In this document: piece after piece, positions 1-64,000 of the stretch
Layout of the letters: every line of letters starts with the position of its first letter
Position numbering within the stretch: position 1 is the first letter of the stretch
Assembly: GCA_016946835.1 (NCBI GenBank)
Contig: JACVTC010000217.1
Coordinates: 1 to 64,000 of the forward strand
DNA from: Neocallimastix lanati (nom. inval.)
Taxonomy: Eukaryota > Neocallimastigomycota > Neocallimastigomycetes > Neocallimastigales > Neocallimastigaceae
Reading direction: 5' to 3'
Length of the DNA: 64,000 nt
Notes under the pieces: generated by a model
Told to the model about the DNA's origin: nothing
Seen by the model: the letters and a program-made list of their open reading frames with translations, nothing else
Database searches by the model: none
Made by a program: the position numbers and the translations under genes

Positions 1-2
1 CT

Positions 3-2297
3 AAGATATTTACGCGTCTTGACCTTAGATCTGCTTATAACCTAATCAGAGTTAAAGAAGGTCACGAATATCTTACTGCTTTTAGAACCCCTTTAGGACA
101 TTTCGAATATCTCGTTATGCCTTTTGGTCTTCGAAATGCCCCTTCGGTTTTTCAACGTTTTGTACAAGATATCTTCAGTGATATCATTGGTTCTTTCATG
201 CAGTCTATCTGGACGACATCATTATTTACTCTAACAACGAAGAAGAACATATTAAACATGTTAGGATCGTTCTTCAACTTCTCATCAACAATGGATTATA
301 TGCTAAATTAGAGAAATGTGACTTCCATGTTACTAAAACCACTTTCTTAGGCTTCACTGTTTCTGTAGATGGTCTCACTATGGATAAGGATAAGGTAAAA
401 TCTGTTCTGGATTGGCCTATTCCGAAGAATCAAAAGGAATTACAAAGTTTTCTAGGCTTATGTAATTTCTATAGAAAGTTTATCAATAATTTTGCCAAAA
501 ATATGGAACCTCTTCGTCGACTTTTAAGGAAAAATACTACATTTAATTGGGATGAATCAGCAAATGAAGCTTTTAATAAATTGAAAGAATCTTTTAAAGC
601 TGATGAAGTGCTCATTTTTCCTAATCCAGAGAAAATTCATCATTGAAACAGATGCTAGCGACTTTGCTGTCGGATGCATACTTTCTCAGGTTAGTGACAC
701 TGATAACTTATTGCATCCCGTAGCCTTCCATTCTAGATCCCTCAATAAAGCAGAAGTCAATTATACTATATATGATAAAGAACTTCTTGCTATAATTACT
801 GCGTTTGAAACTTGGAGGCATCATTTAGAAGGCGCAAAATTTCCTGTTCAAGTAATAACAGACCACAAGAACTTATTGTATTTTAAGAAACCCCAACATT
901 TAAATCAAAGACAAATTCGTTGGAGTCTCTTTTTATCAAGTTTGACTATAGGATTGCATTCAGATCAGGCGCTAAAAGTGGCAAACCAGATGCTCTTTCA
1001 AGACGCCCAGACTTTAATCTGACTCTTCATCTGAATCACAACCTGTAATTAACAATAATGCTTTCTGTTGTGCTATAAATGACAATATTAGTAGTCTTAT
1101 TGAAGCACAGAAAGCTGATAATTATTGTAAAAATATCCTCTTAAAAATAAGGGATAAGTCAAACAACATCAAAAGTTCTTTATTTTCCTTCGTCGATGGC
1201 GTACTTCACTTTCAGAAGCGTATTATTATCCCTTCCAGTCTCAGGGCTAGACTTTTAAAGTCTTTCCATGATGCACCCACTAGTGGCCATCAGGGGGTAG
1301 ATAGGACCTTTGAAAAACTCAGAAGGAACTACTGGTGGCCTAATATGAAAAAAGATATTTCAAATTATGTGGCTTCTTGTGATGTTTGTTGTAGAAATAA
1401 AATCCGTCGTCATAAACCTTATGGTAAACTAATACCACTTCCTACTCCTACAAAACCCTGGGAAGTTATTGGCGTCGATTTTATTGTTTCATTGCCTTCT
1501 TCACAAGATTGCACTTGTATCATGGTTGTTTCTGATCATTTAACTAAAATGATTCATTTAGTACCCTGCTCCGATGTTCCCTCTGCCGACTTAACTGCCA
1601 AGCTCTTACTTTTCCAAGTCTTTAAGTATCATGGTTTTCCTAAAGTGATTGTGTCCTGATCATGGCTCCCAATTCTCTTCTCAATTTTGGACTTCGTTGT
1701 GCGATGCTATTCGTGCCAAAACCAAGACTTGCTACTGCCTCACCACCAACAATCAAATGGTCAGGTTGAACGGGCTAATGCTGTAATAGAGCAATATCTT
1801 CGCTGCTATTGTTCTTCTGCTCAAAACGAATGGTGTTTCTACCTCCCTTTATGTGAAATGTCCTACAACAACTCCATTCACAAATCAATATCTCAAACTC
1901 CTTTTCATGCTAACTATGGATTTGACCCAAATTGTGTTATTGATTCACCACCGATTCTGCTAAAAGATAGTGCTTCTGTTCTTACAAGGGATTGGTCTTC
2001 ACATTTCAATGCCCTTCGTCAACATTTAGTTAAAGCCAAAGAAGATTTAAGAAATATGCTGACAATAAAAAATCTGTAGGACCTGACTTTAAGGTAAATG
2101 ATTTGGTTATGCTTAGAAGATACTACTTTACGAATGAACCCTCTAGAAAATTATCCACTCAATATCTTGGACCTTTTAAAATCATCGAGAAAAGGGAAAG
2201 AATGAATTACCGTTTGGAACTTCAGAGAATTTACATCTCCATCCGGTATTTCATATCTCACAATTGGAACCATATACTAAAAGAAATGAAGACTTAA
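3..2297 (+). pseudogene. Element A pol fragment (RT, RNase H, integrase), frameshifted
   Basis: This is the 3' part of a Ty3/gypsy polyprotein that would copy element RNA (reverse transcriptase, RNase H) and insert the DNA (integrase). Pieces in order: RT fingers/palm with [13 protein letters not shown] from about nt 117; the YLDD active site at about 206 in another frame; the RNase H connection with LGLCNFYRKF at about 450; RNase H with TDAS at about 650; the integrase zinc-binding HHCC region ending CDVCCRNK at about 1390; integrase core VDFIVS; and a C-terminal GPF/Y-like stretch at about 2160. Frame changes are visible near 203, 620, 938, 1657 and 1730, so it cannot make a full protein. 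The protein resembles the chromovirus-type pol of element H. The start of pol and gag lie left of the window. Confidence 0.9.
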
Positions 2298-2325
2298 TGG
2301 AAACATCATAATTAAACAGAGCAAT

Positions 2326-3212
2326 GTAAGAATCTATAATTATTTGTTAGCACATAATTATATTTTCTTAGTTAAGTTATTATAACTATAACTTTATTTA
2401 ATTACATATAATATTTATTAAATTTATTTATTTTAATTTTAAATATTCATTAATTTACAAAATTTATTTAATTAATTTTAAATAATATATTTAAAATATG
2501 CTAAATTCTCTATTGTAACTAATGTATTTTGTATTGTATTCTGTATTTTATAATGTATTCTGTATTTTATAATGTATTCTGTATTTTATAATGTATTCTG
2601 TATTTTATTAACTATTTAATTTTATATTTTTAATATAAGGGATAAATTATATGATCGAAATATCTTTTATTATTTTATTCTTTTATTTTCGATCATTAGA
2701 TTGGAAAATCGGTTAATTAAGATTTTTTCCAATTACTTTTTAGAAGTAATCGGTTTTACTTAATTAATGCGATGATCGATATGGATAGAATATCGATCGA
2801 AAACTTATCTAGGTTTTTCTATCTAATCTTTTCCTAGATAAGAGATTTGTTAAGATTAGAAAACCCTTTCTTATTTAACCTTATTTCATAAAAAAATATA
2901 AATAAGGCTCTTGAGTTCTCTTTGAGAAATCAAGAGTTATTATTATAAAAAAACATAGTTATAATAGTAACATTTTTATATTTTTAACTTTAATAAATTA
3001 ATAAAAATATTTTATTCAAAAACATATTTAAGATCAATTTATACAAACAATTCTTCTCTTACATGTTGTGTTATTATTATAATTAATTTTATAATAAACT
3101 CTACATTAAAGGTAAAAAATTTATTTTATTTCATTTTCTCAACTTAATGAATTAGTCGTTAAGTTGTAGTTAATAATTCTATTTTGAGTTAGTTCTTAAT
3201 AGAATTATTACA
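2326..3212 (+). repeat. 3' LTR of element A
   Basis: Direct terminal repeat beginning TGTAAGAATC and ending ATTATTACA, just after the pol remnant. A diverged copy with the same ends lies at 61204-62156, and a still more diverged relative (X) at 32391-33990. A TATA-like ATAAATAAGG near 2900 is followed by a hairpin conserved in all three copies (CTCTTGA/TCAAGAG outer stem, TTCTC/GAGAA inner stem). A short 'ttctgtattttataatgta' tandem repeat lies at about 2525-2605. Confidence 0.85.
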
Positions 3213-3218
3213 AAAAGT

Positions 3219-4292
3219 TGTTATGGTTCGAGAATTCAAAAAAAAAAAAATTATATAATATTAAAACACAAAAAAAAATTTTATTCTTTCACAATAATTT
3301 TTATTTATTTATTATATTTTATTTTAATTTTTATTTTATTTTTATTATTATTTTTATTTATTTATTTTATTTTTATTTTATTTTTATTATTATTTTTATT
3401 TATTTATTTTATTTTTATTTTATTTTTATTATTATTTTTATTTATTTATTTTATTTTTATTTTATTTTTATTATTATTTTTATTTATTTATTTTATTTTT
3501 TTTTTTATTTATTTATTTTTATTATTTCTATTTTTTTTTCTTTTTTTTTTTTTTTTCTCTCTCTCCTAAAAAGGGGTTCCAAGGTAGTCAATTTATATCT
3601 TTTTGAAGATATAAAAGTAGCAAAGCCTCTGGAAGTAGTTGAAGAGATGGAAAAACAATAGATTTTTAAATCTTATTGATTATTTCCTTATTGTAATAAA
3701 TAGAAATTTATTATTTCCTAATATTCAATTAACCAAAATAAATCTATAATATAAAAGATGCATTATAGATAAGAATTAAACAAAAAAAAGAGAAGCAGTA
3801 TTACAATAAAATTGAATACTTTAACTTAATTTTGATACTAATTTAATATGTAATCTTATATATTAATTTGAATGACATAATAGAAAATAAAATACATTTA
3901 TTAATATATGAAAAATCTTTTACAATTTTAAATACAGAAAATTTTATTTTATTTATTTCTTTCATTTCAATTATTTCTTAATTCGAAAGACAGAAATATT
4001 GATAAAGTTATTTAAGTTGTTTATATACAGGAATTATTCCTTATTTAGAAAAATAATACTAAAAGTAATTAGTACTATGTTATTGCTAAACTCTCATAAA
4101 TTTAATTTACCTTTATAAGGAATGAACATAAATTTAAATTAAATTTTATGTATAAACTTAAATTTTCAGATCAAATAATATAGTAAAATTATTAATGTAA
4201 AGAATACATAAATTTATTAATATTTTAAAATTCACCTTGACTATATTAAAAGGTTTTTAATAAGAATCAATTTATTACTTCATTCTTTATCA
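3219..4292 (-). repeat. 3' LTR of element B
   Basis: 1074 bp, nearly identical to 11095-12170. It contains about four copies of a 42-bp T-rich tandem repeat (about 3340-3490). In one plus-strand frame this repeat reads as an artificial Phe/Ile-rich protein, which I do not regard as a gene. Confidence 0.95.
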
Positions 4293-4332
4293 CGATGCCC
4301 CCGCTAAGACTCAAGCTATATTGTAGCTGAGT
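4293..4332 (-). promoter_or_regulatory. Polypurine tract and pre-PPT hairpin of element B
   Basis: Read on the minus strand, a hairpin ACTCA-GCT / AGC-(T)-TGAGT (plus 4325-4332 and 4309-4317, 7-nt loop) overlaps the end of pol. It is followed by the purine-rich AGCGGGGGCATCG that abuts the LTR and should prime plus-strand DNA. The hairpin shape, with one bulged base on the 3' side, is shared with elements D and E. Confidence 0.75.
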
Positions 4333-7300
4333 TATATTTTACTATATTTTTGAGGTGTACATTCCGATTTAATAATATTCCTGAATTTGGATCAGCTAAC
4401 GTAACTGTATTAAAACTTTTTCTTGATTACTTTTAAAGGTCCATTAAAATAAGGTTCTAGTTTAGTTCTACTAAAGTTTCTAACTAGGACTAAATCTCCC
4501 TCCTTGATTTCCTTAGCCTGATTCATACTTTGTTTTTCTTCTCGTCTAACAGCCCAATATTTATTTGCATTTTTCACATTTTCTGATGCTTCTATGGTCC
4601 ATCTATAATGAGATATAAACTTTTCCAATAGAAGTTCATCAGAAGATTTATTTATACCTTTAGTCGGTCTTGCAGCTATATCAAAAGGTTGTTGGTCTTC
4701 ACGACCATAAACTAATTCAAAACTAGAATGGTTAGTGGTACTATTTTTAACGGTTCTTAAAGCCCAGAGAGCAGAGGGTAATACCTCATCCCAATCTTTA
4801 TTTTTGTCCCAAGCAATCTAAGGAGTTTACCAATTTCTTTATTACGATTTTCCGTAAGTCCATTAGATTCGGGATGATATGTTGTAACAAATTTTATATA
4901 TACATCATATAGGTCTAAAAATATTTTAGTCATATCTGATGTAAATTGGGCACCATTATCGGTGGTAATTACTTGGGGAACTCCATGACGAGAAAATACG
5001 TTAATAAGGAACTTAATTACGTCTTTAGAAGTGATATTTTCAGTCGGTTCTGCTTCTACCCACTTAGTGAAATAATCAACAGCTACTATTATATATTGAT
5101 TATTACTTCTAGTTTTAACCAGTGGACCGATAATGTCCAAACCAAGATGTACAAAAGGTCCTTCCACTTTAGTAGGTAGATTTTCTGTAGGCTCTGGATA
5201 AGGTTGTGGTCGATTTAATTGACATTTTTCACACTTACTGACAACACGTTTAACATCATTCACCATGTCGTTCCAATAATAACTCTTACGTAAACGTTGA
5301 TAAGTCTTATAATAACCATCGTGTCCAATATTATGAGCCTCTAATATTAATTTTATTCTTTCATTAAGATCGGTTACTAATTTTCTATAATTGTTACCAT
5401 CAATAAAGTAGTCAATACCATCAATAGTGGTGAATTTTTCATTGATAAAATCATGTATTACTTTGGATAATAAGGCTTCATTTTCATCATTCGTAATATC
5501 ATGGTTAATTATTTTCGTAGCTAAAACTACATTTTCTTTATTATTTTTCATTCGGGATAGGGCATCAGCAAGCACATTCTTTTTACCGGTTTCATATCTA
5601 ATGTCTACACCAAGCATACTAGCTGTCAAACACCATCTAGTTTGCCTTGCATTATGTGGTTCCTTATTTTTGAACAACCCTAGTAACGGTTTATGGTCCG
5701 TATATACAATAGTTGGTATTGGATTTCCATCTATATACGGTTTTAATTTAGTTATACAATAATATAGGGCAGCACCTTCTAGGTCAGTTATACCATAATG
5801 CTTTTCTGCTCTGGTCAAACTTCTACTAATAAAGTGAATAGGGTGTTCTTTTCCAGTTTCATTATCTTTTTGTAATAACACACCTCCTATTCCATCATAA
5901 GAAGCATCGGTACGTATAATAAATTCTTTATCAAACTGAGGGAAACTTAATATGGGTGCATTTATTAGTTTTTCTTTCAGTACTTCAAACGATTTTTGGT
6001 GTTCACTAGTCCAAACATACTTCACACCTTTCCTTAATAATTTACACAAACACGCAGTAATTTGTGAATATTTATCGATGAAATTTCTATAGTATCCAAC
6101 AGCTCCTAAAAATGAACGTAATTCATGGATGTCCTGAGGGGGTTTCCAATCTCTGATAACCTCGATTTTACTATCAAGAGGTTTTAAGCCTTTAGTGGTT
6201 AATCTATGCCCCAAAACATTCACTTCTGTTTTCATGAAGTGACACTTTTCAATATTAAGTTTTAATCTATTTTCTTTGAGTATGGATAAAACTTGTTGAA
6301 TATGTTGGAGGTGTTCTTCAACTGTTTTAGAGTATATAAGTATATCATCGATAAAATTATAAACACACTTTCCTATTAAAGGAAATAGGATTCTATTCAT
6401 TTCTCTTTGAAAGGTTGCAGGAGCGTTGGTTAAACCAAATGGCATAACTTTAAATTGGTAGTTACCAAACTTAGTGGTGAAAGTTGTTATACCAATACTT
6501 TCTTCCTCCATTAAAATTTGGTGATATCCAGAGTATAAGTCAATGGTAGTGAAGATAGTTGCACCATTGAGACTATCAAAAATTTCATCAATGTATGGTA
6601 TAGAATAAGAATCCTTTATAGTAGAATCATTAACCTTCCTATAATCTACACACATACGCCATTTCCCATTAGGCTTTGGTACTAGAACAATAGGCGAAGA
6701 CCATTCAGAATTTGAAGGCTCAATTAACTTTTTATTAATTAACTTAGTTAATTCTTCCTTTAAAATATCTGTCTTTAATTTTGTTAGCCGATAAGCTCTT
6801 TGTTTTATAGGTTTGGTACCAGCTTTTAGATTTATTTTGTGTGGTGAAAGCAATGATGGTGTTAATTCCTCAGACGACGTAGCAACAATTTCTATATTGT
6901 CCTCTAATAGGTGTATTATATCAGTTCTATATTTTTCATTTAGAGTATTCATAAATATTGTATTATGTATATATTCCATAGGTGGTAATCCTTCTAATTT
7001 CTTTAATTCCCCACCAGCATATTTTTCCTTACTATTATCCTCAAGTAATTTGTTAACACTACAAATATATTTTTCGTCAATTGCAGAATTATTTATTGGT
7101 GTAATAGAACTGATAGTACCATCCATGTTATATTTACATAAGCAATTATTTAAGGGATTAATAAATAATCTATTATCAACTATAGTTTTTAAATTAATTA
7201 GCATGTCATAAAATGGTTCCTCTTTTTCTACAATTCGGAAATCAATTAACAATGAAAGCTCATTAATTTTCACAGGTATCCTAACGACTATTCCTTCAGA

Positions 7301-8518
7301 GTATTCATCGTCTCTAGTGGCAAGCATTATTCTACCACAACTATGACCAACAACGGTATATTGGTATGGTAGAGAATTATAATATTTTTGTGACATAATA
7401 TTTAAATTACTACACGTATCAATAAGTAATTTTCCAGATACACCATCAACAGAGGCATCTACCATTGCAATATCCTCCTCTGTTATTTCTGTACTTTTAC
7501 TTTTATAGTTATGATCAACATTATTAACTAATGTTGTAGTAGCAACTACATTATTAATAGCGCCAACAACATTAGTGGTGGCTTTTACTAGTTTTAAACC
7601 TTGGGAAACTTGACTTCTTATTTTAGGCGCAGCATTCCAAAGCTGTCCAAAGGTAATATTACACTTGGTATTGCTTAAATCATCCCATACATCATATTCC
7701 TTATAATTAGAAAGCATTTTAATAATTCGATTTACCCGAGGTATTTTCATACTATTATTATTATCATTATTATTATTATTATTAATACCATCTGTATTAA
7801 TTAATTTATTTAATATATTTTTATTATTCGTTACATGATTATTATCGATAATAGTTTCATTATTATTAATATTAATAGTATTATTATTATTAATATCATT
7901 TACGACTGGGGTTTTTCTAATAGTTCCGTTGTTACTATTATTAGGATTACTAGTATTATTATTATTATTTTTGTCTTTTTTTCTTTCTCTAGTTTGGTTA
8001 ATTTCCCTTGGAGCTTCTACATTATCAACTTTTGAAGTTATTTCCTCTTTATTAGTAATTAAGTTTACATTAGACTGACTGGATGATGCAGTTTCGAATT
8101 CTTTAGAATTAGTACTAGATTTCAAAAATCTTTCTTTATCACGTATTGCTTTTTCAATTTTCTTTTCTTTATTGATATTTGGTTGCATAATTATTGATGT
8201 TTGCAACTGTTTCTTATGAGGTATCACCTCTTCAGTTTCCAATTCTCTTTCTTTTCTTTTTCTTAATGCAGGAGTGTTTATAGGTCGTGGATTATCACGT
8301 AGGCTTTTATGAATTTTCCTTCCTTTTCCATTATCTAACTCAACATCACTTTCATCAAGTTTTCTTTTTGCCGCACCGACAAAATATTCTCCTACCTGAT
8401 CATGACTTTTGATAGTATAATCCACTCTGTAGTCTTTACTTTCTGCATCAGAAGAATTGGAAGTATATTTTAATGAAGCTATTTTTTTGATGGGAGTGCT
8501 TCCTCTCCCTTCTACTGG
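4316..8518 (-). pseudogene. Element B pol polyprotein (PR-RT-RH-IN), two frameshifts
   Basis: Reached from gag by a -1 frameshift at 8518-8524. Order: Lys/Asn-rich N-terminal extension; retropepsin-like domain with LIDTCSNLN (Cys where Gly is usual); RT with MPFGLTNAPATFQ and the catalytic FIDD; RNase H with RTDASYDG; integrase zinc region ending CEKCQ; integrase core with LDIIGP, TTDNGAQF and the Glu in ESNGLTENRNKE; and a GPF/Y-like YFNGPLKVIKK. No chromodomain is seen. A one-base deletion near 4812-4818 (after GKLLRLLG) and a one-base insertion near 4409 break the frame. Together they restore the original phase, and the stop would be at 4316-4318. Otherwise it aligns along its length with pol of D and E. 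It is probably inactive in cis but recently so. Confidence 0.92.
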
Positions 8519-8524
8519 TTTAAA
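8475..8524 (-). promoter_or_regulatory. Programmed -1 frameshift site of element B
   Basis: On the minus strand the gag codons are CCT TTA AAC CAG TAG, so the slippery heptamer is T TTA AAC (8518-8524). After an 8-nt spacer comes stem 1, GGGAG (8505-8509) with CTCCC (8492-8496). GAAGC in its loop (8498-8502) is complementary to GCTTC downstream (8475-8479), across an A-rich 12-nt segment. This fits an H-type pseudoknot. The pol frame is open from the slip site onward and has no ATG close to its start. Confidence 0.85.
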
Positions 8525-9471
8525 GGTCCTTTGGAAAAAATCTGTTTCTTATTTTCTTCTATAATGGCTTGTAGTTTGGGACAATGTTGTTGATAATGTC
8601 CAGGTTCCTTACAGAAGAAACAGGTTTTGACGGTAGAGTTTCTTGGTCCACGTGTAAGGTTCTCCCTTTCACTTTCATCAGAAACTTTCCTATTGTCCCT
8701 GTTTTCATAAGTATTTCTTGGTGGTGAACTACGACTCTTATTATAATTATTATTATTATTGTTGGAAACATTTCTATTAGGACTTGGTACACGATGTAAC
8801 CTCACAGCAAGTCTATCCACTTTTTCTGCAATTTCATAAGCCTTTGAAAGTGGTATATCATCAATTAAAGTTACTCTTTTCCAGGCCTCAATATTATTCT
8901 CAAGTGCATCAGCATAGTCCAAGATACTGATTTGTTTTTTGTGAGTTTTATCTAATTTTAAATATAATGTCCGATATCTTTTATTAAAATCCCTTACTTT
9001 TTCATTTCTACCAATTTTAAGAGCACGCAATTCCCTTAATAAGGTATTCTGATCTTCCTTTGCCCCATAGAATACTTCAAGAGCGTTGACGATCTCGACA
9101 AAAGAAGGATAACGGTTAGTTCTAACACTATCATTACTAGAACTACTTGAACTAGTAGAGCTACTGGTGCTAGATCCTGACATCTCACCAGTATCAGTGG
9201 AACCATTCAATTCTACATCTTCTTCTGCTGTAGTAGCAGGTAGTTCTAATTCTTGGATAATTTGTCTTGGTTCACCAGTAGACGTTAATAGGCAAGCAAC
9301 AAAAATAGTTTTTGGATCAGTGATATTTTGTAATTGGATCCATAACTCAATTTCAGAAGCCCAAGATTTTATATCCAAATGGTCCTTGTTTAATTTATCA
9401 ACATATTTTAGTTCCTTTTTAAGATCTTTAAATGAAGGAACATTAGTAGTATCATTAGTAACTGAAGCCAT
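8512..9471 (-). CDS. Element B Gag (capsid/nucleocapsid)
   Basis: A Gag of 319 residues that should assemble the particle and bind element RNA. I chose the ATG at 9471 (MASVTNDTT), because gag of D starts at the equivalent place; an upstream in-frame ATG at 9516 would add 15 residues. The N-terminal half is a helical capsid-like region (DIKSWASEIELWIQL), followed by a Ser-rich linker, a second helical part (FYGAKEDQNTLLRELRALK) and one CCHC zinc knuckle, CFFCKEPGHYQQHC, near the C-terminus. It ends LNQ-stop exactly at the frameshift signal. It is collinear with gag of D and E. Confidence 0.92.
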   Translation of the reverse strand: MASVTNDTTNVPSFKDLKKELKYVDKLNKDHLDIKSWASEIELWIQLQNITDPKTIFVACLLTSTGEPRQIIQELELPATTAEEDVELNGSTDTGEMSGSSTSSSTSSSSSSNDSVRTNRYPSFVEIVNALEVFYGAKEDQNTLLRELRALKIGRNEKVRDFNKRYRTLYLKLDKTHKKQISILDYADALENNIEAWKRVTLIDDIPLSKAYEIAEKVDRLAVRLHRVPSPNRNVSNNNNNNYNKSRSSPPRNTYENRDNRKVSDESERENLTRGPRNSTVKTCFFCKEPGHYQQHCPKLQAIIEENKKQIFSKGPLNQ

Positions 9472-9529
9472 ATTTCTTGAGTAGAAATTATACAGTAATA
9501 TAGGTAAAATATTCAAAATAAAAATAATA

Positions 9530-9601
<72 letters not shown>

Positions 9602-11070
9602 TTGTGTGTGTGAGTATGTTATAGATATATATAATATAGTATTAGAATTTATAAGTTTACAAACACTTCAGAGATTAGAAAAAAAAAATAGGTAAGTTTA
9701 CAAACACTTCAGAGATAAAAAAAAAAATAAGTAAAATTTTTTTTTTTTTTTTTTTTGTTTTTTTTTTTGTTTTTTTTTTTGTTTTTTTTTTTGTTTTGTT
9801 TTATTTTGATATCCAAGATTAAAATATTTTATAATTATTGTTTATTAAATTATATCTTTATAGTTATTTATATGAGGTTCGAAATACACTTCGACCACCT
9901 ACAAGAAATATATTTTTAGGTTCGAATAACACTCGACCACCTAAGGAAATTTTATATTATTGGTTCGAATACCTTTCGATCACCAATAGAAGATATAATT
10001 ATATTAAGGTTATAAGCTCGAATGACACTTCGACCACTTATAATGATAATTATTTGGTTCAAGATACACCTCGACAACCAAATCAAACAGGTAGTAAAAA
10101 AAATATAGTAGTCCTTCTTCTTTGGCTCAATTTCACTTAACCACAGAGTAAGAACAGTAAACAAAAATTTTTTTTTTTTTTTTTTTTTTTGGAATTCAGT
10201 ACACTAGAATTTCTTATATGTAGCACGGAATAAATTAATTGCTAAATTAAAAAAAATTAATATGGAAAATTTATAAATATTTCTTATATATATATTATTA
10301 GCTTTATATTATTTTCGGATCCGCAGATTCTTTACAGGGCCGTTCGACCTCCACTATTGAACCGTCAGAATAGTGAATATAACAGAGTAGTGTGTGCCTG
10401 TACGAACACGGGACCTTACCACTTTTTCTATTCTGTTATCACTTGTATCACTAAACCTTATTCAATAATGCTCTACTACCTCCCTATGTGTAAAGCAATC
10501 CTTCTCCTATTCTCTAATATAAACGTCTAATTTTTATATCTATATATATCAACAGTCTTGGTATCAATATATAGATACTATATATATGTATATATTTATA
10601 AATTTGAATTTATAATTTCAATTATAATATAATTTAGTCGATAATATAAATACGAATTACTATATACACTTAATTGTAACAAAGCCTTAAGCTAAGGAGT
10701 TTTTCATCCAACAGCCGCCGATTACAATAAGTTATAAATTGTATAAAAGTATTCTTATATTAATGAATAAATGTATAATATAATTAAATTATTATTCTTA
10801 CTAATTAGTACTTGACAGGAATAAATATTTCAAAGTTTTATATCACACTGTTTCTCTTGCACAAACAGAAATATAACAACTTTGTTGAATGAAATTATTT
10901 ATCCAACTAATATAGTAAGGACGTAGGTGCTACTTTAAATTATTAATATTTATTTATGTATATATTATATTTCTATATTATTGTAAAAAAAATTTTTTTT
11001 TTTTTTTTTTTTTTATTTAATTAAATAAAATTATTGTGTATGTTTTAATATTAGTTTTTAATTTTGAAAT
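9472..11070 (-). other. Long leader of element B with hairpin array
   Basis: About 1.6 kb between primer site and gag with no credible ORF. It holds an A-run in the RNA (plus poly-T 9531-9599), further A-rich runs at 9738-9800 and 10167-10190, an array of five or six related hairpins (9875-10083) and a less AT-rich block at 10310-10460 that could be a packaging or translation structure. A plus-strand 100-codon frame over the hairpin array looks accidental. Confidence 0.7.
9875..10083 (-). repeat. Array of five covarying hairpins in the element B leader
   Basis: Hairpins lie at 9875-9900, 9916-9944, 9959-9987, 10010-10043 and 10052-10083. Each has an outer stem, a 2-nt bulge on one side, an inner TCGA/TCGA stem and a 6-8 nt loop. 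Outer stems differ but remain paired: AGGT/ACCT, TTAGGT/ACCTAA, ATTGGT/ACCAAT, TTATAAG/CTTATAA and ATTTGGTT/AACCAAAT. In the fifth, one inner TCGA is TCAA. A degenerate sixth unit may lie at about 10120-10150. Confidence 0.85.
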
Positions 11071-11087
11071 CCCCGATATCTCCACCA
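11071..11087 (-). promoter_or_regulatory. tRNA primer-binding site of element B
   Basis: On the minus strand, TGGTGGAGATATCGGGG starts 7 nt after the LTR. It would pair with a tRNA 3' end CCCCGATATCTCCACCA. The same 17 bases occur in D (35108-35124) and E (42808-42824). I cannot name the tRNA. Confidence 0.85.
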
Positions 11088-11094
11088 AACTTTA

Positions 11095-12170
11095 TGTTAT
11101 GGTTCGAGGAATTCAAAAAAAAAAATTATATAATATTAAAACACAAAAAAAAATTTTATTCTTTCACAATAATTTTTATTTATTTATTATATTTTTATTT
11201 TAATTTTTATTTTATTTTTATTATTATTTTTATTTATTTATTTTATTTTTATTTTATTTTTATTATTATTTTTATTTATTTATTTTATTTTTATTTTATT
11301 TTTATTATTATTTTTATTTATTTATTTTATTTTTATTTTATTTTTATTATTATTTTTATTTATTTATTTTATTTTTTTTTTTTATTTATTTATTTTTATT
11401 ATTTCTATTTTTTTTTCTTTTTTTTTTTTTTTCTCTCTCTCCTAAAAAGGGGTTCCAAGGTAGTCAATTTATATCTTTTTGAAGATATAAAAGTAGCAAA
11501 GCCTCTGGAAGTAGTTGAAGAGATGGAAAAACAATAGATTTTTAAATCTTATTGATTATTTCCTTATTGTAATAAATAGAAATTTTATTATTTCCTAATA
11601 TTCAAATTAACCAAAATAAATCTATAATATAAAAGATGCATTATAGATAAGAATTAAACAAAAAAAAGAGAAGCAGTATTACAATAAAATTGAATACTTT
11701 AACTTAATTTTGATACTAATTTAATATGTAATCTTATATATTAATTTGAATGACATAATAGAAAATAAAATACATTTATTAATATATGAAAAATCTTTTA
11801 CAATTTTAAATACAGAAAATTTTATTTTATTTATTTCTTTCATTTCAATTATTTCTTAATTCGAAAGACAGAAATATTGATAAAGTTATTTAAGTTGTTT
11901 ATATACAGGAATTATTCCTTATTTAGAAAAATAATACTAAAAGTAATTAGTACTATGTTATTGCTAAACTCTCATAAATTTAATTTACCTTTATAAGGAA
12001 TGAACATAAATTTAAATTAAATTTTATGTATAAACTTAAATTTTCAGATCAAATAATATAGTAAAATTATTAATGTAAAGAATACATAAATTTATTAATA
12101 TTTTAAAATTCACCTTGACTATATTAAAAGGTTTTTAATAAGAATCAATTTATTACTTCATTCTTTATCA
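11095..12170 (-). repeat. 5' LTR of element B
   Basis: 1076 bp, matching 3219-4292 with a few indels in T runs. It carries the promoter for the minus-strand transcript and ends at the target-site duplication inside the 5' LTR of element I. Confidence 0.95.
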
Positions 12171-12675
12171 AAGTTAGTAAAATTGTTGTTGTAGTCTGGT
12201 GGTAATATACCATGACAATGAAGCCGAACTTCATAGGTTCGACTCACACCCTTTCCCAATCTAAATTATTTTTAGTTAATTAATTAAATTATTGTAGAAA
12301 GTTCTAGAGTTTCTTTGGTTAATATTATATAACTAAATGAAACTAGAAAGTTCTATTTTAATAATTATTTTATCATTTTTCTATAAGATTCATTTTCTAG
12401 AAAGAAAACTTAATTTTTCGAACTTTCGTTAATCTTAACTTTTTCCGAAACTGTTTTTCTGAAAAAGTATAAATAAGGTGAATTTCTCAACAAAAAATAA
12501 TTTTTTCTTCGTGCTTTTATTAACTAGTTAAAAGTAATTCGAAATATTACAATAACTAATTAATAATAAAAAATAATAATAAATTTTATATTTTAATAAA
12601 AAATATTAATAAAACAAATTTTTTAAGAAAACGAATTACTTATTAGTGTAGACCTATTGGGTGTAAACCGTTACA
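12171..12675 (+). repeat. 5' LTR of element I (5' tip removed by insertions)
   Basis: Matches 58407-58926 apart from the first ~15 bases. Ends CCGTTACA, the inverse of the LTR start TGTAACG seen at 58407. TATAAATA at 12468-12475 is the likely TATA box. GTGCTTTTAT at 12511-12520, about 40 nt downstream, is complementary to the ten bases following the LTR. A tRNA-like module lies near its 5' end. Confidence 0.9.
12185..12250 (+). other. tRNA-like module in LTR I (A and B boxes)
   Basis: A-box-like TAGTCTGGTGG at 12192-12202 and B-box-like GGTTCGACTCA at 12236-12246, 33 bp apart, in a tRNA-like layout. A hairpin ATGAAG/CTTCAT lies between them. The outer acceptor stem does not pair and the T stem is poor, so it is not a functional tRNA; it resembles an internal RNA polymerase III promoter. 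Element B is inserted 10 bp upstream of the module. Confidence 0.65.
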
Positions 12676-12685
12676 ATAAAAGCAC
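12676..12685 (+). promoter_or_regulatory. Self-priming site of element I
   Basis: ATAAAAGCAC immediately follows the LTR and is the exact reverse complement of GTGCTTTTAT (12511-12520) near the predicted transcription start. No TGG-type tRNA primer site is present. This is the Tf1/sushi arrangement, in which the mRNA 5' end folds back to prime reverse transcription. Confidence 0.75.
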
Positions 12686-13461
12686 CCAAAGAAAAGAAGC
12701 CCAGTACCCCTGCACTAAGGACTAGCCAAAGGAAATCTACCAACTCAAGAAATCAAGGAAATCAAGGAAATCAAGGAAATCTACCAACTCAAGAAATCAA
12801 GGAAATCAAGTAAATCAAGGAAATCTACCAACTCAAGAAATCAAGGAAATCAAGTAAATCAAGGAAATCTACCAACTCAAGAAATCAAGGAAATCAAGGA
12901 TATCTACCAACTCAAGAAATCAAGGAAATCTACCGAATCAAGAAGATTTGTTATAAGGCGAATAAAATAAAATAAATTAAATTACAGATACTATACTAAA
13001 CAACATCTCGCATTAAATAGTACTCTACTCTCCGAATAAATATTTATTTTAATTATAATTAATTTTAAATTTCTTACGTTATATATAAAGGCTTGCCTGG
13101 CTCCCAAAGCGACGATAGTTGAGCATCGTTACCATAATACTTTGTCGTTCAGATTCTGTTGATAACTGAGGAAGATAATTTGTTGTACTTTTTCATGCTA
13201 ACAAAGGTTAGATACAAACAAAAATACAATTACATTACTTCCTTCTACCATTAATTGGTACTAACAATCGACTTAATCTGCGTTTATCGATAAAGAGCTA
13301 AAGAGACTTACCACGCAAGGCTTTAACAAATTATATATTTCCTGGCTCAATACTATATGATTTGGTTTATAACAATTCAATAAGAAATAAAGATTAATCA
13401 AATAAAATAAATATTTAATTACTCCTATATCTTCCAAAATAATTATATATTACTTTATCAC

Positions 13462-13503
<42 letters not shown>

Positions 13504-13901
13504 ATCACGGGATATATCAAAAAAATCAACTCTGAAAATATCCAATCTCAAATCACTCTCAAAATCAATCTGAAATTTTATATCAACTTAATGCAATAAA
13601 TTTTAAATCTCAATAATCTTTTCTAAATTATTTCCAGCTCTCTATAACTATTAAACTACTATAATAATATATATACAAATCTACTATACCTAATTTAGTA
13701 TATTATATAAATTTAAAATTTCAATACCAAACCTTATTTAATTCTAAATAATTCCAGTGGGATCAATTATTACTATTTATATATTCAAATCCTCCTTAAT
13801 CAAAAGTATATTATAATTCAATTCCTCTCTATTATACTGAAAAAATCGTTCTTAAATATATCTTATTCCAATTTATTCAATAATCAACTATAAAAATAAC
13901 A
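12686..13901 (+). other. Leader of element I with minisatellite
   Basis: No credible ORF. A tandem repeat of 'ggaaatctaccaactcaag' and 'aaatcaagg' modules fills 12731-12943. A less AT-rich block at 13085-13330 contains a short ACGAT/ATCGT hairpin, and a poly-A run lies at about 13467-13498. Confidence 0.6.
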
Positions 13902-15076
13902 GTGAAACTTATATTCAAAATGGAAGAAAACAATTTTGCCAACGCAACCTATAAGGATGGTTTTGCCGGAGATAGACGATACCTTAAGGGATTCTTAGCT
14001 AAAATGAATTTAATCTTCATGATTCACCCTGATCGATTCAATAATGATGAAACAAAAGTAATCTACGTTATTTCTAGGTTATATGGTAATGCTATGAATT
14101 GGGCAGCATCACTTATGGAGAATCAGGACCCTTGCTTGTTAAATTACGAAGCCTTCGTTGAAAGAATGAAATCTGTATATGGGAGTTATGACTCAACATT
14201 CATTGCAAATCAGAAACTCAGAACTATAAGACAAAAACGGTTAGGCGACATTAGAAGCTATATACTCGAATTCAACTCTTATGCCGACGAGTCATCTTGG
14301 AACGAAGAAGCGAAAATGGACGCATTTCTTGTTGGTTTAAATGATCAAATCGCTACAAGAATTCTGGAAATGTTCCCTGGTCCAAGATCTCTTACTGCTA
14401 TGCAAACTATAGCTTCCAGAATAGATGGCCGTCTATCAGCCCATAGGCAATTTACAAATAATCAAAATCGATCAAACAATAACCTTAATAACAACAATTC
14501 TAATAAGAAAAGATGGAATTTTTATAAGAAAGGTTCGAATTCTAAACATTATGGACCCCTATCCGACGAAGAAAAAGAAAGAAGAAAAAGAGAAAACCTC
14601 TGTTTATATTGTGGATCCTCAAATCATACTCTAGGCAATTGTCCACTCAAAAATAAGAAAAAATCACCCTCAAGCACTTCTCATATTACTAATCCTGAAC
14701 CAAAGGCCAAAGAAAGAACAAGAATCTCAGATCAACAAAATTTGAGTCTTCCTATATTTGAATTCACTCTCAATGTTTTAAAATCATCAGTCAAAACTAA
14801 GATTCTTCTAGATTCAGGTTCTCAACTTAATCTTATGGATGTCTACTTTGCCAATGAAAATAACATTCCTTATTCATCCGAAACCATTCATCCTGAAGTA
14901 GGAGGAATTGGTGGTACTCAGAAAATTCTCGGGGAAACTTTGCCAATTTCGATCCGCTATAAAAATCACAATTGTAAAACTAAGTTTTATGTCGTCGATT
15001 TACCTTCATATTGTGCTCTTCTTGGCGCTGAATGGCTCTCTACTCATAATCCAACAATAGATTTCTCTTCTAAAAC
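13902..15076 (+). pseudogene. Element I Gag-protease, first half of an interrupted gag-pol ORF
   Basis: Open for about 390 codons from ATG 13902 (or ATG 13920, MEENNF). N-terminal sushi/Tf-type Gag with GNAMNWA and RLGDIRSYILEFNSYA; an Asn-rich linker; a zinc knuckle CLYCGSSNHTLGNC; then a canonical retropepsin with KILLDSGSQLNLM and ALLGAEWL. Gag and protease are in one frame, unlike elements B to E and H. Solo LTR I'1 is inserted right after SSKT, so seven LTR-derived residues end the present frame. The original frame resumes at 56875. The element cannot make an intact product. Confidence 0.9.
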
Positions 15077-15706
15077 TGTAACGGAGGTGCTTCTATTGTA
15101 AAGGCGGGATAAGATATAGAAACACAGAAAGGAGAAAACTCAATAGGTTTACACTATCTGTATAAATAATTCGTTTTATTAGAAATATTTTTTATTAATT
15201 ATAAAATTTAAAATAATTATTAATATTAATCAACAAGGTAATATTTCGAATTACTTATACGTTAATTATTATTAATAAAAGCACGAAGAAAAATATTTTC
15301 ATTCGTGAAGTTCGCACTATTTATACTTTTAACGGAAAAACAGTTTTAACATATAAAAATAATTTTAAAGAAATATTTAGAAATATGTTTAAATAATTAA
15401 TAATGTAAAGTTTCTAGAATATAGATTTTAATTGATGAAAATGAATCTTATCAAAAAAGAATAAAATAATTTATATAATAAGAATTTCTAAATTCATTTC
15501 GGTTGAATTACGAACCGAAAGAATCTTTAACTTTCTATAATTTTATACAGAAAGAATATTCAAGAAGATATTATTAATAATTAATATAATAATTAATAAA
15601 ATAATTATTTATGCAAAATGGGTTGAGGTGTGAGTCGAACCCATGAAGTATTGGTCATGGTCAATGTAACTAACCATTGAACCAAAGTTCTAATTTTACT
15701 AACTTG
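15077..15706 (-). repeat. Solo LTR I'1, main part
   Basis: I-type LTR on the minus strand, starting TGTAACGGAGG on the plus strand; its other end (ATTTCGTTACA) is at 56858-56869, after nested insertions. AAAAC flanks both ends (15072-15076, 56870-56874). It contains a TATA-like sequence, the R-like GTGCTTTTAT (minus strand of 15275-15284) and a tRNA-like module. A second copy (I'2) begins at 31760. Confidence 0.88.
15628..15691 (-). other. tRNA-like module in LTR I'1
   Basis: On the minus strand: A box TGGTTCAATGG (15674-15684, full match to the tRNA consensus) and B box GGTTCGACTCA (15631-15641). The 5' end of the module would be near 15691. Ten bases farther upstream (15692-15701) is the ACTTG target duplication of element F. 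Acceptor and T stems do not pair, so it is tRNA-like rather than a tRNA gene. Confidence 0.65.
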
Positions 15707-16168
15707 TGATACGTGACCACTATAAAAATGGTATTTAGGTAGATTCTTTAGGTTAAAGAAATACTTAAATATTATTGGTCAATAATTTTATAATAATATA
15801 TATAATTTTAGAATAATAATTATTAAACGGAGAATTCTTTTATTTATGAGTTTATACTTATGATAAATTAATTCATATAAATAGCTATTTTATATTTTAT
15901 TTTAGTATAGTTAAAAAGAGATATTATATATATTTGAGATAATTAATTATAATATTTATATAAGAGAGTAATAATAATAATTTATGTAATAATTAATAAT
16001 TAATAATAAATAAAGAGAACATTAAAAAGATATATTTATTACTTTATTTTGTATTATTGTATGTGTTATTTCTAATTAATATTAGAATATATTATTTTGT
16101 CATAATTCCTTATTGTCATTGCCCATAAATAAATATTAATTTAGATACATAAATAAAATATCGTATCA
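15707..16168 (+). repeat. 5' LTR of element F
   Basis: 462 bp, TGATACGTGACC to CGTATCA, apparently identical to 18134-18595. Confidence 0.95.
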
Positions 16169-16172
16169 AATT

Positions 16173-16190
16173 TGGTGGAGAATCCGGGCG
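16173..16190 (+). promoter_or_regulatory. tRNA primer-binding site of element F
   Basis: TGGTGGAGAATCCGGGCG begins 4 nt after the LTR; it would pair with a tRNA ending CGCCCGGATTCTCCACCA. It differs from the primer site of both B/D/E and C. Confidence 0.75.
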
Positions 16191-16403
16191 TGACAATAGC
16201 AAAATAATATGAAAATAATATTAATAAAATAATACATCTACATAATAAATATATAATAAATATTATTTAGTATATATATAAAAAGAATTTAATTAGTTTA
16301 AATTAGTTATTAATAATTATAATAGTAATAGTTATAATAATATTAAATTGAATTAGAAAATTGTAATAAAAAATATATATAAGAATAAATAAAATTTTTA
16401 AAG

Positions 16404-17849
16404 ATGAATGTTTTTAAGATATTAAGTACGTTACCATTATTAGAAAATTATAATAATGATATCAATGAATGGATAGAAGAATTAACCGAGTCATTTGAAT
16501 TATGGGATATAAAAGAACAAGAAAGAAGATTTATTTTATGTAAAGAATGTGTAAATAAAGAAATTAGGTATGTTCTTGATGAATTAAAGGAAGAAAAGAA
16601 TCAGGTTCCTAGCTTAAAAGAAATAAAAATAGCCTTAGAAGAATATCTAGAAATAACACCAAGCGTGAAATATTGGAACATAATTAATTTGAAAATTAAT
16701 TCAAATGAATCAATTAGTAATTTTAATTATAAATACTTAAGAAAATATAATGATATTGATAATAATATAAAGAAATTAATTACTGTTAATAATTATGTTA
16801 ATTCAATTAAGTCTAGAATATATCCTTGTTTAAGAATATTAGAAGAAGAAATCGAAGATATAAACGAAGCTCTCAAGTATGCAGAAAAAGTTGAAAGAAT
16901 TGAAAAGAAATTAAATTTAAATTTAAATAATATTTATAAGAATAATAAACAAAAATGGAATAATAATAATTTCAAAATGAATAAATTAAATAGTAATATA
17001 AACAATAAGAATAATAAAATTATGTGCTTTAGATGCTATGAGTTAGGTCATAAAGCTGTTAATTGTAGACACACATTTAAAGAATTAGCGGAATTAGAAA
17101 GAACTGGAATTTTGGAAATAAATAAAAGAAGAAATTTTATACCTGGAAACCATAATAATTATAATTATAAATTTAATTTATATGATAGAAATAAAAACTA
17201 TAATAATTATTATCGTAGAAATTATAATTTAAATAGTAGTATTACTGAAAATCATCATAATATGACTAGTTTTGGTAAAAAGCATAATGTGAATAGAGAA
17301 ATTTATAGAAATAATTATAATTTAAATAATAATTTTGGTAATAATAATTATAATAATTTAAATAATTATCTATATAAAAGTAATTATGATTTAAATAAAA
17401 ATTTTGGTACCAATAACAATAACAGTAATTTAAATGAGAATATAAATACAATAAAATGTAGAATCAGCAATAATCATGGTATAAATTATAATAAGCAAGA
17501 AAATAAAGATGTTAATATTGGAAATGAAATTAATTTCAACAATAATTTAAATACTAATTGTGTAGAAAATACATTTAATTCAAATATAAATAATATTCAG
17601 GATAATATAATTGGAAATAATATAAATAAAAACAATAATGGATATAGTAGAAACATAAATTCATTAGGAAATAATAATAGTTTTAATAATAACAATACTA
17701 ATAACAATACTAATTATACAAATAACGAAAATAAAAATGTTAATAATGTTATTGAAATAAATTATAATAAAAACAATAATAATAATAACAATAATAACAA
17801 TAATAATAATCAAAAAAAAAAAAAAAAAAATAAAACAATAAATAAATAA
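16404..17849 (+). CDS. Element F Gag with long Asn-rich tail
   Basis: 481 residues from ATG 16404. The first ~170 residues align with Gag of element C (DINEWIEELTESFELW, VPSLKEIKIALEEYLEITP, INEALKYAEKVERIEKK). One zinc knuckle, CFRCYELGHKAVNC, lies at about residue 208, followed by FKELAELE as in C. Where C-type gag stops at its frameshift site, F reads on without a stop: a short stretch resembling the C pol frame (ILEINKRR against IFELLNGRR), then about 240 residues very rich in Asn with Tyr and Lys. It ends in Asn and Lys runs. It should bind RNA and build particles; the tail has a prion-like composition. Why the tail is kept is unknown. Confidence 0.85.
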   Translation: MNVFKILSTLPLLENYNNDINEWIEELTESFELWDIKEQERRFILCKECVNKEIRYVLDELKEEKNQVPSLKEIKIALEEYLEITPSVKYWNIINLKINSNESISNFNYKYLRKYNDIDNNIKKLITVNNYVNSIKSRIYPCLRILEEEIEDINEALKYAEKVERIEKKLNLNLNNIYKNNKQKWNNNNFKMNKLNSNINNKNNKIMCFRCYELGHKAVNCRHTFKELAELERTGILEINKRRNFIPGNHNNYNYKFNLYDRNKNYNNYYRRNYNLNSSITENHHNMTSFGKKHNVNREIYRNNYNLNNNFGNNNYNNLNNYLYKSNYDLNKNFGTNNNNSNLNENINTIKCRISNNHGINYNKQENKDVNIGNEINFNNNLNTNCVENTFNSNINNIQDNIIGNNINKNNNGYSRNINSLGNNNSFNNNNTNNNTNYTNNENKNVNNVIEINYNKNNNNNNNNNNNNNQKKKKKNKTINK

Positions 17850-17985
17850 ATAAATAATTTAATTATGATGAATTATTAATAAATAAATAATTATATATAT
17901 ATAACAATAATTTAAATTAAATTAATTCGAAATTTCAAGATTTCGAATTTCAAAAATTAAAATAATCATTAATTCAAAAATTTAA

Positions 17986-18016
<31 letters not shown>

Positions 18017-18046
18017 AATAAATCCAATAATTAAATTTTAATAAAC

Positions 18047-18078
<32 letters not shown>

Positions 18079-18093
18079 ATTATATTGTTATTG

Positions 18094-18133
18094 AGACTTC
18101 AGGGGACGAAGTCTAATTTAAGTGGGGGCGTCT
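18094..18133 (+). promoter_or_regulatory. Pre-PPT hairpin and polypurine tract of element F
   Basis: AGACTTC (18094-18100) pairs with GAAGTCT (18108-18114) across AGGGGAC, followed by the purine-rich AAGTGGGGGCGTCT next to the LTR. Nearly the same structure lies at the end of element C. Poly-A runs at about 17996-18014 and 18050-18075 precede it. Confidence 0.75.
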
Positions 18134-18595
18134 TGATACGTGACCACTATAAAAATGGTATTTAGGTAGATTCTTTAGGTTAAAGAAATACTTAAATATT
18201 ATTGGTCAATAATTTTATAATAATATATATAATTTTAGAATAATAATTATTAAACGGAGAATTCTTTTATTTATGAGTTTATACTTATGATAAATTAATT
18301 CATATAAATAGCTATTTTATATTTTATTTTAGTATAGTTAAAAAGAGATATTATATATATTTGAGATAATTAATTATAATATTTATATAAGAGAGTAATA
18401 ATAATAATTTATGTAATAATTAATAATTAATAATAAATAAAGAGAACATTAAAAAGATATATTTATTACTTTATTTTGTATTATTGTATGTGTTATTTCT
18501 AATTAATATTAGAATATATTATTTTGTCATAATTCCTTATTGTCATTGCCCATAAATAAATATTAATTTAGATACATAAATAAAATATCGTATCA
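18134..18595 (+). repeat. 3' LTR of element F
   Basis: 462 bp, apparently identical to the 5' LTR. Followed by CTTG (18596-18599), the target-site duplication, and directly by the first LTR of element C. Confidence 0.95.
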
Positions 18596-18599
18596 CTTG

Positions 18600-19322
18600 T
18601 GATACGGAACTAACTAATAATTCGTATTATACTATTGGAAATTATAATTAAGTTTAATAACTTTATGTATTAAATATTTTAAACTATTTTTATAATTCCA
18701 AAATTTTATTCTTAATTTAAAATAATTATATAAATTATCAAATTAAATTGATTAATGACTAATTATTAAAAAATCATTATTTAATTAAATTGATTAATGA
18801 CTAATTATTAAAAAATTATTATTTAATTAAATTGATTAATGACTAATTATTAAAAAATCATTATTTAATTAAATTGATTAATGACTAATTATTAAATAAT
18901 TATTATCCTATATTAATTAAATTGTTTTATTATTATATTTAATTATTATTAATATTAAATTGTTTCAAGAATTATATTATCAAAAATATTACCAATAATT
19001 TTATTGTTAAATTTTTTAATTTTATCATTAATAATATTTGTCATTAAAGATAATATTAATTATATTAGTATTAATATTTTTATTATTAAAATAACTCTTA
19101 AAAAATATTATTTAAAATCACATGTAATAATTATACTAATAAGAATTAAAATAATTTAAATTATTATAAAAATTCATGTAGTAAAATAGTATAAAAGAAA
19201 AAGAAAATACTTAATAAAAAATCAGGAGTTAAAAAAATAAAAAAAAACTGGAAATTGAAATTAAATTATTAACTAATATATTATTTTCATTTTTTTTTGA
19301 AGTTTATTGTGTACCTGCACCA
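18600..19322 (+). repeat. LTR 1 of tandem element C
   Basis: Begins TGATACGG and ends CCTGCACCA. Contains four tandem 42-bp units (AAATTGATTAATGACTAATT...) from 18745 to about 18900. Confidence 0.95.
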
Positions 19323-19325
19323 AAT

Positions 19326-19344
19326 TGGCGAGCTATGCAGGACA
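19326..19344 (+). promoter_or_regulatory. tRNA primer-binding site of element C (copy 1)
   Basis: TGGCGAGCTATGCAGGACA starts 3 nt after the LTR, matching a tRNA 3' end TGTCCTGCATAGCTCGCCA. The second copy is at 25055-25073. Confidence 0.8.
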
Positions 19345-19471
19345 CAAAGAAAATAATATGAAAAATTAATAATTTAAATAAATATTAAGAAATTTTAATT
19401 ATAAAAAAAAAAAAAAAAAAAATTAATTCTATATTAAAAATAATATAATAAAATAAATTAAATTGCCAAGA

Positions 19472-20329
19472 ATGAAAATCTTAGAACTTGAGGAACTACT
19501 ACCTAGGCTTGATGAAGATGCTAGAGACGTTGATATCTGGGCCGAAGAATTCACAAGATTAATGAAATTAGCTGGTATTAACAATCCAGCTAGCATTCAT
19601 ACCTGGGCGACTGAATGTGTTGAGGGCAAACTCAGGGGAGTCTTACAAGATCTGGTGAAAGTCAATGAAGATGAAGAAGAAGAATTTCCTTCTATGAAAA
19701 AAATAAAAGAAGCCTTAGAAGAAGCCTTAGAAATCACTCCACAGGATAAATGTAAAAGATTACAAAGATTAAAAATAAAAAGAGGAGAAAGTATTAAAAA
19801 TTTTAATTGGCGATATAAAAAACTTTACAATAATTTACCAAGACTTTATCAATCTTTCATAACAGTGGAGGATTATACTGAATCCATTTCATACCGACCT
19901 TTTGCTAGAGCCCAGGTTATAACTCAAAGATGTGTAGATCTCGAGGATGCATTTGAGGAAGCGGAATTAGCCGAAAGAGCCGAAGAGAGGAAAGAAACAA
20001 ATGAAACTGTAATGTCTACTTTATATACTCGGGGGGTTTATTCAAACTTTTCTCAATCAAATAGAACTGGGAAACATCCTTTTAGACAATTTTCTGCCAA
20101 TAATTATATAGAAGTTAACAACCCCAAAAGAAATATGAGAAGTCGCACTAATGATAAACTCTTAAATAAGAATCCAAAATACGAGACTAACAATACATAT
20201 AAAAGAACATATAAGTGTTTCAGATGTAACCAGGAAGGTCATGGTGTCAAGCAATGCCCTTATTCATTTAAGGAATTAGCTGAGTTAGAGGAAAAAGGTC
20301 AGATTTCAAAGGAATCTTTGAACTCCTAA
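19472..20329 (+). CDS. Element C Gag, copy 1
   Basis: 285 residues from ATG 19472 (MKILELEELL); a TTG three codons earlier is less likely. Helical capsid-like region (DVDIWAEEFTRLMKLAG; QDKCKRLQRLKIKRGESIKNFNWRYKKLY), an acidic stretch (EDEEEEF) and a zinc knuckle CFRCNQEGHGVKQC near the end. It stops at the frameshift signal (SLNS-stop). Only about 130 nt of leader separate it from the primer site. Confidence 0.93.
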   Translation: MKILELEELLPRLDEDARDVDIWAEEFTRLMKLAGINNPASIHTWATECVEGKLRGVLQDLVKVNEDEEEEFPSMKKIKEALEEALEITPQDKCKRLQRLKIKRGESIKNFNWRYKKLYNNLPRLYQSFITVEDYTESISYRPFARAQVITQRCVDLEDAFEEAELAERAEERKETNETVMSTLYTRGVYSNFSQSNRTGKHPFRQFSANNYIEVNNPKRNMRSRTNDKLLNKNPKYETNNTYKRTYKCFRCNQEGHGVKQCPYSFKELAELEEKGQISKESLNS

Positions 20330-20349
20330 ATGGAAGAAGGAAAACTTCC
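20317..20349 (+). promoter_or_regulatory. Programmed -1 frameshift site of element C (copy 1)
   Basis: Gag codons TCT TTG AAC TCC TAA give the heptamer T TTG AAC (20317-20323). Exactly 8 nt later GGAAG (20332-20336) pairs with CTTCC (20345-20349). The pol frame is -1 and open through the junction. The heptamer is not a perfect X XXY YYZ, so efficiency may be low. The second copy is at 26046-26078. Confidence 0.7.
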
Positions 20350-23300
20350 CTTATAAAAACCATAAATGATACTGAAACTGATGATATCGTAGCAGCTGTC
20401 ACTAGGCAAACAAGACAATTAAATACAAAAAAGAAACCTTACGATAAACATCAGAAAATAGCCACATTAAAAGAAAATCCTCAACCAATAAAAATGCTTT
20501 CGAAATCACAAACAAATGATCGAAAAATGGAAGTAGAAGTAGAAAATAATAATAATGAACCAAAAAGTAACAATGAAGAAGAACCCTTAAATAACCCAAA
20601 AAATAGAGAAGAAACGGAAACCTTAAAAGAAATTGACTTGTCTGTGATAGCCAACCCATCAATAAACAAAGCAAAAAGGGATTCAAAGAAGGAAAGAATA
20701 TCAGAAATAATGGATAAGAAACCCGAAGAAGAAGAAATGAGAAAAAAGGTTACAGCTAAACTACCCAGTACTCAAATGGAAGAAAAGAAGAATAAATGCG
20801 AAAGATTAAAAAATAATAAAAATAAAGAAGAAATGAGAATCGAAAATAAAAATGAAGAGAATCCAAATAACAAAAAGGAGAAGCACATTATTCTAATGGA
20901 AAACCAAGCAAAGTACGATCTTGTAACTGATTTAACATCTACCACAGCTAATATAACTCTGGCTCAATTGTTGGATATAAGTCCAAAATTACGAGCTCAA
21001 CTTAATAAATTGTTAAAGCTAAAAGAAACACCTCATAACGGAAAAATGGAAGAAATGGTATTATCTACTGTCTCAAGGAAGGATATAGCTACTACTAAAT
21101 GTAAAATTAACGGAGAAGATGGATTCGCCTTTTTAGATACATGTGCAAGCATCAACATAATAACGAGTAAGTTTTTAGGCAAGTTGAAAAATATAAAACC
21201 ATTTGGTTATACAACTAACAATATTATACAGGTAACTTCGAAGACCCACATATCCTCTGAATTATATCATTTAACAGTTGAATTCAACGATTTCATTATT
21301 CAAGACGTATTTAGAGTAATAGAACATGATCAGGATCTGTTTGATATCTTGATAGGTTTTAGGACCTTAAAGGATAATAATTTATTCATTAATCCTATTC
21401 GTAATAGTCTATGTAAAATGAAGAAAGATGGTACATTTACAACAATCTCAGCTTTAGAAATAGATGAAGAAGAAAAAGAAATTGATGAAGAAGAAAAAGA
21501 AATAGATGAAGAAGTAAAAATTGAAGAAACTGAAATGCAAGATAATCCAGACTCCATGTTATTTTGTTTCATAAACAAAGAATCAGCAGAAATACAGAAT
21601 GCAATTACGATTAAGGAAAATAAAAAAAACAAAGAAGAAAATACAATCATTGAAGAAAAGAAGACAAGAATTGAACAAATTATAAAAAATACAATAGAAG
21701 TAGTTAGAGGCCGATTCAAGGAACTATTAAAAGATAATATTGAAATCTTAGCAATAAAAATAGATGAATTAGGTTCAACAAAGTTATTACCGCACCATAT
21801 CAGTTTAGAAGAAAATACGATTCCAATCAAACAAAAAGCTTATCGATTATCTAAAGTACAAGCAGACGCCCTGAAGGAAGAGCTAATTAAATTACTGAAC
21901 AACCATTTAATTGAACCATCCAGTTCACCATGGTCTTCTCCAGTTATTCTTGTAAGGAAGAAGAATAATAAATGGAGAATGTGTATAGATTTTCGGAAGC
22001 TCAACAACGTTACTATTAAAGACGCTTATTCTCTGCCACTAATAGATGATATACTTTTCTCAATCGGAAAGAAAGTTAAAGTATTTTCAACAATAGATTT
22101 ATTCTCCGGCTTTTATCAAATTCCAATGTTCCATGAAGACATTCCCAAAACAAGTTTTACAACAATGTACGGTAATTACCAATTCCGGGTAATGCCGTTT
22201 GGTTTATGCAATGCCCCAGGAACCTTCCAGAGAGAGATGAACAGGATATTTTTTCCGCTCATTGGGAAGTGTATGTTTATATATATCGATGATTTAATCA
22301 TATTCTCTCCAACTTTTGAACAACACATAGAAGATTTGAAGAAAGTATTTGATATCCTAAAGGATAATGGATTAAAAATCAATCTCGACAAATGTGATTT
22401 TTTCAAGGAATCAGTTGAATTATTAGGACACACAGTATCAATTGAAGGAATATCACCAATTAATAAAAAAATTGAGATTATACGTGAATGGTTACCTCCT
22501 ACCAACATCACGCAATTACAATCATTTCTTGGAGCAGTAGGTTATTATAGGAAGTTTATATACAACTTTGCAACAATTGCCAAACCTCTATTTAAACTAC
22601 TTAAAAAGAATGTAAAATTCTCTTGGGAAGCTGTTCAACAAGAGAGCTTTGAAGAACTTAAACGAAGATTAATCACAGCCCCTATTTTATCAATGCCTGA
22701 TTTCGACAAACAATTTATAATCAGGACAGATGCCTCAAAAGATGGAATAGGTGGAGTCCTGATACAAAAAGATGAAAATAATATCGAAAAACCAATACAT
22801 TATATGAGCAGAACTTTGAAACCAGCTGAAGTAAACTATGGGATTACAGATTTAGAAGGAGCTGCCGCCGCTTTTTGTGTTAAAAAATTTAAATCCTATA
22901 TTTCGGGAAGTAAATTCGAAATATTGTTGTTCACAGATCACAAACCATTAATAAGTATATTCAAAAGTAAAGAAACCTTAAATGCCAGACAGTCAAGATG
23001 GGTAATTATGTTCTCTATGTTAAAAGTTAAAGTCATTTACGAACCAGGAAAACGTAATGTATTAGCGGATGCGTTATCTCGACTTAGATCAAAACCATCG
23101 GAAGTAATAGCTACCTATTTAGAAGAAATTAATACAGGAAAAAATTCGTTATTAAAGAAGTTTGAAGAAAAATTTTCAAGAATAAACAATGAAGAATATT
23201 TTATAGATGGAGGCACATTCAGAAAAGTAATTAAAGAAGATAAAGAAAAAATTAAACTATTATTAGAAGCCCATAGGATAGGCCATGAGGGAATCTTCAA

Positions 23301-24315
23301 AACGTATAACAGGCTCAAACGTGATTACTATTGGAATAACATGGTCTTGGATGTAAAATACATAGTCAATACGTGTAAACACTGCCAACTGTTCAAACCA
23401 CAAATTTTCAATTCAAACACCGAACACATCCCAACAAAGCCGGGATTACCTTTTACCCAGGTAGGACTGGATATAGTAGGCCCTTTACCACAAACAAAAA
23501 ATGGAAATCAGTATATCCTAGTATTAGTCGATTATTTAACAAAGTGGGTTGAAGCTGAACCCACTGTCAAGATTGAATCTGATGATATAATAGGCTTCTT
23601 AACAAGAGTTTTCTCAAGACATGGAGTTCCCGAAATATTAATAACGGATAACGGTCCCCAGTTCAAGTCCGACAAAACTAAAGCTTTCCTAGATTTATAT
23701 GGTATTTATGTGCACTTTGTTTCTGTCTATCATCCTGAATCTAATGGTATGGTAGAAAACAGAAATAAAGAAATAGGAAAATATCTAAGAATATTATGTA
23801 ATAAAAATATAGAAAATTGGGATTTAATTCTACCAAGTGCTTTGTGGGCTCTCCGTACCTGCAAAAACGAAGTAACAAAATTTTCAAGCTTTGAATTACT
23901 CTACGGCCGTCGTGACTTACAACCCTTCGAGCTATCTTTAAATCTGGATAAAAAAGAAAAAGGTGAAAGTATTACGGAATACCTTATAAGAAAATTTGCT
24001 AAACATTACCAATGGATTCATGAAGCAATTAATAATATCACTACAGCCAACAAAATTTGGGAAGACAGAAGGAACCAGGTGAAAAGAATGAAAGCCAACT
24101 ACAATCCAGGAGACCTAGTATTAATACGATTAATAAACAGAAGAAAATTAGATCCTTATTTCGTAGGCCCACTGAAAATCATCAAAAAGGAATTTAATAC
24201 AGTTACTCTCGTAGATCCTATTACCGGCGAAATTTCAGATAGGAATGTACATCTAAAAAATATAGTTCCTTATAAATTATGTGAATTAGAGACTTCAGGG
24301 ACGAAGTCTAAATAA
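20323..24315 (+). CDS. Element C Pol (PR-RT-RH-IN), copy 1
   Basis: 1330 residues in the -1 frame; the first internal ATG is at 20494. An acidic and Lys-rich N-terminal third; retropepsin-like domain with AFLDTCASINII (Cys instead of Gly); RT with WRMCIDFRKLN, MPFGLCNAPGTFQ and the catalytic YIDD; RNase H with RTDASKDG; integrase HHCC ending CKHCQ; integrase core GLDIVGP, ITDNGPQF and ESNGMVENRNKE; GPF/Y-like YFVGPLKIIKK. No chromodomain. All catalytic motifs I can check are present, so the element may be active. Pol ends inside the pre-PPT hairpin (24290-24309). Confidence 0.94.
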   Translation, partial: LLNGRRKTSLIKTINDTETDDIVAAVTRQTRQLNTKKKPYDKHQKIATLKENPQPIKMLSKSQTNDRKMEVEVENNNNEPKSNNEEEPLNNPKNREETETLKEIDLSVIANPSINKAKRDSKKERISEIMDKKPEEEEMRKKVTAKLPSTQMEEKKNKCERLKNNKNKEEMRIENKNEENPNNKKEKHIILMENQAKYDLVTDLTSTTANITLAQLLDISPKLRAQLNKLLKLKETPHNGKMEEMVLSTVSRKDIATTKCKINGEDGFAFLDTCASINIITSKFLGKLKNIKPFGYTTNNIIQVTSKTHISSELYHLTVEFNDFIIQDVFRVIEHDQDLFDILIGFRTLKDNNLFINPIRNSLCKMKKDGTFTTISALEIDEEEKEIDEEEKEIDEEVKIEETEMQDNPDSMLFCFINKESAEIQNAITIKENKKNKEENTIIEEKKTRIEQIIKNTIEVVRGRFKELLKDNIEILAIKIDELGSTKLLPHHISLEENTIPIKQKAYRLSKVQADALKEELIKLLNNHLIEPSSSPWSSPVILVRKKNNKWRMCIDFRKLNNVTIKDAYSLPLIDDILFSIGKKVKVFSTIDLFSGFYQIPMFHEDIPKTSFTTMYGNYQFRVMPFGLCNAPGTFQREMNRIFFPLIGKCMFIYIDDLIIFSPTFEQHIEDLKKVFDILKDNGLKINLDKCDFFKESVELLGHTVSIEGISPINKKIEIIREWLPPTNITQLQSFLGAVGYYRKFIYNFATIAKPLFKLLKKNVKFSWEAVQQESFEELKRRLITAPILSMPDFDKQFIIRTDASKDGIGGVLIQKDENNIEKPIHYMSRTLKPAEVNYGITDLEGAAAAFCVKKFKSYISGSKFEILLFTDHKPLISIFKSKETLNARQSRWVIMFSMLKVKVIYEPGKRNVLADALSRLRSKPSEVIATYLEEINTGKNSLLKKFEEKFSRINNEEYFIDGGTFRKVIKEDKEKIKLLLEAHRIGHEGIFKTYNRLKRDYYWNNMVLDVKYIVNTCKHCQLFKPQIFNSNTEHIPTKPGLPFTQVGLDIVGPLPQTKNGNQYILVLVDYLTKWVEAEPTVKIESDDIIGFLTRVFSRHGVPEILITDNGPQFKSDKTKAFLDLYGIYVHFVSVYHPESNGMVENRNKEIGKYLRILCNKNIENWDLILPSALWALRTCKNEVTKFSSFELLYGRRDLQPFELSLNLDKKEKGESITEYLIRKFAKHYQWIHEAINNITTANKIWEDRRNQVKRMKANYNPGDLVLIRLINRRKLDPYFVGPLKIIKKEFNTVTLVDPITGEISDRNVHLKNIVPYKLCELETSGTKSK

Positions 24316-24328
24316 AGAAAGGGCGTCA
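24290..24328 (+). promoter_or_regulatory. Pre-PPT hairpin and polypurine tract of element C (copy 1)
   Basis: AGACTTC (24290-24296) pairs with GAAGTCT (24303-24309) across AGGGAC, followed by AAAGAAAGGGCGTCA next to the LTR. The second copy is at 30019-30057. Confidence 0.75.
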
Positions 24329-25051
24329 TGATACGGAACTAACTAATAATTCGTATTATACTATTGGAAATTATAATTAAGTTTAATAACTTTATGTATT
24401 AAATATTTTAAACTATTTTTATAATTCCAAAATTTTATTCTTAATTTAAAATAATTATATAAATTATCAAATTAAATTGATTAATGACTAATTATTAAAA
24501 AATCATTATTTAATTAAATTGATTAATGACTAATTATTAAAAAATTATTATTTAATTAAATTGATTAATGACTAATTATTAAAAAATCATTATTTAATTA
24601 AATTGATTAATGACTAATTATTAAATAATTATTATCCTATATTAATTAAATTGTTTTATTATTATATTTAATTATTATTAATATTAAATTGTTTCAAGAA
24701 TTATATTATCAAAAATATTACCAATAATTTTATTGTTAAATTTTTTAATTTTATCATTAATAATATTTGTCATTAAAGATAATATTAATTATATTAGTAT
24801 TAATATTTTTATTATTAAAATAACTCTTAAAAAATATTATTTAAAATCACATGTAATAATTATACTAATAAGAATTAAAATAATTTAAATTATTATAAAA
24901 ATTCATGTAGTAAAATAGTATAAAAGAAAAAGAAAATACTTAATAAAAAATCAGGAGTTAAAAAAATAAAAAAAAACTGGAAATTGAAATTAAATTATTA
25001 ACTAATATATTATTTTCATTTTTTTTTGAAGTTTATTGTGTACCTGCACCA
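24329..25051 (+). repeat. LTR 2 (shared, middle) of tandem element C
   Basis: 723 bp, identical in length and apparently in sequence to LTR 1. It acts as 3' LTR of copy 1 and 5' LTR of copy 2. Confidence 0.95.
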
Positions 25052-25200
25052 AATTGGCGAGCTATGCAGGACACAAAGAAAATAATATGAAAAATTAATA
25101 ATTTAAATAAATATTAAGAAATTTTAATTATAAAAAAAAAAAAAAAAAAAATTAATTCTATATTAAAAATAATATAATAAAATAAATTAAATTGCCAAGA

Positions 25201-26058
25201 ATGAAAATCTTAGAACTTGAGGAACTACTACCTAGGCTTGATGAAGATGCTAGAGACGTTGATATCTGGGCCGAAGAATTCACAAGATTAATGAAATTAG
25301 CTGGTATTAACAATCCAGCTAGCATTCATACCTGGGCGACTGAATGTGTTGAGGGCAAACTCAGGGGAGTCTTACAAGATCTGGTGAAAGTCAATGAAGA
25401 TGAAGAAGAAGAATTTCCTTCTATGAAAAAAATAAAAGAAGCCTTAGAAGAAGCCTTAGAAATCACTCCACAGGATAAATGTAAAAGATTACAAAGATTA
25501 AAAATAAAAAGAGGAGAAAGTATTAAAAATTTTAATTGGCGATATAAAAAACTTTACAATAATTTACCAAGACTTTATCAATCTTTCATAACAGTGGAGG
25601 ATTATACTGAATCCATTTCATACCGACCTTTTGCTAGAGCCCAGGTTATAACTCAAAGATGTGTAGATCTCGAGGATGCATTTGAGGAAGCGGAATTAGC
25701 CGAAAGAGCCGAAGAGAGGAAAGAAACAAATGAAACTGTAATGTCTACTTTATATACTCGGGGGGTTTATTCAAACTTTTCTCAATCAAATAGAACTGGG
25801 AAACATCCTTTTAGACAATTTTCTGCCAATAATTATATAGAAGTTAACAACCCCAAAAGAAATATGAGAAGTCGCACTAATGATAAACTCTTAAATAAGA
25901 ATCCAAAATACGAGACTAACAATACATATAAAAGAACATATAAGTGTTTCAGATGTAACCAGGAAGGTCATGGTGTCAAGCAATGCCCTTATTCATTTAA
26001 GGAATTAGCTGAGTTAGAGGAAAAAGGTCAGATTTCAAAGGAATCTTTGAACTCCTAA
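25201..26058 (+). CDS. Element C Gag, copy 2
   Basis: Identical protein to 19472-20329, displaced by 5729 bp: same capsid-like helices, acidic stretch and zinc knuckle CFRCNQEGHGVKQC, and the same frameshift site at 26046-26078. Primer site at 25055-25073. Confidence 0.93.
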   Translation: MKILELEELLPRLDEDARDVDIWAEEFTRLMKLAGINNPASIHTWATECVEGKLRGVLQDLVKVNEDEEEEFPSMKKIKEALEEALEITPQDKCKRLQRLKIKRGESIKNFNWRYKKLYNNLPRLYQSFITVEDYTESISYRPFARAQVITQRCVDLEDAFEEAELAERAEERKETNETVMSTLYTRGVYSNFSQSNRTGKHPFRQFSANNYIEVNNPKRNMRSRTNDKLLNKNPKYETNNTYKRTYKCFRCNQEGHGVKQCPYSFKELAELEEKGQISKESLNS

Positions 26059-29000
26059 ATGGAAGAAGGAAAACTTCCCTTATAAAAACCATAAATGATA
26101 CTGAAACTGATGATATCGTAGCAGCTGTCACTAGGCAAACAAGACAATTAAATACAAAAAAGAAACCTTACGATAAACATCAGAAAATAGCCACATTAAA
26201 AGAAAATCCTCAACCAATAAAAATGCTTTCGAAATCACAAACAAATGATCGAAAAATGGAAGTAGAAGTAGAAAATAATAATAATGAACCAAAAAGTAAC
26301 AATGAAGAAGAACCCTTAAATAACCCAAAAAATAGAGAAGAAACGGAAACCTTAAAAGAAATTGACTTGTCTGTGATAGCCAACCCATCAATAAACAAAG
26401 CAAAAAGGGATTCAAAGAAGGAAAGAATATCAGAAATAATGGATAAGAAACCCGAAGAAGAAGAAATGAGAAAAAAGGTTACAGCTAAACTACCCAGTAC
26501 TCAAATGGAAGAAAAGAAGAATAAATGCGAAAGATTAAAAAATAATAAAAATAAAGAAGAAATGAGAATCGAAAATAAAAATGAAGAGAATCCAAATAAC
26601 AAAAAGGAGAAGCACATTATTCTAATGGAAAACCAAGCAAAGTACGATCTTGTAACTGATTTAACATCTACCACAGCTAATATAACTCTGGCTCAATTGT
26701 TGGATATAAGTCCAAAATTACGAGCTCAACTTAATAAATTGTTAAAGCTAAAAGAAACACCTCATAACGGAAAAATGGAAGAAATGGTATTATCTACTGT
26801 CTCAAGGAAGGATATAGCTACTACTAAATGTAAAATTAACGGAGAAGATGGATTCGCCTTTTTAGATACATGTGCAAGCATCAACATAATAACGAGTAAG
26901 TTTTTAGGCAAGTTGAAAAATATAAAACCATTTGGTTATACAACTAACAATATTATACAGGTAACTTCGAAGACCCACATATCCTCTGAATTATATCATT
27001 TAACAGTTGAATTCAACGATTTCATTATTCAAGACGTATTTAGAGTAATAGAACATGATCAGGATCTGTTTGATATCTTGATAGGTTTTAGGACCTTAAA
27101 GGATAATAATTTATTCATTAATCCTATTCGTAATAGTCTATGTAAAATGAAGAAAGATGGTACATTTACAACAATCTCAGCTTTAGAAATAGATGAAGAA
27201 GAAAAAGAAATTGATGAAGAAGAAAAAGAAATAGATGAAGAAGTAAAAATTGAAGAAACTGAAATGCAAGATAATCCAGACTCCATGTTATTTTGTTTCA
27301 TAAACAAAGAATCAGCAGAAATACAGAATGCAATTACGATTAAGGAAAATAAAAAAAACAAAGAAGAAAATACAATCATTGAAGAAAAGAAGACAAGAAT
27401 TGAACAAATTATAAAAAATACAATAGAAGTAGTTAGAGGCCGATTCAAGGAACTATTAAAAGATAATATTGAAATCTTAGCAATAAAAATAGATGAATTA
27501 GGTTCAACAAAGTTATTACCGCACCATATCAGTTTAGAAGAAAATACGATTCCAATCAAACAAAAAGCTTATCGATTATCTAAAGTACAAGCAGACGCCC
27601 TGAAGGAAGAGCTAATTAAATTACTGAACAACCATTTAATTGAACCATCCAGTTCACCATGGTCTTCTCCAGTTATTCTTGTAAGGAAGAAGAATAATAA
27701 ATGGAGAATGTGTATAGATTTTCGGAAGCTCAACAACGTTACTATTAAAGACGCTTATTCTCTGCCACTAATAGATGATATACTTTTCTCAATCGGAAAG
27801 AAAGTTAAAGTATTTTCAACAATAGATTTATTCTCCGGCTTTTATCAAATTCCAATGTTCCATGAAGACATTCCCAAAACAAGTTTTACAACAATGTACG
27901 GTAATTACCAATTCCGGGTAATGCCGTTTGGTTTATGCAATGCCCCAGGAACCTTCCAGAGAGAGATGAACAGGATATTTTTTCCGCTCATTGGGAAGTG
28001 TATGTTTATATATATCGATGATTTAATCATATTCTCTCCAACTTTTGAACAACACATAGAAGATTTGAAGAAAGTATTTGATATCCTAAAGGATAATGGA
28101 TTAAAAATCAATCTCGACAAATGTGATTTTTTCAAGGAATCAGTTGAATTATTAGGACACACAGTATCAATTGAAGGAATATCACCAATTAATAAAAAAA
28201 TTGAGATTATACGTGAATGGTTACCTCCTACCAACATCACGCAATTACAATCATTTCTTGGAGCAGTAGGTTATTATAGGAAGTTTATATACAACTTTGC
28301 AACAATTGCCAAACCTCTATTTAAACTACTTAAAAAGAATGTAAAATTCTCTTGGGAAGCTGTTCAACAAGAGAGCTTTGAAGAACTTAAACGAAGATTA
28401 ATCACAGCCCCTATTTTATCAATGCCTGATTTCGACAAACAATTTATAATCAGGACAGATGCCTCAAAAGATGGAATAGGTGGAGTCCTGATACAAAAAG
28501 ATGAAAATAATATCGAAAAACCAATACATTATATGAGCAGAACTTTGAAACCAGCTGAAGTAAACTATGGGATTACAGATTTAGAAGGAGCTGCCGCCGC
28601 TTTTTGTGTTAAAAAATTTAAATCCTATATTTCGGGAAGTAAATTCGAAATATTGTTGTTCACAGATCACAAACCATTAATAAGTATATTCAAAAGTAAA
28701 GAAACCTTAAATGCCAGACAGTCAAGATGGGTAATTATGTTCTCTATGTTAAAAGTTAAAGTCATTTACGAACCAGGAAAACGTAATGTATTAGCGGATG
28801 CGTTATCTCGACTTAGATCAAAACCATCGGAAGTAATAGCTACCTATTTAGAAGAAATTAATACAGGAAAAAATTCGTTATTAAAGAAGTTTGAAGAAAA
28901 ATTTTCAAGAATAAACAATGAAGAATATTTTATAGATGGAGGCACATTCAGAAAAGTAATTAAAGAAGATAAAGAAAAAATTAAACTATTATTAGAAGCC

Positions 29001-30044
29001 CATAGGATAGGCCATGAGGGAATCTTCAAAACGTATAACAGGCTCAAACGTGATTACTATTGGAATAACATGGTCTTGGATGTAAAATACATAGTCAATA
29101 CGTGTAAACACTGCCAACTGTTCAAACCACAAATTTTCAATTCAAACACCGAACACATCCCAACAAAGCCGGGATTACCTTTTACCCAGGTAGGACTGGA
29201 TATAGTAGGCCCTTTACCACAAACAAAAAATGGAAATCAGTATATCCTAGTATTAGTCGATTATTTAACAAAGTGGGTTGAAGCTGAACCCACTGTCAAG
29301 ATTGAATCTGATGATATAATAGGCTTCTTAACAAGAGTTTTCTCAAGACATGGAGTTCCCGAAATATTAATAACGGATAACGGTCCCCAGTTCAAGTCCG
29401 ACAAAACTAAAGCTTTCCTAGATTTATATGGTATTTATGTGCACTTTGTTTCTGTCTATCATCCTGAATCTAATGGTATGGTAGAAAACAGAAATAAAGA
29501 AATAGGAAAATATCTAAGAATATTATGTAATAAAAATATAGAAAATTGGGATTTAATTCTACCAAGTGCTTTGTGGGCTCTCCGTACCTGCAAAAACGAA
29601 GTAACAAAATTTTCAAGCTTTGAATTACTCTACGGCCGTCGTGACTTACAACCCTTCGAGCTATCTTTAAATCTGGATAAAAAAGAAAAAGGTGAAAGTA
29701 TTACGGAATACCTTATAAGAAAATTTGCTAAACATTACCAATGGATTCATGAAGCAATTAATAATATCACTACAGCCAACAAAATTTGGGAAGACAGAAG
29801 GAACCAGGTGAAAAGAATGAAAGCCAACTACAATCCAGGAGACCTAGTATTAATACGATTAATAAACAGAAGAAAATTAGATCCTTATTTCGTAGGCCCA
29901 CTGAAAATCATCAAAAAGGAATTTAATACAGTTACTCTCGTAGATCCTATTACCGGCGAAATTTCAGATAGGAATGTACATCTAAAAAATATAGTTCCTT
30001 ATAAATTATGTGAATTAGAGACTTCAGGGACGAAGTCTAAATAA
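26052..30044 (+). CDS. Element C Pol, copy 2
   Basis: Identical polyprotein to copy 1, entered by the same -1 frameshift. Retropepsin-like LDTC, RT YIDD, RNase H RTDAS and integrase D,D,E motifs are all present. Identity over the whole body means that this duplication is very recent, is kept alike by gene conversion, or is an assembly duplication. Confidence 0.93.
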   Translation, partial: LLNGRRKTSLIKTINDTETDDIVAAVTRQTRQLNTKKKPYDKHQKIATLKENPQPIKMLSKSQTNDRKMEVEVENNNNEPKSNNEEEPLNNPKNREETETLKEIDLSVIANPSINKAKRDSKKERISEIMDKKPEEEEMRKKVTAKLPSTQMEEKKNKCERLKNNKNKEEMRIENKNEENPNNKKEKHIILMENQAKYDLVTDLTSTTANITLAQLLDISPKLRAQLNKLLKLKETPHNGKMEEMVLSTVSRKDIATTKCKINGEDGFAFLDTCASINIITSKFLGKLKNIKPFGYTTNNIIQVTSKTHISSELYHLTVEFNDFIIQDVFRVIEHDQDLFDILIGFRTLKDNNLFINPIRNSLCKMKKDGTFTTISALEIDEEEKEIDEEEKEIDEEVKIEETEMQDNPDSMLFCFINKESAEIQNAITIKENKKNKEENTIIEEKKTRIEQIIKNTIEVVRGRFKELLKDNIEILAIKIDELGSTKLLPHHISLEENTIPIKQKAYRLSKVQADALKEELIKLLNNHLIEPSSSPWSSPVILVRKKNNKWRMCIDFRKLNNVTIKDAYSLPLIDDILFSIGKKVKVFSTIDLFSGFYQIPMFHEDIPKTSFTTMYGNYQFRVMPFGLCNAPGTFQREMNRIFFPLIGKCMFIYIDDLIIFSPTFEQHIEDLKKVFDILKDNGLKINLDKCDFFKESVELLGHTVSIEGISPINKKIEIIREWLPPTNITQLQSFLGAVGYYRKFIYNFATIAKPLFKLLKKNVKFSWEAVQQESFEELKRRLITAPILSMPDFDKQFIIRTDASKDGIGGVLIQKDENNIEKPIHYMSRTLKPAEVNYGITDLEGAAAAFCVKKFKSYISGSKFEILLFTDHKPLISIFKSKETLNARQSRWVIMFSMLKVKVIYEPGKRNVLADALSRLRSKPSEVIATYLEEINTGKNSLLKKFEEKFSRINNEEYFIDGGTFRKVIKEDKEKIKLLLEAHRIGHEGIFKTYNRLKRDYYWNNMVLDVKYIVNTCKHCQLFKPQIFNSNTEHIPTKPGLPFTQVGLDIVGPLPQTKNGNQYILVLVDYLTKWVEAEPTVKIESDDIIGFLTRVFSRHGVPEILITDNGPQFKSDKTKAFLDLYGIYVHFVSVYHPESNGMVENRNKEIGKYLRILCNKNIENWDLILPSALWALRTCKNEVTKFSSFELLYGRRDLQPFELSLNLDKKEKGESITEYLIRKFAKHYQWIHEAINNITTANKIWEDRRNQVKRMKANYNPGDLVLIRLINRRKLDPYFVGPLKIIKKEFNTVTLVDPITGEISDRNVHLKNIVPYKLCELETSGTKSK

Positions 30045-30057
30045 AGAAAGGGCGTCA

Positions 30058-30780
30058 TGATACGGAACTAACTAATAATTCGTATTATACTATTGGAAAT
30101 TATAATTAAGTTTAATAACTTTATGTATTAAATATTTTAAACTATTTTTATAATTCCAAAATTTTATTCTTAATTTAAAATAATTATATAAATTATCAAA
30201 TTAAATTGATTAATGACTAATTATTAAAAAATCATTATTTAATTAAATTGATTAATGACTAATTATTAAAAAATTATTATTTAATTAAATTGATTAATGA
30301 CTAATTATTAAAAAATCATTATTTAATTAAATTGATTAATGACTAATTATTAAATAATTATTATCCTATATTAATTAAATTGTTTTATTATTATATTTAA
30401 TTATTATTAATATTAAATTGTTTCAAGAATTATATTATCAAAAATATTACCAATAATTTTATTGTTAAATTTTTTAATTTTATCATTAATAATATTTGTC
30501 ATTAAAGATAATATTAATTATATTAGTATTAATATTTTTATTATTAAAATAACTCTTAAAAAATATTATTTAAAATCACATGTAATAATTATACTAATAA
30601 GAATTAAAATAATTTAAATTATTATAAAAATTCATGTAGTAAAATAGTATAAAAGAAAAAGAAAATACTTAATAAAAAATCAGGAGTTAAAAAAATAAAA
30701 AAAAACTGGAAATTGAAATTAAATTATTAACTAATATATTATTTTCATTTTTTTTTGAAGTTTATTGTGTACCTGCACCA
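30058..30780 (+). repeat. LTR 3 of tandem element C
   Basis: 723 bp, ends CCTGCACCA, followed by TGAA and the start of solo LTR L. Confidence 0.95.
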
Positions 30781-30784
30781 TGAA

Positions 30785-30835
30785 TGGTAAAGAATAAATT
30801 AATAAACTTTATTTTATTATTAATAATTCTTTACT
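30785..30835 (+). repeat. Solo LTR L, left fragment
   Basis: Begins TGGTAAAGAAT. The rest (55896-56853) lies beyond elements H' and H, which entered at TTACT. TGAA flanks both outer ends (30781-30784 and 56854-56857). The beginning forms an imperfect palindrome (GTAAAGAAT with ATTCTTTAC). The right part resembles LTRs D and E (TTTCCTATATTCTTC). Confidence 0.7.
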
Positions 30836-31570
30836 TGTCGAGATTACAACTGAATTAAATTTCAATTTCAATTAATTTCAATTAAAATTATTAAAAACAA
30901 AATAATTAATAAAAATTTATAATTCATTAATTATTCTTTAAATTTTATTTATTTTATAATATTATAAGTTATTTGATCATCTTAGGACCAGCTTAGGCCT
31001 ACTGATTCTAATGATATCATATTAAACTTAAATATTATTAATAAATAAAATATTTATTAACATGAATCATTTGGTCATGTCATCCTTGATTCATAAATTA
31101 ATGTTTATGTATTAATTTATGTTATATTGATTTAATTAATTATTAATTATTAATTACTATATTAAATATTTAAATTTAATATTATATTATATATATTAGC
31201 TAATATATTAGATTAAAAAATATAATTTATTTATATTAAACATATTCTTATACTAAATATTATTATTATCAACTTTATATTATTATTATCAATATTCTCA
31301 AACCTACAAAGTATAAAAAGAAAATTCAAATTTATCTTTTTGTCCTTTGTAAGGTTATAGTTAACCTATTATAATATAACTATATATTTTTATTAATAAA
31401 TAAAAATTTTTATCATATCAAACCAATTATTAGTTTTAATTAAGTGTTAAATTAACAAATTTAACTTTATAACTCTTCTATTTTAGTAATTTACTTATAT
31501 CTATATAGTTATATTATATAGATATATCAACCTGATTCCTCGTTAAATTCAACCTGTTTACTTTTTAACA
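30836..31570 (+). repeat. Solo LTR H'
   Basis: 735 bp, the same length as the LTR of element H but clearly diverged. Begins TGTCGAGATT, ends TTTTTAACA, with TTACT on both sides (30831-30835, 31571-31575). It keeps the palindrome around the TATA box and the GTAAGGTTAT self-priming sequence (31349-31358) of family H. Confidence 0.85.
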
Positions 31571-31575
31571 TTACT

Positions 31576-31759
31576 TGTTGAAATTATAACTGAATTGAAA
31601 TCTCAATTTCAGTTATTTACATTTCAATAGTTAACAAATATTATTTATTTAATTATAAATAATATATATATTTAAATAATTAATAATTAATATAAATTCT
31701 TATTTAATATTTAAGGAATTATCTTAGGCCTAATAATTCTGAGAATATTAGTAAATAAG
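31576..31759 (+). repeat. 5' LTR of element H, left part
   Basis: First 184 bp of the LTR, matching 55156-55339. It ends ATAAG, the duplication made by insertion of I'2. Confidence 0.92.
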
Positions 31760-32390
31760 TGTAACGGAGGTGCTTCTATTGTAAAGGCGGGATGAGATAT
31801 AGAAACACAGAAAGGAGAAAACTCAATAGGTTTACACTATCTGTATAAATAATTCGTTTTATTAGAAATATTTTTTATTAATTATAAAATTTAAAATAAT
31901 TATTAATATTAATCAACAAGGTAATATTTCGAATTACTTATACGTTAATTATTATTAATAAAAGCACCAAGAAAAATATTTTCATTCGTGAAGTTCGCAC
32001 TATTTATACTTTTAACGGAAAAACAGTTTTAACATGTAAAAATAATTTTAAAGAAATATTTAGAAATATGTTTGTAATAATTAATAATGTAAAGTTTCTA
32101 GAATATTGATTTTAATTGATGAAAATGAATCTTATCAAAAAAGAATAAAATAATTTATATAATAAGAATTTCTAAATTCATTTCGGTTGAATTACGAACC
32201 GAAAGAATCTTTAACTTTCTATAATTTTATACAGAAAGAATATTCAAGAAGATATTATTAATAATTAATAAAATAATTAATAAAATAATTATTTATGCAA
32301 AATGGGTTGAGGTGTGAGTCGAACCCATGAAGTATTGGTCATGGTCAATGTAACTAACCATTGAACCAAAGTTCTAATTTTACTTACTGA
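31760..32390 (-). repeat. Solo LTR I'2, main part
   Basis: Close copy of I'1 on the minus strand, starting TGTAACGGAGG on plus; its other end (GATTTCATTACA) is at 49030-49041. ATAAG flanks both ends (31755-31759, 49042-49046). The tRNA-like module has B box at 32315-32325 and A box at 32358-32368. The LTR is broken 10 bp upstream of that module by X, D and E. Confidence 0.88.
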
Positions 32391-33393
32391 TGATATTTTA
32401 TGGTTTATATCTTAATTCTGAATAGGCTCAGAAAGTGACATAACCAATATCAATAATTAAATTTAGAAAAAGTTGTTTTTGTGATTAAGATTTTAAAAAT
32501 ATGTTTTATTAATATATATTTTATTTATTTTATAAATTATTTTATATACATCTTTTAATTTTATTATTTAAATTATTATTTTAATTATTTAATATTATTA
32601 TTAATATTTAGTTTTTGATTAAAATGAGTAAAAACTATATAAAAACCTGATTATTAAAATAAATAAATAAAATTAAGAACTATTTATATTAATTTAGTAA
32701 ATTATACATTTTAAAATTTGTTTACATGTTATAAGTATTTACAATTAATAATATTTTAAAAATTATTATTTCTGTTTATTGTTTATTTTATTTTTTTATT
32801 ATTAAAATATTATTTAATATATTTTTATTTTTATTAATTTATTAATTGTTTATTATTAAACTTTATAAAATTTGTACCGTGATATTAATTATATATATAT
32901 ATATATATTTTTTTTTAATATAATATGAAATTTATATTTATAAATTTCATTATTTATCACTGAATGTGTAAGAAATCATAATTATTCAATAATGAATAAT
33001 TAATATTTCTTATAACTAATGAAAAATAATTAATAATTTATAATTATTTATAAAATAATAATTATTTTTAAAAAAATATTTATTTAAATAATAATTAATA
33101 TAATCATTGATTTTAACTTATAAATTTATTTAATAGTTATATTTTCATATATTGATCTAAATTTATTTACATATTATAATTTATACATTTATATAAATAA
33201 TATAAAATTTATTTACTTATTATTATTATTCATTTAAATAGAATTTTTACAAAAAATTATGTAAATTTGTATTTAATATTTTACCATAAAAATATTAGTT
33301 ATTTTAATTAAAATGAATTATGTATTTTATAATGTATTATAAACTATAAATGTATCTAATCTATCATATTATTTAATCTTTATTTTTTAAATG

Positions 33394-33426
<33 letters not shown>

Positions 33427-33990
33427 TTTTTTCATTAATTCCTATCCTATCAATATTTAATATTTTATAATTAATTAGAAAATCGGTAATTAATGTTTTT
33501 CCTAACAAATAGGTTTTCTTTAATTATACGATGATCAATATGATTAGAATATTGATCGAAAAACTATTTAGGTTTTTCTTCTAATCTTTTCCTAAATAGA
33601 TTTTTTGTTAAGATTAGAAAACAAATTTATTTAACCGATTAATTTTTTAAAAAATATAAATAGGACTCTTGAATTCTCTTTGAGAAATCAAGAGTTATTA
33701 TTTTAAGAAAATATAATAAATAATAACAAATAAAATAAATTTTTTATTTATATATCAAAAAAAACTGTTATTAATCATAAAAGGTTTTTTTTAAAAAGAA
33801 TATTTTCAACTACTATTCTGCCGTTGCTTGGTTATTGTTTGTTATATTTACTTATAATAAACTCTGTATAATTAAGTATAATTTTTATTTTTTAATTTTA
33901 TTTTCTCAATTTTAATATTATGTAAAAATAATATTAAAATTGTAGATAATAGTTATATTAATTAATTTTAGTTTTAGTATAGCTATTACA
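32391..33990 (+). repeat. LTR-like element X, related to LTR A
   Basis: About 1.6 kb of AT-rich sequence beginning TGATATTTTATGG. Its last ~550 bp match LTR A and its copy at 61204: the ATTGATCGAAAA block, the ATAAATAGG TATA region and the CTCTTGA...TCAAGAG hairpin. No coding sequence is seen in it. Left flank ACTGA; the right flank reads ACAGA, possibly the same duplication with one change. The 5' part has no match that I can see in the window. Confidence 0.55.
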
Positions 33991-33993
33991 GAA

Positions 33994-34353
33994 TGAAAAA
34001 GAACAAAACAATAATTATTAAATTGTAATAATTTTCATAATATATTACAAATATCCCAATTATAATTATTATTGATTTCTTATTAAACTAAACTTTCCTA
34101 TATTCTTCTTTCATGGAAATTCTAAAATATTGATAGTAAATATTATTATTTTTCTAAAAGTTTCTAAAAGATTTCTATATTAAGAATCCCTTAAATAAAT
34201 TCTATAAATTTTTAGAAAATTCTAAATAATTAAAATAAAAATATTGGTTGATTATTAATATATATATATAAAAAAAAAAAAAAAAAAAAAAAAAATTTTT
34301 TTTTTTAGAATAAATTAGTAATAAATATATTATATATTGTAATTATTATTACC

Positions 34354-34405
<52 letters not shown>

Positions 34406-35000
34406 TTTTTCACTAATAAAATTTAAAATTATTAGTAATGACTTTCTAACGTTTTCGAAAAGATTTTATCATATTTATTCAATTATACTCTTAATAAATA
34501 TAAAATATATTGAATAATTATTAAAATCAATTTCAAAAATCCTAATTTTAATTCAAACTCTTTTTTTTATTGAGGCTTTACAATTAAAAATAAAATTGAA
34601 AAAGTATAAATAGACCTATGTTTACTCAATAAAAAAAAGCAGAATCTTTCCTTAGATTATAATAAGATTACTAACAAAATTAAAATAATAAAAATAAAAT
34701 TAATAATAAGAATATTTTTAGTTAGTTTTAAATAGTTTAGTCTTAAAATAGTTTAGTTTGTTTAGTTTTAAATAGTTTAGTTTTGATAGTTAGTAATTTA
34801 ATTAAATTTTTAGTTATAATAGTTTAGTTAATATTATTAAGTAATTTATTTAGTTTAGTGCATAATTTAATAAATAGTTTTATTTAGTTATATAAAAATA
34901 AAAAAAAAAAAATTATATTGTTTAATAAATAATAGTAATAATTAATTTTCTTATTAGTAAAAAAAAAAAAAAATATAAACAAATAAACACATAAACAAAT

Positions 35001-35047
<47 letters not shown>

Positions 35048-35100
35048 ATCAAAATAAAGTGTATTTATTGTAATCCTTTTATTTCTTATATAACCGAACA
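33994..35100 (+). repeat. 5' LTR of element D
   Basis: 1107 bp with long A/T runs (about 34270-34310, 34358-34410, 35008-35045), a TATA-like AGTATAAATAGACC near 34610 and a block of repeated 'tagtttag' words (34725-34860). Confidence 0.93.
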
Positions 35101-35107
35101 TTAGAAA

Positions 35108-35124
35108 TGGTGGAGATATCGGGG
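35108..35124 (+). promoter_or_regulatory. tRNA primer-binding site of element D
   Basis: TGGTGGAGATATCGGGG, 7 nt after the LTR, identical to the site in B and E. Confidence 0.87.
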
Positions 35125-35607
35125 ATATAAGAAATAAAAGTAAGGAAAGATAAATATTATAAAAAGAAAAAAAAAGAAAAAAAAAAGAAAAAATTTTTTT
35201 TTGTTAATTATAACTATAAAAAAAAATATTAAAATTTTAGTTTATTAATTGTGATATATAAAATATAAAATTCTTATAATTACTATATATTTGCATATAG
35301 TATTTTCACAACGGTATACTGAGTAGAGGTTGTGTAAAAATATAAAAATAATTAAATAAAAGAGAGTAGAATAGGGAAGTCTCTTGTAGAAGCGAGAGAG
35401 TAAAGGGTTTTAGAATAAGATTATAAATTACCAGTAAGTTGGATATTGAAAAAGCCGTAAATTCCATGTTTCAATTGGTAGGCACAATAGAAAACTTTAT
35501 TTATAATTGACGGTTCTAAGATCGAGGTTGAAAATCGTAGAGAGACGACCTGCGGGTTTCGAATATTTTATTTAATTATAATATATGCAAATGAAATAAT
35601 AATAATA

Positions 35608-35661
<54 letters not shown>

Positions 35662-35919
35662 TATTTTTGATTCTTAGATATATAATTAGCAGTTGGGAAT
35701 AACTGGATTATATATATTTTATATTTCTTAATTTTAATTATAGACTGTCGAAAGAATTTCGAGTCTACTATAGGAGGAATAGACTGTCAAAAGGATTTTT
35801 GAGTCTAAAAATTAATTTATATTATATTATAAAATCAATAATAATTACTCTATATAAAGAAAAAGAAAATTTTTTTTATTAAGTTGGAATATTTATTAAT
35901 ACATTTTTTATTATCAAAG
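35125..35919 (+). other. Leader of element D with structured blocks
   Basis: Non-coding. A less AT-rich part at 35310-35570, a poly-A run at 35611-35658, then three hairpins in series: 35680-35713 (ATATAAT/ATTATAT outside, CAGTT/AACTG inside), 35741-35767 and 35780-35807. The last two have outer stem TAGAC/GTCTA, a 5' TG bulge and inner TCGA/TCGA (or TCAA/TTGA), the same architecture as the hairpins in the leader of B. Confidence 0.75.
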
Positions 35920-36834
35920 ATGACTAACCAGGAAATAGATTTCAAATCTTTGAAAAAGGAACTCAAAGATATTGAAAAATTAACCAAGGATAACTTAGAT
36001 ATTAAGACTTGGGCCTCAGAAATACAATTATGGATTGAGCTTGAAGAAGTTACTAATCCAAAGAAAATATTTATTGCATGCGTTTTAACATCTACGGGTG
36101 AACCGAGGAAGGTAATTCAAGAATTGAAGAATAATTTGGATAACTATGATAGTGATGATGAAGATGAAGATAATGATGAAATTGACAATGAAAGTAACGA
36201 CGAAAATGATACTTCTTATCCTATATTCTCAGAGATTATTGATGCATTAGAGACGTTTTATGGCATTAAGGAAGATCAGAATTTATTAGTAAGAGAAATA
36301 CGTTCCCTAAGAATAAAACGTAATGAAAAAGTGAAAGATTTTAACACACGCTTTAGATCTTTATACTTGAAACTAGACAAGAAGCATAAGAAGCAAGTAA
36401 GTGTTCTAGATTACGTGGATTCTTTAAGAAACAATGAAGAAGCATGGAAAAGAGTCTCCTTACAAGATGATATTTCTTTAAAACAAGCTTATGAAGCCGC
36501 TGAAAAGGTAGATAGATTAATGATTAACCAAACCCGACTTACAAATCAAGAGAATTACCATCGAAACAATTATAATAGTAATAATACCTTCAAACGAAAT
36601 TCTCCCTCTATACCTTATAATAAGAAATTAGAGTCCGAAGAACTAAAGAGAACTAATGTAGATGTTGAAAGGGAAGATCTTACTAGTAAAATGAAACATT
36701 TAACTATTAAAACTTGTTTCTATTGTGAAGAAAAAGGTCATTACAGTAATCATTGTCCTAAACTTCAGTCCATTATTCAAGAAAACAAAAGAAAGTACTT
36801 CAATCAAAACCACAATATGCCTTTAAATCAATAG
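35920..36834 (+). CDS. Element D Gag
   Basis: 304 residues from ATG 35920 (MTNQEIDFKSLKKEL); an in-frame ATG at 35884 would add 12 residues. Capsid-like helices (DIKTWASEIQLWIEL), a very acidic linker (DSDDEDEDNDEIDNE), FYGIKEDQNLLVREIRSLR, and zinc knuckle CFYCEEKGHYSNHC. It ends PLNQ-stop at the slippery site. Collinear with Gag of B and E. Confidence 0.94.
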   Translation: MTNQEIDFKSLKKELKDIEKLTKDNLDIKTWASEIQLWIELEEVTNPKKIFIACVLTSTGEPRKVIQELKNNLDNYDSDDEDEDNDEIDNESNDENDTSYPIFSEIIDALETFYGIKEDQNLLVREIRSLRIKRNEKVKDFNTRFRSLYLKLDKKHKKQVSVLDYVDSLRNNEEAWKRVSLQDDISLKQAYEAAEKVDRLMINQTRLTNQENYHRNNYNSNNTFKRNSPSIPYNKKLESEELKRTNVDVEREDLTSKMKHLTIKTCFYCEEKGHYSNHCPKLQSIIQENKRKYFNQNHNMPLNQ

Positions 36835-36874
36835 TCGGGAGTAGAAGCACTCCCGGAACAAAAAAATTAGCTTC
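36822..36874 (+). promoter_or_regulatory. Programmed -1 frameshift site of element D
   Basis: Codons CCT TTA AAT CAA TAG give heptamer T TTA AAT (36822-36828). After 8 nt, stem 1 GGGAGT (36837-36842) pairs with ACTCCC (36849-36854); one more C-G pair is possible. The loop is one A followed by GAAGC (36844-36848), which is complementary to GCTTC at 36870-36874 beyond a 15-nt A-rich stretch. This is an H-type pseudoknot layout. Confidence 0.88.
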
Positions 36875-39800
36875 AATTCAATTTCACCCTAATAAAGAGA
36901 TTTCCTTCCCAGATGTTCTGACAGTAAATAAAATTGGTAATGAGGAAGAAACGAACTCAGAAAACAATAATAGAAGTTGTAATATTAATAGTCTTTATGA
37001 AATAAATTATGACCCAGATGAGGAAGAAAATCTAAATGCAACTAATTTTACTGTGGCGGCTGCAAAAAGAAAAATAGAAAAAGTAGATGATACTATAGAA
37101 AACTATGAAAATCGTGAATACAAAAGTTTGAAAAATAATCCTAGACCAATAGCAACCCCCGCACTTCGGAAGAAGAGAGAAAGAGAATTGGAAATAAATC
37201 CCCCAAAGCCAGCTGAAAAGCAACTACATACTTCCTTTATAGCCCAACCAAGAAATAATAAAGAAAAGGCTAAGGCTAAAGAAGCTCGTGATAAAGAGAG
37301 AGGAAGTATAAGCATTGAACCAAAAATCAAATCTAATGCAAAATCTACAAATAAAGAAGAAACAACCCCAATAATAAATATAGGTGACGACCTAGAGGAC
37401 TTAGAAAACCTCAAAGAAATAGAAACAATTGAAAAGTTAATGGAAGAAGGAAATACGGAAAAGAAAATCTCCACCCCTAAAGTTAAACGGAAAATTCAAA
37501 TGCTAGAGGATCAAGAAGAATATGACGTCTTAAAAGATTTAAATAATATAAGATGTAACATCACATTCGGACAATTAATAAATTCTTCACCCCAAATTAG
37601 ATCTCAAGTTTCTCAGGGGCTAAAGTTAGTTAAGAAAGATAAAATAGCGGGAGCAGTAGAAAATATTACTGCTATGACAGTCATGGTCAATAACGTAGAC
37701 CACTCTTACAAAAGTAATAGAAAGGAAATCCAAGAGGATGATATTGCCATGGTTGACTGCACAGTTGAAGGCATTAAAGGTAAACTCTTAATCGACTCTT
37801 GTAGTAATCTAAATATAATAACTCGAAAATATTTAGACAAAATTCCAAGAAACTTTGAACCAATTGGTATAAGCTGTGGTCGCATCCGTCTTGCTACTAA
37901 CAATGATGAGTACTCAGAGAGTGTCATAATTAGAGTACCTATTCGAATTAACAATTTTACTATGACTGTAAATTGTCGAATTGTAGAAAAAGAAGATCCA
38001 TTCTATGATGTTTTAATAAATCTTAAAACACAAGCTGTTCATAGATTATTCATACATCCTGTATTAAACAGTCTTTGTAGATTCTCAACTGAAGGATTCA
38101 TTGAAAAGATTGCACAGTTAAATAATGATTTTGAAGACGAACCAAAACTTTTATGTTCAGTAACAAAAATTGACGATAAAGAAGAAGTCAATATTAAAGC
38201 AAAGTTAAAAACCATTGAAGGATTACCTCCCTTAGATTATATACATAATGATATTTTTAAAAATACTCTGAATAAAGACTTTCAAGACAAAATTCTTAAA
38301 TTATTGGAGGATAACATAGAAATTGTTGCGACTTCCTCAGAAGAATTAACACCGTCAGATTTGACTCCCCATAAAATTGAATTAAAAGAAGGAACTAAAC
38401 CGGTTAAGCAGAAGAGTTATAAGCTAACAAAATTTAAATCTGATATTCTGAAAGAATTACTGATTGACCTAATTGAGAGGAGATTAATTGAACCCTCTCA
38501 TTCAACTTGGAGTTCTCCAGTAGTATTGGTTCCAAAACCAAATGGAAAATGGAGATTATGCGTAGATTACAGAAAAGTTAACGAAGCCACTGAAAAAGAC
38601 TCTTATGCATTACCTTATATCGATGAAATATTTGATAGTCTACAAGGAGCAAAAATTTTTACTACCATGGATCTTTACTCTGGTTACCATCAGATATTAA
38701 TGAATGATGAAAGTGTAGAGATCACTACCTTTACTACTAAATTCGGAAATTATCAATTCAAAGTCATGCCTTTTGGTCTCACGAACGCTCCAGCTACCTT
38801 TCAACGTGAGATGAATCAAATTCTTTTTCCTTTAATAGGTGTATGTGTATACAATTTTATCCATGACATACTGATATATTCTAAAAGTGTTGAAGAACAT
38901 CTTATCCATATCCAACAAGTCCTTGAAATCTTTCGTAAACACAAATTGAAAATCAATATAGAAAAATGCCAATTCTTTAGGACAGAAGTAGAAGTACTTG
39001 GTCATAAACTATCTACAAAAGGATTAAGTCCAATGGAAAGTAAAATAGAAGCTATTAAAAAGTGGAATCCTCCCACTAATATTCACGAACTAAGGTCATT
39101 CTTAGGGACAGTCGGTTACTACCAAAAATTCATTTTTAATTATTCTAAAATAACGGCTCCCTTATGTAAACTTTTACGTAAGAACACAAAGTATGTCTGG
39201 AATGACGAACAACAAATATGTTTTGAAAAGCTGAAAGAATGTTTAATAAATGCACCTATCCTTAAATTTCCCGATTTTAGTAAACCCTTTATTATCAGAA
39301 CAGATGCCTCCTATGATGGACTCGGAGGAGTATTACTTCAAAAGGATGAAATCGCTGGTAAAGAACATCCTGCTCATTATATAAGTCGTACCTTATCTAA
39401 GTCAGAGAAAAATTATGGAATAACAGACTTGGAAGGTTTAGCTTTATACTTCGCTTTAGAAAAGTTAAAATCATACATTATGGGAAATCCGCACACTACC
39501 ATAATTTATACTGATCATAGACCTTTACTTGGACTTTTTAAGAACAAGGAACCGAAAAATGCTCGACAAACGAGATGGTGTTTAACAGCAAGTTCCTTAG
39601 GTGTTGATATTCGTTACGAACCTGGAAAAAAGAATGTCTTAGCCGATGCATTGTCTCGAATGAAGAGTGAAAAGGATAAGAAATTGCTAGCCATGAAAGT
39701 TACACAAGAAAAAGATGAAACATTATTATCTAAAGTAATTAAAGACTTTATATCGGAAAAATTTACCACTATTGACGGTGAAGACTATTTTGTAGATGGA

Positions 39801-40880
39801 AATAATTATAGGAAATTGGTCACTGATACAGCCGAAAAAGTTAAACTGATCTTGGCAGCTCATGACATTGGTCATGAAGGCTATTACAAAACTTACCAAA
39901 GGCTAAAGAAAAGCTATTACTGGAACAATATGATAATCGATGTCAAAAGAATAATTGGTAAGTGTGAAAAATGCCAACTCAATAGACCGCAACCCTACCC
40001 TGATCCTACAGAAGATACTCCAACTAAAGTAGAAGGACCTTTTGTACATTTAGGATTAGACATTATAGGTCCGCTTGTGAAAACTAATAATAATAAACAG
40101 TATATCTTAGTAGTTGTTGACTACTTTACGAAGTGGGTTGAAGCGGAAGCTACTGAAACTATTACTTCCCAAGATGTGATTAAATTTCTCATAAATGTGT
40201 TCGCCCGACATGGTGTTCCGCAAATCATCACTACTGATAATGGGGTGCAATTTACCTCTGACATGACTAAAGTTTTTCTAGATTTATATGATGTCTACAT
40301 AAAATTCGTTTCTACCTATCATCCGGAATCAAACGGTTTAACCGAAAATAGGAATAAAGAGATAGGTAAATTACTTCGATTGCTAGGAGAAAAGAATAAA
40401 GACTGGGATGAGATATTACCTTCTGCGTTATGGGCCCTCAGAACAACTAAAAATTCAGTTACCAACCACTCTAGCTTTGAACTAGTTTACGGAAGAGAAG
40501 ATCAGCAACCATTCGACATTGCTGCTAGACCAACAAAAGACCTATATAAATCTTCGGATGAAGTATTGCTAGAAAAATTTGTTTCACATTACAGATGGGT
40601 TTTAGAAGCTGCCGAGAATAGTAAAAACGCAAGTAAATACTGGGCAACTAGGAGAGAAGAAAAGAATAGCCTAAATCAAGGAAAAAGAATAGCTGTTGGC
40701 GATTTAGTACTAGTTCGAAATTTTAACCGCACAAAGCTTGAACCATATTTCGTAGGTCCTTTAAAAGTCATTAAGAAACAATATAATACCTTAACTTTAG
40801 CTGATCCAAATACCGGAATCCAATTAAATAGAAATGTCCATTTGAAGAATATAGTAAAGTATAATTCAGCCTCCATTTAG
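36828..40880 (+). CDS. Element D Pol (PR-RT-RH-IN), RT active site altered
   Basis: 1350 residues, open throughout, in the -1 frame to gag; first internal ATG or near-ATG start at 37053. Retropepsin-like domain with LIDSCSNLNII (Cys for Gly); RT with WRLCVDYRKVN and MPFGLTNAPATFQ, but the catalytic box reads FIHD instead of FIDD because codon 38862-38864 is CAT; RNase H RTDASYDG; integrase HHCC ending CEKCQ; core LDIIGP, TTDNGVQF, ESNGLTENRNKE; GPF/Y-like YFVGPLKVIKK. No chromodomain. Loss of one catalytic Asp should stop DNA synthesis, so D probably cannot move with its own enzyme. Confidence 0.93.
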   Translation, partial: SIVGSRSTPGTKKLASIQFHPNKEISFPDVLTVNKIGNEEETNSENNNRSCNINSLYEINYDPDEEENLNATNFTVAAAKRKIEKVDDTIENYENREYKSLKNNPRPIATPALRKKRERELEINPPKPAEKQLHTSFIAQPRNNKEKAKAKEARDKERGSISIEPKIKSNAKSTNKEETTPIINIGDDLEDLENLKEIETIEKLMEEGNTEKKISTPKVKRKIQMLEDQEEYDVLKDLNNIRCNITFGQLINSSPQIRSQVSQGLKLVKKDKIAGAVENITAMTVMVNNVDHSYKSNRKEIQEDDIAMVDCTVEGIKGKLLIDSCSNLNIITRKYLDKIPRNFEPIGISCGRIRLATNNDEYSESVIIRVPIRINNFTMTVNCRIVEKEDPFYDVLINLKTQAVHRLFIHPVLNSLCRFSTEGFIEKIAQLNNDFEDEPKLLCSVTKIDDKEEVNIKAKLKTIEGLPPLDYIHNDIFKNTLNKDFQDKILKLLEDNIEIVATSSEELTPSDLTPHKIELKEGTKPVKQKSYKLTKFKSDILKELLIDLIERRLIEPSHSTWSSPVVLVPKPNGKWRLCVDYRKVNEATEKDSYALPYIDEIFDSLQGAKIFTTMDLYSGYHQILMNDESVEITTFTTKFGNYQFKVMPFGLTNAPATFQREMNQILFPLIGVCVYNFIHDILIYSKSVEEHLIHIQQVLEIFRKHKLKINIEKCQFFRTEVEVLGHKLSTKGLSPMESKIEAIKKWNPPTNIHELRSFLGTVGYYQKFIFNYSKITAPLCKLLRKNTKYVWNDEQQICFEKLKECLINAPILKFPDFSKPFIIRTDASYDGLGGVLLQKDEIAGKEHPAHYISRTLSKSEKNYGITDLEGLALYFALEKLKSYIMGNPHTTIIYTDHRPLLGLFKNKEPKNARQTRWCLTASSLGVDIRYEPGKKNVLADALSRMKSEKDKKLLAMKVTQEKDETLLSKVIKDFISEKFTTIDGEDYFVDGNNYRKLVTDTAEKVKLILAAHDIGHEGYYKTYQRLKKSYYWNNMIIDVKRIIGKCEKCQLNRPQPYPDPTEDTPTKVEGPFVHLGLDIIGPLVKTNNNKQYILVVVDYFTKWVEAEATETITSQDVIKFLINVFARHGVPQIITTDNGVQFTSDMTKVFLDLYDVYIKFVSTYHPESNGLTENRNKEIGKLLRLLGEKNKDWDEILPSALWALRTTKNSVTNHSSFELVYGREDQQPFDIAARPTKDLYKSSDEVLLEKFVSHYRWVLEAAENSKNASKYWATRREEKNSLNQGKRIAVGDLVLVRNFNRTKLEPYFVGPLKVIKKQYNTLTLADPNTGIQLNRNVHLKNIVKYNSASI

Positions 40881-40903
40881 CCTGAATTTATGCGAGGGCA
40901 TCT
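40863..40903 (+). promoter_or_regulatory. Pre-PPT hairpin and polypurine tract of element D
   Basis: AATTCA-GC pairs with GC-(C)-TGAATT (40863-40870 with 40880-40888), around the pol stop codon, followed by TGCGAGGGCATCT next to the LTR. Confidence 0.75.
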
Positions 40904-41179
40904 TGAAAAAGAACAAAACAATAATTATTAAATTGTAATAATTTTCATAATATATTACAAATATTCCAATTATAATTATTATTGATTTCTTATTAAACTA
41001 AACTTTCCTATATTCTTCTTTCATGGAAATTCTAAAATATTGATAGTAAATATTATTATTTTTCTAAAAGTTTCTAAAAGATTTCTATATTAAGAATCCC
41101 TTAAATAAATTCTATAAATTTTTAGAAAATTCTAAATAATTAAACTAAAAATATTGGTTGATTATTAATATATATATAT

Positions 41180-41210
<31 letters not shown>

Positions 41211-41264
41211 TTTTTTTAGAATAAATTAGTAATAAATATATTATATATTGTAATTATTATTACC

Positions 41265-41313
<49 letters not shown>

Positions 41314-41907
41314 TTTTTCACTAATAAAATTTAAAATTATTAGTAATGACTTTCTAACGTTTTCGAAAAGATTTTATCATATTTATTCAATTATACTCTT
41401 AATAAATATAAAATATATTGAATAATTATTAAAATCAATTTCAAAAATCCTAATTTTAATTCAAACTCTTTTTTTTATTGAGGCTTTACAATTAAAAATA
41501 AAATTGAAAAAGTATAAATAGACCTATGTTTACTCAATAAAAAAAAGCAGAATCTTTCCTTAGATTATAATAAGATTACTAACAAAATTAAAATAATAAA
41601 AATAAAATTAATAATAAGAATATTTTTAGTTAGTTTTAAATAGTTTAGTCTTAAAATAGTTTAGTTTGTTTAGTTTTAAATAGTTTAGTTTTGATAGTTA
41701 GTAATTTAATTAAATTTTTAGTTATAATAGTTTAGTTAATATTATTAAGTAATTTATTTAGTTTAGTGCATAATTTAATAAATAGTTTTATTTAGTTATA
41801 TAAAAATAAAAAAAAAAAAATTATATTGTTTAATAAATAATAGTAATAATTAATTTTCTTATTAGTAAAAAAAAAAAAAATATAAACAAATAAACACATA
41901 AACAAAT

Positions 41908-41951
<44 letters not shown>

Positions 41952-42004
41952 ATCAAAATAAAGTGTATTTATTGTAATCCTTTTATTTCTTATATAACCG
42001 AACA
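40904..42004 (+). repeat. 3' LTR of element D
   Basis: 1101 bp, nearly identical to 33994-35100. Confidence 0.94.
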
Positions 42005-42008
42005 TGAA

Positions 42009-42799
42009 TAATACAGAATGAACAAATAATACTAATTGTGCTAGAATAATATAAATTATTCTAACCTTATAGATTATTCTATTCTATATAATTGGAACTT
42101 TCCAATATTCTTCAAATATTACTAAATAGAAATCTTAAGTTAATAAATCACTAATTAACTTATAATTCCTTTTTGAATTATCGATCCGATTCCATTATAA
42201 TGTATTAAAAATCTTTAGCCAAGAATATTGTCCTTGCCCACTTAATATATTAATATTATATTTCTTTTGTAATATGTTATATTGAAAATAATCAAATCTA
42301 TTTAATTAGTTATTAAAATTTTCGTTATCAATTTAAATTTATTTTTAATTACTAAATTTAACTAAACCACAATAAAATATTCTGTATAATCTCTTTATTT
42401 TTATTTTATATATATTAGTATTAAACTATTATTAAATAATTAATAATTCAATAATATATAACTACTATTTATAACAATAATATTATTAACTAAAATAATA
42501 ATTCAATTTCAATTTAAATGTTTTATTTATAAAAATAATTAGTAATTAGTTTATTAAAAAAATAGTTAGGCTTTACAAATTTTAATTTGATAAAAAAATA
42601 TAAATACATGCAATTTTTAGTGAAATAAAATATAATGAATAACTTTCTTTTTATTAAATAAATAATTATATTATTATTTTTCTTTTATAAATTTAAATAA
42701 ATAAATATTGATTTTAAAACAAATTATTTTTTTTTTTATTGTAATTTTATTATTTGTGTTAATTATTATTATATTCTTAAAATTATATGAACCATACCA
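42009..42799 (+). repeat. 5' LTR of element E
   Basis: 791 bp, TAATACAGAATG to ACCATACCA, nearly identical to 48236-49025; TATA-like AAATATAAATACATG near 42597. Confidence 0.92.
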
Positions 42800-42807
42800 T
42801 GAAAAAT

Positions 42808-42824
42808 TGGTGGAGATATCGGGG
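42808..42824 (+). promoter_or_regulatory. tRNA primer-binding site of element E
   Basis: TGGTGGAGATATCGGGG, 8 nt after the LTR, identical to the sites in B and D. Confidence 0.87.
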
Positions 42825-43307
42825 AATATAATAATAAATTAATACATTGGGGATAAAATTATAATATTAATAAATAATTTTTCTAATAAAACAAATATTT
42901 TTTTAAAAAAGAAAACAATTTTTATATTTTTAACTAATTATTATTAATTGTTAAAAATATTAATTAATATTAAATTAAACTAATATTCGTGCATAGATTT
43001 CCGGGTTAAGTTTATCCTACATAGTAATTGGGCTAGTAGGCTCTGGACTGCTATTTTTTATATTGAAAATAGTAACCGTGGCACACGCGTGGCATGACAC
43101 CTTTCAAGAGGTAAGCTGCACGTCAGACAGTGTGTACTATCAGATTGCACGATTATTATAATTTAATAAGTGATTAATAATAATAAATAATTAATAATTT
43201 TATTAGTTAAAAGATTTATTTTTTTTAATTTTTTTTATTTTTACTTTTTTATAACAATTTATACATTACGAGGTTTAGCATTCTATAGATACAATAAATT
43301 TTATTTT
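42825..43307 (+). other. Leader of element E
   Basis: Non-coding. AT-rich except 42990-43165, which is much less AT-rich and includes a CTATTTT/AAAATAG hairpin (about 43050-43070) and a GCACACGCGTGGC stretch. It probably carries packaging or translation signals. I do not find the TCGA hairpins of B and D here. Confidence 0.55.
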
Positions 43308-44225
43308 ATGAGAACATCCAGTACTTCCAGTACTCCAACAGAGAGTACTCCAGAAAGTAAGCTTAGCTTCAGAGAATTAAAGAAAGAATTAAAAGATTTT
43401 GAAAAGCTTACTAAACAAAACCTTGACATCAACTCCTGGGCAAATGAGTTAAAGGCATGGATAAAATACCAACATATCAAGGATCCTGAAACTATTTTTA
43501 CTGCTTGTATATTAACGGCTTCTGGAGAACCAAGAGAAATTATCCAAGAACTAGAAGATGGAAATGACCTTACTGAAGATGAAGATTCTGATTTCGATAG
43601 CGATAGTGAAGGAGAAGATGATGAAGAAAGTGAATCTACTACCACCTACCCAAGCCTTGATGAAATCATAAATCATCTGAAGACTTTCTATGGACTTAAA
43701 GAAGATCAAACCAACTTGTTACGAGAATTGCGTTCCATGAAAATAAAGAAGAACGAGAAAGTTAAAGATTTTAATGTCCGTTATAGATCTTTGTACCATA
43801 AATTGGATAAAAAGAGAAGAAGAAAAATTAGTGTTTTAGATTATGCAGATTCCTTAACCAATAATCCTGACGCATGGAGAAAGGTTATGCTTAAAGACCA
43901 TATTTCTATTACCAAAGCATTCGCTATAGCTGAAAAAGTTGATCGTTTATCTATTAAAAATAGTACTGAATATTATGATAAGACTCGTTACAATCTCCTT
44001 AACTCTAAAAGTAATTTTAATAAGAACATTTCAAATGATTTTAACAAACCAAAAACCCACAAAAATGTATCTATAGAAAATCTCACTAACAAGATGAAAG
44101 AAATGAAAATTAGTACTTGCTGGTTTTGTAGCAATGAAGGACATACCAAACGAAACTGTCCTAAATTAAATTCTATATTGGAAAATAACCGCAAGAAGTT
44201 TTATGAAAATCATTTAAACCACTAA
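43308..44225 (+). CDS. Element E Gag
   Basis: 305 residues from ATG 43308. Thr/Ser-rich start, capsid-like helices (DINSWANELKAWIKY), acidic linker (TEDEDSDFDSDSEGEDDEE), FYGLKEDQTNLLRELRSMK, zinc knuckle CWFCSNEGHTKRNC. It stops at LNH-stop, at the slippery site. Collinear with B and D. Confidence 0.94.
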   Translation: MRTSSTSSTPTESTPESKLSFRELKKELKDFEKLTKQNLDINSWANELKAWIKYQHIKDPETIFTACILTASGEPREIIQELEDGNDLTEDEDSDFDSDSEGEDDEESESTTTYPSLDEIINHLKTFYGLKEDQTNLLRELRSMKIKKNEKVKDFNVRYRSLYHKLDKKRRRKISVLDYADSLTNNPDAWRKVMLKDHISITKAFAIAEKVDRLSIKNSTEYYDKTRYNLLNSKSNFNKNISNDFNKPKTHKNVSIENLTNKMKEMKISTCWFCSNEGHTKRNCPKLNSILENNRKKFYENHLNH

Positions 44226-44265
44226 AAGGGAGTAGAAGCACTCCCATCGTCAAAAAAATTGCTTC
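44213..44265 (+). promoter_or_regulatory. Programmed -1 frameshift site of element E
   Basis: Codons CAT TTA AAC CAC TAA give heptamer T TTA AAC (44213-44219). After 8 nt, GGGAGT (44228-44233) pairs with ACTCCC (44240-44245). Loop A plus GAAGC (44235-44239) can pair with GCTTC (44261-44265) across a 15-nt A-rich segment. Confidence 0.88.
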
Positions 44266-47200
44266 AGTCTGCCATCGTCCCAAAATAGTTGACTTAAAAG
44301 AAGATGATGATTATGAAGAAACTGCTGATTTCCAAGAAGGTACTACTACGGATTATTACGAAGATTTTGATGATAAGTCGGATGGTTCCAAAGAATTGAA
44401 TTACTTAATAAACGTTATAAAGAGAAAGGCAAATCATAAAGATGAAGAGACTAGTGACCAAAGAGAAAAGAGGGTTCACCGTAGTCTAAGAGATGATCCT
44501 AAGCCAATAGTTACTCCAGGTTTACGAAAACAAAAAGAAAATCAATTAAGGGGAACATCGCGACCAGTCAAAAAGCCAACAACTCAATTACATCCTTCGA
44601 TTATGGTTCAACCTAGAATAGAAAAAGAAAAGAGAATTGAGAAAGAGCTAAGAGATAAGGAAAGAGCTAGTTCTAGTACTTCTGTGGAAAATAATAATAA
44701 TAATAGTAATGTTAATGTTATTAATGAAGAAACTTCTCAGGAAGAAAATAATTCTAAACAAACTTTAAATAAATTAATTCAAGAAAAATCATCAGAAAAG
44801 TCAACTGAAATTATGCCAACTAGAATTCCAAGAAGAATACAAATGCAAACTGATTGTGATAGTTATGACGTGATCAAAGATTTAAACTCCAGTAATTGCA
44901 ATATTACATTTGGACAATTATTGGACGTTGCTCCAAAGATACGGTCTCAAGTATCACAAGGACTTAAATTAGAAAAGAATAATACTAAAATTTCAGGTGC
45001 AGTGGATAATATGTGTGCTACTACAAAAATAACGAACAATATAGATCATACATATAAAAGTAAACATCATGAACCACAAGAAGATGATATTGCTATGGTT
45101 GATGTAATAGTAGATGGAGTTCGTGGTAAGGCTTTAATAGATTCATGTAGTAACTTAAGTATTATCACAAAGCAATTTTTAGATAAATTACCTTATCAGT
45201 ATGAACCTATAGGAGTTAGTGCAGGACGAATACGTTTAGCAACGATGAATGATGATTACTCAGAAGATGTGTTAATCAAAGTTCCCGTAAAAATTAATGA
45301 ACTAGAACTACTTGTTACGTGTAGAATTATAGACAAGGAGGATCCATTCTATGATATATTAATCAACCTCAAAACTCAAATTGATAACCAGTTATTTATA
45401 CATCCAATTAGATATAGTCTTTGTCGATTTAATGATCAAGGTTTAATTGAAGAAATTGCACCTATTAATAATGAATATGATGACGAAGAAAAATTATTAT
45501 GTGTAATCAAAGCATTGAATCACCAAGAAGCTAAGCAACAATTGAAAACGATTGAAGGATTACCACCCATAAAATATATATATGACACAGTTTTTCAAAG
45601 TACAATTAATTCAAATTATAGAGAAGCTATTACTAAATTACTTGAAGAATATATTGATATAATTGCAACTTCTTCTGAAGAATTAACACCTTCAGATTTA
45701 TCACCACACAAAATTATTCTTAAGGAAGGAGTTAAACCTATTAAACAAAAATTTTATCGACTTAGTAAATTAAAAACAGATATCTTAAAAGAAGAATTAA
45801 CCAAACTCATATATAAACGATTAATTGAACCTTCATGTTCAGAATGGTCATCACCAGTAGTACTTGTGCCTAAAAAGAACGGTAAATGGCGCCTGTGTAT
45901 TGACTATAGTAAATGAAGCAACTAAGAAGGATTCTTATTCTTTACCAAATATTGAGGAAATTTTTGATAGCTTAGATGGAGCAAAAATCTTCTCAACATT
46001 AGATCTTTATTCCGGTTATCATCAAATATTAATGGATGATGATAGTGTTGAAATCACTACCTTTACAACTAAGTTCGGAAACTACCAATTCAAGGTAATG
46101 CCCTTCGGTTTAACAGGTGCTCCAGCTACATTCCAAAGAGAAATGAACCGTATACTATTTCCCTTAATAGGAAAATGCGTATATAACTTTATCGATGATA
46201 TTTTAATCTACTCAAGAACTGAAGAAGAACACCTAGAACATCTTAAACAAGTCTTAGAAATATTCAAGGAACATAAGTTAAAAATCAATATCGGAAAGTG
46301 TTCTTTCATGCAAACTGAAGTAGAAGTACTTGGACATAAAGTATCCTCAGAAGGTTTAAGTCCATTGGAAAACAAAGTTGAAGCTATTAAAGAATGGAAG
46401 GCTCCCTCTAACATTCATGAACTTCGATCATTTTTAGGAGCCATTGAATATTATAGAAATTTTATTAAGGACTTTGCAAAAGTTACTGCTCCTCTCTGCA
46501 CTCTATTAAAAAAAGGTGTTAAGTTTGAATGGAAAAAGGAACAAGAAGAAAGTTTTAAAATTCTTAAGTAAAGATTAATCAATGCCCCAATATTAAGATT
46601 TCCTAGATTTGATAGAGAATTTATTATAAGAACAGATGCTTCCTATGATGGTATAGGCGGTGTGCTTTTACAAAAGGATGATGAAACTGGAAAGGAGCAT
46701 CCGGTTCATTATATTAGTAGAAGTTTATCTAAATCGGAAAAGAATTATGGAATTACGGATCTAGAAGGTGCTGCTCTAATTTACTGTATTAATAAATTAA
46801 AATCTTATATTATGGGAAATCCTAAGCAAACTATAGTATATACAGATCATAGACCATTAATCGGATTACTTAAAAGTAAGGAACCACAAAATTCTCGTCA
46901 TACTAGATGGTGTTTGACTGTCAGTATGTTAGGAATTGATTTACGATATGAAACTGGAAAGAATAATGTTGTTGCAGACGCTTTATCAAGAATGAAAAAT
47001 GAAAAAGAAAAAGTTATCTTAACAACACAAATTATCAAAGAACAAGATGAAAACCTGCTTTCAAGAACCATTAAGGAATTTATTGAAGAAAAATTTACGA
47101 CAATTGATGGTGTGGACTACTTTGTTGATGGCAATAATTATAGAAAATTAGTTACAGATACAAAAGAAAAACTTCAATTAATTTTTCAAGCGCACAGTAT

Positions 47201-48212
47201 AGGACACGAAGGCTATTACAAGACATACCAACGTTTGAAAAAGAGCTACTATTGGAACAATATGGTTAATGACATTAAGCGAATTATAGGTAAATGTGAA
47301 AAATGTCAATTAAATAAATCTCAACCATACCCTGAACCAACGGAAGATAAACCAACTGAAGTGGAAGGACCATTTACACACTTAGGATTGGACATTATAG
47401 GACCTCTAAGTAAAACCAGAAATAATAATCAATATATAATCGTTGTGGTTGATTATTTTACTAAATGGGTTGAGGCAGAGCCCACTGAAAATGTTACTTC
47501 TCAGGATGTGATAAAATTTTTAATTAATGTATTTGCTCGACACGGTGTACCTCAAATTATCACTACTGATAATGGAACACAATTTACATCAGATATGACA
47601 AAAATCTTCCTTGATTTATATGATGTATATGTTAAATTTATCACTCCATATCATCCTGAAAGCAATGGTTTAGTTGAGAATCGTAATAAAGAAATTGGAA
47701 AATTATTACGATTACTAGGACAACAACACAAAGAATGGGATGAAATTTTACCATCTGCACTTTGGGCTTTAAGAACTACTAAAAACTCAATCACCAACCA
47801 TTCAAGTTTTGAATTAGTTTATGGAAGGGAGGACCAACAACCTTTTGACATTGCTGCCAGACCAACTAAGGGTATAAATAAGTCTTCTGACGAAATTCTA
47901 CTGGAAAAATTTGTATCACACTACCAATGGGTAATGGAGGCCGCATCTAATATCAAAAATGCTTCGAAGTATTGGGCTACTAGGAGAGAAGAAAAGACCA
48001 GTATGAATCATGCTAAAAGAATAAAACCAGGTGATTTAGTACTAGTAAGAAACTTTAATCGAACTAAATTAGAACCTTACTTTGTTGGACCTATGAAAGT
48101 GGTAAAGAAACAATTCAATACAGTCACTTTAGCTGATCCTGCTACTAATATACAAATGAATCGTAATGTTCATTTGAAAAATATTGTCAAGTTTAACTCA
48201 GCTTCTACCTAG
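44219..48212 (+). pseudogene. Element E pol, one small deletion and one nonsense codon
   Basis: In the -1 frame to gag. Retropepsin-like ALIDSCSNLSII; RT with MPFGLTGAPATFQ and intact FIDD; RNase H RTDASYDG; integrase HHCC ending CEKCQ, core LDIIGP, TTDNGTQF, ESNGLVENRNKE; GPF/Y-like YFVGPMKVVKK. Two lesions: about five bases are missing near 45908-45913 (after CIDY, compared with D), shifting the frame, and TAA stands at 46569-46571 where B and D continue the KERLINAPIL-like region. Apart from these the reading frame is well kept, so inactivation is recent. Confidence 0.93.
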
Positions 48213-48235
48213 CTTGAGTCTTAGCGGGGGCATCT
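48196..48235 (+). promoter_or_regulatory. Pre-PPT hairpin and polypurine tract of element E
   Basis: ACTCA-GCT (48196-48203) pairs with AGC-(T)-TGAGT (48211-48219) around the pol stop, followed by TTAGCGGGGGCATCT at the LTR edge. Confidence 0.78.
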
Positions 48236-49025
48236 TAATACAGAATGAACAAATAATACTAATTGTGCTAGAATAATATAAATTATTCTAACCTTATAGA
48301 TTATTCTATTCTATATAATTGGAACTTTTCAATATTCTTCAAATATTACTAAATAGAAATCTTAAGTTAATAAATCACTAATTAACTTATAATTCCTTTT
48401 TGAATTATCGATCCGATTCCATTATAATGTATTAAAAATCTTTAGCCAAGAATATTGTCCTTGCCCACTTAATATATTAATATTATATTTCTTTTGTATT
48501 ATGTTATATTGAAAATAATCAAATCTATTTAATTAGTTATTAAAATTTTCGTTATCAATTTAAATTTATTTTTAATTACTAAATTTAACTAAACCACAAT
48601 AAAATATTCTGTATAATCTCTTTATTTTTCTTTTATATATATTAGTATTAAACTATTATTAAATAATTAATAATTCAATAATATATAACTACTATTTATA
48701 ACAATAATATTATTAACTAAAATAATAATTCAATTTCAATTTAAATGTTTTATTTATAAAAATAATTAGTAATTAGTTTATTAAAAAAATAGTTAGGCTT
48801 TACAAATTTTAATTTGATAAAAAAATATAAATACATGCAATTTTTAGTGAAATAAAATATAATGAATAACTTTCTTTTTATTAAATAAATAATTATATTA
48901 TTATTTTTCTTTTATAAATTTAAATAAATAAATATTGATTTTAAAACAAATTATTTTTTTTTTATTGTAATTTTATTATTTGTGTTAATTATTATTATAT
49001 TCTTAAAATTATATGAACCATTCCA
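48236..49025 (+). repeat. 3' LTR of element E
   Basis: 790 bp, nearly identical to the 5' LTR. Followed by TGAA and the remaining 12 bp of solo LTR I'2, ending TTACA at 49041. Confidence 0.93.
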
Positions 49026-49041
49026 TGAAGATTTCATTACA

Positions 49042-49597
49042 ATAAGATTTATATTAATAATTTCAATTATCTACATATGACGTCACATGTATTTATTTAT
49101 ATTATGTTTATATATATGTTTACATCATATATATTAACTACTATTTTTAATTATTCAAATTAATTATATAATTATAAATTAAATTTATTTAGTTATATTA
49201 AATATTTTAAACATATCGATATTGTTATTATCTTAATATTTTATTAATATTCATATTACTATATTATTAATATCTTATAATTAAATATTATTATTATGTA
49301 ACTTACAAAGTATAAAAGAAAGATGTAAAATCTATCTTTTATGTTCTTTGTAAGGTTATTGTACTTACAATAATTATATACTAATAATTCAATAAATAAA
49401 TATTTTCATAAATCCTTCAAAGAAATTATTATTTAAAATATTCTTAGATATTAAGTGTTTAAATAACTTAACTATTTATCTTATATTATTTTTATATTAT
49501 TATTAATTAATTATTGTTGGATTATTAATATATAATTCAACATATTAACCTAGTAACGTTATTAATCATAAAACTATTTTATATCTTAATTTTAACA
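49042..49597 (+). repeat. 5' LTR of element H, right part
   Basis: ATAAG duplication, then 551 bp matching 55340-55890. TATAAAAG at 49311-49318 lies inside a palindrome (ACAAAG near 49305 with CTTTGT near 49346). GTAAGGTTAT at 49350-49359 is the probable mRNA 5' end region. Confidence 0.92.
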
Positions 49598-49607
49598 ATA
49601 ACCTTAC
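49598..49607 (+). promoter_or_regulatory. Self-priming site of element H
   Basis: ATAACCTTAC directly follows the LTR and is the exact reverse complement of GTAAGGTTAT (49350-49359). There is no tRNA-type TGG site. The gag ATG is only 24 nt farther on. Confidence 0.8.
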
Positions 49608-49631
49608 CCTAGTTTTGGTTACTACTTTAAT

Positions 49632-50708
49632 ATGTCTTTTTACAATAATGTATGGGCTGACATTGCTCCAATGTCAGAAGTTAATAAATTAAGGTCTGAC
49701 GCCCAAGTTACTGTATCCGAATTGGCTTCTTCTGTTAATGATAGTTTTTTATTAAAAGAAGATTTTAATGAATATAACAAGGACTTACAAAAAAAACTTT
49801 ATACACTTTACAAAGATAATAAAAATATTATTAATCAATTATCTAATTTAACAAAAATTTTAGATGAAAAGTTAAATATAAATATTGCTACAAATGATAT
49901 TCCTTCTACTAGTCAAACACAAGAGGATAATGTATCTACCACTACTAGACGTGATGATGACAATGATGTTATTATGAGGAATGCTTTTTCAAACCGTTTA
50001 CAACAAGTTCCTGAACCTGGATTTTTCTCTGGAGATACTAAAGAAACTGATCTATTCTGTCAACTTTGTGAAGATACTTTTAAAACATATCCAAATTCAG
50101 AAGCTACAGAAGATATCAAAATTAACTTTATTAAATCCCGTTTGAGGGATGGCGCTCGTAATTGGTATCTAGCTACGTAAAAGGATACTAACCCAAAAAC
50201 TCTTTCTGAATTGACTACTGAATTAAGAAAAGCATTTTCCAACGTTGCAAGCAAAAAATTAGCTAAGATTCAATTAATAAAATTGAAACATAATTATGGG
50301 AAAATAAATGATTATATTGAACAATTTAGAACTCTTTCGAATGGTCTTGGATTCAGTGAAGAAGCCTTAGTTTTAATTTTTTATAATGGGTTACATTCAA
50401 AATTCCAAGAAGTAATTGAAGAAATGGAAGAATTCCCTGTTGATCTTGGTACTATTTATACTAAATGTATTTTACTTGAAAATACATTAAAAACAAAAAA
50501 TCAAATAAAAACAAATAATGGTAATTCAAAACTTTTTAGAAGCAGTAATAATAAACATTCAAAACACGTTAGTACCCATATTAATCATGATAAAAATTAT
50601 AATTCTAATAACAATTATAATAACAAAAGTAATTATAATAATAATTACAATAATAACAATTATAATAGTAATAAAACTAGTAGCAATAATAATAAAACAA
50701 AAAACTAA
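49632..50708 (+). pseudogene. Element H Gag, one nonsense codon
   Basis: One frame from ATG 49632 to 50708, broken only by TAA at 50178-50180 (after RDGARNWYLAT). The upstream part has coiled-coil-like stretches; the central part is a Ty3-type capsid domain (PEPGFFSGDTKETDLFCQLCEDTF; RNWYLA; LIKLKHNYGKINDYIEQFRTLSNGLGF). The C-terminal ~60 residues are rich in Asn, Tyr and Lys, and no CCHC knuckle is visible. The stop at 50706-50708 follows the heptamer A AAA AAC. A single nonsense codon in an otherwise open frame suggests recent loss, or suppression, which I cannot judge. Confidence 0.85.
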
Positions 50709-50732
50709 ACTATGGACTTCAACAGAAGTCCA
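50699..50732 (+). promoter_or_regulatory. Programmed -1 frameshift site of element H
   Basis: Codons ACA AAA AAC TAA give heptamer A AAA AAC (50699-50705). Seven nt later a perfect 8-bp stem TGGACTTC (50713-50720) / GAAGTCCA (50725-50732) closes an AACA loop. Pol lies in the -1 frame and is open from here. Confidence 0.85.
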
Positions 50733-53700
50733 ATATAATAAAAAACACAAGAATTCTTCATTATAATTTTCCTACATTTAATAATGTAGTAAATAAAAAA
50801 TTACCTTCAACTTTCCTTTTATTTGATACATATATTCCAACAACATTTTCAAATAATATAAAAAATATTAAAAACGATAATAATAAATTAAAAACTGAAT
50901 CTATGTTAGATTCAGGCTCCTTCTGTAATAAAATTACAGAAGATTTAGTAAAAACATTAAAATTGAAAAAATATAATTTAAAATCAAAAATTTTAGTCAA
51001 AGGAATTTCTGGTGATACAACCCAGATAAAGAATTATGTTTGGCTAAAATTTCAAATCAAAATTAATGAAAATAAAAGAGTTTATTTTAAAAATTTCAGA
51101 GAAAAATTTTTAATTTCGAATTGTATCCCAACAAAACTACTTTTTGGAAACCAATTTATGAGGAAGTTTAATATTCATTATGACTATGATAAAAACTTCC
51201 TATATTCTTATTTAAATTCTCACTTTTATAACAAAATTAATAAAAATACTAATAAAAATCCACAATATTATTCTCGGTTTAATTCAGTGATAAAAAGATT
51301 TTTAAAAAATTATTTTTTAAAACATAAATTCATAAAAAAATTTAATTATACAAAAAATTCAAAAAATTTCAAAAATTTTAATCAAAATAAATTAAATTTT
51401 AAACTTAATAAATATAAAAAATTTCTTCATAAAAAATTTAATTTTTTAACCAATAAAATATTTTTTAAATTAAAAAACAATCACCAAAATAAAAAATATA
51501 AAATTAATAATAAATTTAACTATAATTATTTAATTTATTCATTTTTAACAAATAAAGAAAATTATGAAGAAGATATTGAAGATATAAAAATCGAAAATAT
51601 TCCGCTTCAATATCGAGATTTGGCTGTTGTATTTAGTAAGAAAGAAGCAGATAAACTACCGCCACATCGTTTAACTGACTGTAAAATAGTTTTAGAAAAG
51701 GATGCTTCTCTTCATTACAGACCTATCTACCCATTATCTGAAGAAGAAAATAAAGTTTTAAAAGAATATATAGAAGAAAATTTAAAGAAGGGATTTATTA
51801 GACCTTCTGAATCTCCAGCTGGTTATCCTGTCTTATTTCAAAAAAAGAAAGATGGTTCTTTAAGATTGTTGTGTGTGGATTACAAAAAGTTAAACGCTGT
51901 TACCATTAGAAATTCATATCCTCTTCCACTTATTAATGATATTATTGAAAAGGTTAAAGGTGCAAAATATTTCACAAAATTAGATCTAAGATCTGCCTAT
52001 AACCTAATTCGTATAAAAGAGGGGGATGAATATAAAACAGCTTTTCGAACTAAATATGGTCATTACGAATATCTCGTAATGCCTTTTGGGTTGAAAAATG
52101 CCCCAGCCACTTTTCAATCATTTATTAATTCTGTACTCAGACCTTATTTGGAAAAAAGTGTTATTTTATATTTGGATGATATTTTAATTTATTCTGAGGA
52201 TTTGGAAGAACATCACAAACAAGTAAGAAATGTATTACAAACTTTAATTAATAATAATTTATACGCAAAATTAGAAAAATGTGAATTCGATAAAGAAAAA
52301 GTTGAATTCCTAGGTTACATTTTATCTGGTGATGGTGTATCTACTGACCCAAAGAAAATTAAATCTATAGAAGAGTGGCCAACTCCGAAAAATATTAAAG
52401 AAGTACAACGATTTTTAGGCTTATGTAATTACTATAGGAGATTTGTAAAAAATTTTGCAAAAATAGCTAAGCCTCTCCATAATTTAACAAGAAAAAATAC
52501 AAAATTTATTTGGGATACAAATTGTGTTAATTCATTTAAATTATTAAAAAGTAAATTAACTACTTCTCCAGTACTGCATCACCCAGATGTAACTAAACCA
52601 TTCATAGTAGAATGTGATGCAAGTAACTATGCTATAGGTGCTGTTTTATCTCAGAAAGATGAAAATAATAAATTACATCCTGTTGCTTACTTTTCAAGAA
52701 GTTTACAAGGCTCCGAAATAAATTATACCATTACAGAAAAAGAGTTATTAGTTATTAGAGATTCTTTCTTAACTTGGCGACATCTTTTACTTGGTGCAAA
52801 ACATAAAATTACTGTCTATACTGACCATAGAAATTTAATCTATACTTTAGGAGGAAAAGTTGGTAATCAAAGACAGCATAGATGGCACTTATTCTTTCAG
52901 GAATATGATTTCCAACTTATATATAGACAAGGAACAAAAAATGGGAAACCAGATAGTCTTTCAAGAAGACCTGACTATATGAAGAATAACGAAGATATTA
53001 AACCAGAAAATATATTAGATATTAAAAATGTAAAAGAAGTTCCCTGTTTTATAGGAATTATGAGTAATTTACTAGAAAAAATTATTGATGCTATTAAAGA
53101 AGATGCTACTGCTGAAGATATTAAATTATACTTTAGTGAAAACAATGTTAAAAATAATTATGCTTATAAACCATTTAGGAAAATGGAAAGATTTAAAATA
53201 AAAGATAATATTATATTATATAACAATTTAATTTATATTCCTGAATCACTTAGATTAGAAATTTTAGAAAAATATCATGAAAAACCCACTTCTGGACATC
53301 TTGGTATAAGAAGAACTTTAGAACTAATTACAAGAAACTTTTGGTGGCCAAAAATACATGAAGATGTTACAAGTTATGTTAATTCTTGTGAATGTTGTGC
53401 AAGAAACAAGGTTAATAGACATAGGAAATATGGTCTTTTACAACCTTTAGATACTCCCGATAGACCTTGGAAGTCTATCGAAATTGATTTCCTATGTGGT
53501 CTTCCTTATTCTAAAGGATACACCGTTATTATGGTAGTTGTTGATCGTTTCTCTAAGATGATTCATTTAATTCCATTTAAACAAATACCTGATGCCAAAC
53601 AAACTGCCAAAGCTTTCATTACAAATATATTTAAACTACACGGATTGCCTTGTGATTTGTATACAGATAGAGGATCTCAATTTACAAGCGCTCTTTGGAA

Positions 53701-54538
53701 AGAAGTAATGGAATATTTAAACATTAAATCAAAAATCGCTACAACTGACCATCATGAAACAGTTGGTCAAGTTGAAAGATGTAATTCTTTTATTGAACAA
53801 TATTTAAGAGCTTACTCAAGATCATATTATCATGATGATTGGATTGAATGGATTCACCTTGCTGAATTTGTTTATAATAATTCCATTAATGAATCTACAA
53901 AAGAAACACCCTTCTTTATTAATTATGGGTTTCATCCATCTATGGATGAATTTTTCTTATTACCTGATATTGATACTAATAATAAAATTATTAAGGACTT
54001 AAGTATGAACTTTAATCATATTAAAGATGTTTTATTAAGGTCAAAAGAACTATATAAAATACACGCAGATAAAAAGAGAATGCCACCTCCAATATTTAAA
54101 GAAAATGATTTAGTTTGGATACAAGCTCCTCCATCACTAAATATCGAAGATAGTTCAAAGTTAGCTCCTTGTAAATATGGACCATATAAAGTAATAGATG
54201 TTCTGAATAATCATAATTATAAAATAGATATTAAAAGGTCACCTTTTCCAAAACATCATCCTATATTCCATGTTTCGGAGTTAGAACCTTTTATTCCAAC
54301 GCCTCAAAAGTTTTTAAAAAGAAGAACTCATGATGAATCTGTTAATGATATAATTGAAATCTCAGGATTTAGAACTAATTATAAAAAGAATCAATATGAA
54401 TACAGAATCAGGTATAAATATAGAACTGCTTACAATTGGGTTCCTTCAGACGAAGTTGAAAATAACCCCCGAAATCAAAATATTTATTTACAATATTTAC
54501 AAAATGGAAGAAAACCTATTTCAATAGCTTATAACTAA
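50705..54538 (+). CDS. Element H Pol (PR-RT-RH-IN-chromodomain-like)
   Basis: 1277 residues in the -1 frame to gag; the first ATG inside the frame is at 50903. Retropepsin MLDSGSFCNKI (canonical DSG); a Lys/Asn/Phe-rich spacer of about 120 residues; RT with DYKKLNAVTIRNSYPLP, MPFGLKNAPATFQ and catalytic YLDD; RNase H ECDASNYAIG; integrase HHCC ending CECCARNK; core IDFLCGLP, YTDRGSQF and the Glu in ETVGQVERCNSFIEQ; GPF/Y-type CKYGPYKVID; and a C-terminal chromodomain-like stretch (DIIEISGFR ... YRIRYKYRTAYNWVPSDEV). Chromodomains of this kind can direct integration to modified histones. All visible catalytic residues are intact. Confidence 0.93.
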   Translation, partial: LNYGLQQKSNIIKNTRILHYNFPTFNNVVNKKLPSTFLLFDTYIPTTFSNNIKNIKNDNNKLKTESMLDSGSFCNKITEDLVKTLKLKKYNLKSKILVKGISGDTTQIKNYVWLKFQIKINENKRVYFKNFREKFLISNCIPTKLLFGNQFMRKFNIHYDYDKNFLYSYLNSHFYNKINKNTNKNPQYYSRFNSVIKRFLKNYFLKHKFIKKFNYTKNSKNFKNFNQNKLNFKLNKYKKFLHKKFNFLTNKIFFKLKNNHQNKKYKINNKFNYNYLIYSFLTNKENYEEDIEDIKIENIPLQYRDLAVVFSKKEADKLPPHRLTDCKIVLEKDASLHYRPIYPLSEEENKVLKEYIEENLKKGFIRPSESPAGYPVLFQKKKDGSLRLLCVDYKKLNAVTIRNSYPLPLINDIIEKVKGAKYFTKLDLRSAYNLIRIKEGDEYKTAFRTKYGHYEYLVMPFGLKNAPATFQSFINSVLRPYLEKSVILYLDDILIYSEDLEEHHKQVRNVLQTLINNNLYAKLEKCEFDKEKVEFLGYILSGDGVSTDPKKIKSIEEWPTPKNIKEVQRFLGLCNYYRRFVKNFAKIAKPLHNLTRKNTKFIWDTNCVNSFKLLKSKLTTSPVLHHPDVTKPFIVECDASNYAIGAVLSQKDENNKLHPVAYFSRSLQGSEINYTITEKELLVIRDSFLTWRHLLLGAKHKITVYTDHRNLIYTLGGKVGNQRQHRWHLFFQEYDFQLIYRQGTKNGKPDSLSRRPDYMKNNEDIKPENILDIKNVKEVPCFIGIMSNLLEKIIDAIKEDATAEDIKLYFSENNVKNNYAYKPFRKMERFKIKDNIILYNNLIYIPESLRLEILEKYHEKPTSGHLGIRRTLELITRNFWWPKIHEDVTSYVNSCECCARNKVNRHRKYGLLQPLDTPDRPWKSIEIDFLCGLPYSKGYTVIMVVVDRFSKMIHLIPFKQIPDAKQTAKAFITNIFKLHGLPCDLYTDRGSQFTSALWKEVMEYLNIKSKIATTDHHETVGQVERCNSFIEQYLRAYSRSYYHDDWIEWIHLAEFVYNNSINESTKETPFFINYGFHPSMDEFFLLPDIDTNNKIIKDLSMNFNHIKDVLLRSKELYKIHADKKRMPPPIFKENDLVWIQAPPSLNIEDSSKLAPCKYGPYKVIDVLNNHNYKIDIKRSPFPKHHPIFHVSELEPFIPTPQKFLKRRTHDESVNDIIEISGFRTNYKKNQYEYRIRYKYRTAYNWVPSDEVENNPRNQNIYLQYLQNGRKPISIAYN

Positions 54539-54559
54539 AATGATAATAATAATAATATT

Positions 54560-54612
<53 letters not shown>

Positions 54613-55155
54613 GAAATTTTATTTTTATTAATTTGTTTTTAAATTTTATTTTATTATTATCAATTTTTCAGTCAAATTTCAATTTCAAAATTTCGAAATT
54701 TTCAAAATTTTCAAAATTCAAAAACATAGCTATGTTACACTTACATCTATCAATTTATAATCAAATTTTATTCATAAATTCATTAATTATTATAATTTTC
54801 AATTTTTTTAAAGTTAATGCATAAAATTAAAAAGTTAATTGAAATTAAAATTTCAAAATTTCAATTTCAAAAATTTTTAATCAAAAACATTTAAAAATGG
54901 TACCATCATATTCTTAAACATCAATTTTCATAATAAAATTTTAATTTTATTAAATTTTAGAGATTTCAAAATTTCAATGAAATGGCCACTTATAAAGGGT
55001 TTCCTTTAAAAATTTAAAAGGACTCAAGTGACCTTCCTCTTTCATAAATTAAAAATTTTTAATTTAAGAAATTCCAAAAAATTTTTTAACAAAAATTTAA
55101 TCCTCCTTATCGTTACACAAAAATCGTCTTGAATCCGATTTTTATGGGAGGGCAT
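54539..55155 (+). other. 3' untranslated region and polypurine tract of element H
   Basis: Poly-A run at 54566-54607, then A/T-rich sequence full of 'ttcaaaattt' words. At the end AAAAATCG (55119-55126) pairs with CGATTTTT (55136-55143) around a 9-nt loop TCTTGAATC, followed by ATGGGAGGGCAT next to the LTR. A 63-codon hydrophobic frame at 54633-54824 is low-complexity and probably not a gene. Confidence 0.75.
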
Positions 55156-55890
55156 TGTTGAAATTATAACTGAATTGAAATCTCAATTTCAGTTATTTAC
55201 ATTTCAATAGTTAACAAATATTATTTATTTAATTATAAATAATATATATATTTAAATAATTAATAATTAATATAAATTCTTATTTAATATTTAAGGAATT
55301 ATCTTAGGCCTAATAATTCTGAGAATATTAGTAAATAAGATTTATATTAATAATTTCAATTATCTACATATGACGTCACATGTATTTATTTATATTATGT
55401 TTATATATATGTTTACATCATATATATTAACTACTATTTTTAATTATTCAAATTAATTATATAATTATAAATTAAATTTATTTAGTTATATTAAATATTT
55501 TAAACATATCGATATTGTTATTATCTTAATATTTTATTAATATTCATATTACTATATTATTAATATCTTATAATTAAATATTATTATTATGTAACTTACA
55601 AAGTATAAAAGAAAGATGTAAAATCTATCTTTTATGTTCTTTGTAAGGTTATTGTACTTACAATAATTATATACTAATAATTCAATAAATAAATATTTTC
55701 ATAAATCCTTCAAAGAAATTATTATTTAAAATATTCTTAGATATTAAGTGTTTAAATAACTTAACTATTTATCTTATATTATTTTTATATTATTATTAAT
55801 TAATTATTGTTGGATTATTAATATATAATTCAACATATTAACCTAGTAACGTTATTAATCATAAAACTATTTTATATCTTAATTTTAACA
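55156..55890 (+). repeat. 3' LTR of element H
   Basis: 735 bp, TGTTGAAATT to TTTTAACA, followed by TTACT (55891-55895). Intact version of the interrupted 5' LTR. Confidence 0.94.
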
Positions 55891-55895
55891 TTACT

Positions 55896-56853
55896 AAATT
55901 GTACTTTCCTATATTCTTCATAACCTAAACCTCATTGTAAATTTAATTTATTTTGATATAAATTAATTTTAACTTGTAAATAAATTTTAATTAATTACTT
56001 TATTGTTATATTATTAAATATATGTATATATTAAAATACAATTGTAAATATTAAAATTATACTTTTAAGATACTAAATTATTAAAAATATTAATTAAATA
56101 TTATTATAAAAATTATTATAAAATTATTAAAATTATTAATTAAATATTATTCTAAAAATTATTATAAATTATTAATATTATAAAATTATTAAAATTATTA
56201 AATATTATTATAAAAATTTATATATTATAACTATTAAATATTATTATAAAATTATTAAGATTATTAATTAAATTTATTATTAAAAATTATTATTAAAAAT
56301 TTTTACTTATTATAAAAATTATTATTTAAATATTATCAAATTTATTAATTAAATATTATAAAAATTTTATTTTATTTTGAAAATAATTACAAGTATTATT
56401 TAAAATAATTAAAGATTATTAAATTTATTATATTAATCTTTAAAAACAATTTATTTAACTTAAAAATATCAAAGAAAATAGTAAAAACTATTTTCTATAT
56501 ATTTATTTTATAATTATTTTTAATTAAATTATATTTGAATATTATATTATTATATTTATAAAAATTAAAACAAAAATGAATTATTGATATAAAATTAATT
56601 CAATAATTCTATAAAATTACTTAAATTATAAACAATTAATTATACTTTAAATTTATAAAAAAAATATAAATATTGTAACAATTTCTTAAAAATTAAATAT
56701 GTGTACTTTAAATAATAAACTTTTATATTAATAAAAAAAATATAAATAACTTTTAATAAAGAATTATATTTTTTTTTTTTAAAATCAAAGCAGGGTAATA
56801 CCCGTCCCCCCTGCTTGATTTTAAATATCTAAGTGTCAACCCCGAGTCTACCA
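55896..56853 (+). repeat. Solo LTR L, right part
   Basis: About 960 bp of AT-rich non-coding sequence between the TTACT of element H and the TGAA duplication. It contains a 'TTTCCTATATTCTTC' block shared with LTRs D and E, many degenerate 'aattattaaa' repeats, and a GC-bearing end with a hairpin AATCAAGCAGGG/CCCTGCTTGATT (about 56783-56821). Ends CTACCA. Confidence 0.65.
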
Positions 56854-56857
56854 TGAA

Positions 56858-56869
56858 GATTTCGTTACA
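56858..56869 (-). repeat. Remaining end of solo LTR I'1
   Basis: GATTTCGTTACA, the 5' tip of the minus-strand LTR that began at 15077; followed by AAAAC (56870-56874), the duplication also found at 15072-15076. Confidence 0.8.
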
Positions 56870-56874
56870 AAAAC

Positions 56875-58002
56875 ACTTCATTTTAATTCAAAATATTGTA
56901 TTAATAATTGTCTCGTTATTCCAAATACTTATACAACCTTCATTCCTTCATGCAATTTAATAAACGAAATTCCAAAAAATTCTGATAATTCGGACAACCA
57001 AAAAATTGAAGAAATTAACAATTCAGAAGAAAAAATATCTAATGAAATAATTAATAATACTAAGAACCAACACAAGGAACCCAACGAAGACAATAAAAAT
57101 GTTATCTATCTTTTACCAACTAAATTATCCTCATTTATGGATGTTTTTAGTGAAATCGCTGCGAACATGCTACACCCTCATCGACAATATGATTGTGAAA
57201 TTAATTTGAAACCAAACACTAATTTACATTACGGCCCAATATATCCATTTCATCACCAAATAAATGGTTTAACGGAGAGGGTGAACTCCGTTATCGAACA
57301 ATACTTAAGATGCTATACAAATTTCAAAGGATCTAATTGGAATGACTTTCTTTACTTAACAGAATTTAGCTATAATAACACCATTCAAGAATCCACTAAT
57401 CATTTACCTTTCTTCGCTAATTATGGATTCAATCCCAGACATTCTCCCGAAGTCCCCACAAATGTTGAAGTACCTAGAGCAGAAGAACTTGTTAAAAACC
57501 TTGCAGAATTAACCAAGGAATTAAAAAAAAATATTAAAATAGCAATTGAAAAACAAGAGAAATATGCCAATAAGCATCGTATGGAACCACCTGAATTCAA
57601 GAAAAATGACAAAGTTTGGATCAATAGTTCCCTAATTATAAAGAATGGTAACAAAAAGCTTAAACCAAGAAAATTAGGACCTTTTAATATCCTAAGCAAA
57701 ATATCTCCTGTTTCGTATAAACTTGACTTGCCAAAAAATCTTAGGATTCATCCAATCATGCATGTCTCTGACCTTGAACCGTACTTTGAAGATAAGTTTG
57801 GAAGAAACCAAGAACCACCACCAATTATCATTAACAACGAAGAAGAGTACGAAGTTGAACAAATATTAGACAAACGAACTCATTATGGGAAAACCAATAC
57901 TTGATAAAATGGAAAGGATATCCGCTTTCAGAAGCTTCTTGGGAACCTGAGGAAAATCTTAATTGCCCCAAACTCTTGAAAAAATTCAATAAAAATAATT
58001 AA
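56875..58002 (+). pseudogene. Element I pol remnant with chromodomain
   Basis: Continues the gag-protease frame of 13902-15076. A Glu/Asn-rich linker leads to the start of RT (CEINLKPNTNLHYGPIYP) and then jumps in frame, at about 57252, into the integrase end (HHQINGLTERVNSVIEQ). The RT core, RNase H and two of the three integrase acidic residues are therefore deleted. The GPF/Y-like KLGPFNILSK and the linker MHVSDLEPYF remain. The chromodomain [10 protein letters not shown] ... [20 protein letters not shown] is clear, but one base is missing near 57895, so its second half is out of frame. Stop at 58000-58002. Confidence 0.9.
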
Positions 58003-58140
58003 AATAACTTAAACTAGAAAATGAATCTCTATTAAACTTTAAATTTTATAGTATATTATATAATTATATTCTTAAATTATTAATATTAAACTTATTATTA
58101 TTGTTAAAACCTAATTTTTCCTTTATATTATTTTATAACT

Positions 58141-58194
<54 letters not shown>

Positions 58195-58406
58195 ATAATA
58201 ACTATAAACTTTATTAATATCATGTAACAAAAATAATTATTAAATATGTTATTTCATGTAATTACTTATTAATATCATGTATTATTATTTTTATTATTTC
58301 ATACTATTAAGCAAAAAAGAAATTCACACTTAAATACTTTATTTATTCATTGTAGTCTAGTTTAACTTTAAGATTCGTCTGGTATCCGAATCCTGGAGGA
58401 GGACCA
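58003..58406 (+). other. 3' end of element I with pre-PPT hairpin
   Basis: A/T-rich with a poly-A run at 58146-58192. GATTCG (58372-58377) pairs with CGAATC (58387-58392) around a 9-nt loop TCTGGTATC, then CTGGAGGAGGACCA, the polypurine tract, abuts the LTR. Confidence 0.75.
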
Positions 58407-58926
58407 TGTAACGAATCCTAAAGTTAGTAAAATTGTTGTTGTAGTCTGGTGGTAATACACCATGACAATGAAGCCGAACTTCATAGGTTCGACTCACACC
58501 CTTTCCCAATCTAAATTATTTTTAGTTAATTAATTAAATTATTGTAGAAAGTTCTAGAGTTTCTTTGGTTAATATTATATAACTAAATGAAACTAGAAAG
58601 TTCTATTTTAATAATTATTTTATCATTTTTCTATAAGATTCATTTTCTAGAAAGAAAACTTAATTTTTCGAACTTTCGTTAATCTTAACTTTTTCCGAAA
58701 CTGTTTTTCCGAAAAAGTATAAATAAGCGTGAATTTCTCAACAAAAAATAATTTTTTCTTCGTGCTTTTATTAACTAGTTAAAAGTAATTCGAAATATTA
58801 CAATAACTAATTAATAATAAAAAATAATAATAAATTTTATATTTTAATAAAAAATATTAATAAAACAAATTTTTTAAGAAAACGAATTACTTATTAGTGT
58901 AGACCTATTGGGTGTAAACCGTTACA
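58407..58926 (+). repeat. 3' LTR of element I
   Basis: 520 bp, TGTAACG to CGTTACA (perfect 7-bp inverted ends). It contains an uninterrupted tRNA-like module (A box TAGTCTGGTGG, B box GGTTCGACTCA) and the site AAAGT-TAGTAAAATT that is broken by insertions in the other copies. Confidence 0.93.
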
Positions 58927-60410
58927 ATAATAATATATTTGAAAATAAAAATAAAATATTAATATTGATAATAAACACTTTAATAAAATAATAAAATTTA
59001 AGGTTAAATTATAGATATTGATATTAATAATAAAAATATAGAATTATTGATAATATTTAAGAAACTTTTAATAAAAATAAAAAAAATATTTATAAAATAA
59101 TTTAATATAGAAAATATAGTAAAGTAAAATTAAGTAAAGAACAATATAATGGATTCTAAAGTAAGTTGAAATTCTAATTAATAATCCATTATATGTTCGT
59201 TCTTTACCAATAAGTGGTCCATTACATCGAATTTCTATTTTGTTATTGGTAAATATACTAATATTCCAAATAACACTTAACAATTTATTATTATTAAAAT
59301 ACTTAATTTCTGTCTTATTTATTATTTTATTTAATTTACTTTTTATTTATTATAAAATTATAAATCTCAATTTTTTTTGATCTCAATTTCCCTAAATTGA
59401 GATCTCATTAAATTTCGAAATTATTTTTATTTTTATTTTAATTATTTAACCGCTCTCTTTTAATTAAATTATTTCTAATTTCTGTAAAGAGTTCTATCAG
59501 AAACAGATTACAAATAACAAATTTTAACACCAAAATAAAAAAGAACACGTAATAAAAATTCGTTTTTTTTTAAATAAAATAATCTTTATTAATTAAAAAA
59601 AAATTAAATCTCTTTTTTGTTATTAACTATCATATAGTCAATAACTAATACATCGATTTAATTATAGAAATTTACATGTATTTATATTTTTTCATTATTA
59701 CATTATAATATATTATTTCTATCTATTTTACATATATTACTATTTATTTATAAACAAAATATTTATTAATAATTTTATTAAATAATAATTAACTAAAACT
59801 AAACAATAATTAATTCAATAAACTTTCAACTTATTTACAATAATAATTAAATTCAATAACAACTCATTTATTATATATTTATTATATAAATATTATTAAT
59901 ACTAATGTTTATATATTTACAATTCAAAACTATTTTTATAAACTATTTAAACTAATTTTAACTATTTAAAACTATTCCGAAATTAATTTTAAAGTATTTT
60001 AAACTAACTAAACTAAATTAACTAAGTTAAATAGAATAACTATTTTAAATAAACTAAACTAAATTAACTAACTTAAATAAATTATTTAGATTAAAGTTAT
60101 TATCCAAAATTATTTAAATAATAATTTTTCCTTTATGAAAAGTTTACATAAATTTATTATTAATTTTCATATACGTAAATCATAAATTTATGTAATTTTA
60201 TTACATTAATTAATTATGTAAATTATGTAATAATTAATTATTAAAAATTTTATTAAATCTTTACAAAACCATTTGCTACAATTTCTATATATATTAAAAA
60301 TTTTAGACATTAAAATTTTGTACAACTTTGTACTACATTTATGATTATTAATATTTACTTTTTACCCTAAGGCTATGTTAATTTTATAAATTTCAGTTGG
60401 TCTCGTACCA
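58927..60410. other. AT-rich stretch, probable LTR debris
   Basis: No credible gene. At 59134-59210 an imperfect palindrome (GTAAAGAAC ... TATAATGGATT and its inverse) resembles the head of LTR L read on the minus strand (TGGTAAAGAAC). A perfect hairpin GATCTCAATTT/AAATTGAGATC is at 59379-59404. Repeated 'aactaaact' words at 60000-60080 resemble the inverse of LTR D. A 71-codon minus-strand frame at 59068-59283 overlaps the palindrome and is not credible. Confidence 0.45.
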
Positions 60411-60414
60411 ATAA

Positions 60415-61200
60415 TGGTATGGTTCATATAGTTTTAGGAATATAATAATAATTAACACAAATAATAAAATTACAATAAAAAAATAATTTGTTTTAAAATC
60501 AATATTTATTTATTTAAATTTATAAAAGAAAAATAATAATATAATTATTTGTTTAATAAAAGTAAGTTATTGATTATATTTTATTTCACTAAAAATTACA
60601 TGTATTTATATTTTTTTATCAAATTAAAATTTGTAAAGCCTAACTATTTCTTAATAAACTAATTACTAATTATTTTAATAAATAAAACATTTAAATTGAA
60701 ATTGAATTATTATTTTAGTTAATAATATTATTGTTATAAATATTAGTTTTATATTATTGAATTATTAATTATTTAATAATAGTTTAATATTAATATATAT
60801 AAAATAAAAATAAAGAGATTATACAGAATATTTTAATTGTGGTTTAGTTAAATTTAGTAATTAAAAATAAATTTAAATTGATAACGAAAATTTTAATAAC
60901 TAATTAAATAGATTTGATTATTTTCAATATAACATATTACAAAAGAAATATAATATTAATATATTAAGTGGGCAAGGACAATATTCTTGGCTAAAGATTT
61001 TTAATACTTTATAATGGAATCGGATCGATTATTCAAAAAGGAATTATAAGTTAATTGGTGATTTATTAACTTAAGATTTCTATTTAGTAATATTTGAAGA
61101 ATATTGGAAAGTTCCAATTATATAGAATAGAATAATCTATAAGGTTAGAATAATTTATATTATTCTAGCATAATTAGTATTATTTGTTCATTCTGTATTA
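60415..61200 (-). repeat. Solo LTR of family E
   Basis: 786 bp, a close copy of LTR E in reverse orientation (TGGTATGGTTC to CTGTATTA on plus). Flank ATAA at 60411-60414; on the other side ATAA is recovered once the A-type LTR is discounted. Confidence 0.9.
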
Positions 61201-61203
61201 ATA

Positions 61204-62156
61204 TGTAAGAATCTATAATTATTTTTAAATAAAATAATTATATTTTCTTAGTTAAAGTTATAATTATAACTTTATTTAATTATATAATATTTATTCATTT
61301 AAATATTATTAATAATTTATTTAACTCCATATTAAATATTCATTAATTTAATACAACAAAATTTATTTAATTAATTATTATTTATACATTTATTAATAAT
61401 TATAGTTTATTTAATTATACATTTAATTATTAAATTTATTAGTTTTAGTTTATTTAATTAAATTGTAAATGTATTATGTATTCTAACATGTATTTTAATA
61501 ATGTATTCTGTATTTTGTTTATTAATATCATTATGTTATTTTCCTTATTTGTAAATTTATAATTTTATGATCGAAATATCTTTATTATTTTATTCTTTTA
61601 TTTTCGATCAATTACATTAGATTAACGAATCGGTTAATTAGGGTTTTTCCCAATTACTTCTTAAAAGTAATTGGTTTTACCTAATTGATACGATGAATCG
61701 ATATGGATAGAATATCGATCAAAAATCTTATCTAGGTTTTTCTCTCTAATCTTTTCCTAGATAAGAGATTTGTTAAGATTAGAAAACATTTTTTAATTTA
61801 ACCTTATTTTTCAAAAAAGTATAAATAAGGCTCTTGAATTCTCTTTGAGAAATCAAGAGTTATTATTATAACAATTATAATATAGTAATAACATTAACAA
61901 ATATTTTATATTTCTATTTTAATAAAGCAAGTTTTAATAAAACAAATTTAAAAATAAAATAAAATAAAATAATCTTTTTCCTTTGTCAATTCTGTGTTAT
62001 TAGTTTATTATAATTAGTTATAATAAACTCTTTCCTATAGAAGATAAGTATATTTATCTTTTTTGCTCTCTCAATTTAATAATAATTATTATTTAATTAT
62101 TATTAAGTTGTAGTTAATAATTTAATTATAATTAATTTTATAATTAAATTATTACA
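61204..62156 (+). repeat. Solo LTR of family A
   Basis: 953 bp, TGTAAGAATC to ATTACA, homologous to 2326-3212. TAATA flanks both ends (61199-61203, 62157-62161). It is inserted at the edge of the E-type solo LTR. Conserved hairpin downstream of ATAAATAAGG near 61825-61860. Confidence 0.9.
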
Positions 62157-62168
62157 TAATAAGTTATT

Positions 62169-62721
62169 GTTCCAGGTTTTATCCTGGCTGTTAAGGCGTA
62201 AGCTTTGAGAGCATAAGATTCCTGGTTCGACCTCTCCCTATGCCTGTAACGTTTTTTCCACTGGTTTTTAGTTATCAGGTGGTTAGGGTTTTCAGGTAAG
62301 TATTATACCCATTTGATACCCCTATATCTCTAATTTAACTTTCATCGATTTACACTTCTTGCAGGCCTGAGAGGGTTGAGTGTGTATGGCAAGTTTCTTA
62401 AGAAGAGATACCAAACATATGGTGACATATGAAAATTTAATTATCCTTACTTATAGGTATGTTATGGAGCGGTTGTCACGTGATCCCTTGAGATTGTGGC
62501 TGCAAGACCAAATTGTAAGATTATCGTACAATGACAAGCAGTAATTATACTTGGGTAAGGAGCGCCAATACAGAGTAACTGCAAGGCAGTCCAGCAGGGA
62601 CGGGACCACCTACTAAGTAGGAAGTTAGATAAGGGCTCTAGTAATAAACCATTGTGTGTCTACGGATGTGCAGCTGGGGAGAAATCCTGCTACGGTCGTT
62701 AAAAAAAAAATATATATATAT
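62169..62721 (+). mobile_element. SINE-like retroposed unit with tRNA-like head
   Basis: 553 bp, much less AT-rich than its surroundings, ending in poly-A and TA repeats (62701-62721). It is flanked by a perfect 10-bp duplication ATAAGTTATT (62159-62168, 62722-62731). Its head has an A-box-like TGGCTGTTAAGG and a B-box-like GGTTCGACCTC (about 62222-62232), as in Leu/Ser-type tRNAs, but the stems do not pair. A T6 at about 62251 could stop RNA polymerase III early. A GTAAGT ... TTGCAG pair (about 62296-62365) resembles an intron. No coding sequence recognised. It could instead be the 3' end of a longer retroposon. Confidence 0.6.
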
Positions 62722-62731
62722 ATAAGTTATT

Positions 62732-63355
62732 ATTAATTAACTATATTATATTAAAAATGTAGAATATTAAACTTAATTTCTAACAAATATTTTATTCTTT
62801 TGACGAAAAGTGGCGATTTTCGTCAATAGATAATTAATAAATAAATATATAAATAATTAATAACTAAATAAATTCTTTAATAATAATAAAATAAATAATA
62901 TTACATTTTAATTAATACACATTAAATATTAAGATTATTATTGAATAAAAATAATAATTTTTGTGCGACATCAAATAGAATTATTTTTTTATTTTTAATT
63001 ATTTGTATAGTAATATATTAAATATTATGTATATAATATTAAAAAATGTGAATCATTTATATTAATATAAATATAAATATATGAATATTATATATTATTC
63101 ATTTTTAAAAATAATGTGAGATATAAAAAGCAAATTTTAAAATATTATTTTTTTTTCTTCAAAGTATTTACATATCTAATATACCTTAATTTTTTATTTT
63201 CTTTCTTTATTTTTTTTTTTTTTTTAATTAAAATAAAGGAAATTATGTAATTAATGGAAGGTAAAATAGTAATATTAATCAATTCAAAGTACTAATCTAA
63301 AACCATGAGGTTTGCATTTTATAAGTTTTATATAAAGTAAAAAATTAAAAATCAT

Positions 63356-63442
<87 letters not shown>

Positions 63443-63485
63443 TAAATATTTATAGATAACAATTAGTTTGAATATTATAATAAGT
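62732..63485. other. AT-rich intergenic stretch with hairpin and microsatellites
   Basis: A perfect 10-bp hairpin TTGACGAAAA/TTTTCGTCAA with a 7-nt loop lies at 62800-62826. (TTTA)n at 63355-63390 runs into (TTA)n at 63390-63438. No gene seen. Confidence 0.6.
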
Positions 63486-64000
63486 ATGGTTCAATTAAAT
63501 TTAGAAAATTCTTCATTTAAGGAGACAATTAAAAAAGTATTAAAAAAAATAGTTCATTTCCATTATTTGAAAAAACCAATTACGATTATATCACTTGAAA
63601 TCCAGTTGTATATTTTAATAATATATAATATAGTATGAATATAAATATATATATGTTTATACGTTTTCATTTATTATTATTTGTTTTTGTATATACATTT
63701 ATATTATTTATTAATTTTAATTTATATAAAATATATATTATTTATTATAAGCTTTTCGGATTGATAAAAAATATATATTTTAATAATGTATCGCAATTTT
63801 CAAATTTACAAAACATAAAAACTAATGAAATATTTAAAATTTTATTGTTTTTGTTTTTATGTATGGATATTTATGTTGAATTATGGGTTTTATATGGCTT
63901 ATTAAAGGTATAAATATATCATATATATATTAAAAAATGTATTTTATATGCATCATTTATAATTTATATTTTATCTTATTATATTAGAAAAAAGGTTCAG
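63486..64000 (+). CDS. Possible host gene, spliced, membrane protein (partial)
   Basis: Exon 1 63486-63632 (ATG, 49 codons), intron 63633-63751 (GTATGA ... TATAAG, 119 nt), exon 2 63752-63907 (52 codons), intron 63908-63987 (GTATAA ... ATTAG, 80 nt), exon 3 from 63988 to the window end. Both introns fall between codons and the frame stays open only when both are removed. The predicted product starts MVQLNLENSSFKETIKKVL, has a basic stretch, a hydrophobic segment ending exon 1 (LYILIIYNI) and a second in exon 2 (IFKILLFLFLCMDIYVELWVLYGLL). I do not recognise the family. It is the only candidate that is not part of a mobile element. Low-complexity A/T sequence makes chance reading frames likely, so confidence is modest. 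Confidence 0.4.

Follow-up and report, generated by a model that had tools for sequence, protein, structure and literature searches.

Long terminal repeats with a Pol III-type module as probable landing pads for other retrotransposons in Neocallimastix lanati

LTRs of three families of Ty3/gypsy elements in the genome of Neocallimastix lanati, termed I, I' and I'' here, carry A and B boxes near their 5' ends, and other retrotransposons are repeatedly found inserted a short distance upstream of these boxes. We consider it very likely that this Pol III-type module acts as a landing pad, i.e. that the insertion of other elements is guided by the promoter and that nests arise by repeated filling of such pads. 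The idea goes back to an original prediction made for a single nest from its sequence. It is now supported by the pile-up of breaks at one spot of the LTRs across the genome and by the same spacing of an inserting element, T1, at tRNA genes. The nest lies in the stretch of 64,000 nucleotides that we refer to as the window (GenBank assembly GCA_016946835.1, contig JACVTC010000217.1, positions 1 to 64,000). The assembly comprises 199 Mb in 762 contigs. It contains at least 150 scored matches to the dockerin domain (PF02013), whereas none of 14 control genomes contains any; an abundance of dockerins is expected of anaerobic gut fungi.

Results

The nest in the window

We take the whole nest to lie inside one I element extending from 12171 to 58926 (Table 1). 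Its 5' LTR, I5, is followed by the internal start ATAAAAGCACC and is 99.4% identical to 58420-58926, and the polypurine tract GGAGGAGGACCA precedes the intact LTR at the other end. The original prediction had described three broken LTRs and a fourth, unbroken one of a single I type. All of them carry the module, but they fall into two families (I and I') that are about 69% alike over about 335 alignable bp. The fourth LTR is indeed whole and starts with TGTAACG; it is a 3' LTR, a class that is largely spared. The three breaks were also found where they had been placed. At I5, the terminus of element B (..TATCA) ends at 12170 and the LTR resumes with AAGTTAGTAAAATT at 12171. At I'1, the terminus of element F meets CTTG at 15703-15706, and at I'2 that of element X meets CTGA at 32387-32390.

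Element B has LTRs at 3219-4292 and 11095-12170 that are 99.3% identical, and its target duplication AAGT is present at 3215-3218 and 12171-12174. Next to B, as had been noted, lies the end of element A at about 3212. Both solo I' LTRs have flanking duplications of their own, AAAAC at 15072-15076 and 56870-56874 for I'1 and ATAAG at 31755-31759 and 49042-49046 for I'2. A TGAA duplication had been ascribed to both L and E; this holds for L, but for E none of its own could be identified. The depth of the nest, which the landing pads had been invoked to explain, can be put down to two pads that contain 41 kb (I'1) and 16.6 kb (I'2).

The order reverse transcriptase, RNase H, integrase that is typical of Ty3/gypsy elements was found in B, E, D and L, and from RNase H on in M. 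B, E and D contain RT (RVT_1 in B), RNase H, H2C2 and rve domains and no chromodomain at E-values up to 1e-4; L has SH3_Tf2-1, and M has RNase H, H2C2 and rve. The ORF of F gave no Pfam match at E-values up to 1e-4. Among 120 matches listed for the pol of E, the named relatives of highest identity are Orpsp1_1 proteins (48-58%), presumably from Orpinomyces; proteins of Cordylochernes score higher, yet with an identity of 37%. Element E is a tandem of three LTRs and two internal regions, and it must be very recent because its 6452-bp units are 100% identical. The I5 and I'1 regions recur with the same junctions on another contig (G000:C313, about 29027-32578, loci L022 and L039), which probably belongs to the other haplotype or was duplicated in the assembly.

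Table 1. Features of the nest in the window
Feature	Position	Strand	Remarks
Element B, Ty3/gypsy	3219-12170	-	in I5 pad; pol on minus strand
I 5' LTR (I5)	12171-12675	+	first 13 bp removed by element B; module and remainder intact
A box TAGTCTGGTGG of I5	12192-12202	+	homologous to LTR position 36
B box GGTTCGACTCA of I5	12236-12246	+	
I-element gag ORF, Ty3 capsid-like	13884-15101	+	cut by I'1
I'1, solo I' LTR	15077-15706	-	module; B box 15631-15641
Insertions in I'1 pad	15707-56853		41 kb; F, E and L
Element F	15707-18595		in I'1 pad; duplication CTTG
Element E	18600-30780		in I'1 pad; no own duplication identified
Element L	30785-56853		in I'1 pad; duplication TGAA
I'2, solo I' LTR	31760-32390	-	inside left LTR of L; B box 32315-32325
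Insertions in I'2 pad	32391-49025		16.6 kb; begins with X, then D and M
Element D	about 33994-42004		in I'2 pad
Element M	about 42009-49025		in I'2 pad; duplication TGAA
I'2 5' stub	49030-49041	-	TGTAATGAAATC, then TTCA
I-element pol C-terminal end, Tf2-1-like SH3	56825-57904	+	upstream of polypurine tract
I'1 5' stub	56858-56869	-	TGTAACGAAATC, then TTCA
Intact I 3' LTR, empty pad	58407-58926	+	A box 58442, B box 58486

The predicted Pol III module and its carriers

The intact I LTR has a length of 520 bp and reads TGTAACG...CGTTACA; single copies of the I' LTR (L051) and the I'' LTR (L072) measure 644 and 611 bp, respectively. In one copy per family, the A box is located at LTR position 36 and the B box at position 79-80, i.e. 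at a distance of 43-44 bp, and a run of four to five T follows 23-33 bp past the start of the B box. A and B boxes at tRNA spacing with a T-run terminator correspond to the layout of a type-2 Pol III promoter. A pair of A and B boxes occurred in none of 20000 shuffled LTRs for each of the three families. Mean column identity among the LTR heads of I, I' and I'' is 77%, and the 15 bp GGTTCGACTCACACC are identical across one copy of each. Downstream of the module, TATAAATA is found at LTR position 312 in I, 396 in I' and 367 in I'', although other TATA-like strings are present too. The module had been called tRNA-like, which is correct for the boxes and their spacing but not for the tRNA itself: ARAGORN detected no tRNA in the 64-kb window or in the 60 loci scanned out of 140, and Rfam RF00005 gave no tRNA match to the module at E-values up to 10 in window positions 12120-12420, L051 and L007. 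As the cloverleaf is not recognised by these tRNA models, we rejected a tRNA gene or tRNA pseudogene as identity of the module. Overall, it resembles a Pol III promoter on its own rather than a tRNA.

In one I' copy (L050) and one I'' copy (L006), Chromo and SH3_Tf2-1 domains at the integrase C-terminus, accompanied by rve in I'', are encoded by ORFs located some 0.3 kb ahead of the 3' LTR. This placement of the chromodomain in a Ty3/gypsy integrase makes I' and I'' chromoviruses. The window copy of I has SH3_Tf2-1 only, and the chromodomain was thus seen in two of the three families. In the 19 pairs examined, carrier LTRs on the same strand are 2.9-8.4 kb apart.

Several further observations concern the carriers. 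Copy L138 (G000:C75:143201) combines an I' head with an I'' tail and is a probable recombinant of module families, and L100 (G000:C26:91220) is a 3' LTR lacking its first 35 bp, where the polypurine tract directly abuts the A box. Directly after the I 5' LTR, ATAAAAGCAC (window positions 12676-12685) is the reverse complement of GTGCTTTTAT at position 356 of the I LTR (437 in I'); this complementarity could possibly serve self-priming of reverse transcription as it has been proposed for Tj1. Four I and I' LTRs (L002, L020, L021 and L057) share identical host sequence ending in CCGACCTAAGCTATTATTTTATTTTACA in their 5' flank, so that the carriers, too, may favour a particular insertion site. ORFs for copia-type gag or integrase adjoin an I' copy (L050:2053-3627) and an I'' copy (L006:2-1015), which may mean that the carriers themselves insert into other retrotransposons.

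Distribution of breaks in the genome

The B box GGTTCGACTCA has 532 copies genome-wide (253+279) and its reversed control none. From the first 100 of the 532 places listed, 82 loci were sampled, and 79 of these B boxes lie within Ty3/gypsy LTRs of I, I', I'' or relatives, the other three being without an LTR match. Thirty of the 79 LTRs are broken about 20-25 bp before the A box, 46 are intact and three have odd 5' ends. Eight sampled rows were classed by hand (six odd, one mutated 3' LTR, one intact), and the flanks served to class two copies (L085 and L110) whose alignment overran by chance as broken. As a biased set, the 60 best LTR matches did not enter the rates. An even spread of breaks along other LTRs, named beforehand as the outcome that would speak against landing pads, was not seen, as the hot spot takes 30 of the 38 breaks in the sample. 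The remaining eight are the three odd 5' ends and five tail breaks, one in an undiverged copy (L137) and four in diverged or chimeric copies. The predicted hit at the very same nucleotide was confirmed to within a few bp but not exactly, since 28 of the 30 hot-spot copies align from LTR positions 10-16. Pads of the I'' family are filled as well (six copies in the sample). At least 17 clusters of LTR termini adjoin the breaks in 52 filled copies. The number of insertion events is lower than that of filled copies, as some of the latter (C132/C313; C9/C378/C382) probably reflect duplication between haplotypes or in the assembly.

Both junctions of an insertion were read for L041 (duplication CAGT) and L035 (TAAAG) in addition to F, L, M and B of the window. 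In these six cases the target duplications measure 4-5 bp, with 4 bp in five of the six. A search of the whole genome gave 50 LTR stubs that are followed by TGATA after no more than a few bp, compared to one in the reversed control.

The two LTRs of a carrier are not used alike. A polypurine tract precedes only two of the 50 stubs of filled pads, both with identical letters, whereas 26 of the 46 intact LTRs in the sample have one in front and are thus 3' LTRs, the other 20 not (Fisher P = 9e-9). The sample contains 23 LTRs that could be identified as 5' LTRs, 14 with a filled pad and nine intact. For 18 of the 23, an intact 3' mate is found no more than 9 kb away; as a 3' mate with a filled pad would exceed this distance and be missed, the count of stubs is the cleaner test.

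Insertions at tRNA genes

The terminus TTAGTACATTCTTATCA of the inserting element T1 has 762 matches in the genome (control, five). At 164 places a B box follows it after 52-80 bp, with none in the reversed control. Seventy of these 164 places are GGTTCGACTCA modules, and in 69 of the 70 the gap is confined to 63-67 bp out of the 52-80 bp allowed. Among 21 T1 strings inspected, ten read as tRNA genes, judged by known tRNA features rather than by a model, and 11 as modules. The distance from T1 to the A box is 21-25 bp in modules (n = 10) and 21-22 bp in tRNA genes (n = 8; three of the 21 strings were not scored), and T1 sits 14-15 bp before nucleotide 1 of the tRNA and 14-18 bp before the corresponding position at modules. 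T1 therefore inserts within a narrow window upstream of tRNA genes. The comparison with true tRNA genes that the original prediction had proposed thus yields the same spacing. By eye, no evident motif is common to the spacers before tRNA genes and the LTR pad in the strings inspected.

As an inner control, a B box was found at none of 31 inner ends of T1 5' LTRs versus 17 of 31 outer ends of full-length copies. The 100 T1 ends examined of the 762 comprise 31 inner and 69 outer ends. A B box in the form searched for lies downstream of 24 of the 69 but not of the other 45, for which the opposite orientation, variant B boxes or other targets may be considered. The control for B boxes in opposite orientation gave ten matches, and the five comparable ones are the same T1 places, matched via palindromic B boxes. 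Two further groups of termini precede B boxes at 45 and 19 places (controls, none), and the 45-place group is located at B boxes of the Pol III type. LTR-like sequences with TGTAACGAA starts or with A and B boxes behind T1 were noticed at G000:C2:613506, C19:10420, C5:244506 and in L020 near 1161 (minus strand). These loci probably represent two or more further module types.

Discussion

The landing-pad reading can be put in terms of the known Pol III machinery. The module near the 5' end of the LTR would be a minimal type-2 Pol III promoter that TFIIIC binds, TFIIIC would place TFIIIB upstream of it, and incoming integrases would, like that of Ty3, encounter TFIIIB or Pol III at this place. 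Since 5' and solo pads fill and 3' pads rarely do, a pad probably works only if no Pol II transcription passes through the module. Filling of a 5' pad would spare the Pol II promoter region of the carrier (TATAAATA) and should for this reason cost the carrier little. A nest would then grow by repeated pad filling. The attraction of insertions may be a by-product of having a Pol III promoter in the LTR.

That the breaks are genuine 5' LTR termini or mark a truncated subfamily, with no insertion involved, is hardly conceivable. A near-identical start is common to many copies, as this explanation would have it, but full copies (TGTAACG...CGTTACA) have free flanks of many kinds, and wherever this was checked, the absent 5' bases turned up beyond the inserted element together with target duplications, with 50 such stubs in the genome. 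We rejected an artefact of LTR termini on the grounds of these double junctions. Targeting by a DNA sequence at the LTR 5' end (AGTTAGTAAAATT or similar) that is unrelated to Pol III would account for the occurrence of CAGTTAGTAAAATT or AAGTTAGTAAAATT at the spot in both I and I'. However, I'' differs in sequence there and is filled in six sampled copies, T1 sites before tRNA genes have only the distance to the A and B boxes in common and no evident motif, and the identical sequence in 3' LTRs is largely spared. Motif targeting is therefore very improbable and was rejected, the spacers before tRNA genes looking unrelated.

Regarding the sparing of 3' LTRs, the simplest reading is that the Pol II transcript of the element crosses the 3' module and would clear the Pol III complex from it. 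We rejected a difference in age as the cause, as both LTRs of one copy are equally old. It is conceivable, though on balance somewhat unlikely, that the pads are real but the sparing stems from survival or assembly and not from occlusion of the Pol III complex by Pol II read-through: a filled 3' LTR should disrupt the RNA of the element, and such copies could be lost or misassembled. Against this, selection at a single locus does not remove a dead copy, the LTRs of one element share their age, and the 5' LTRs that we recognised are filled in 14 of 23 cases, with an intact 3' mate nearby in 18. A separate question is whether the module has been selected as a lure whose 5' pad absorbs rivals harmlessly and so protects the carrier or host genes. 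The share of modules among the T1 sites (at least 70 of 164), the position of the pad upstream of the Pol II TATA box of the LTR and the sparing of the 3' copy would fit, but a Pol III promoter could equally serve transcription, a chromatin barrier or another use with insertions as a side effect, and we regard selection as a lure as quite unlikely. A broader version is slightly less doubtful and still tentative: full-length chromodomain elements would carry a decoy Pol III promoter at which rivals dock harmlessly outside the Pol II promoter, Pol II read-through would shield the 3' copy, and the pads would compete with tRNA genes and build nested repeat blocks.

Integration next to Pol III genes is well documented. 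Ty3 of S. cerevisiae is reported to insert 1-4 bp upstream of the start site (PMC5911963), Tj1 of S. japonicus 5-11 bp before the mature tRNA end with a 5-bp duplication (PMC4600332), and DGLT-A of Dictyostelium about 15 bp upstream of Pol III genes (PMC5006619). The elements described here resemble these three in being of the Ty3/gypsy type and in having their insertions confined to a short stretch directly upstream of Pol III genes. They differ in that a large share of the targets consists of LTRs of other retrotransposons instead of genuine Pol III genes, and the duplications are 4 bp in five of six cases as opposed to the 5 bp of Tj1 (PMC4600332). The non-LTR element TRE5-A of Dictyostelium inserts about 47 bp upstream of tRNA genes and reportedly also hits bare A and B boxes on rDNA (PMC5391098). 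Pairs of A and B boxes are targeted without other tRNA-gene context in both systems; unlike the boxes on rDNA, those reported here lie inside the LTR of a mobile element.

Modules of this kind in LTRs have precedents, too. Helenus and TRIMp3 are non-autonomous TRIMs of 311-1263 bp that also occur in fungi, and Helenus LTRs contain a tRNA-like stretch in which the A and B boxes are conserved and which is mostly non-functional as tRNA; in its accessible part, the paper has nothing on LTR modules attracting other elements (Kojima 2024, PMC10886601). The carrier LTRs likewise have A and B boxes at tRNA spacing, with a putative derivation from tRNA. Unlike Helenus and TRIMp3, however, the carriers are not short non-autonomous elements but have ORFs for gag (I in the window), integrase, SH3 and chromodomain. 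A Pol III promoter within the LTR is also shared with Cassandra, which differs in that its promoter is of the 5S type (5S rRNA) and that it is a non-autonomous element of plants; a landing-pad role was not found described in the sources at hand. In the open-access literature, we found no paper on Pol III modules of LTRs as landing pads for other retrotransposons. The targeting of tRNA genes, the targeting of bare A and B boxes and tRNA-like boxes in LTRs are each already known. What appears to be new from our comparison is their combination, with LTRs of full-length gypsy elements that carry a Pol III module as a main target of retrotransposons, at the 5' but hardly at the 3' copies.

In regard to the biology of these elements, integration targeting can turn one mobile element into the preferred home of others with near base-pair precision, and deep nests are explained as growth from single pads. 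The near-identical 5' and 3' modules of one element and their sharply different use constitute a natural experiment that makes it directly testable how Pol II transcription acts on a Pol III target of integration. Matches to A and B boxes in fungal LTRs need not mean tRNA genes or SINEs. If the decoy reading were true, it would be a matter of mobile-element ecology in which one element is the habitat for many others.
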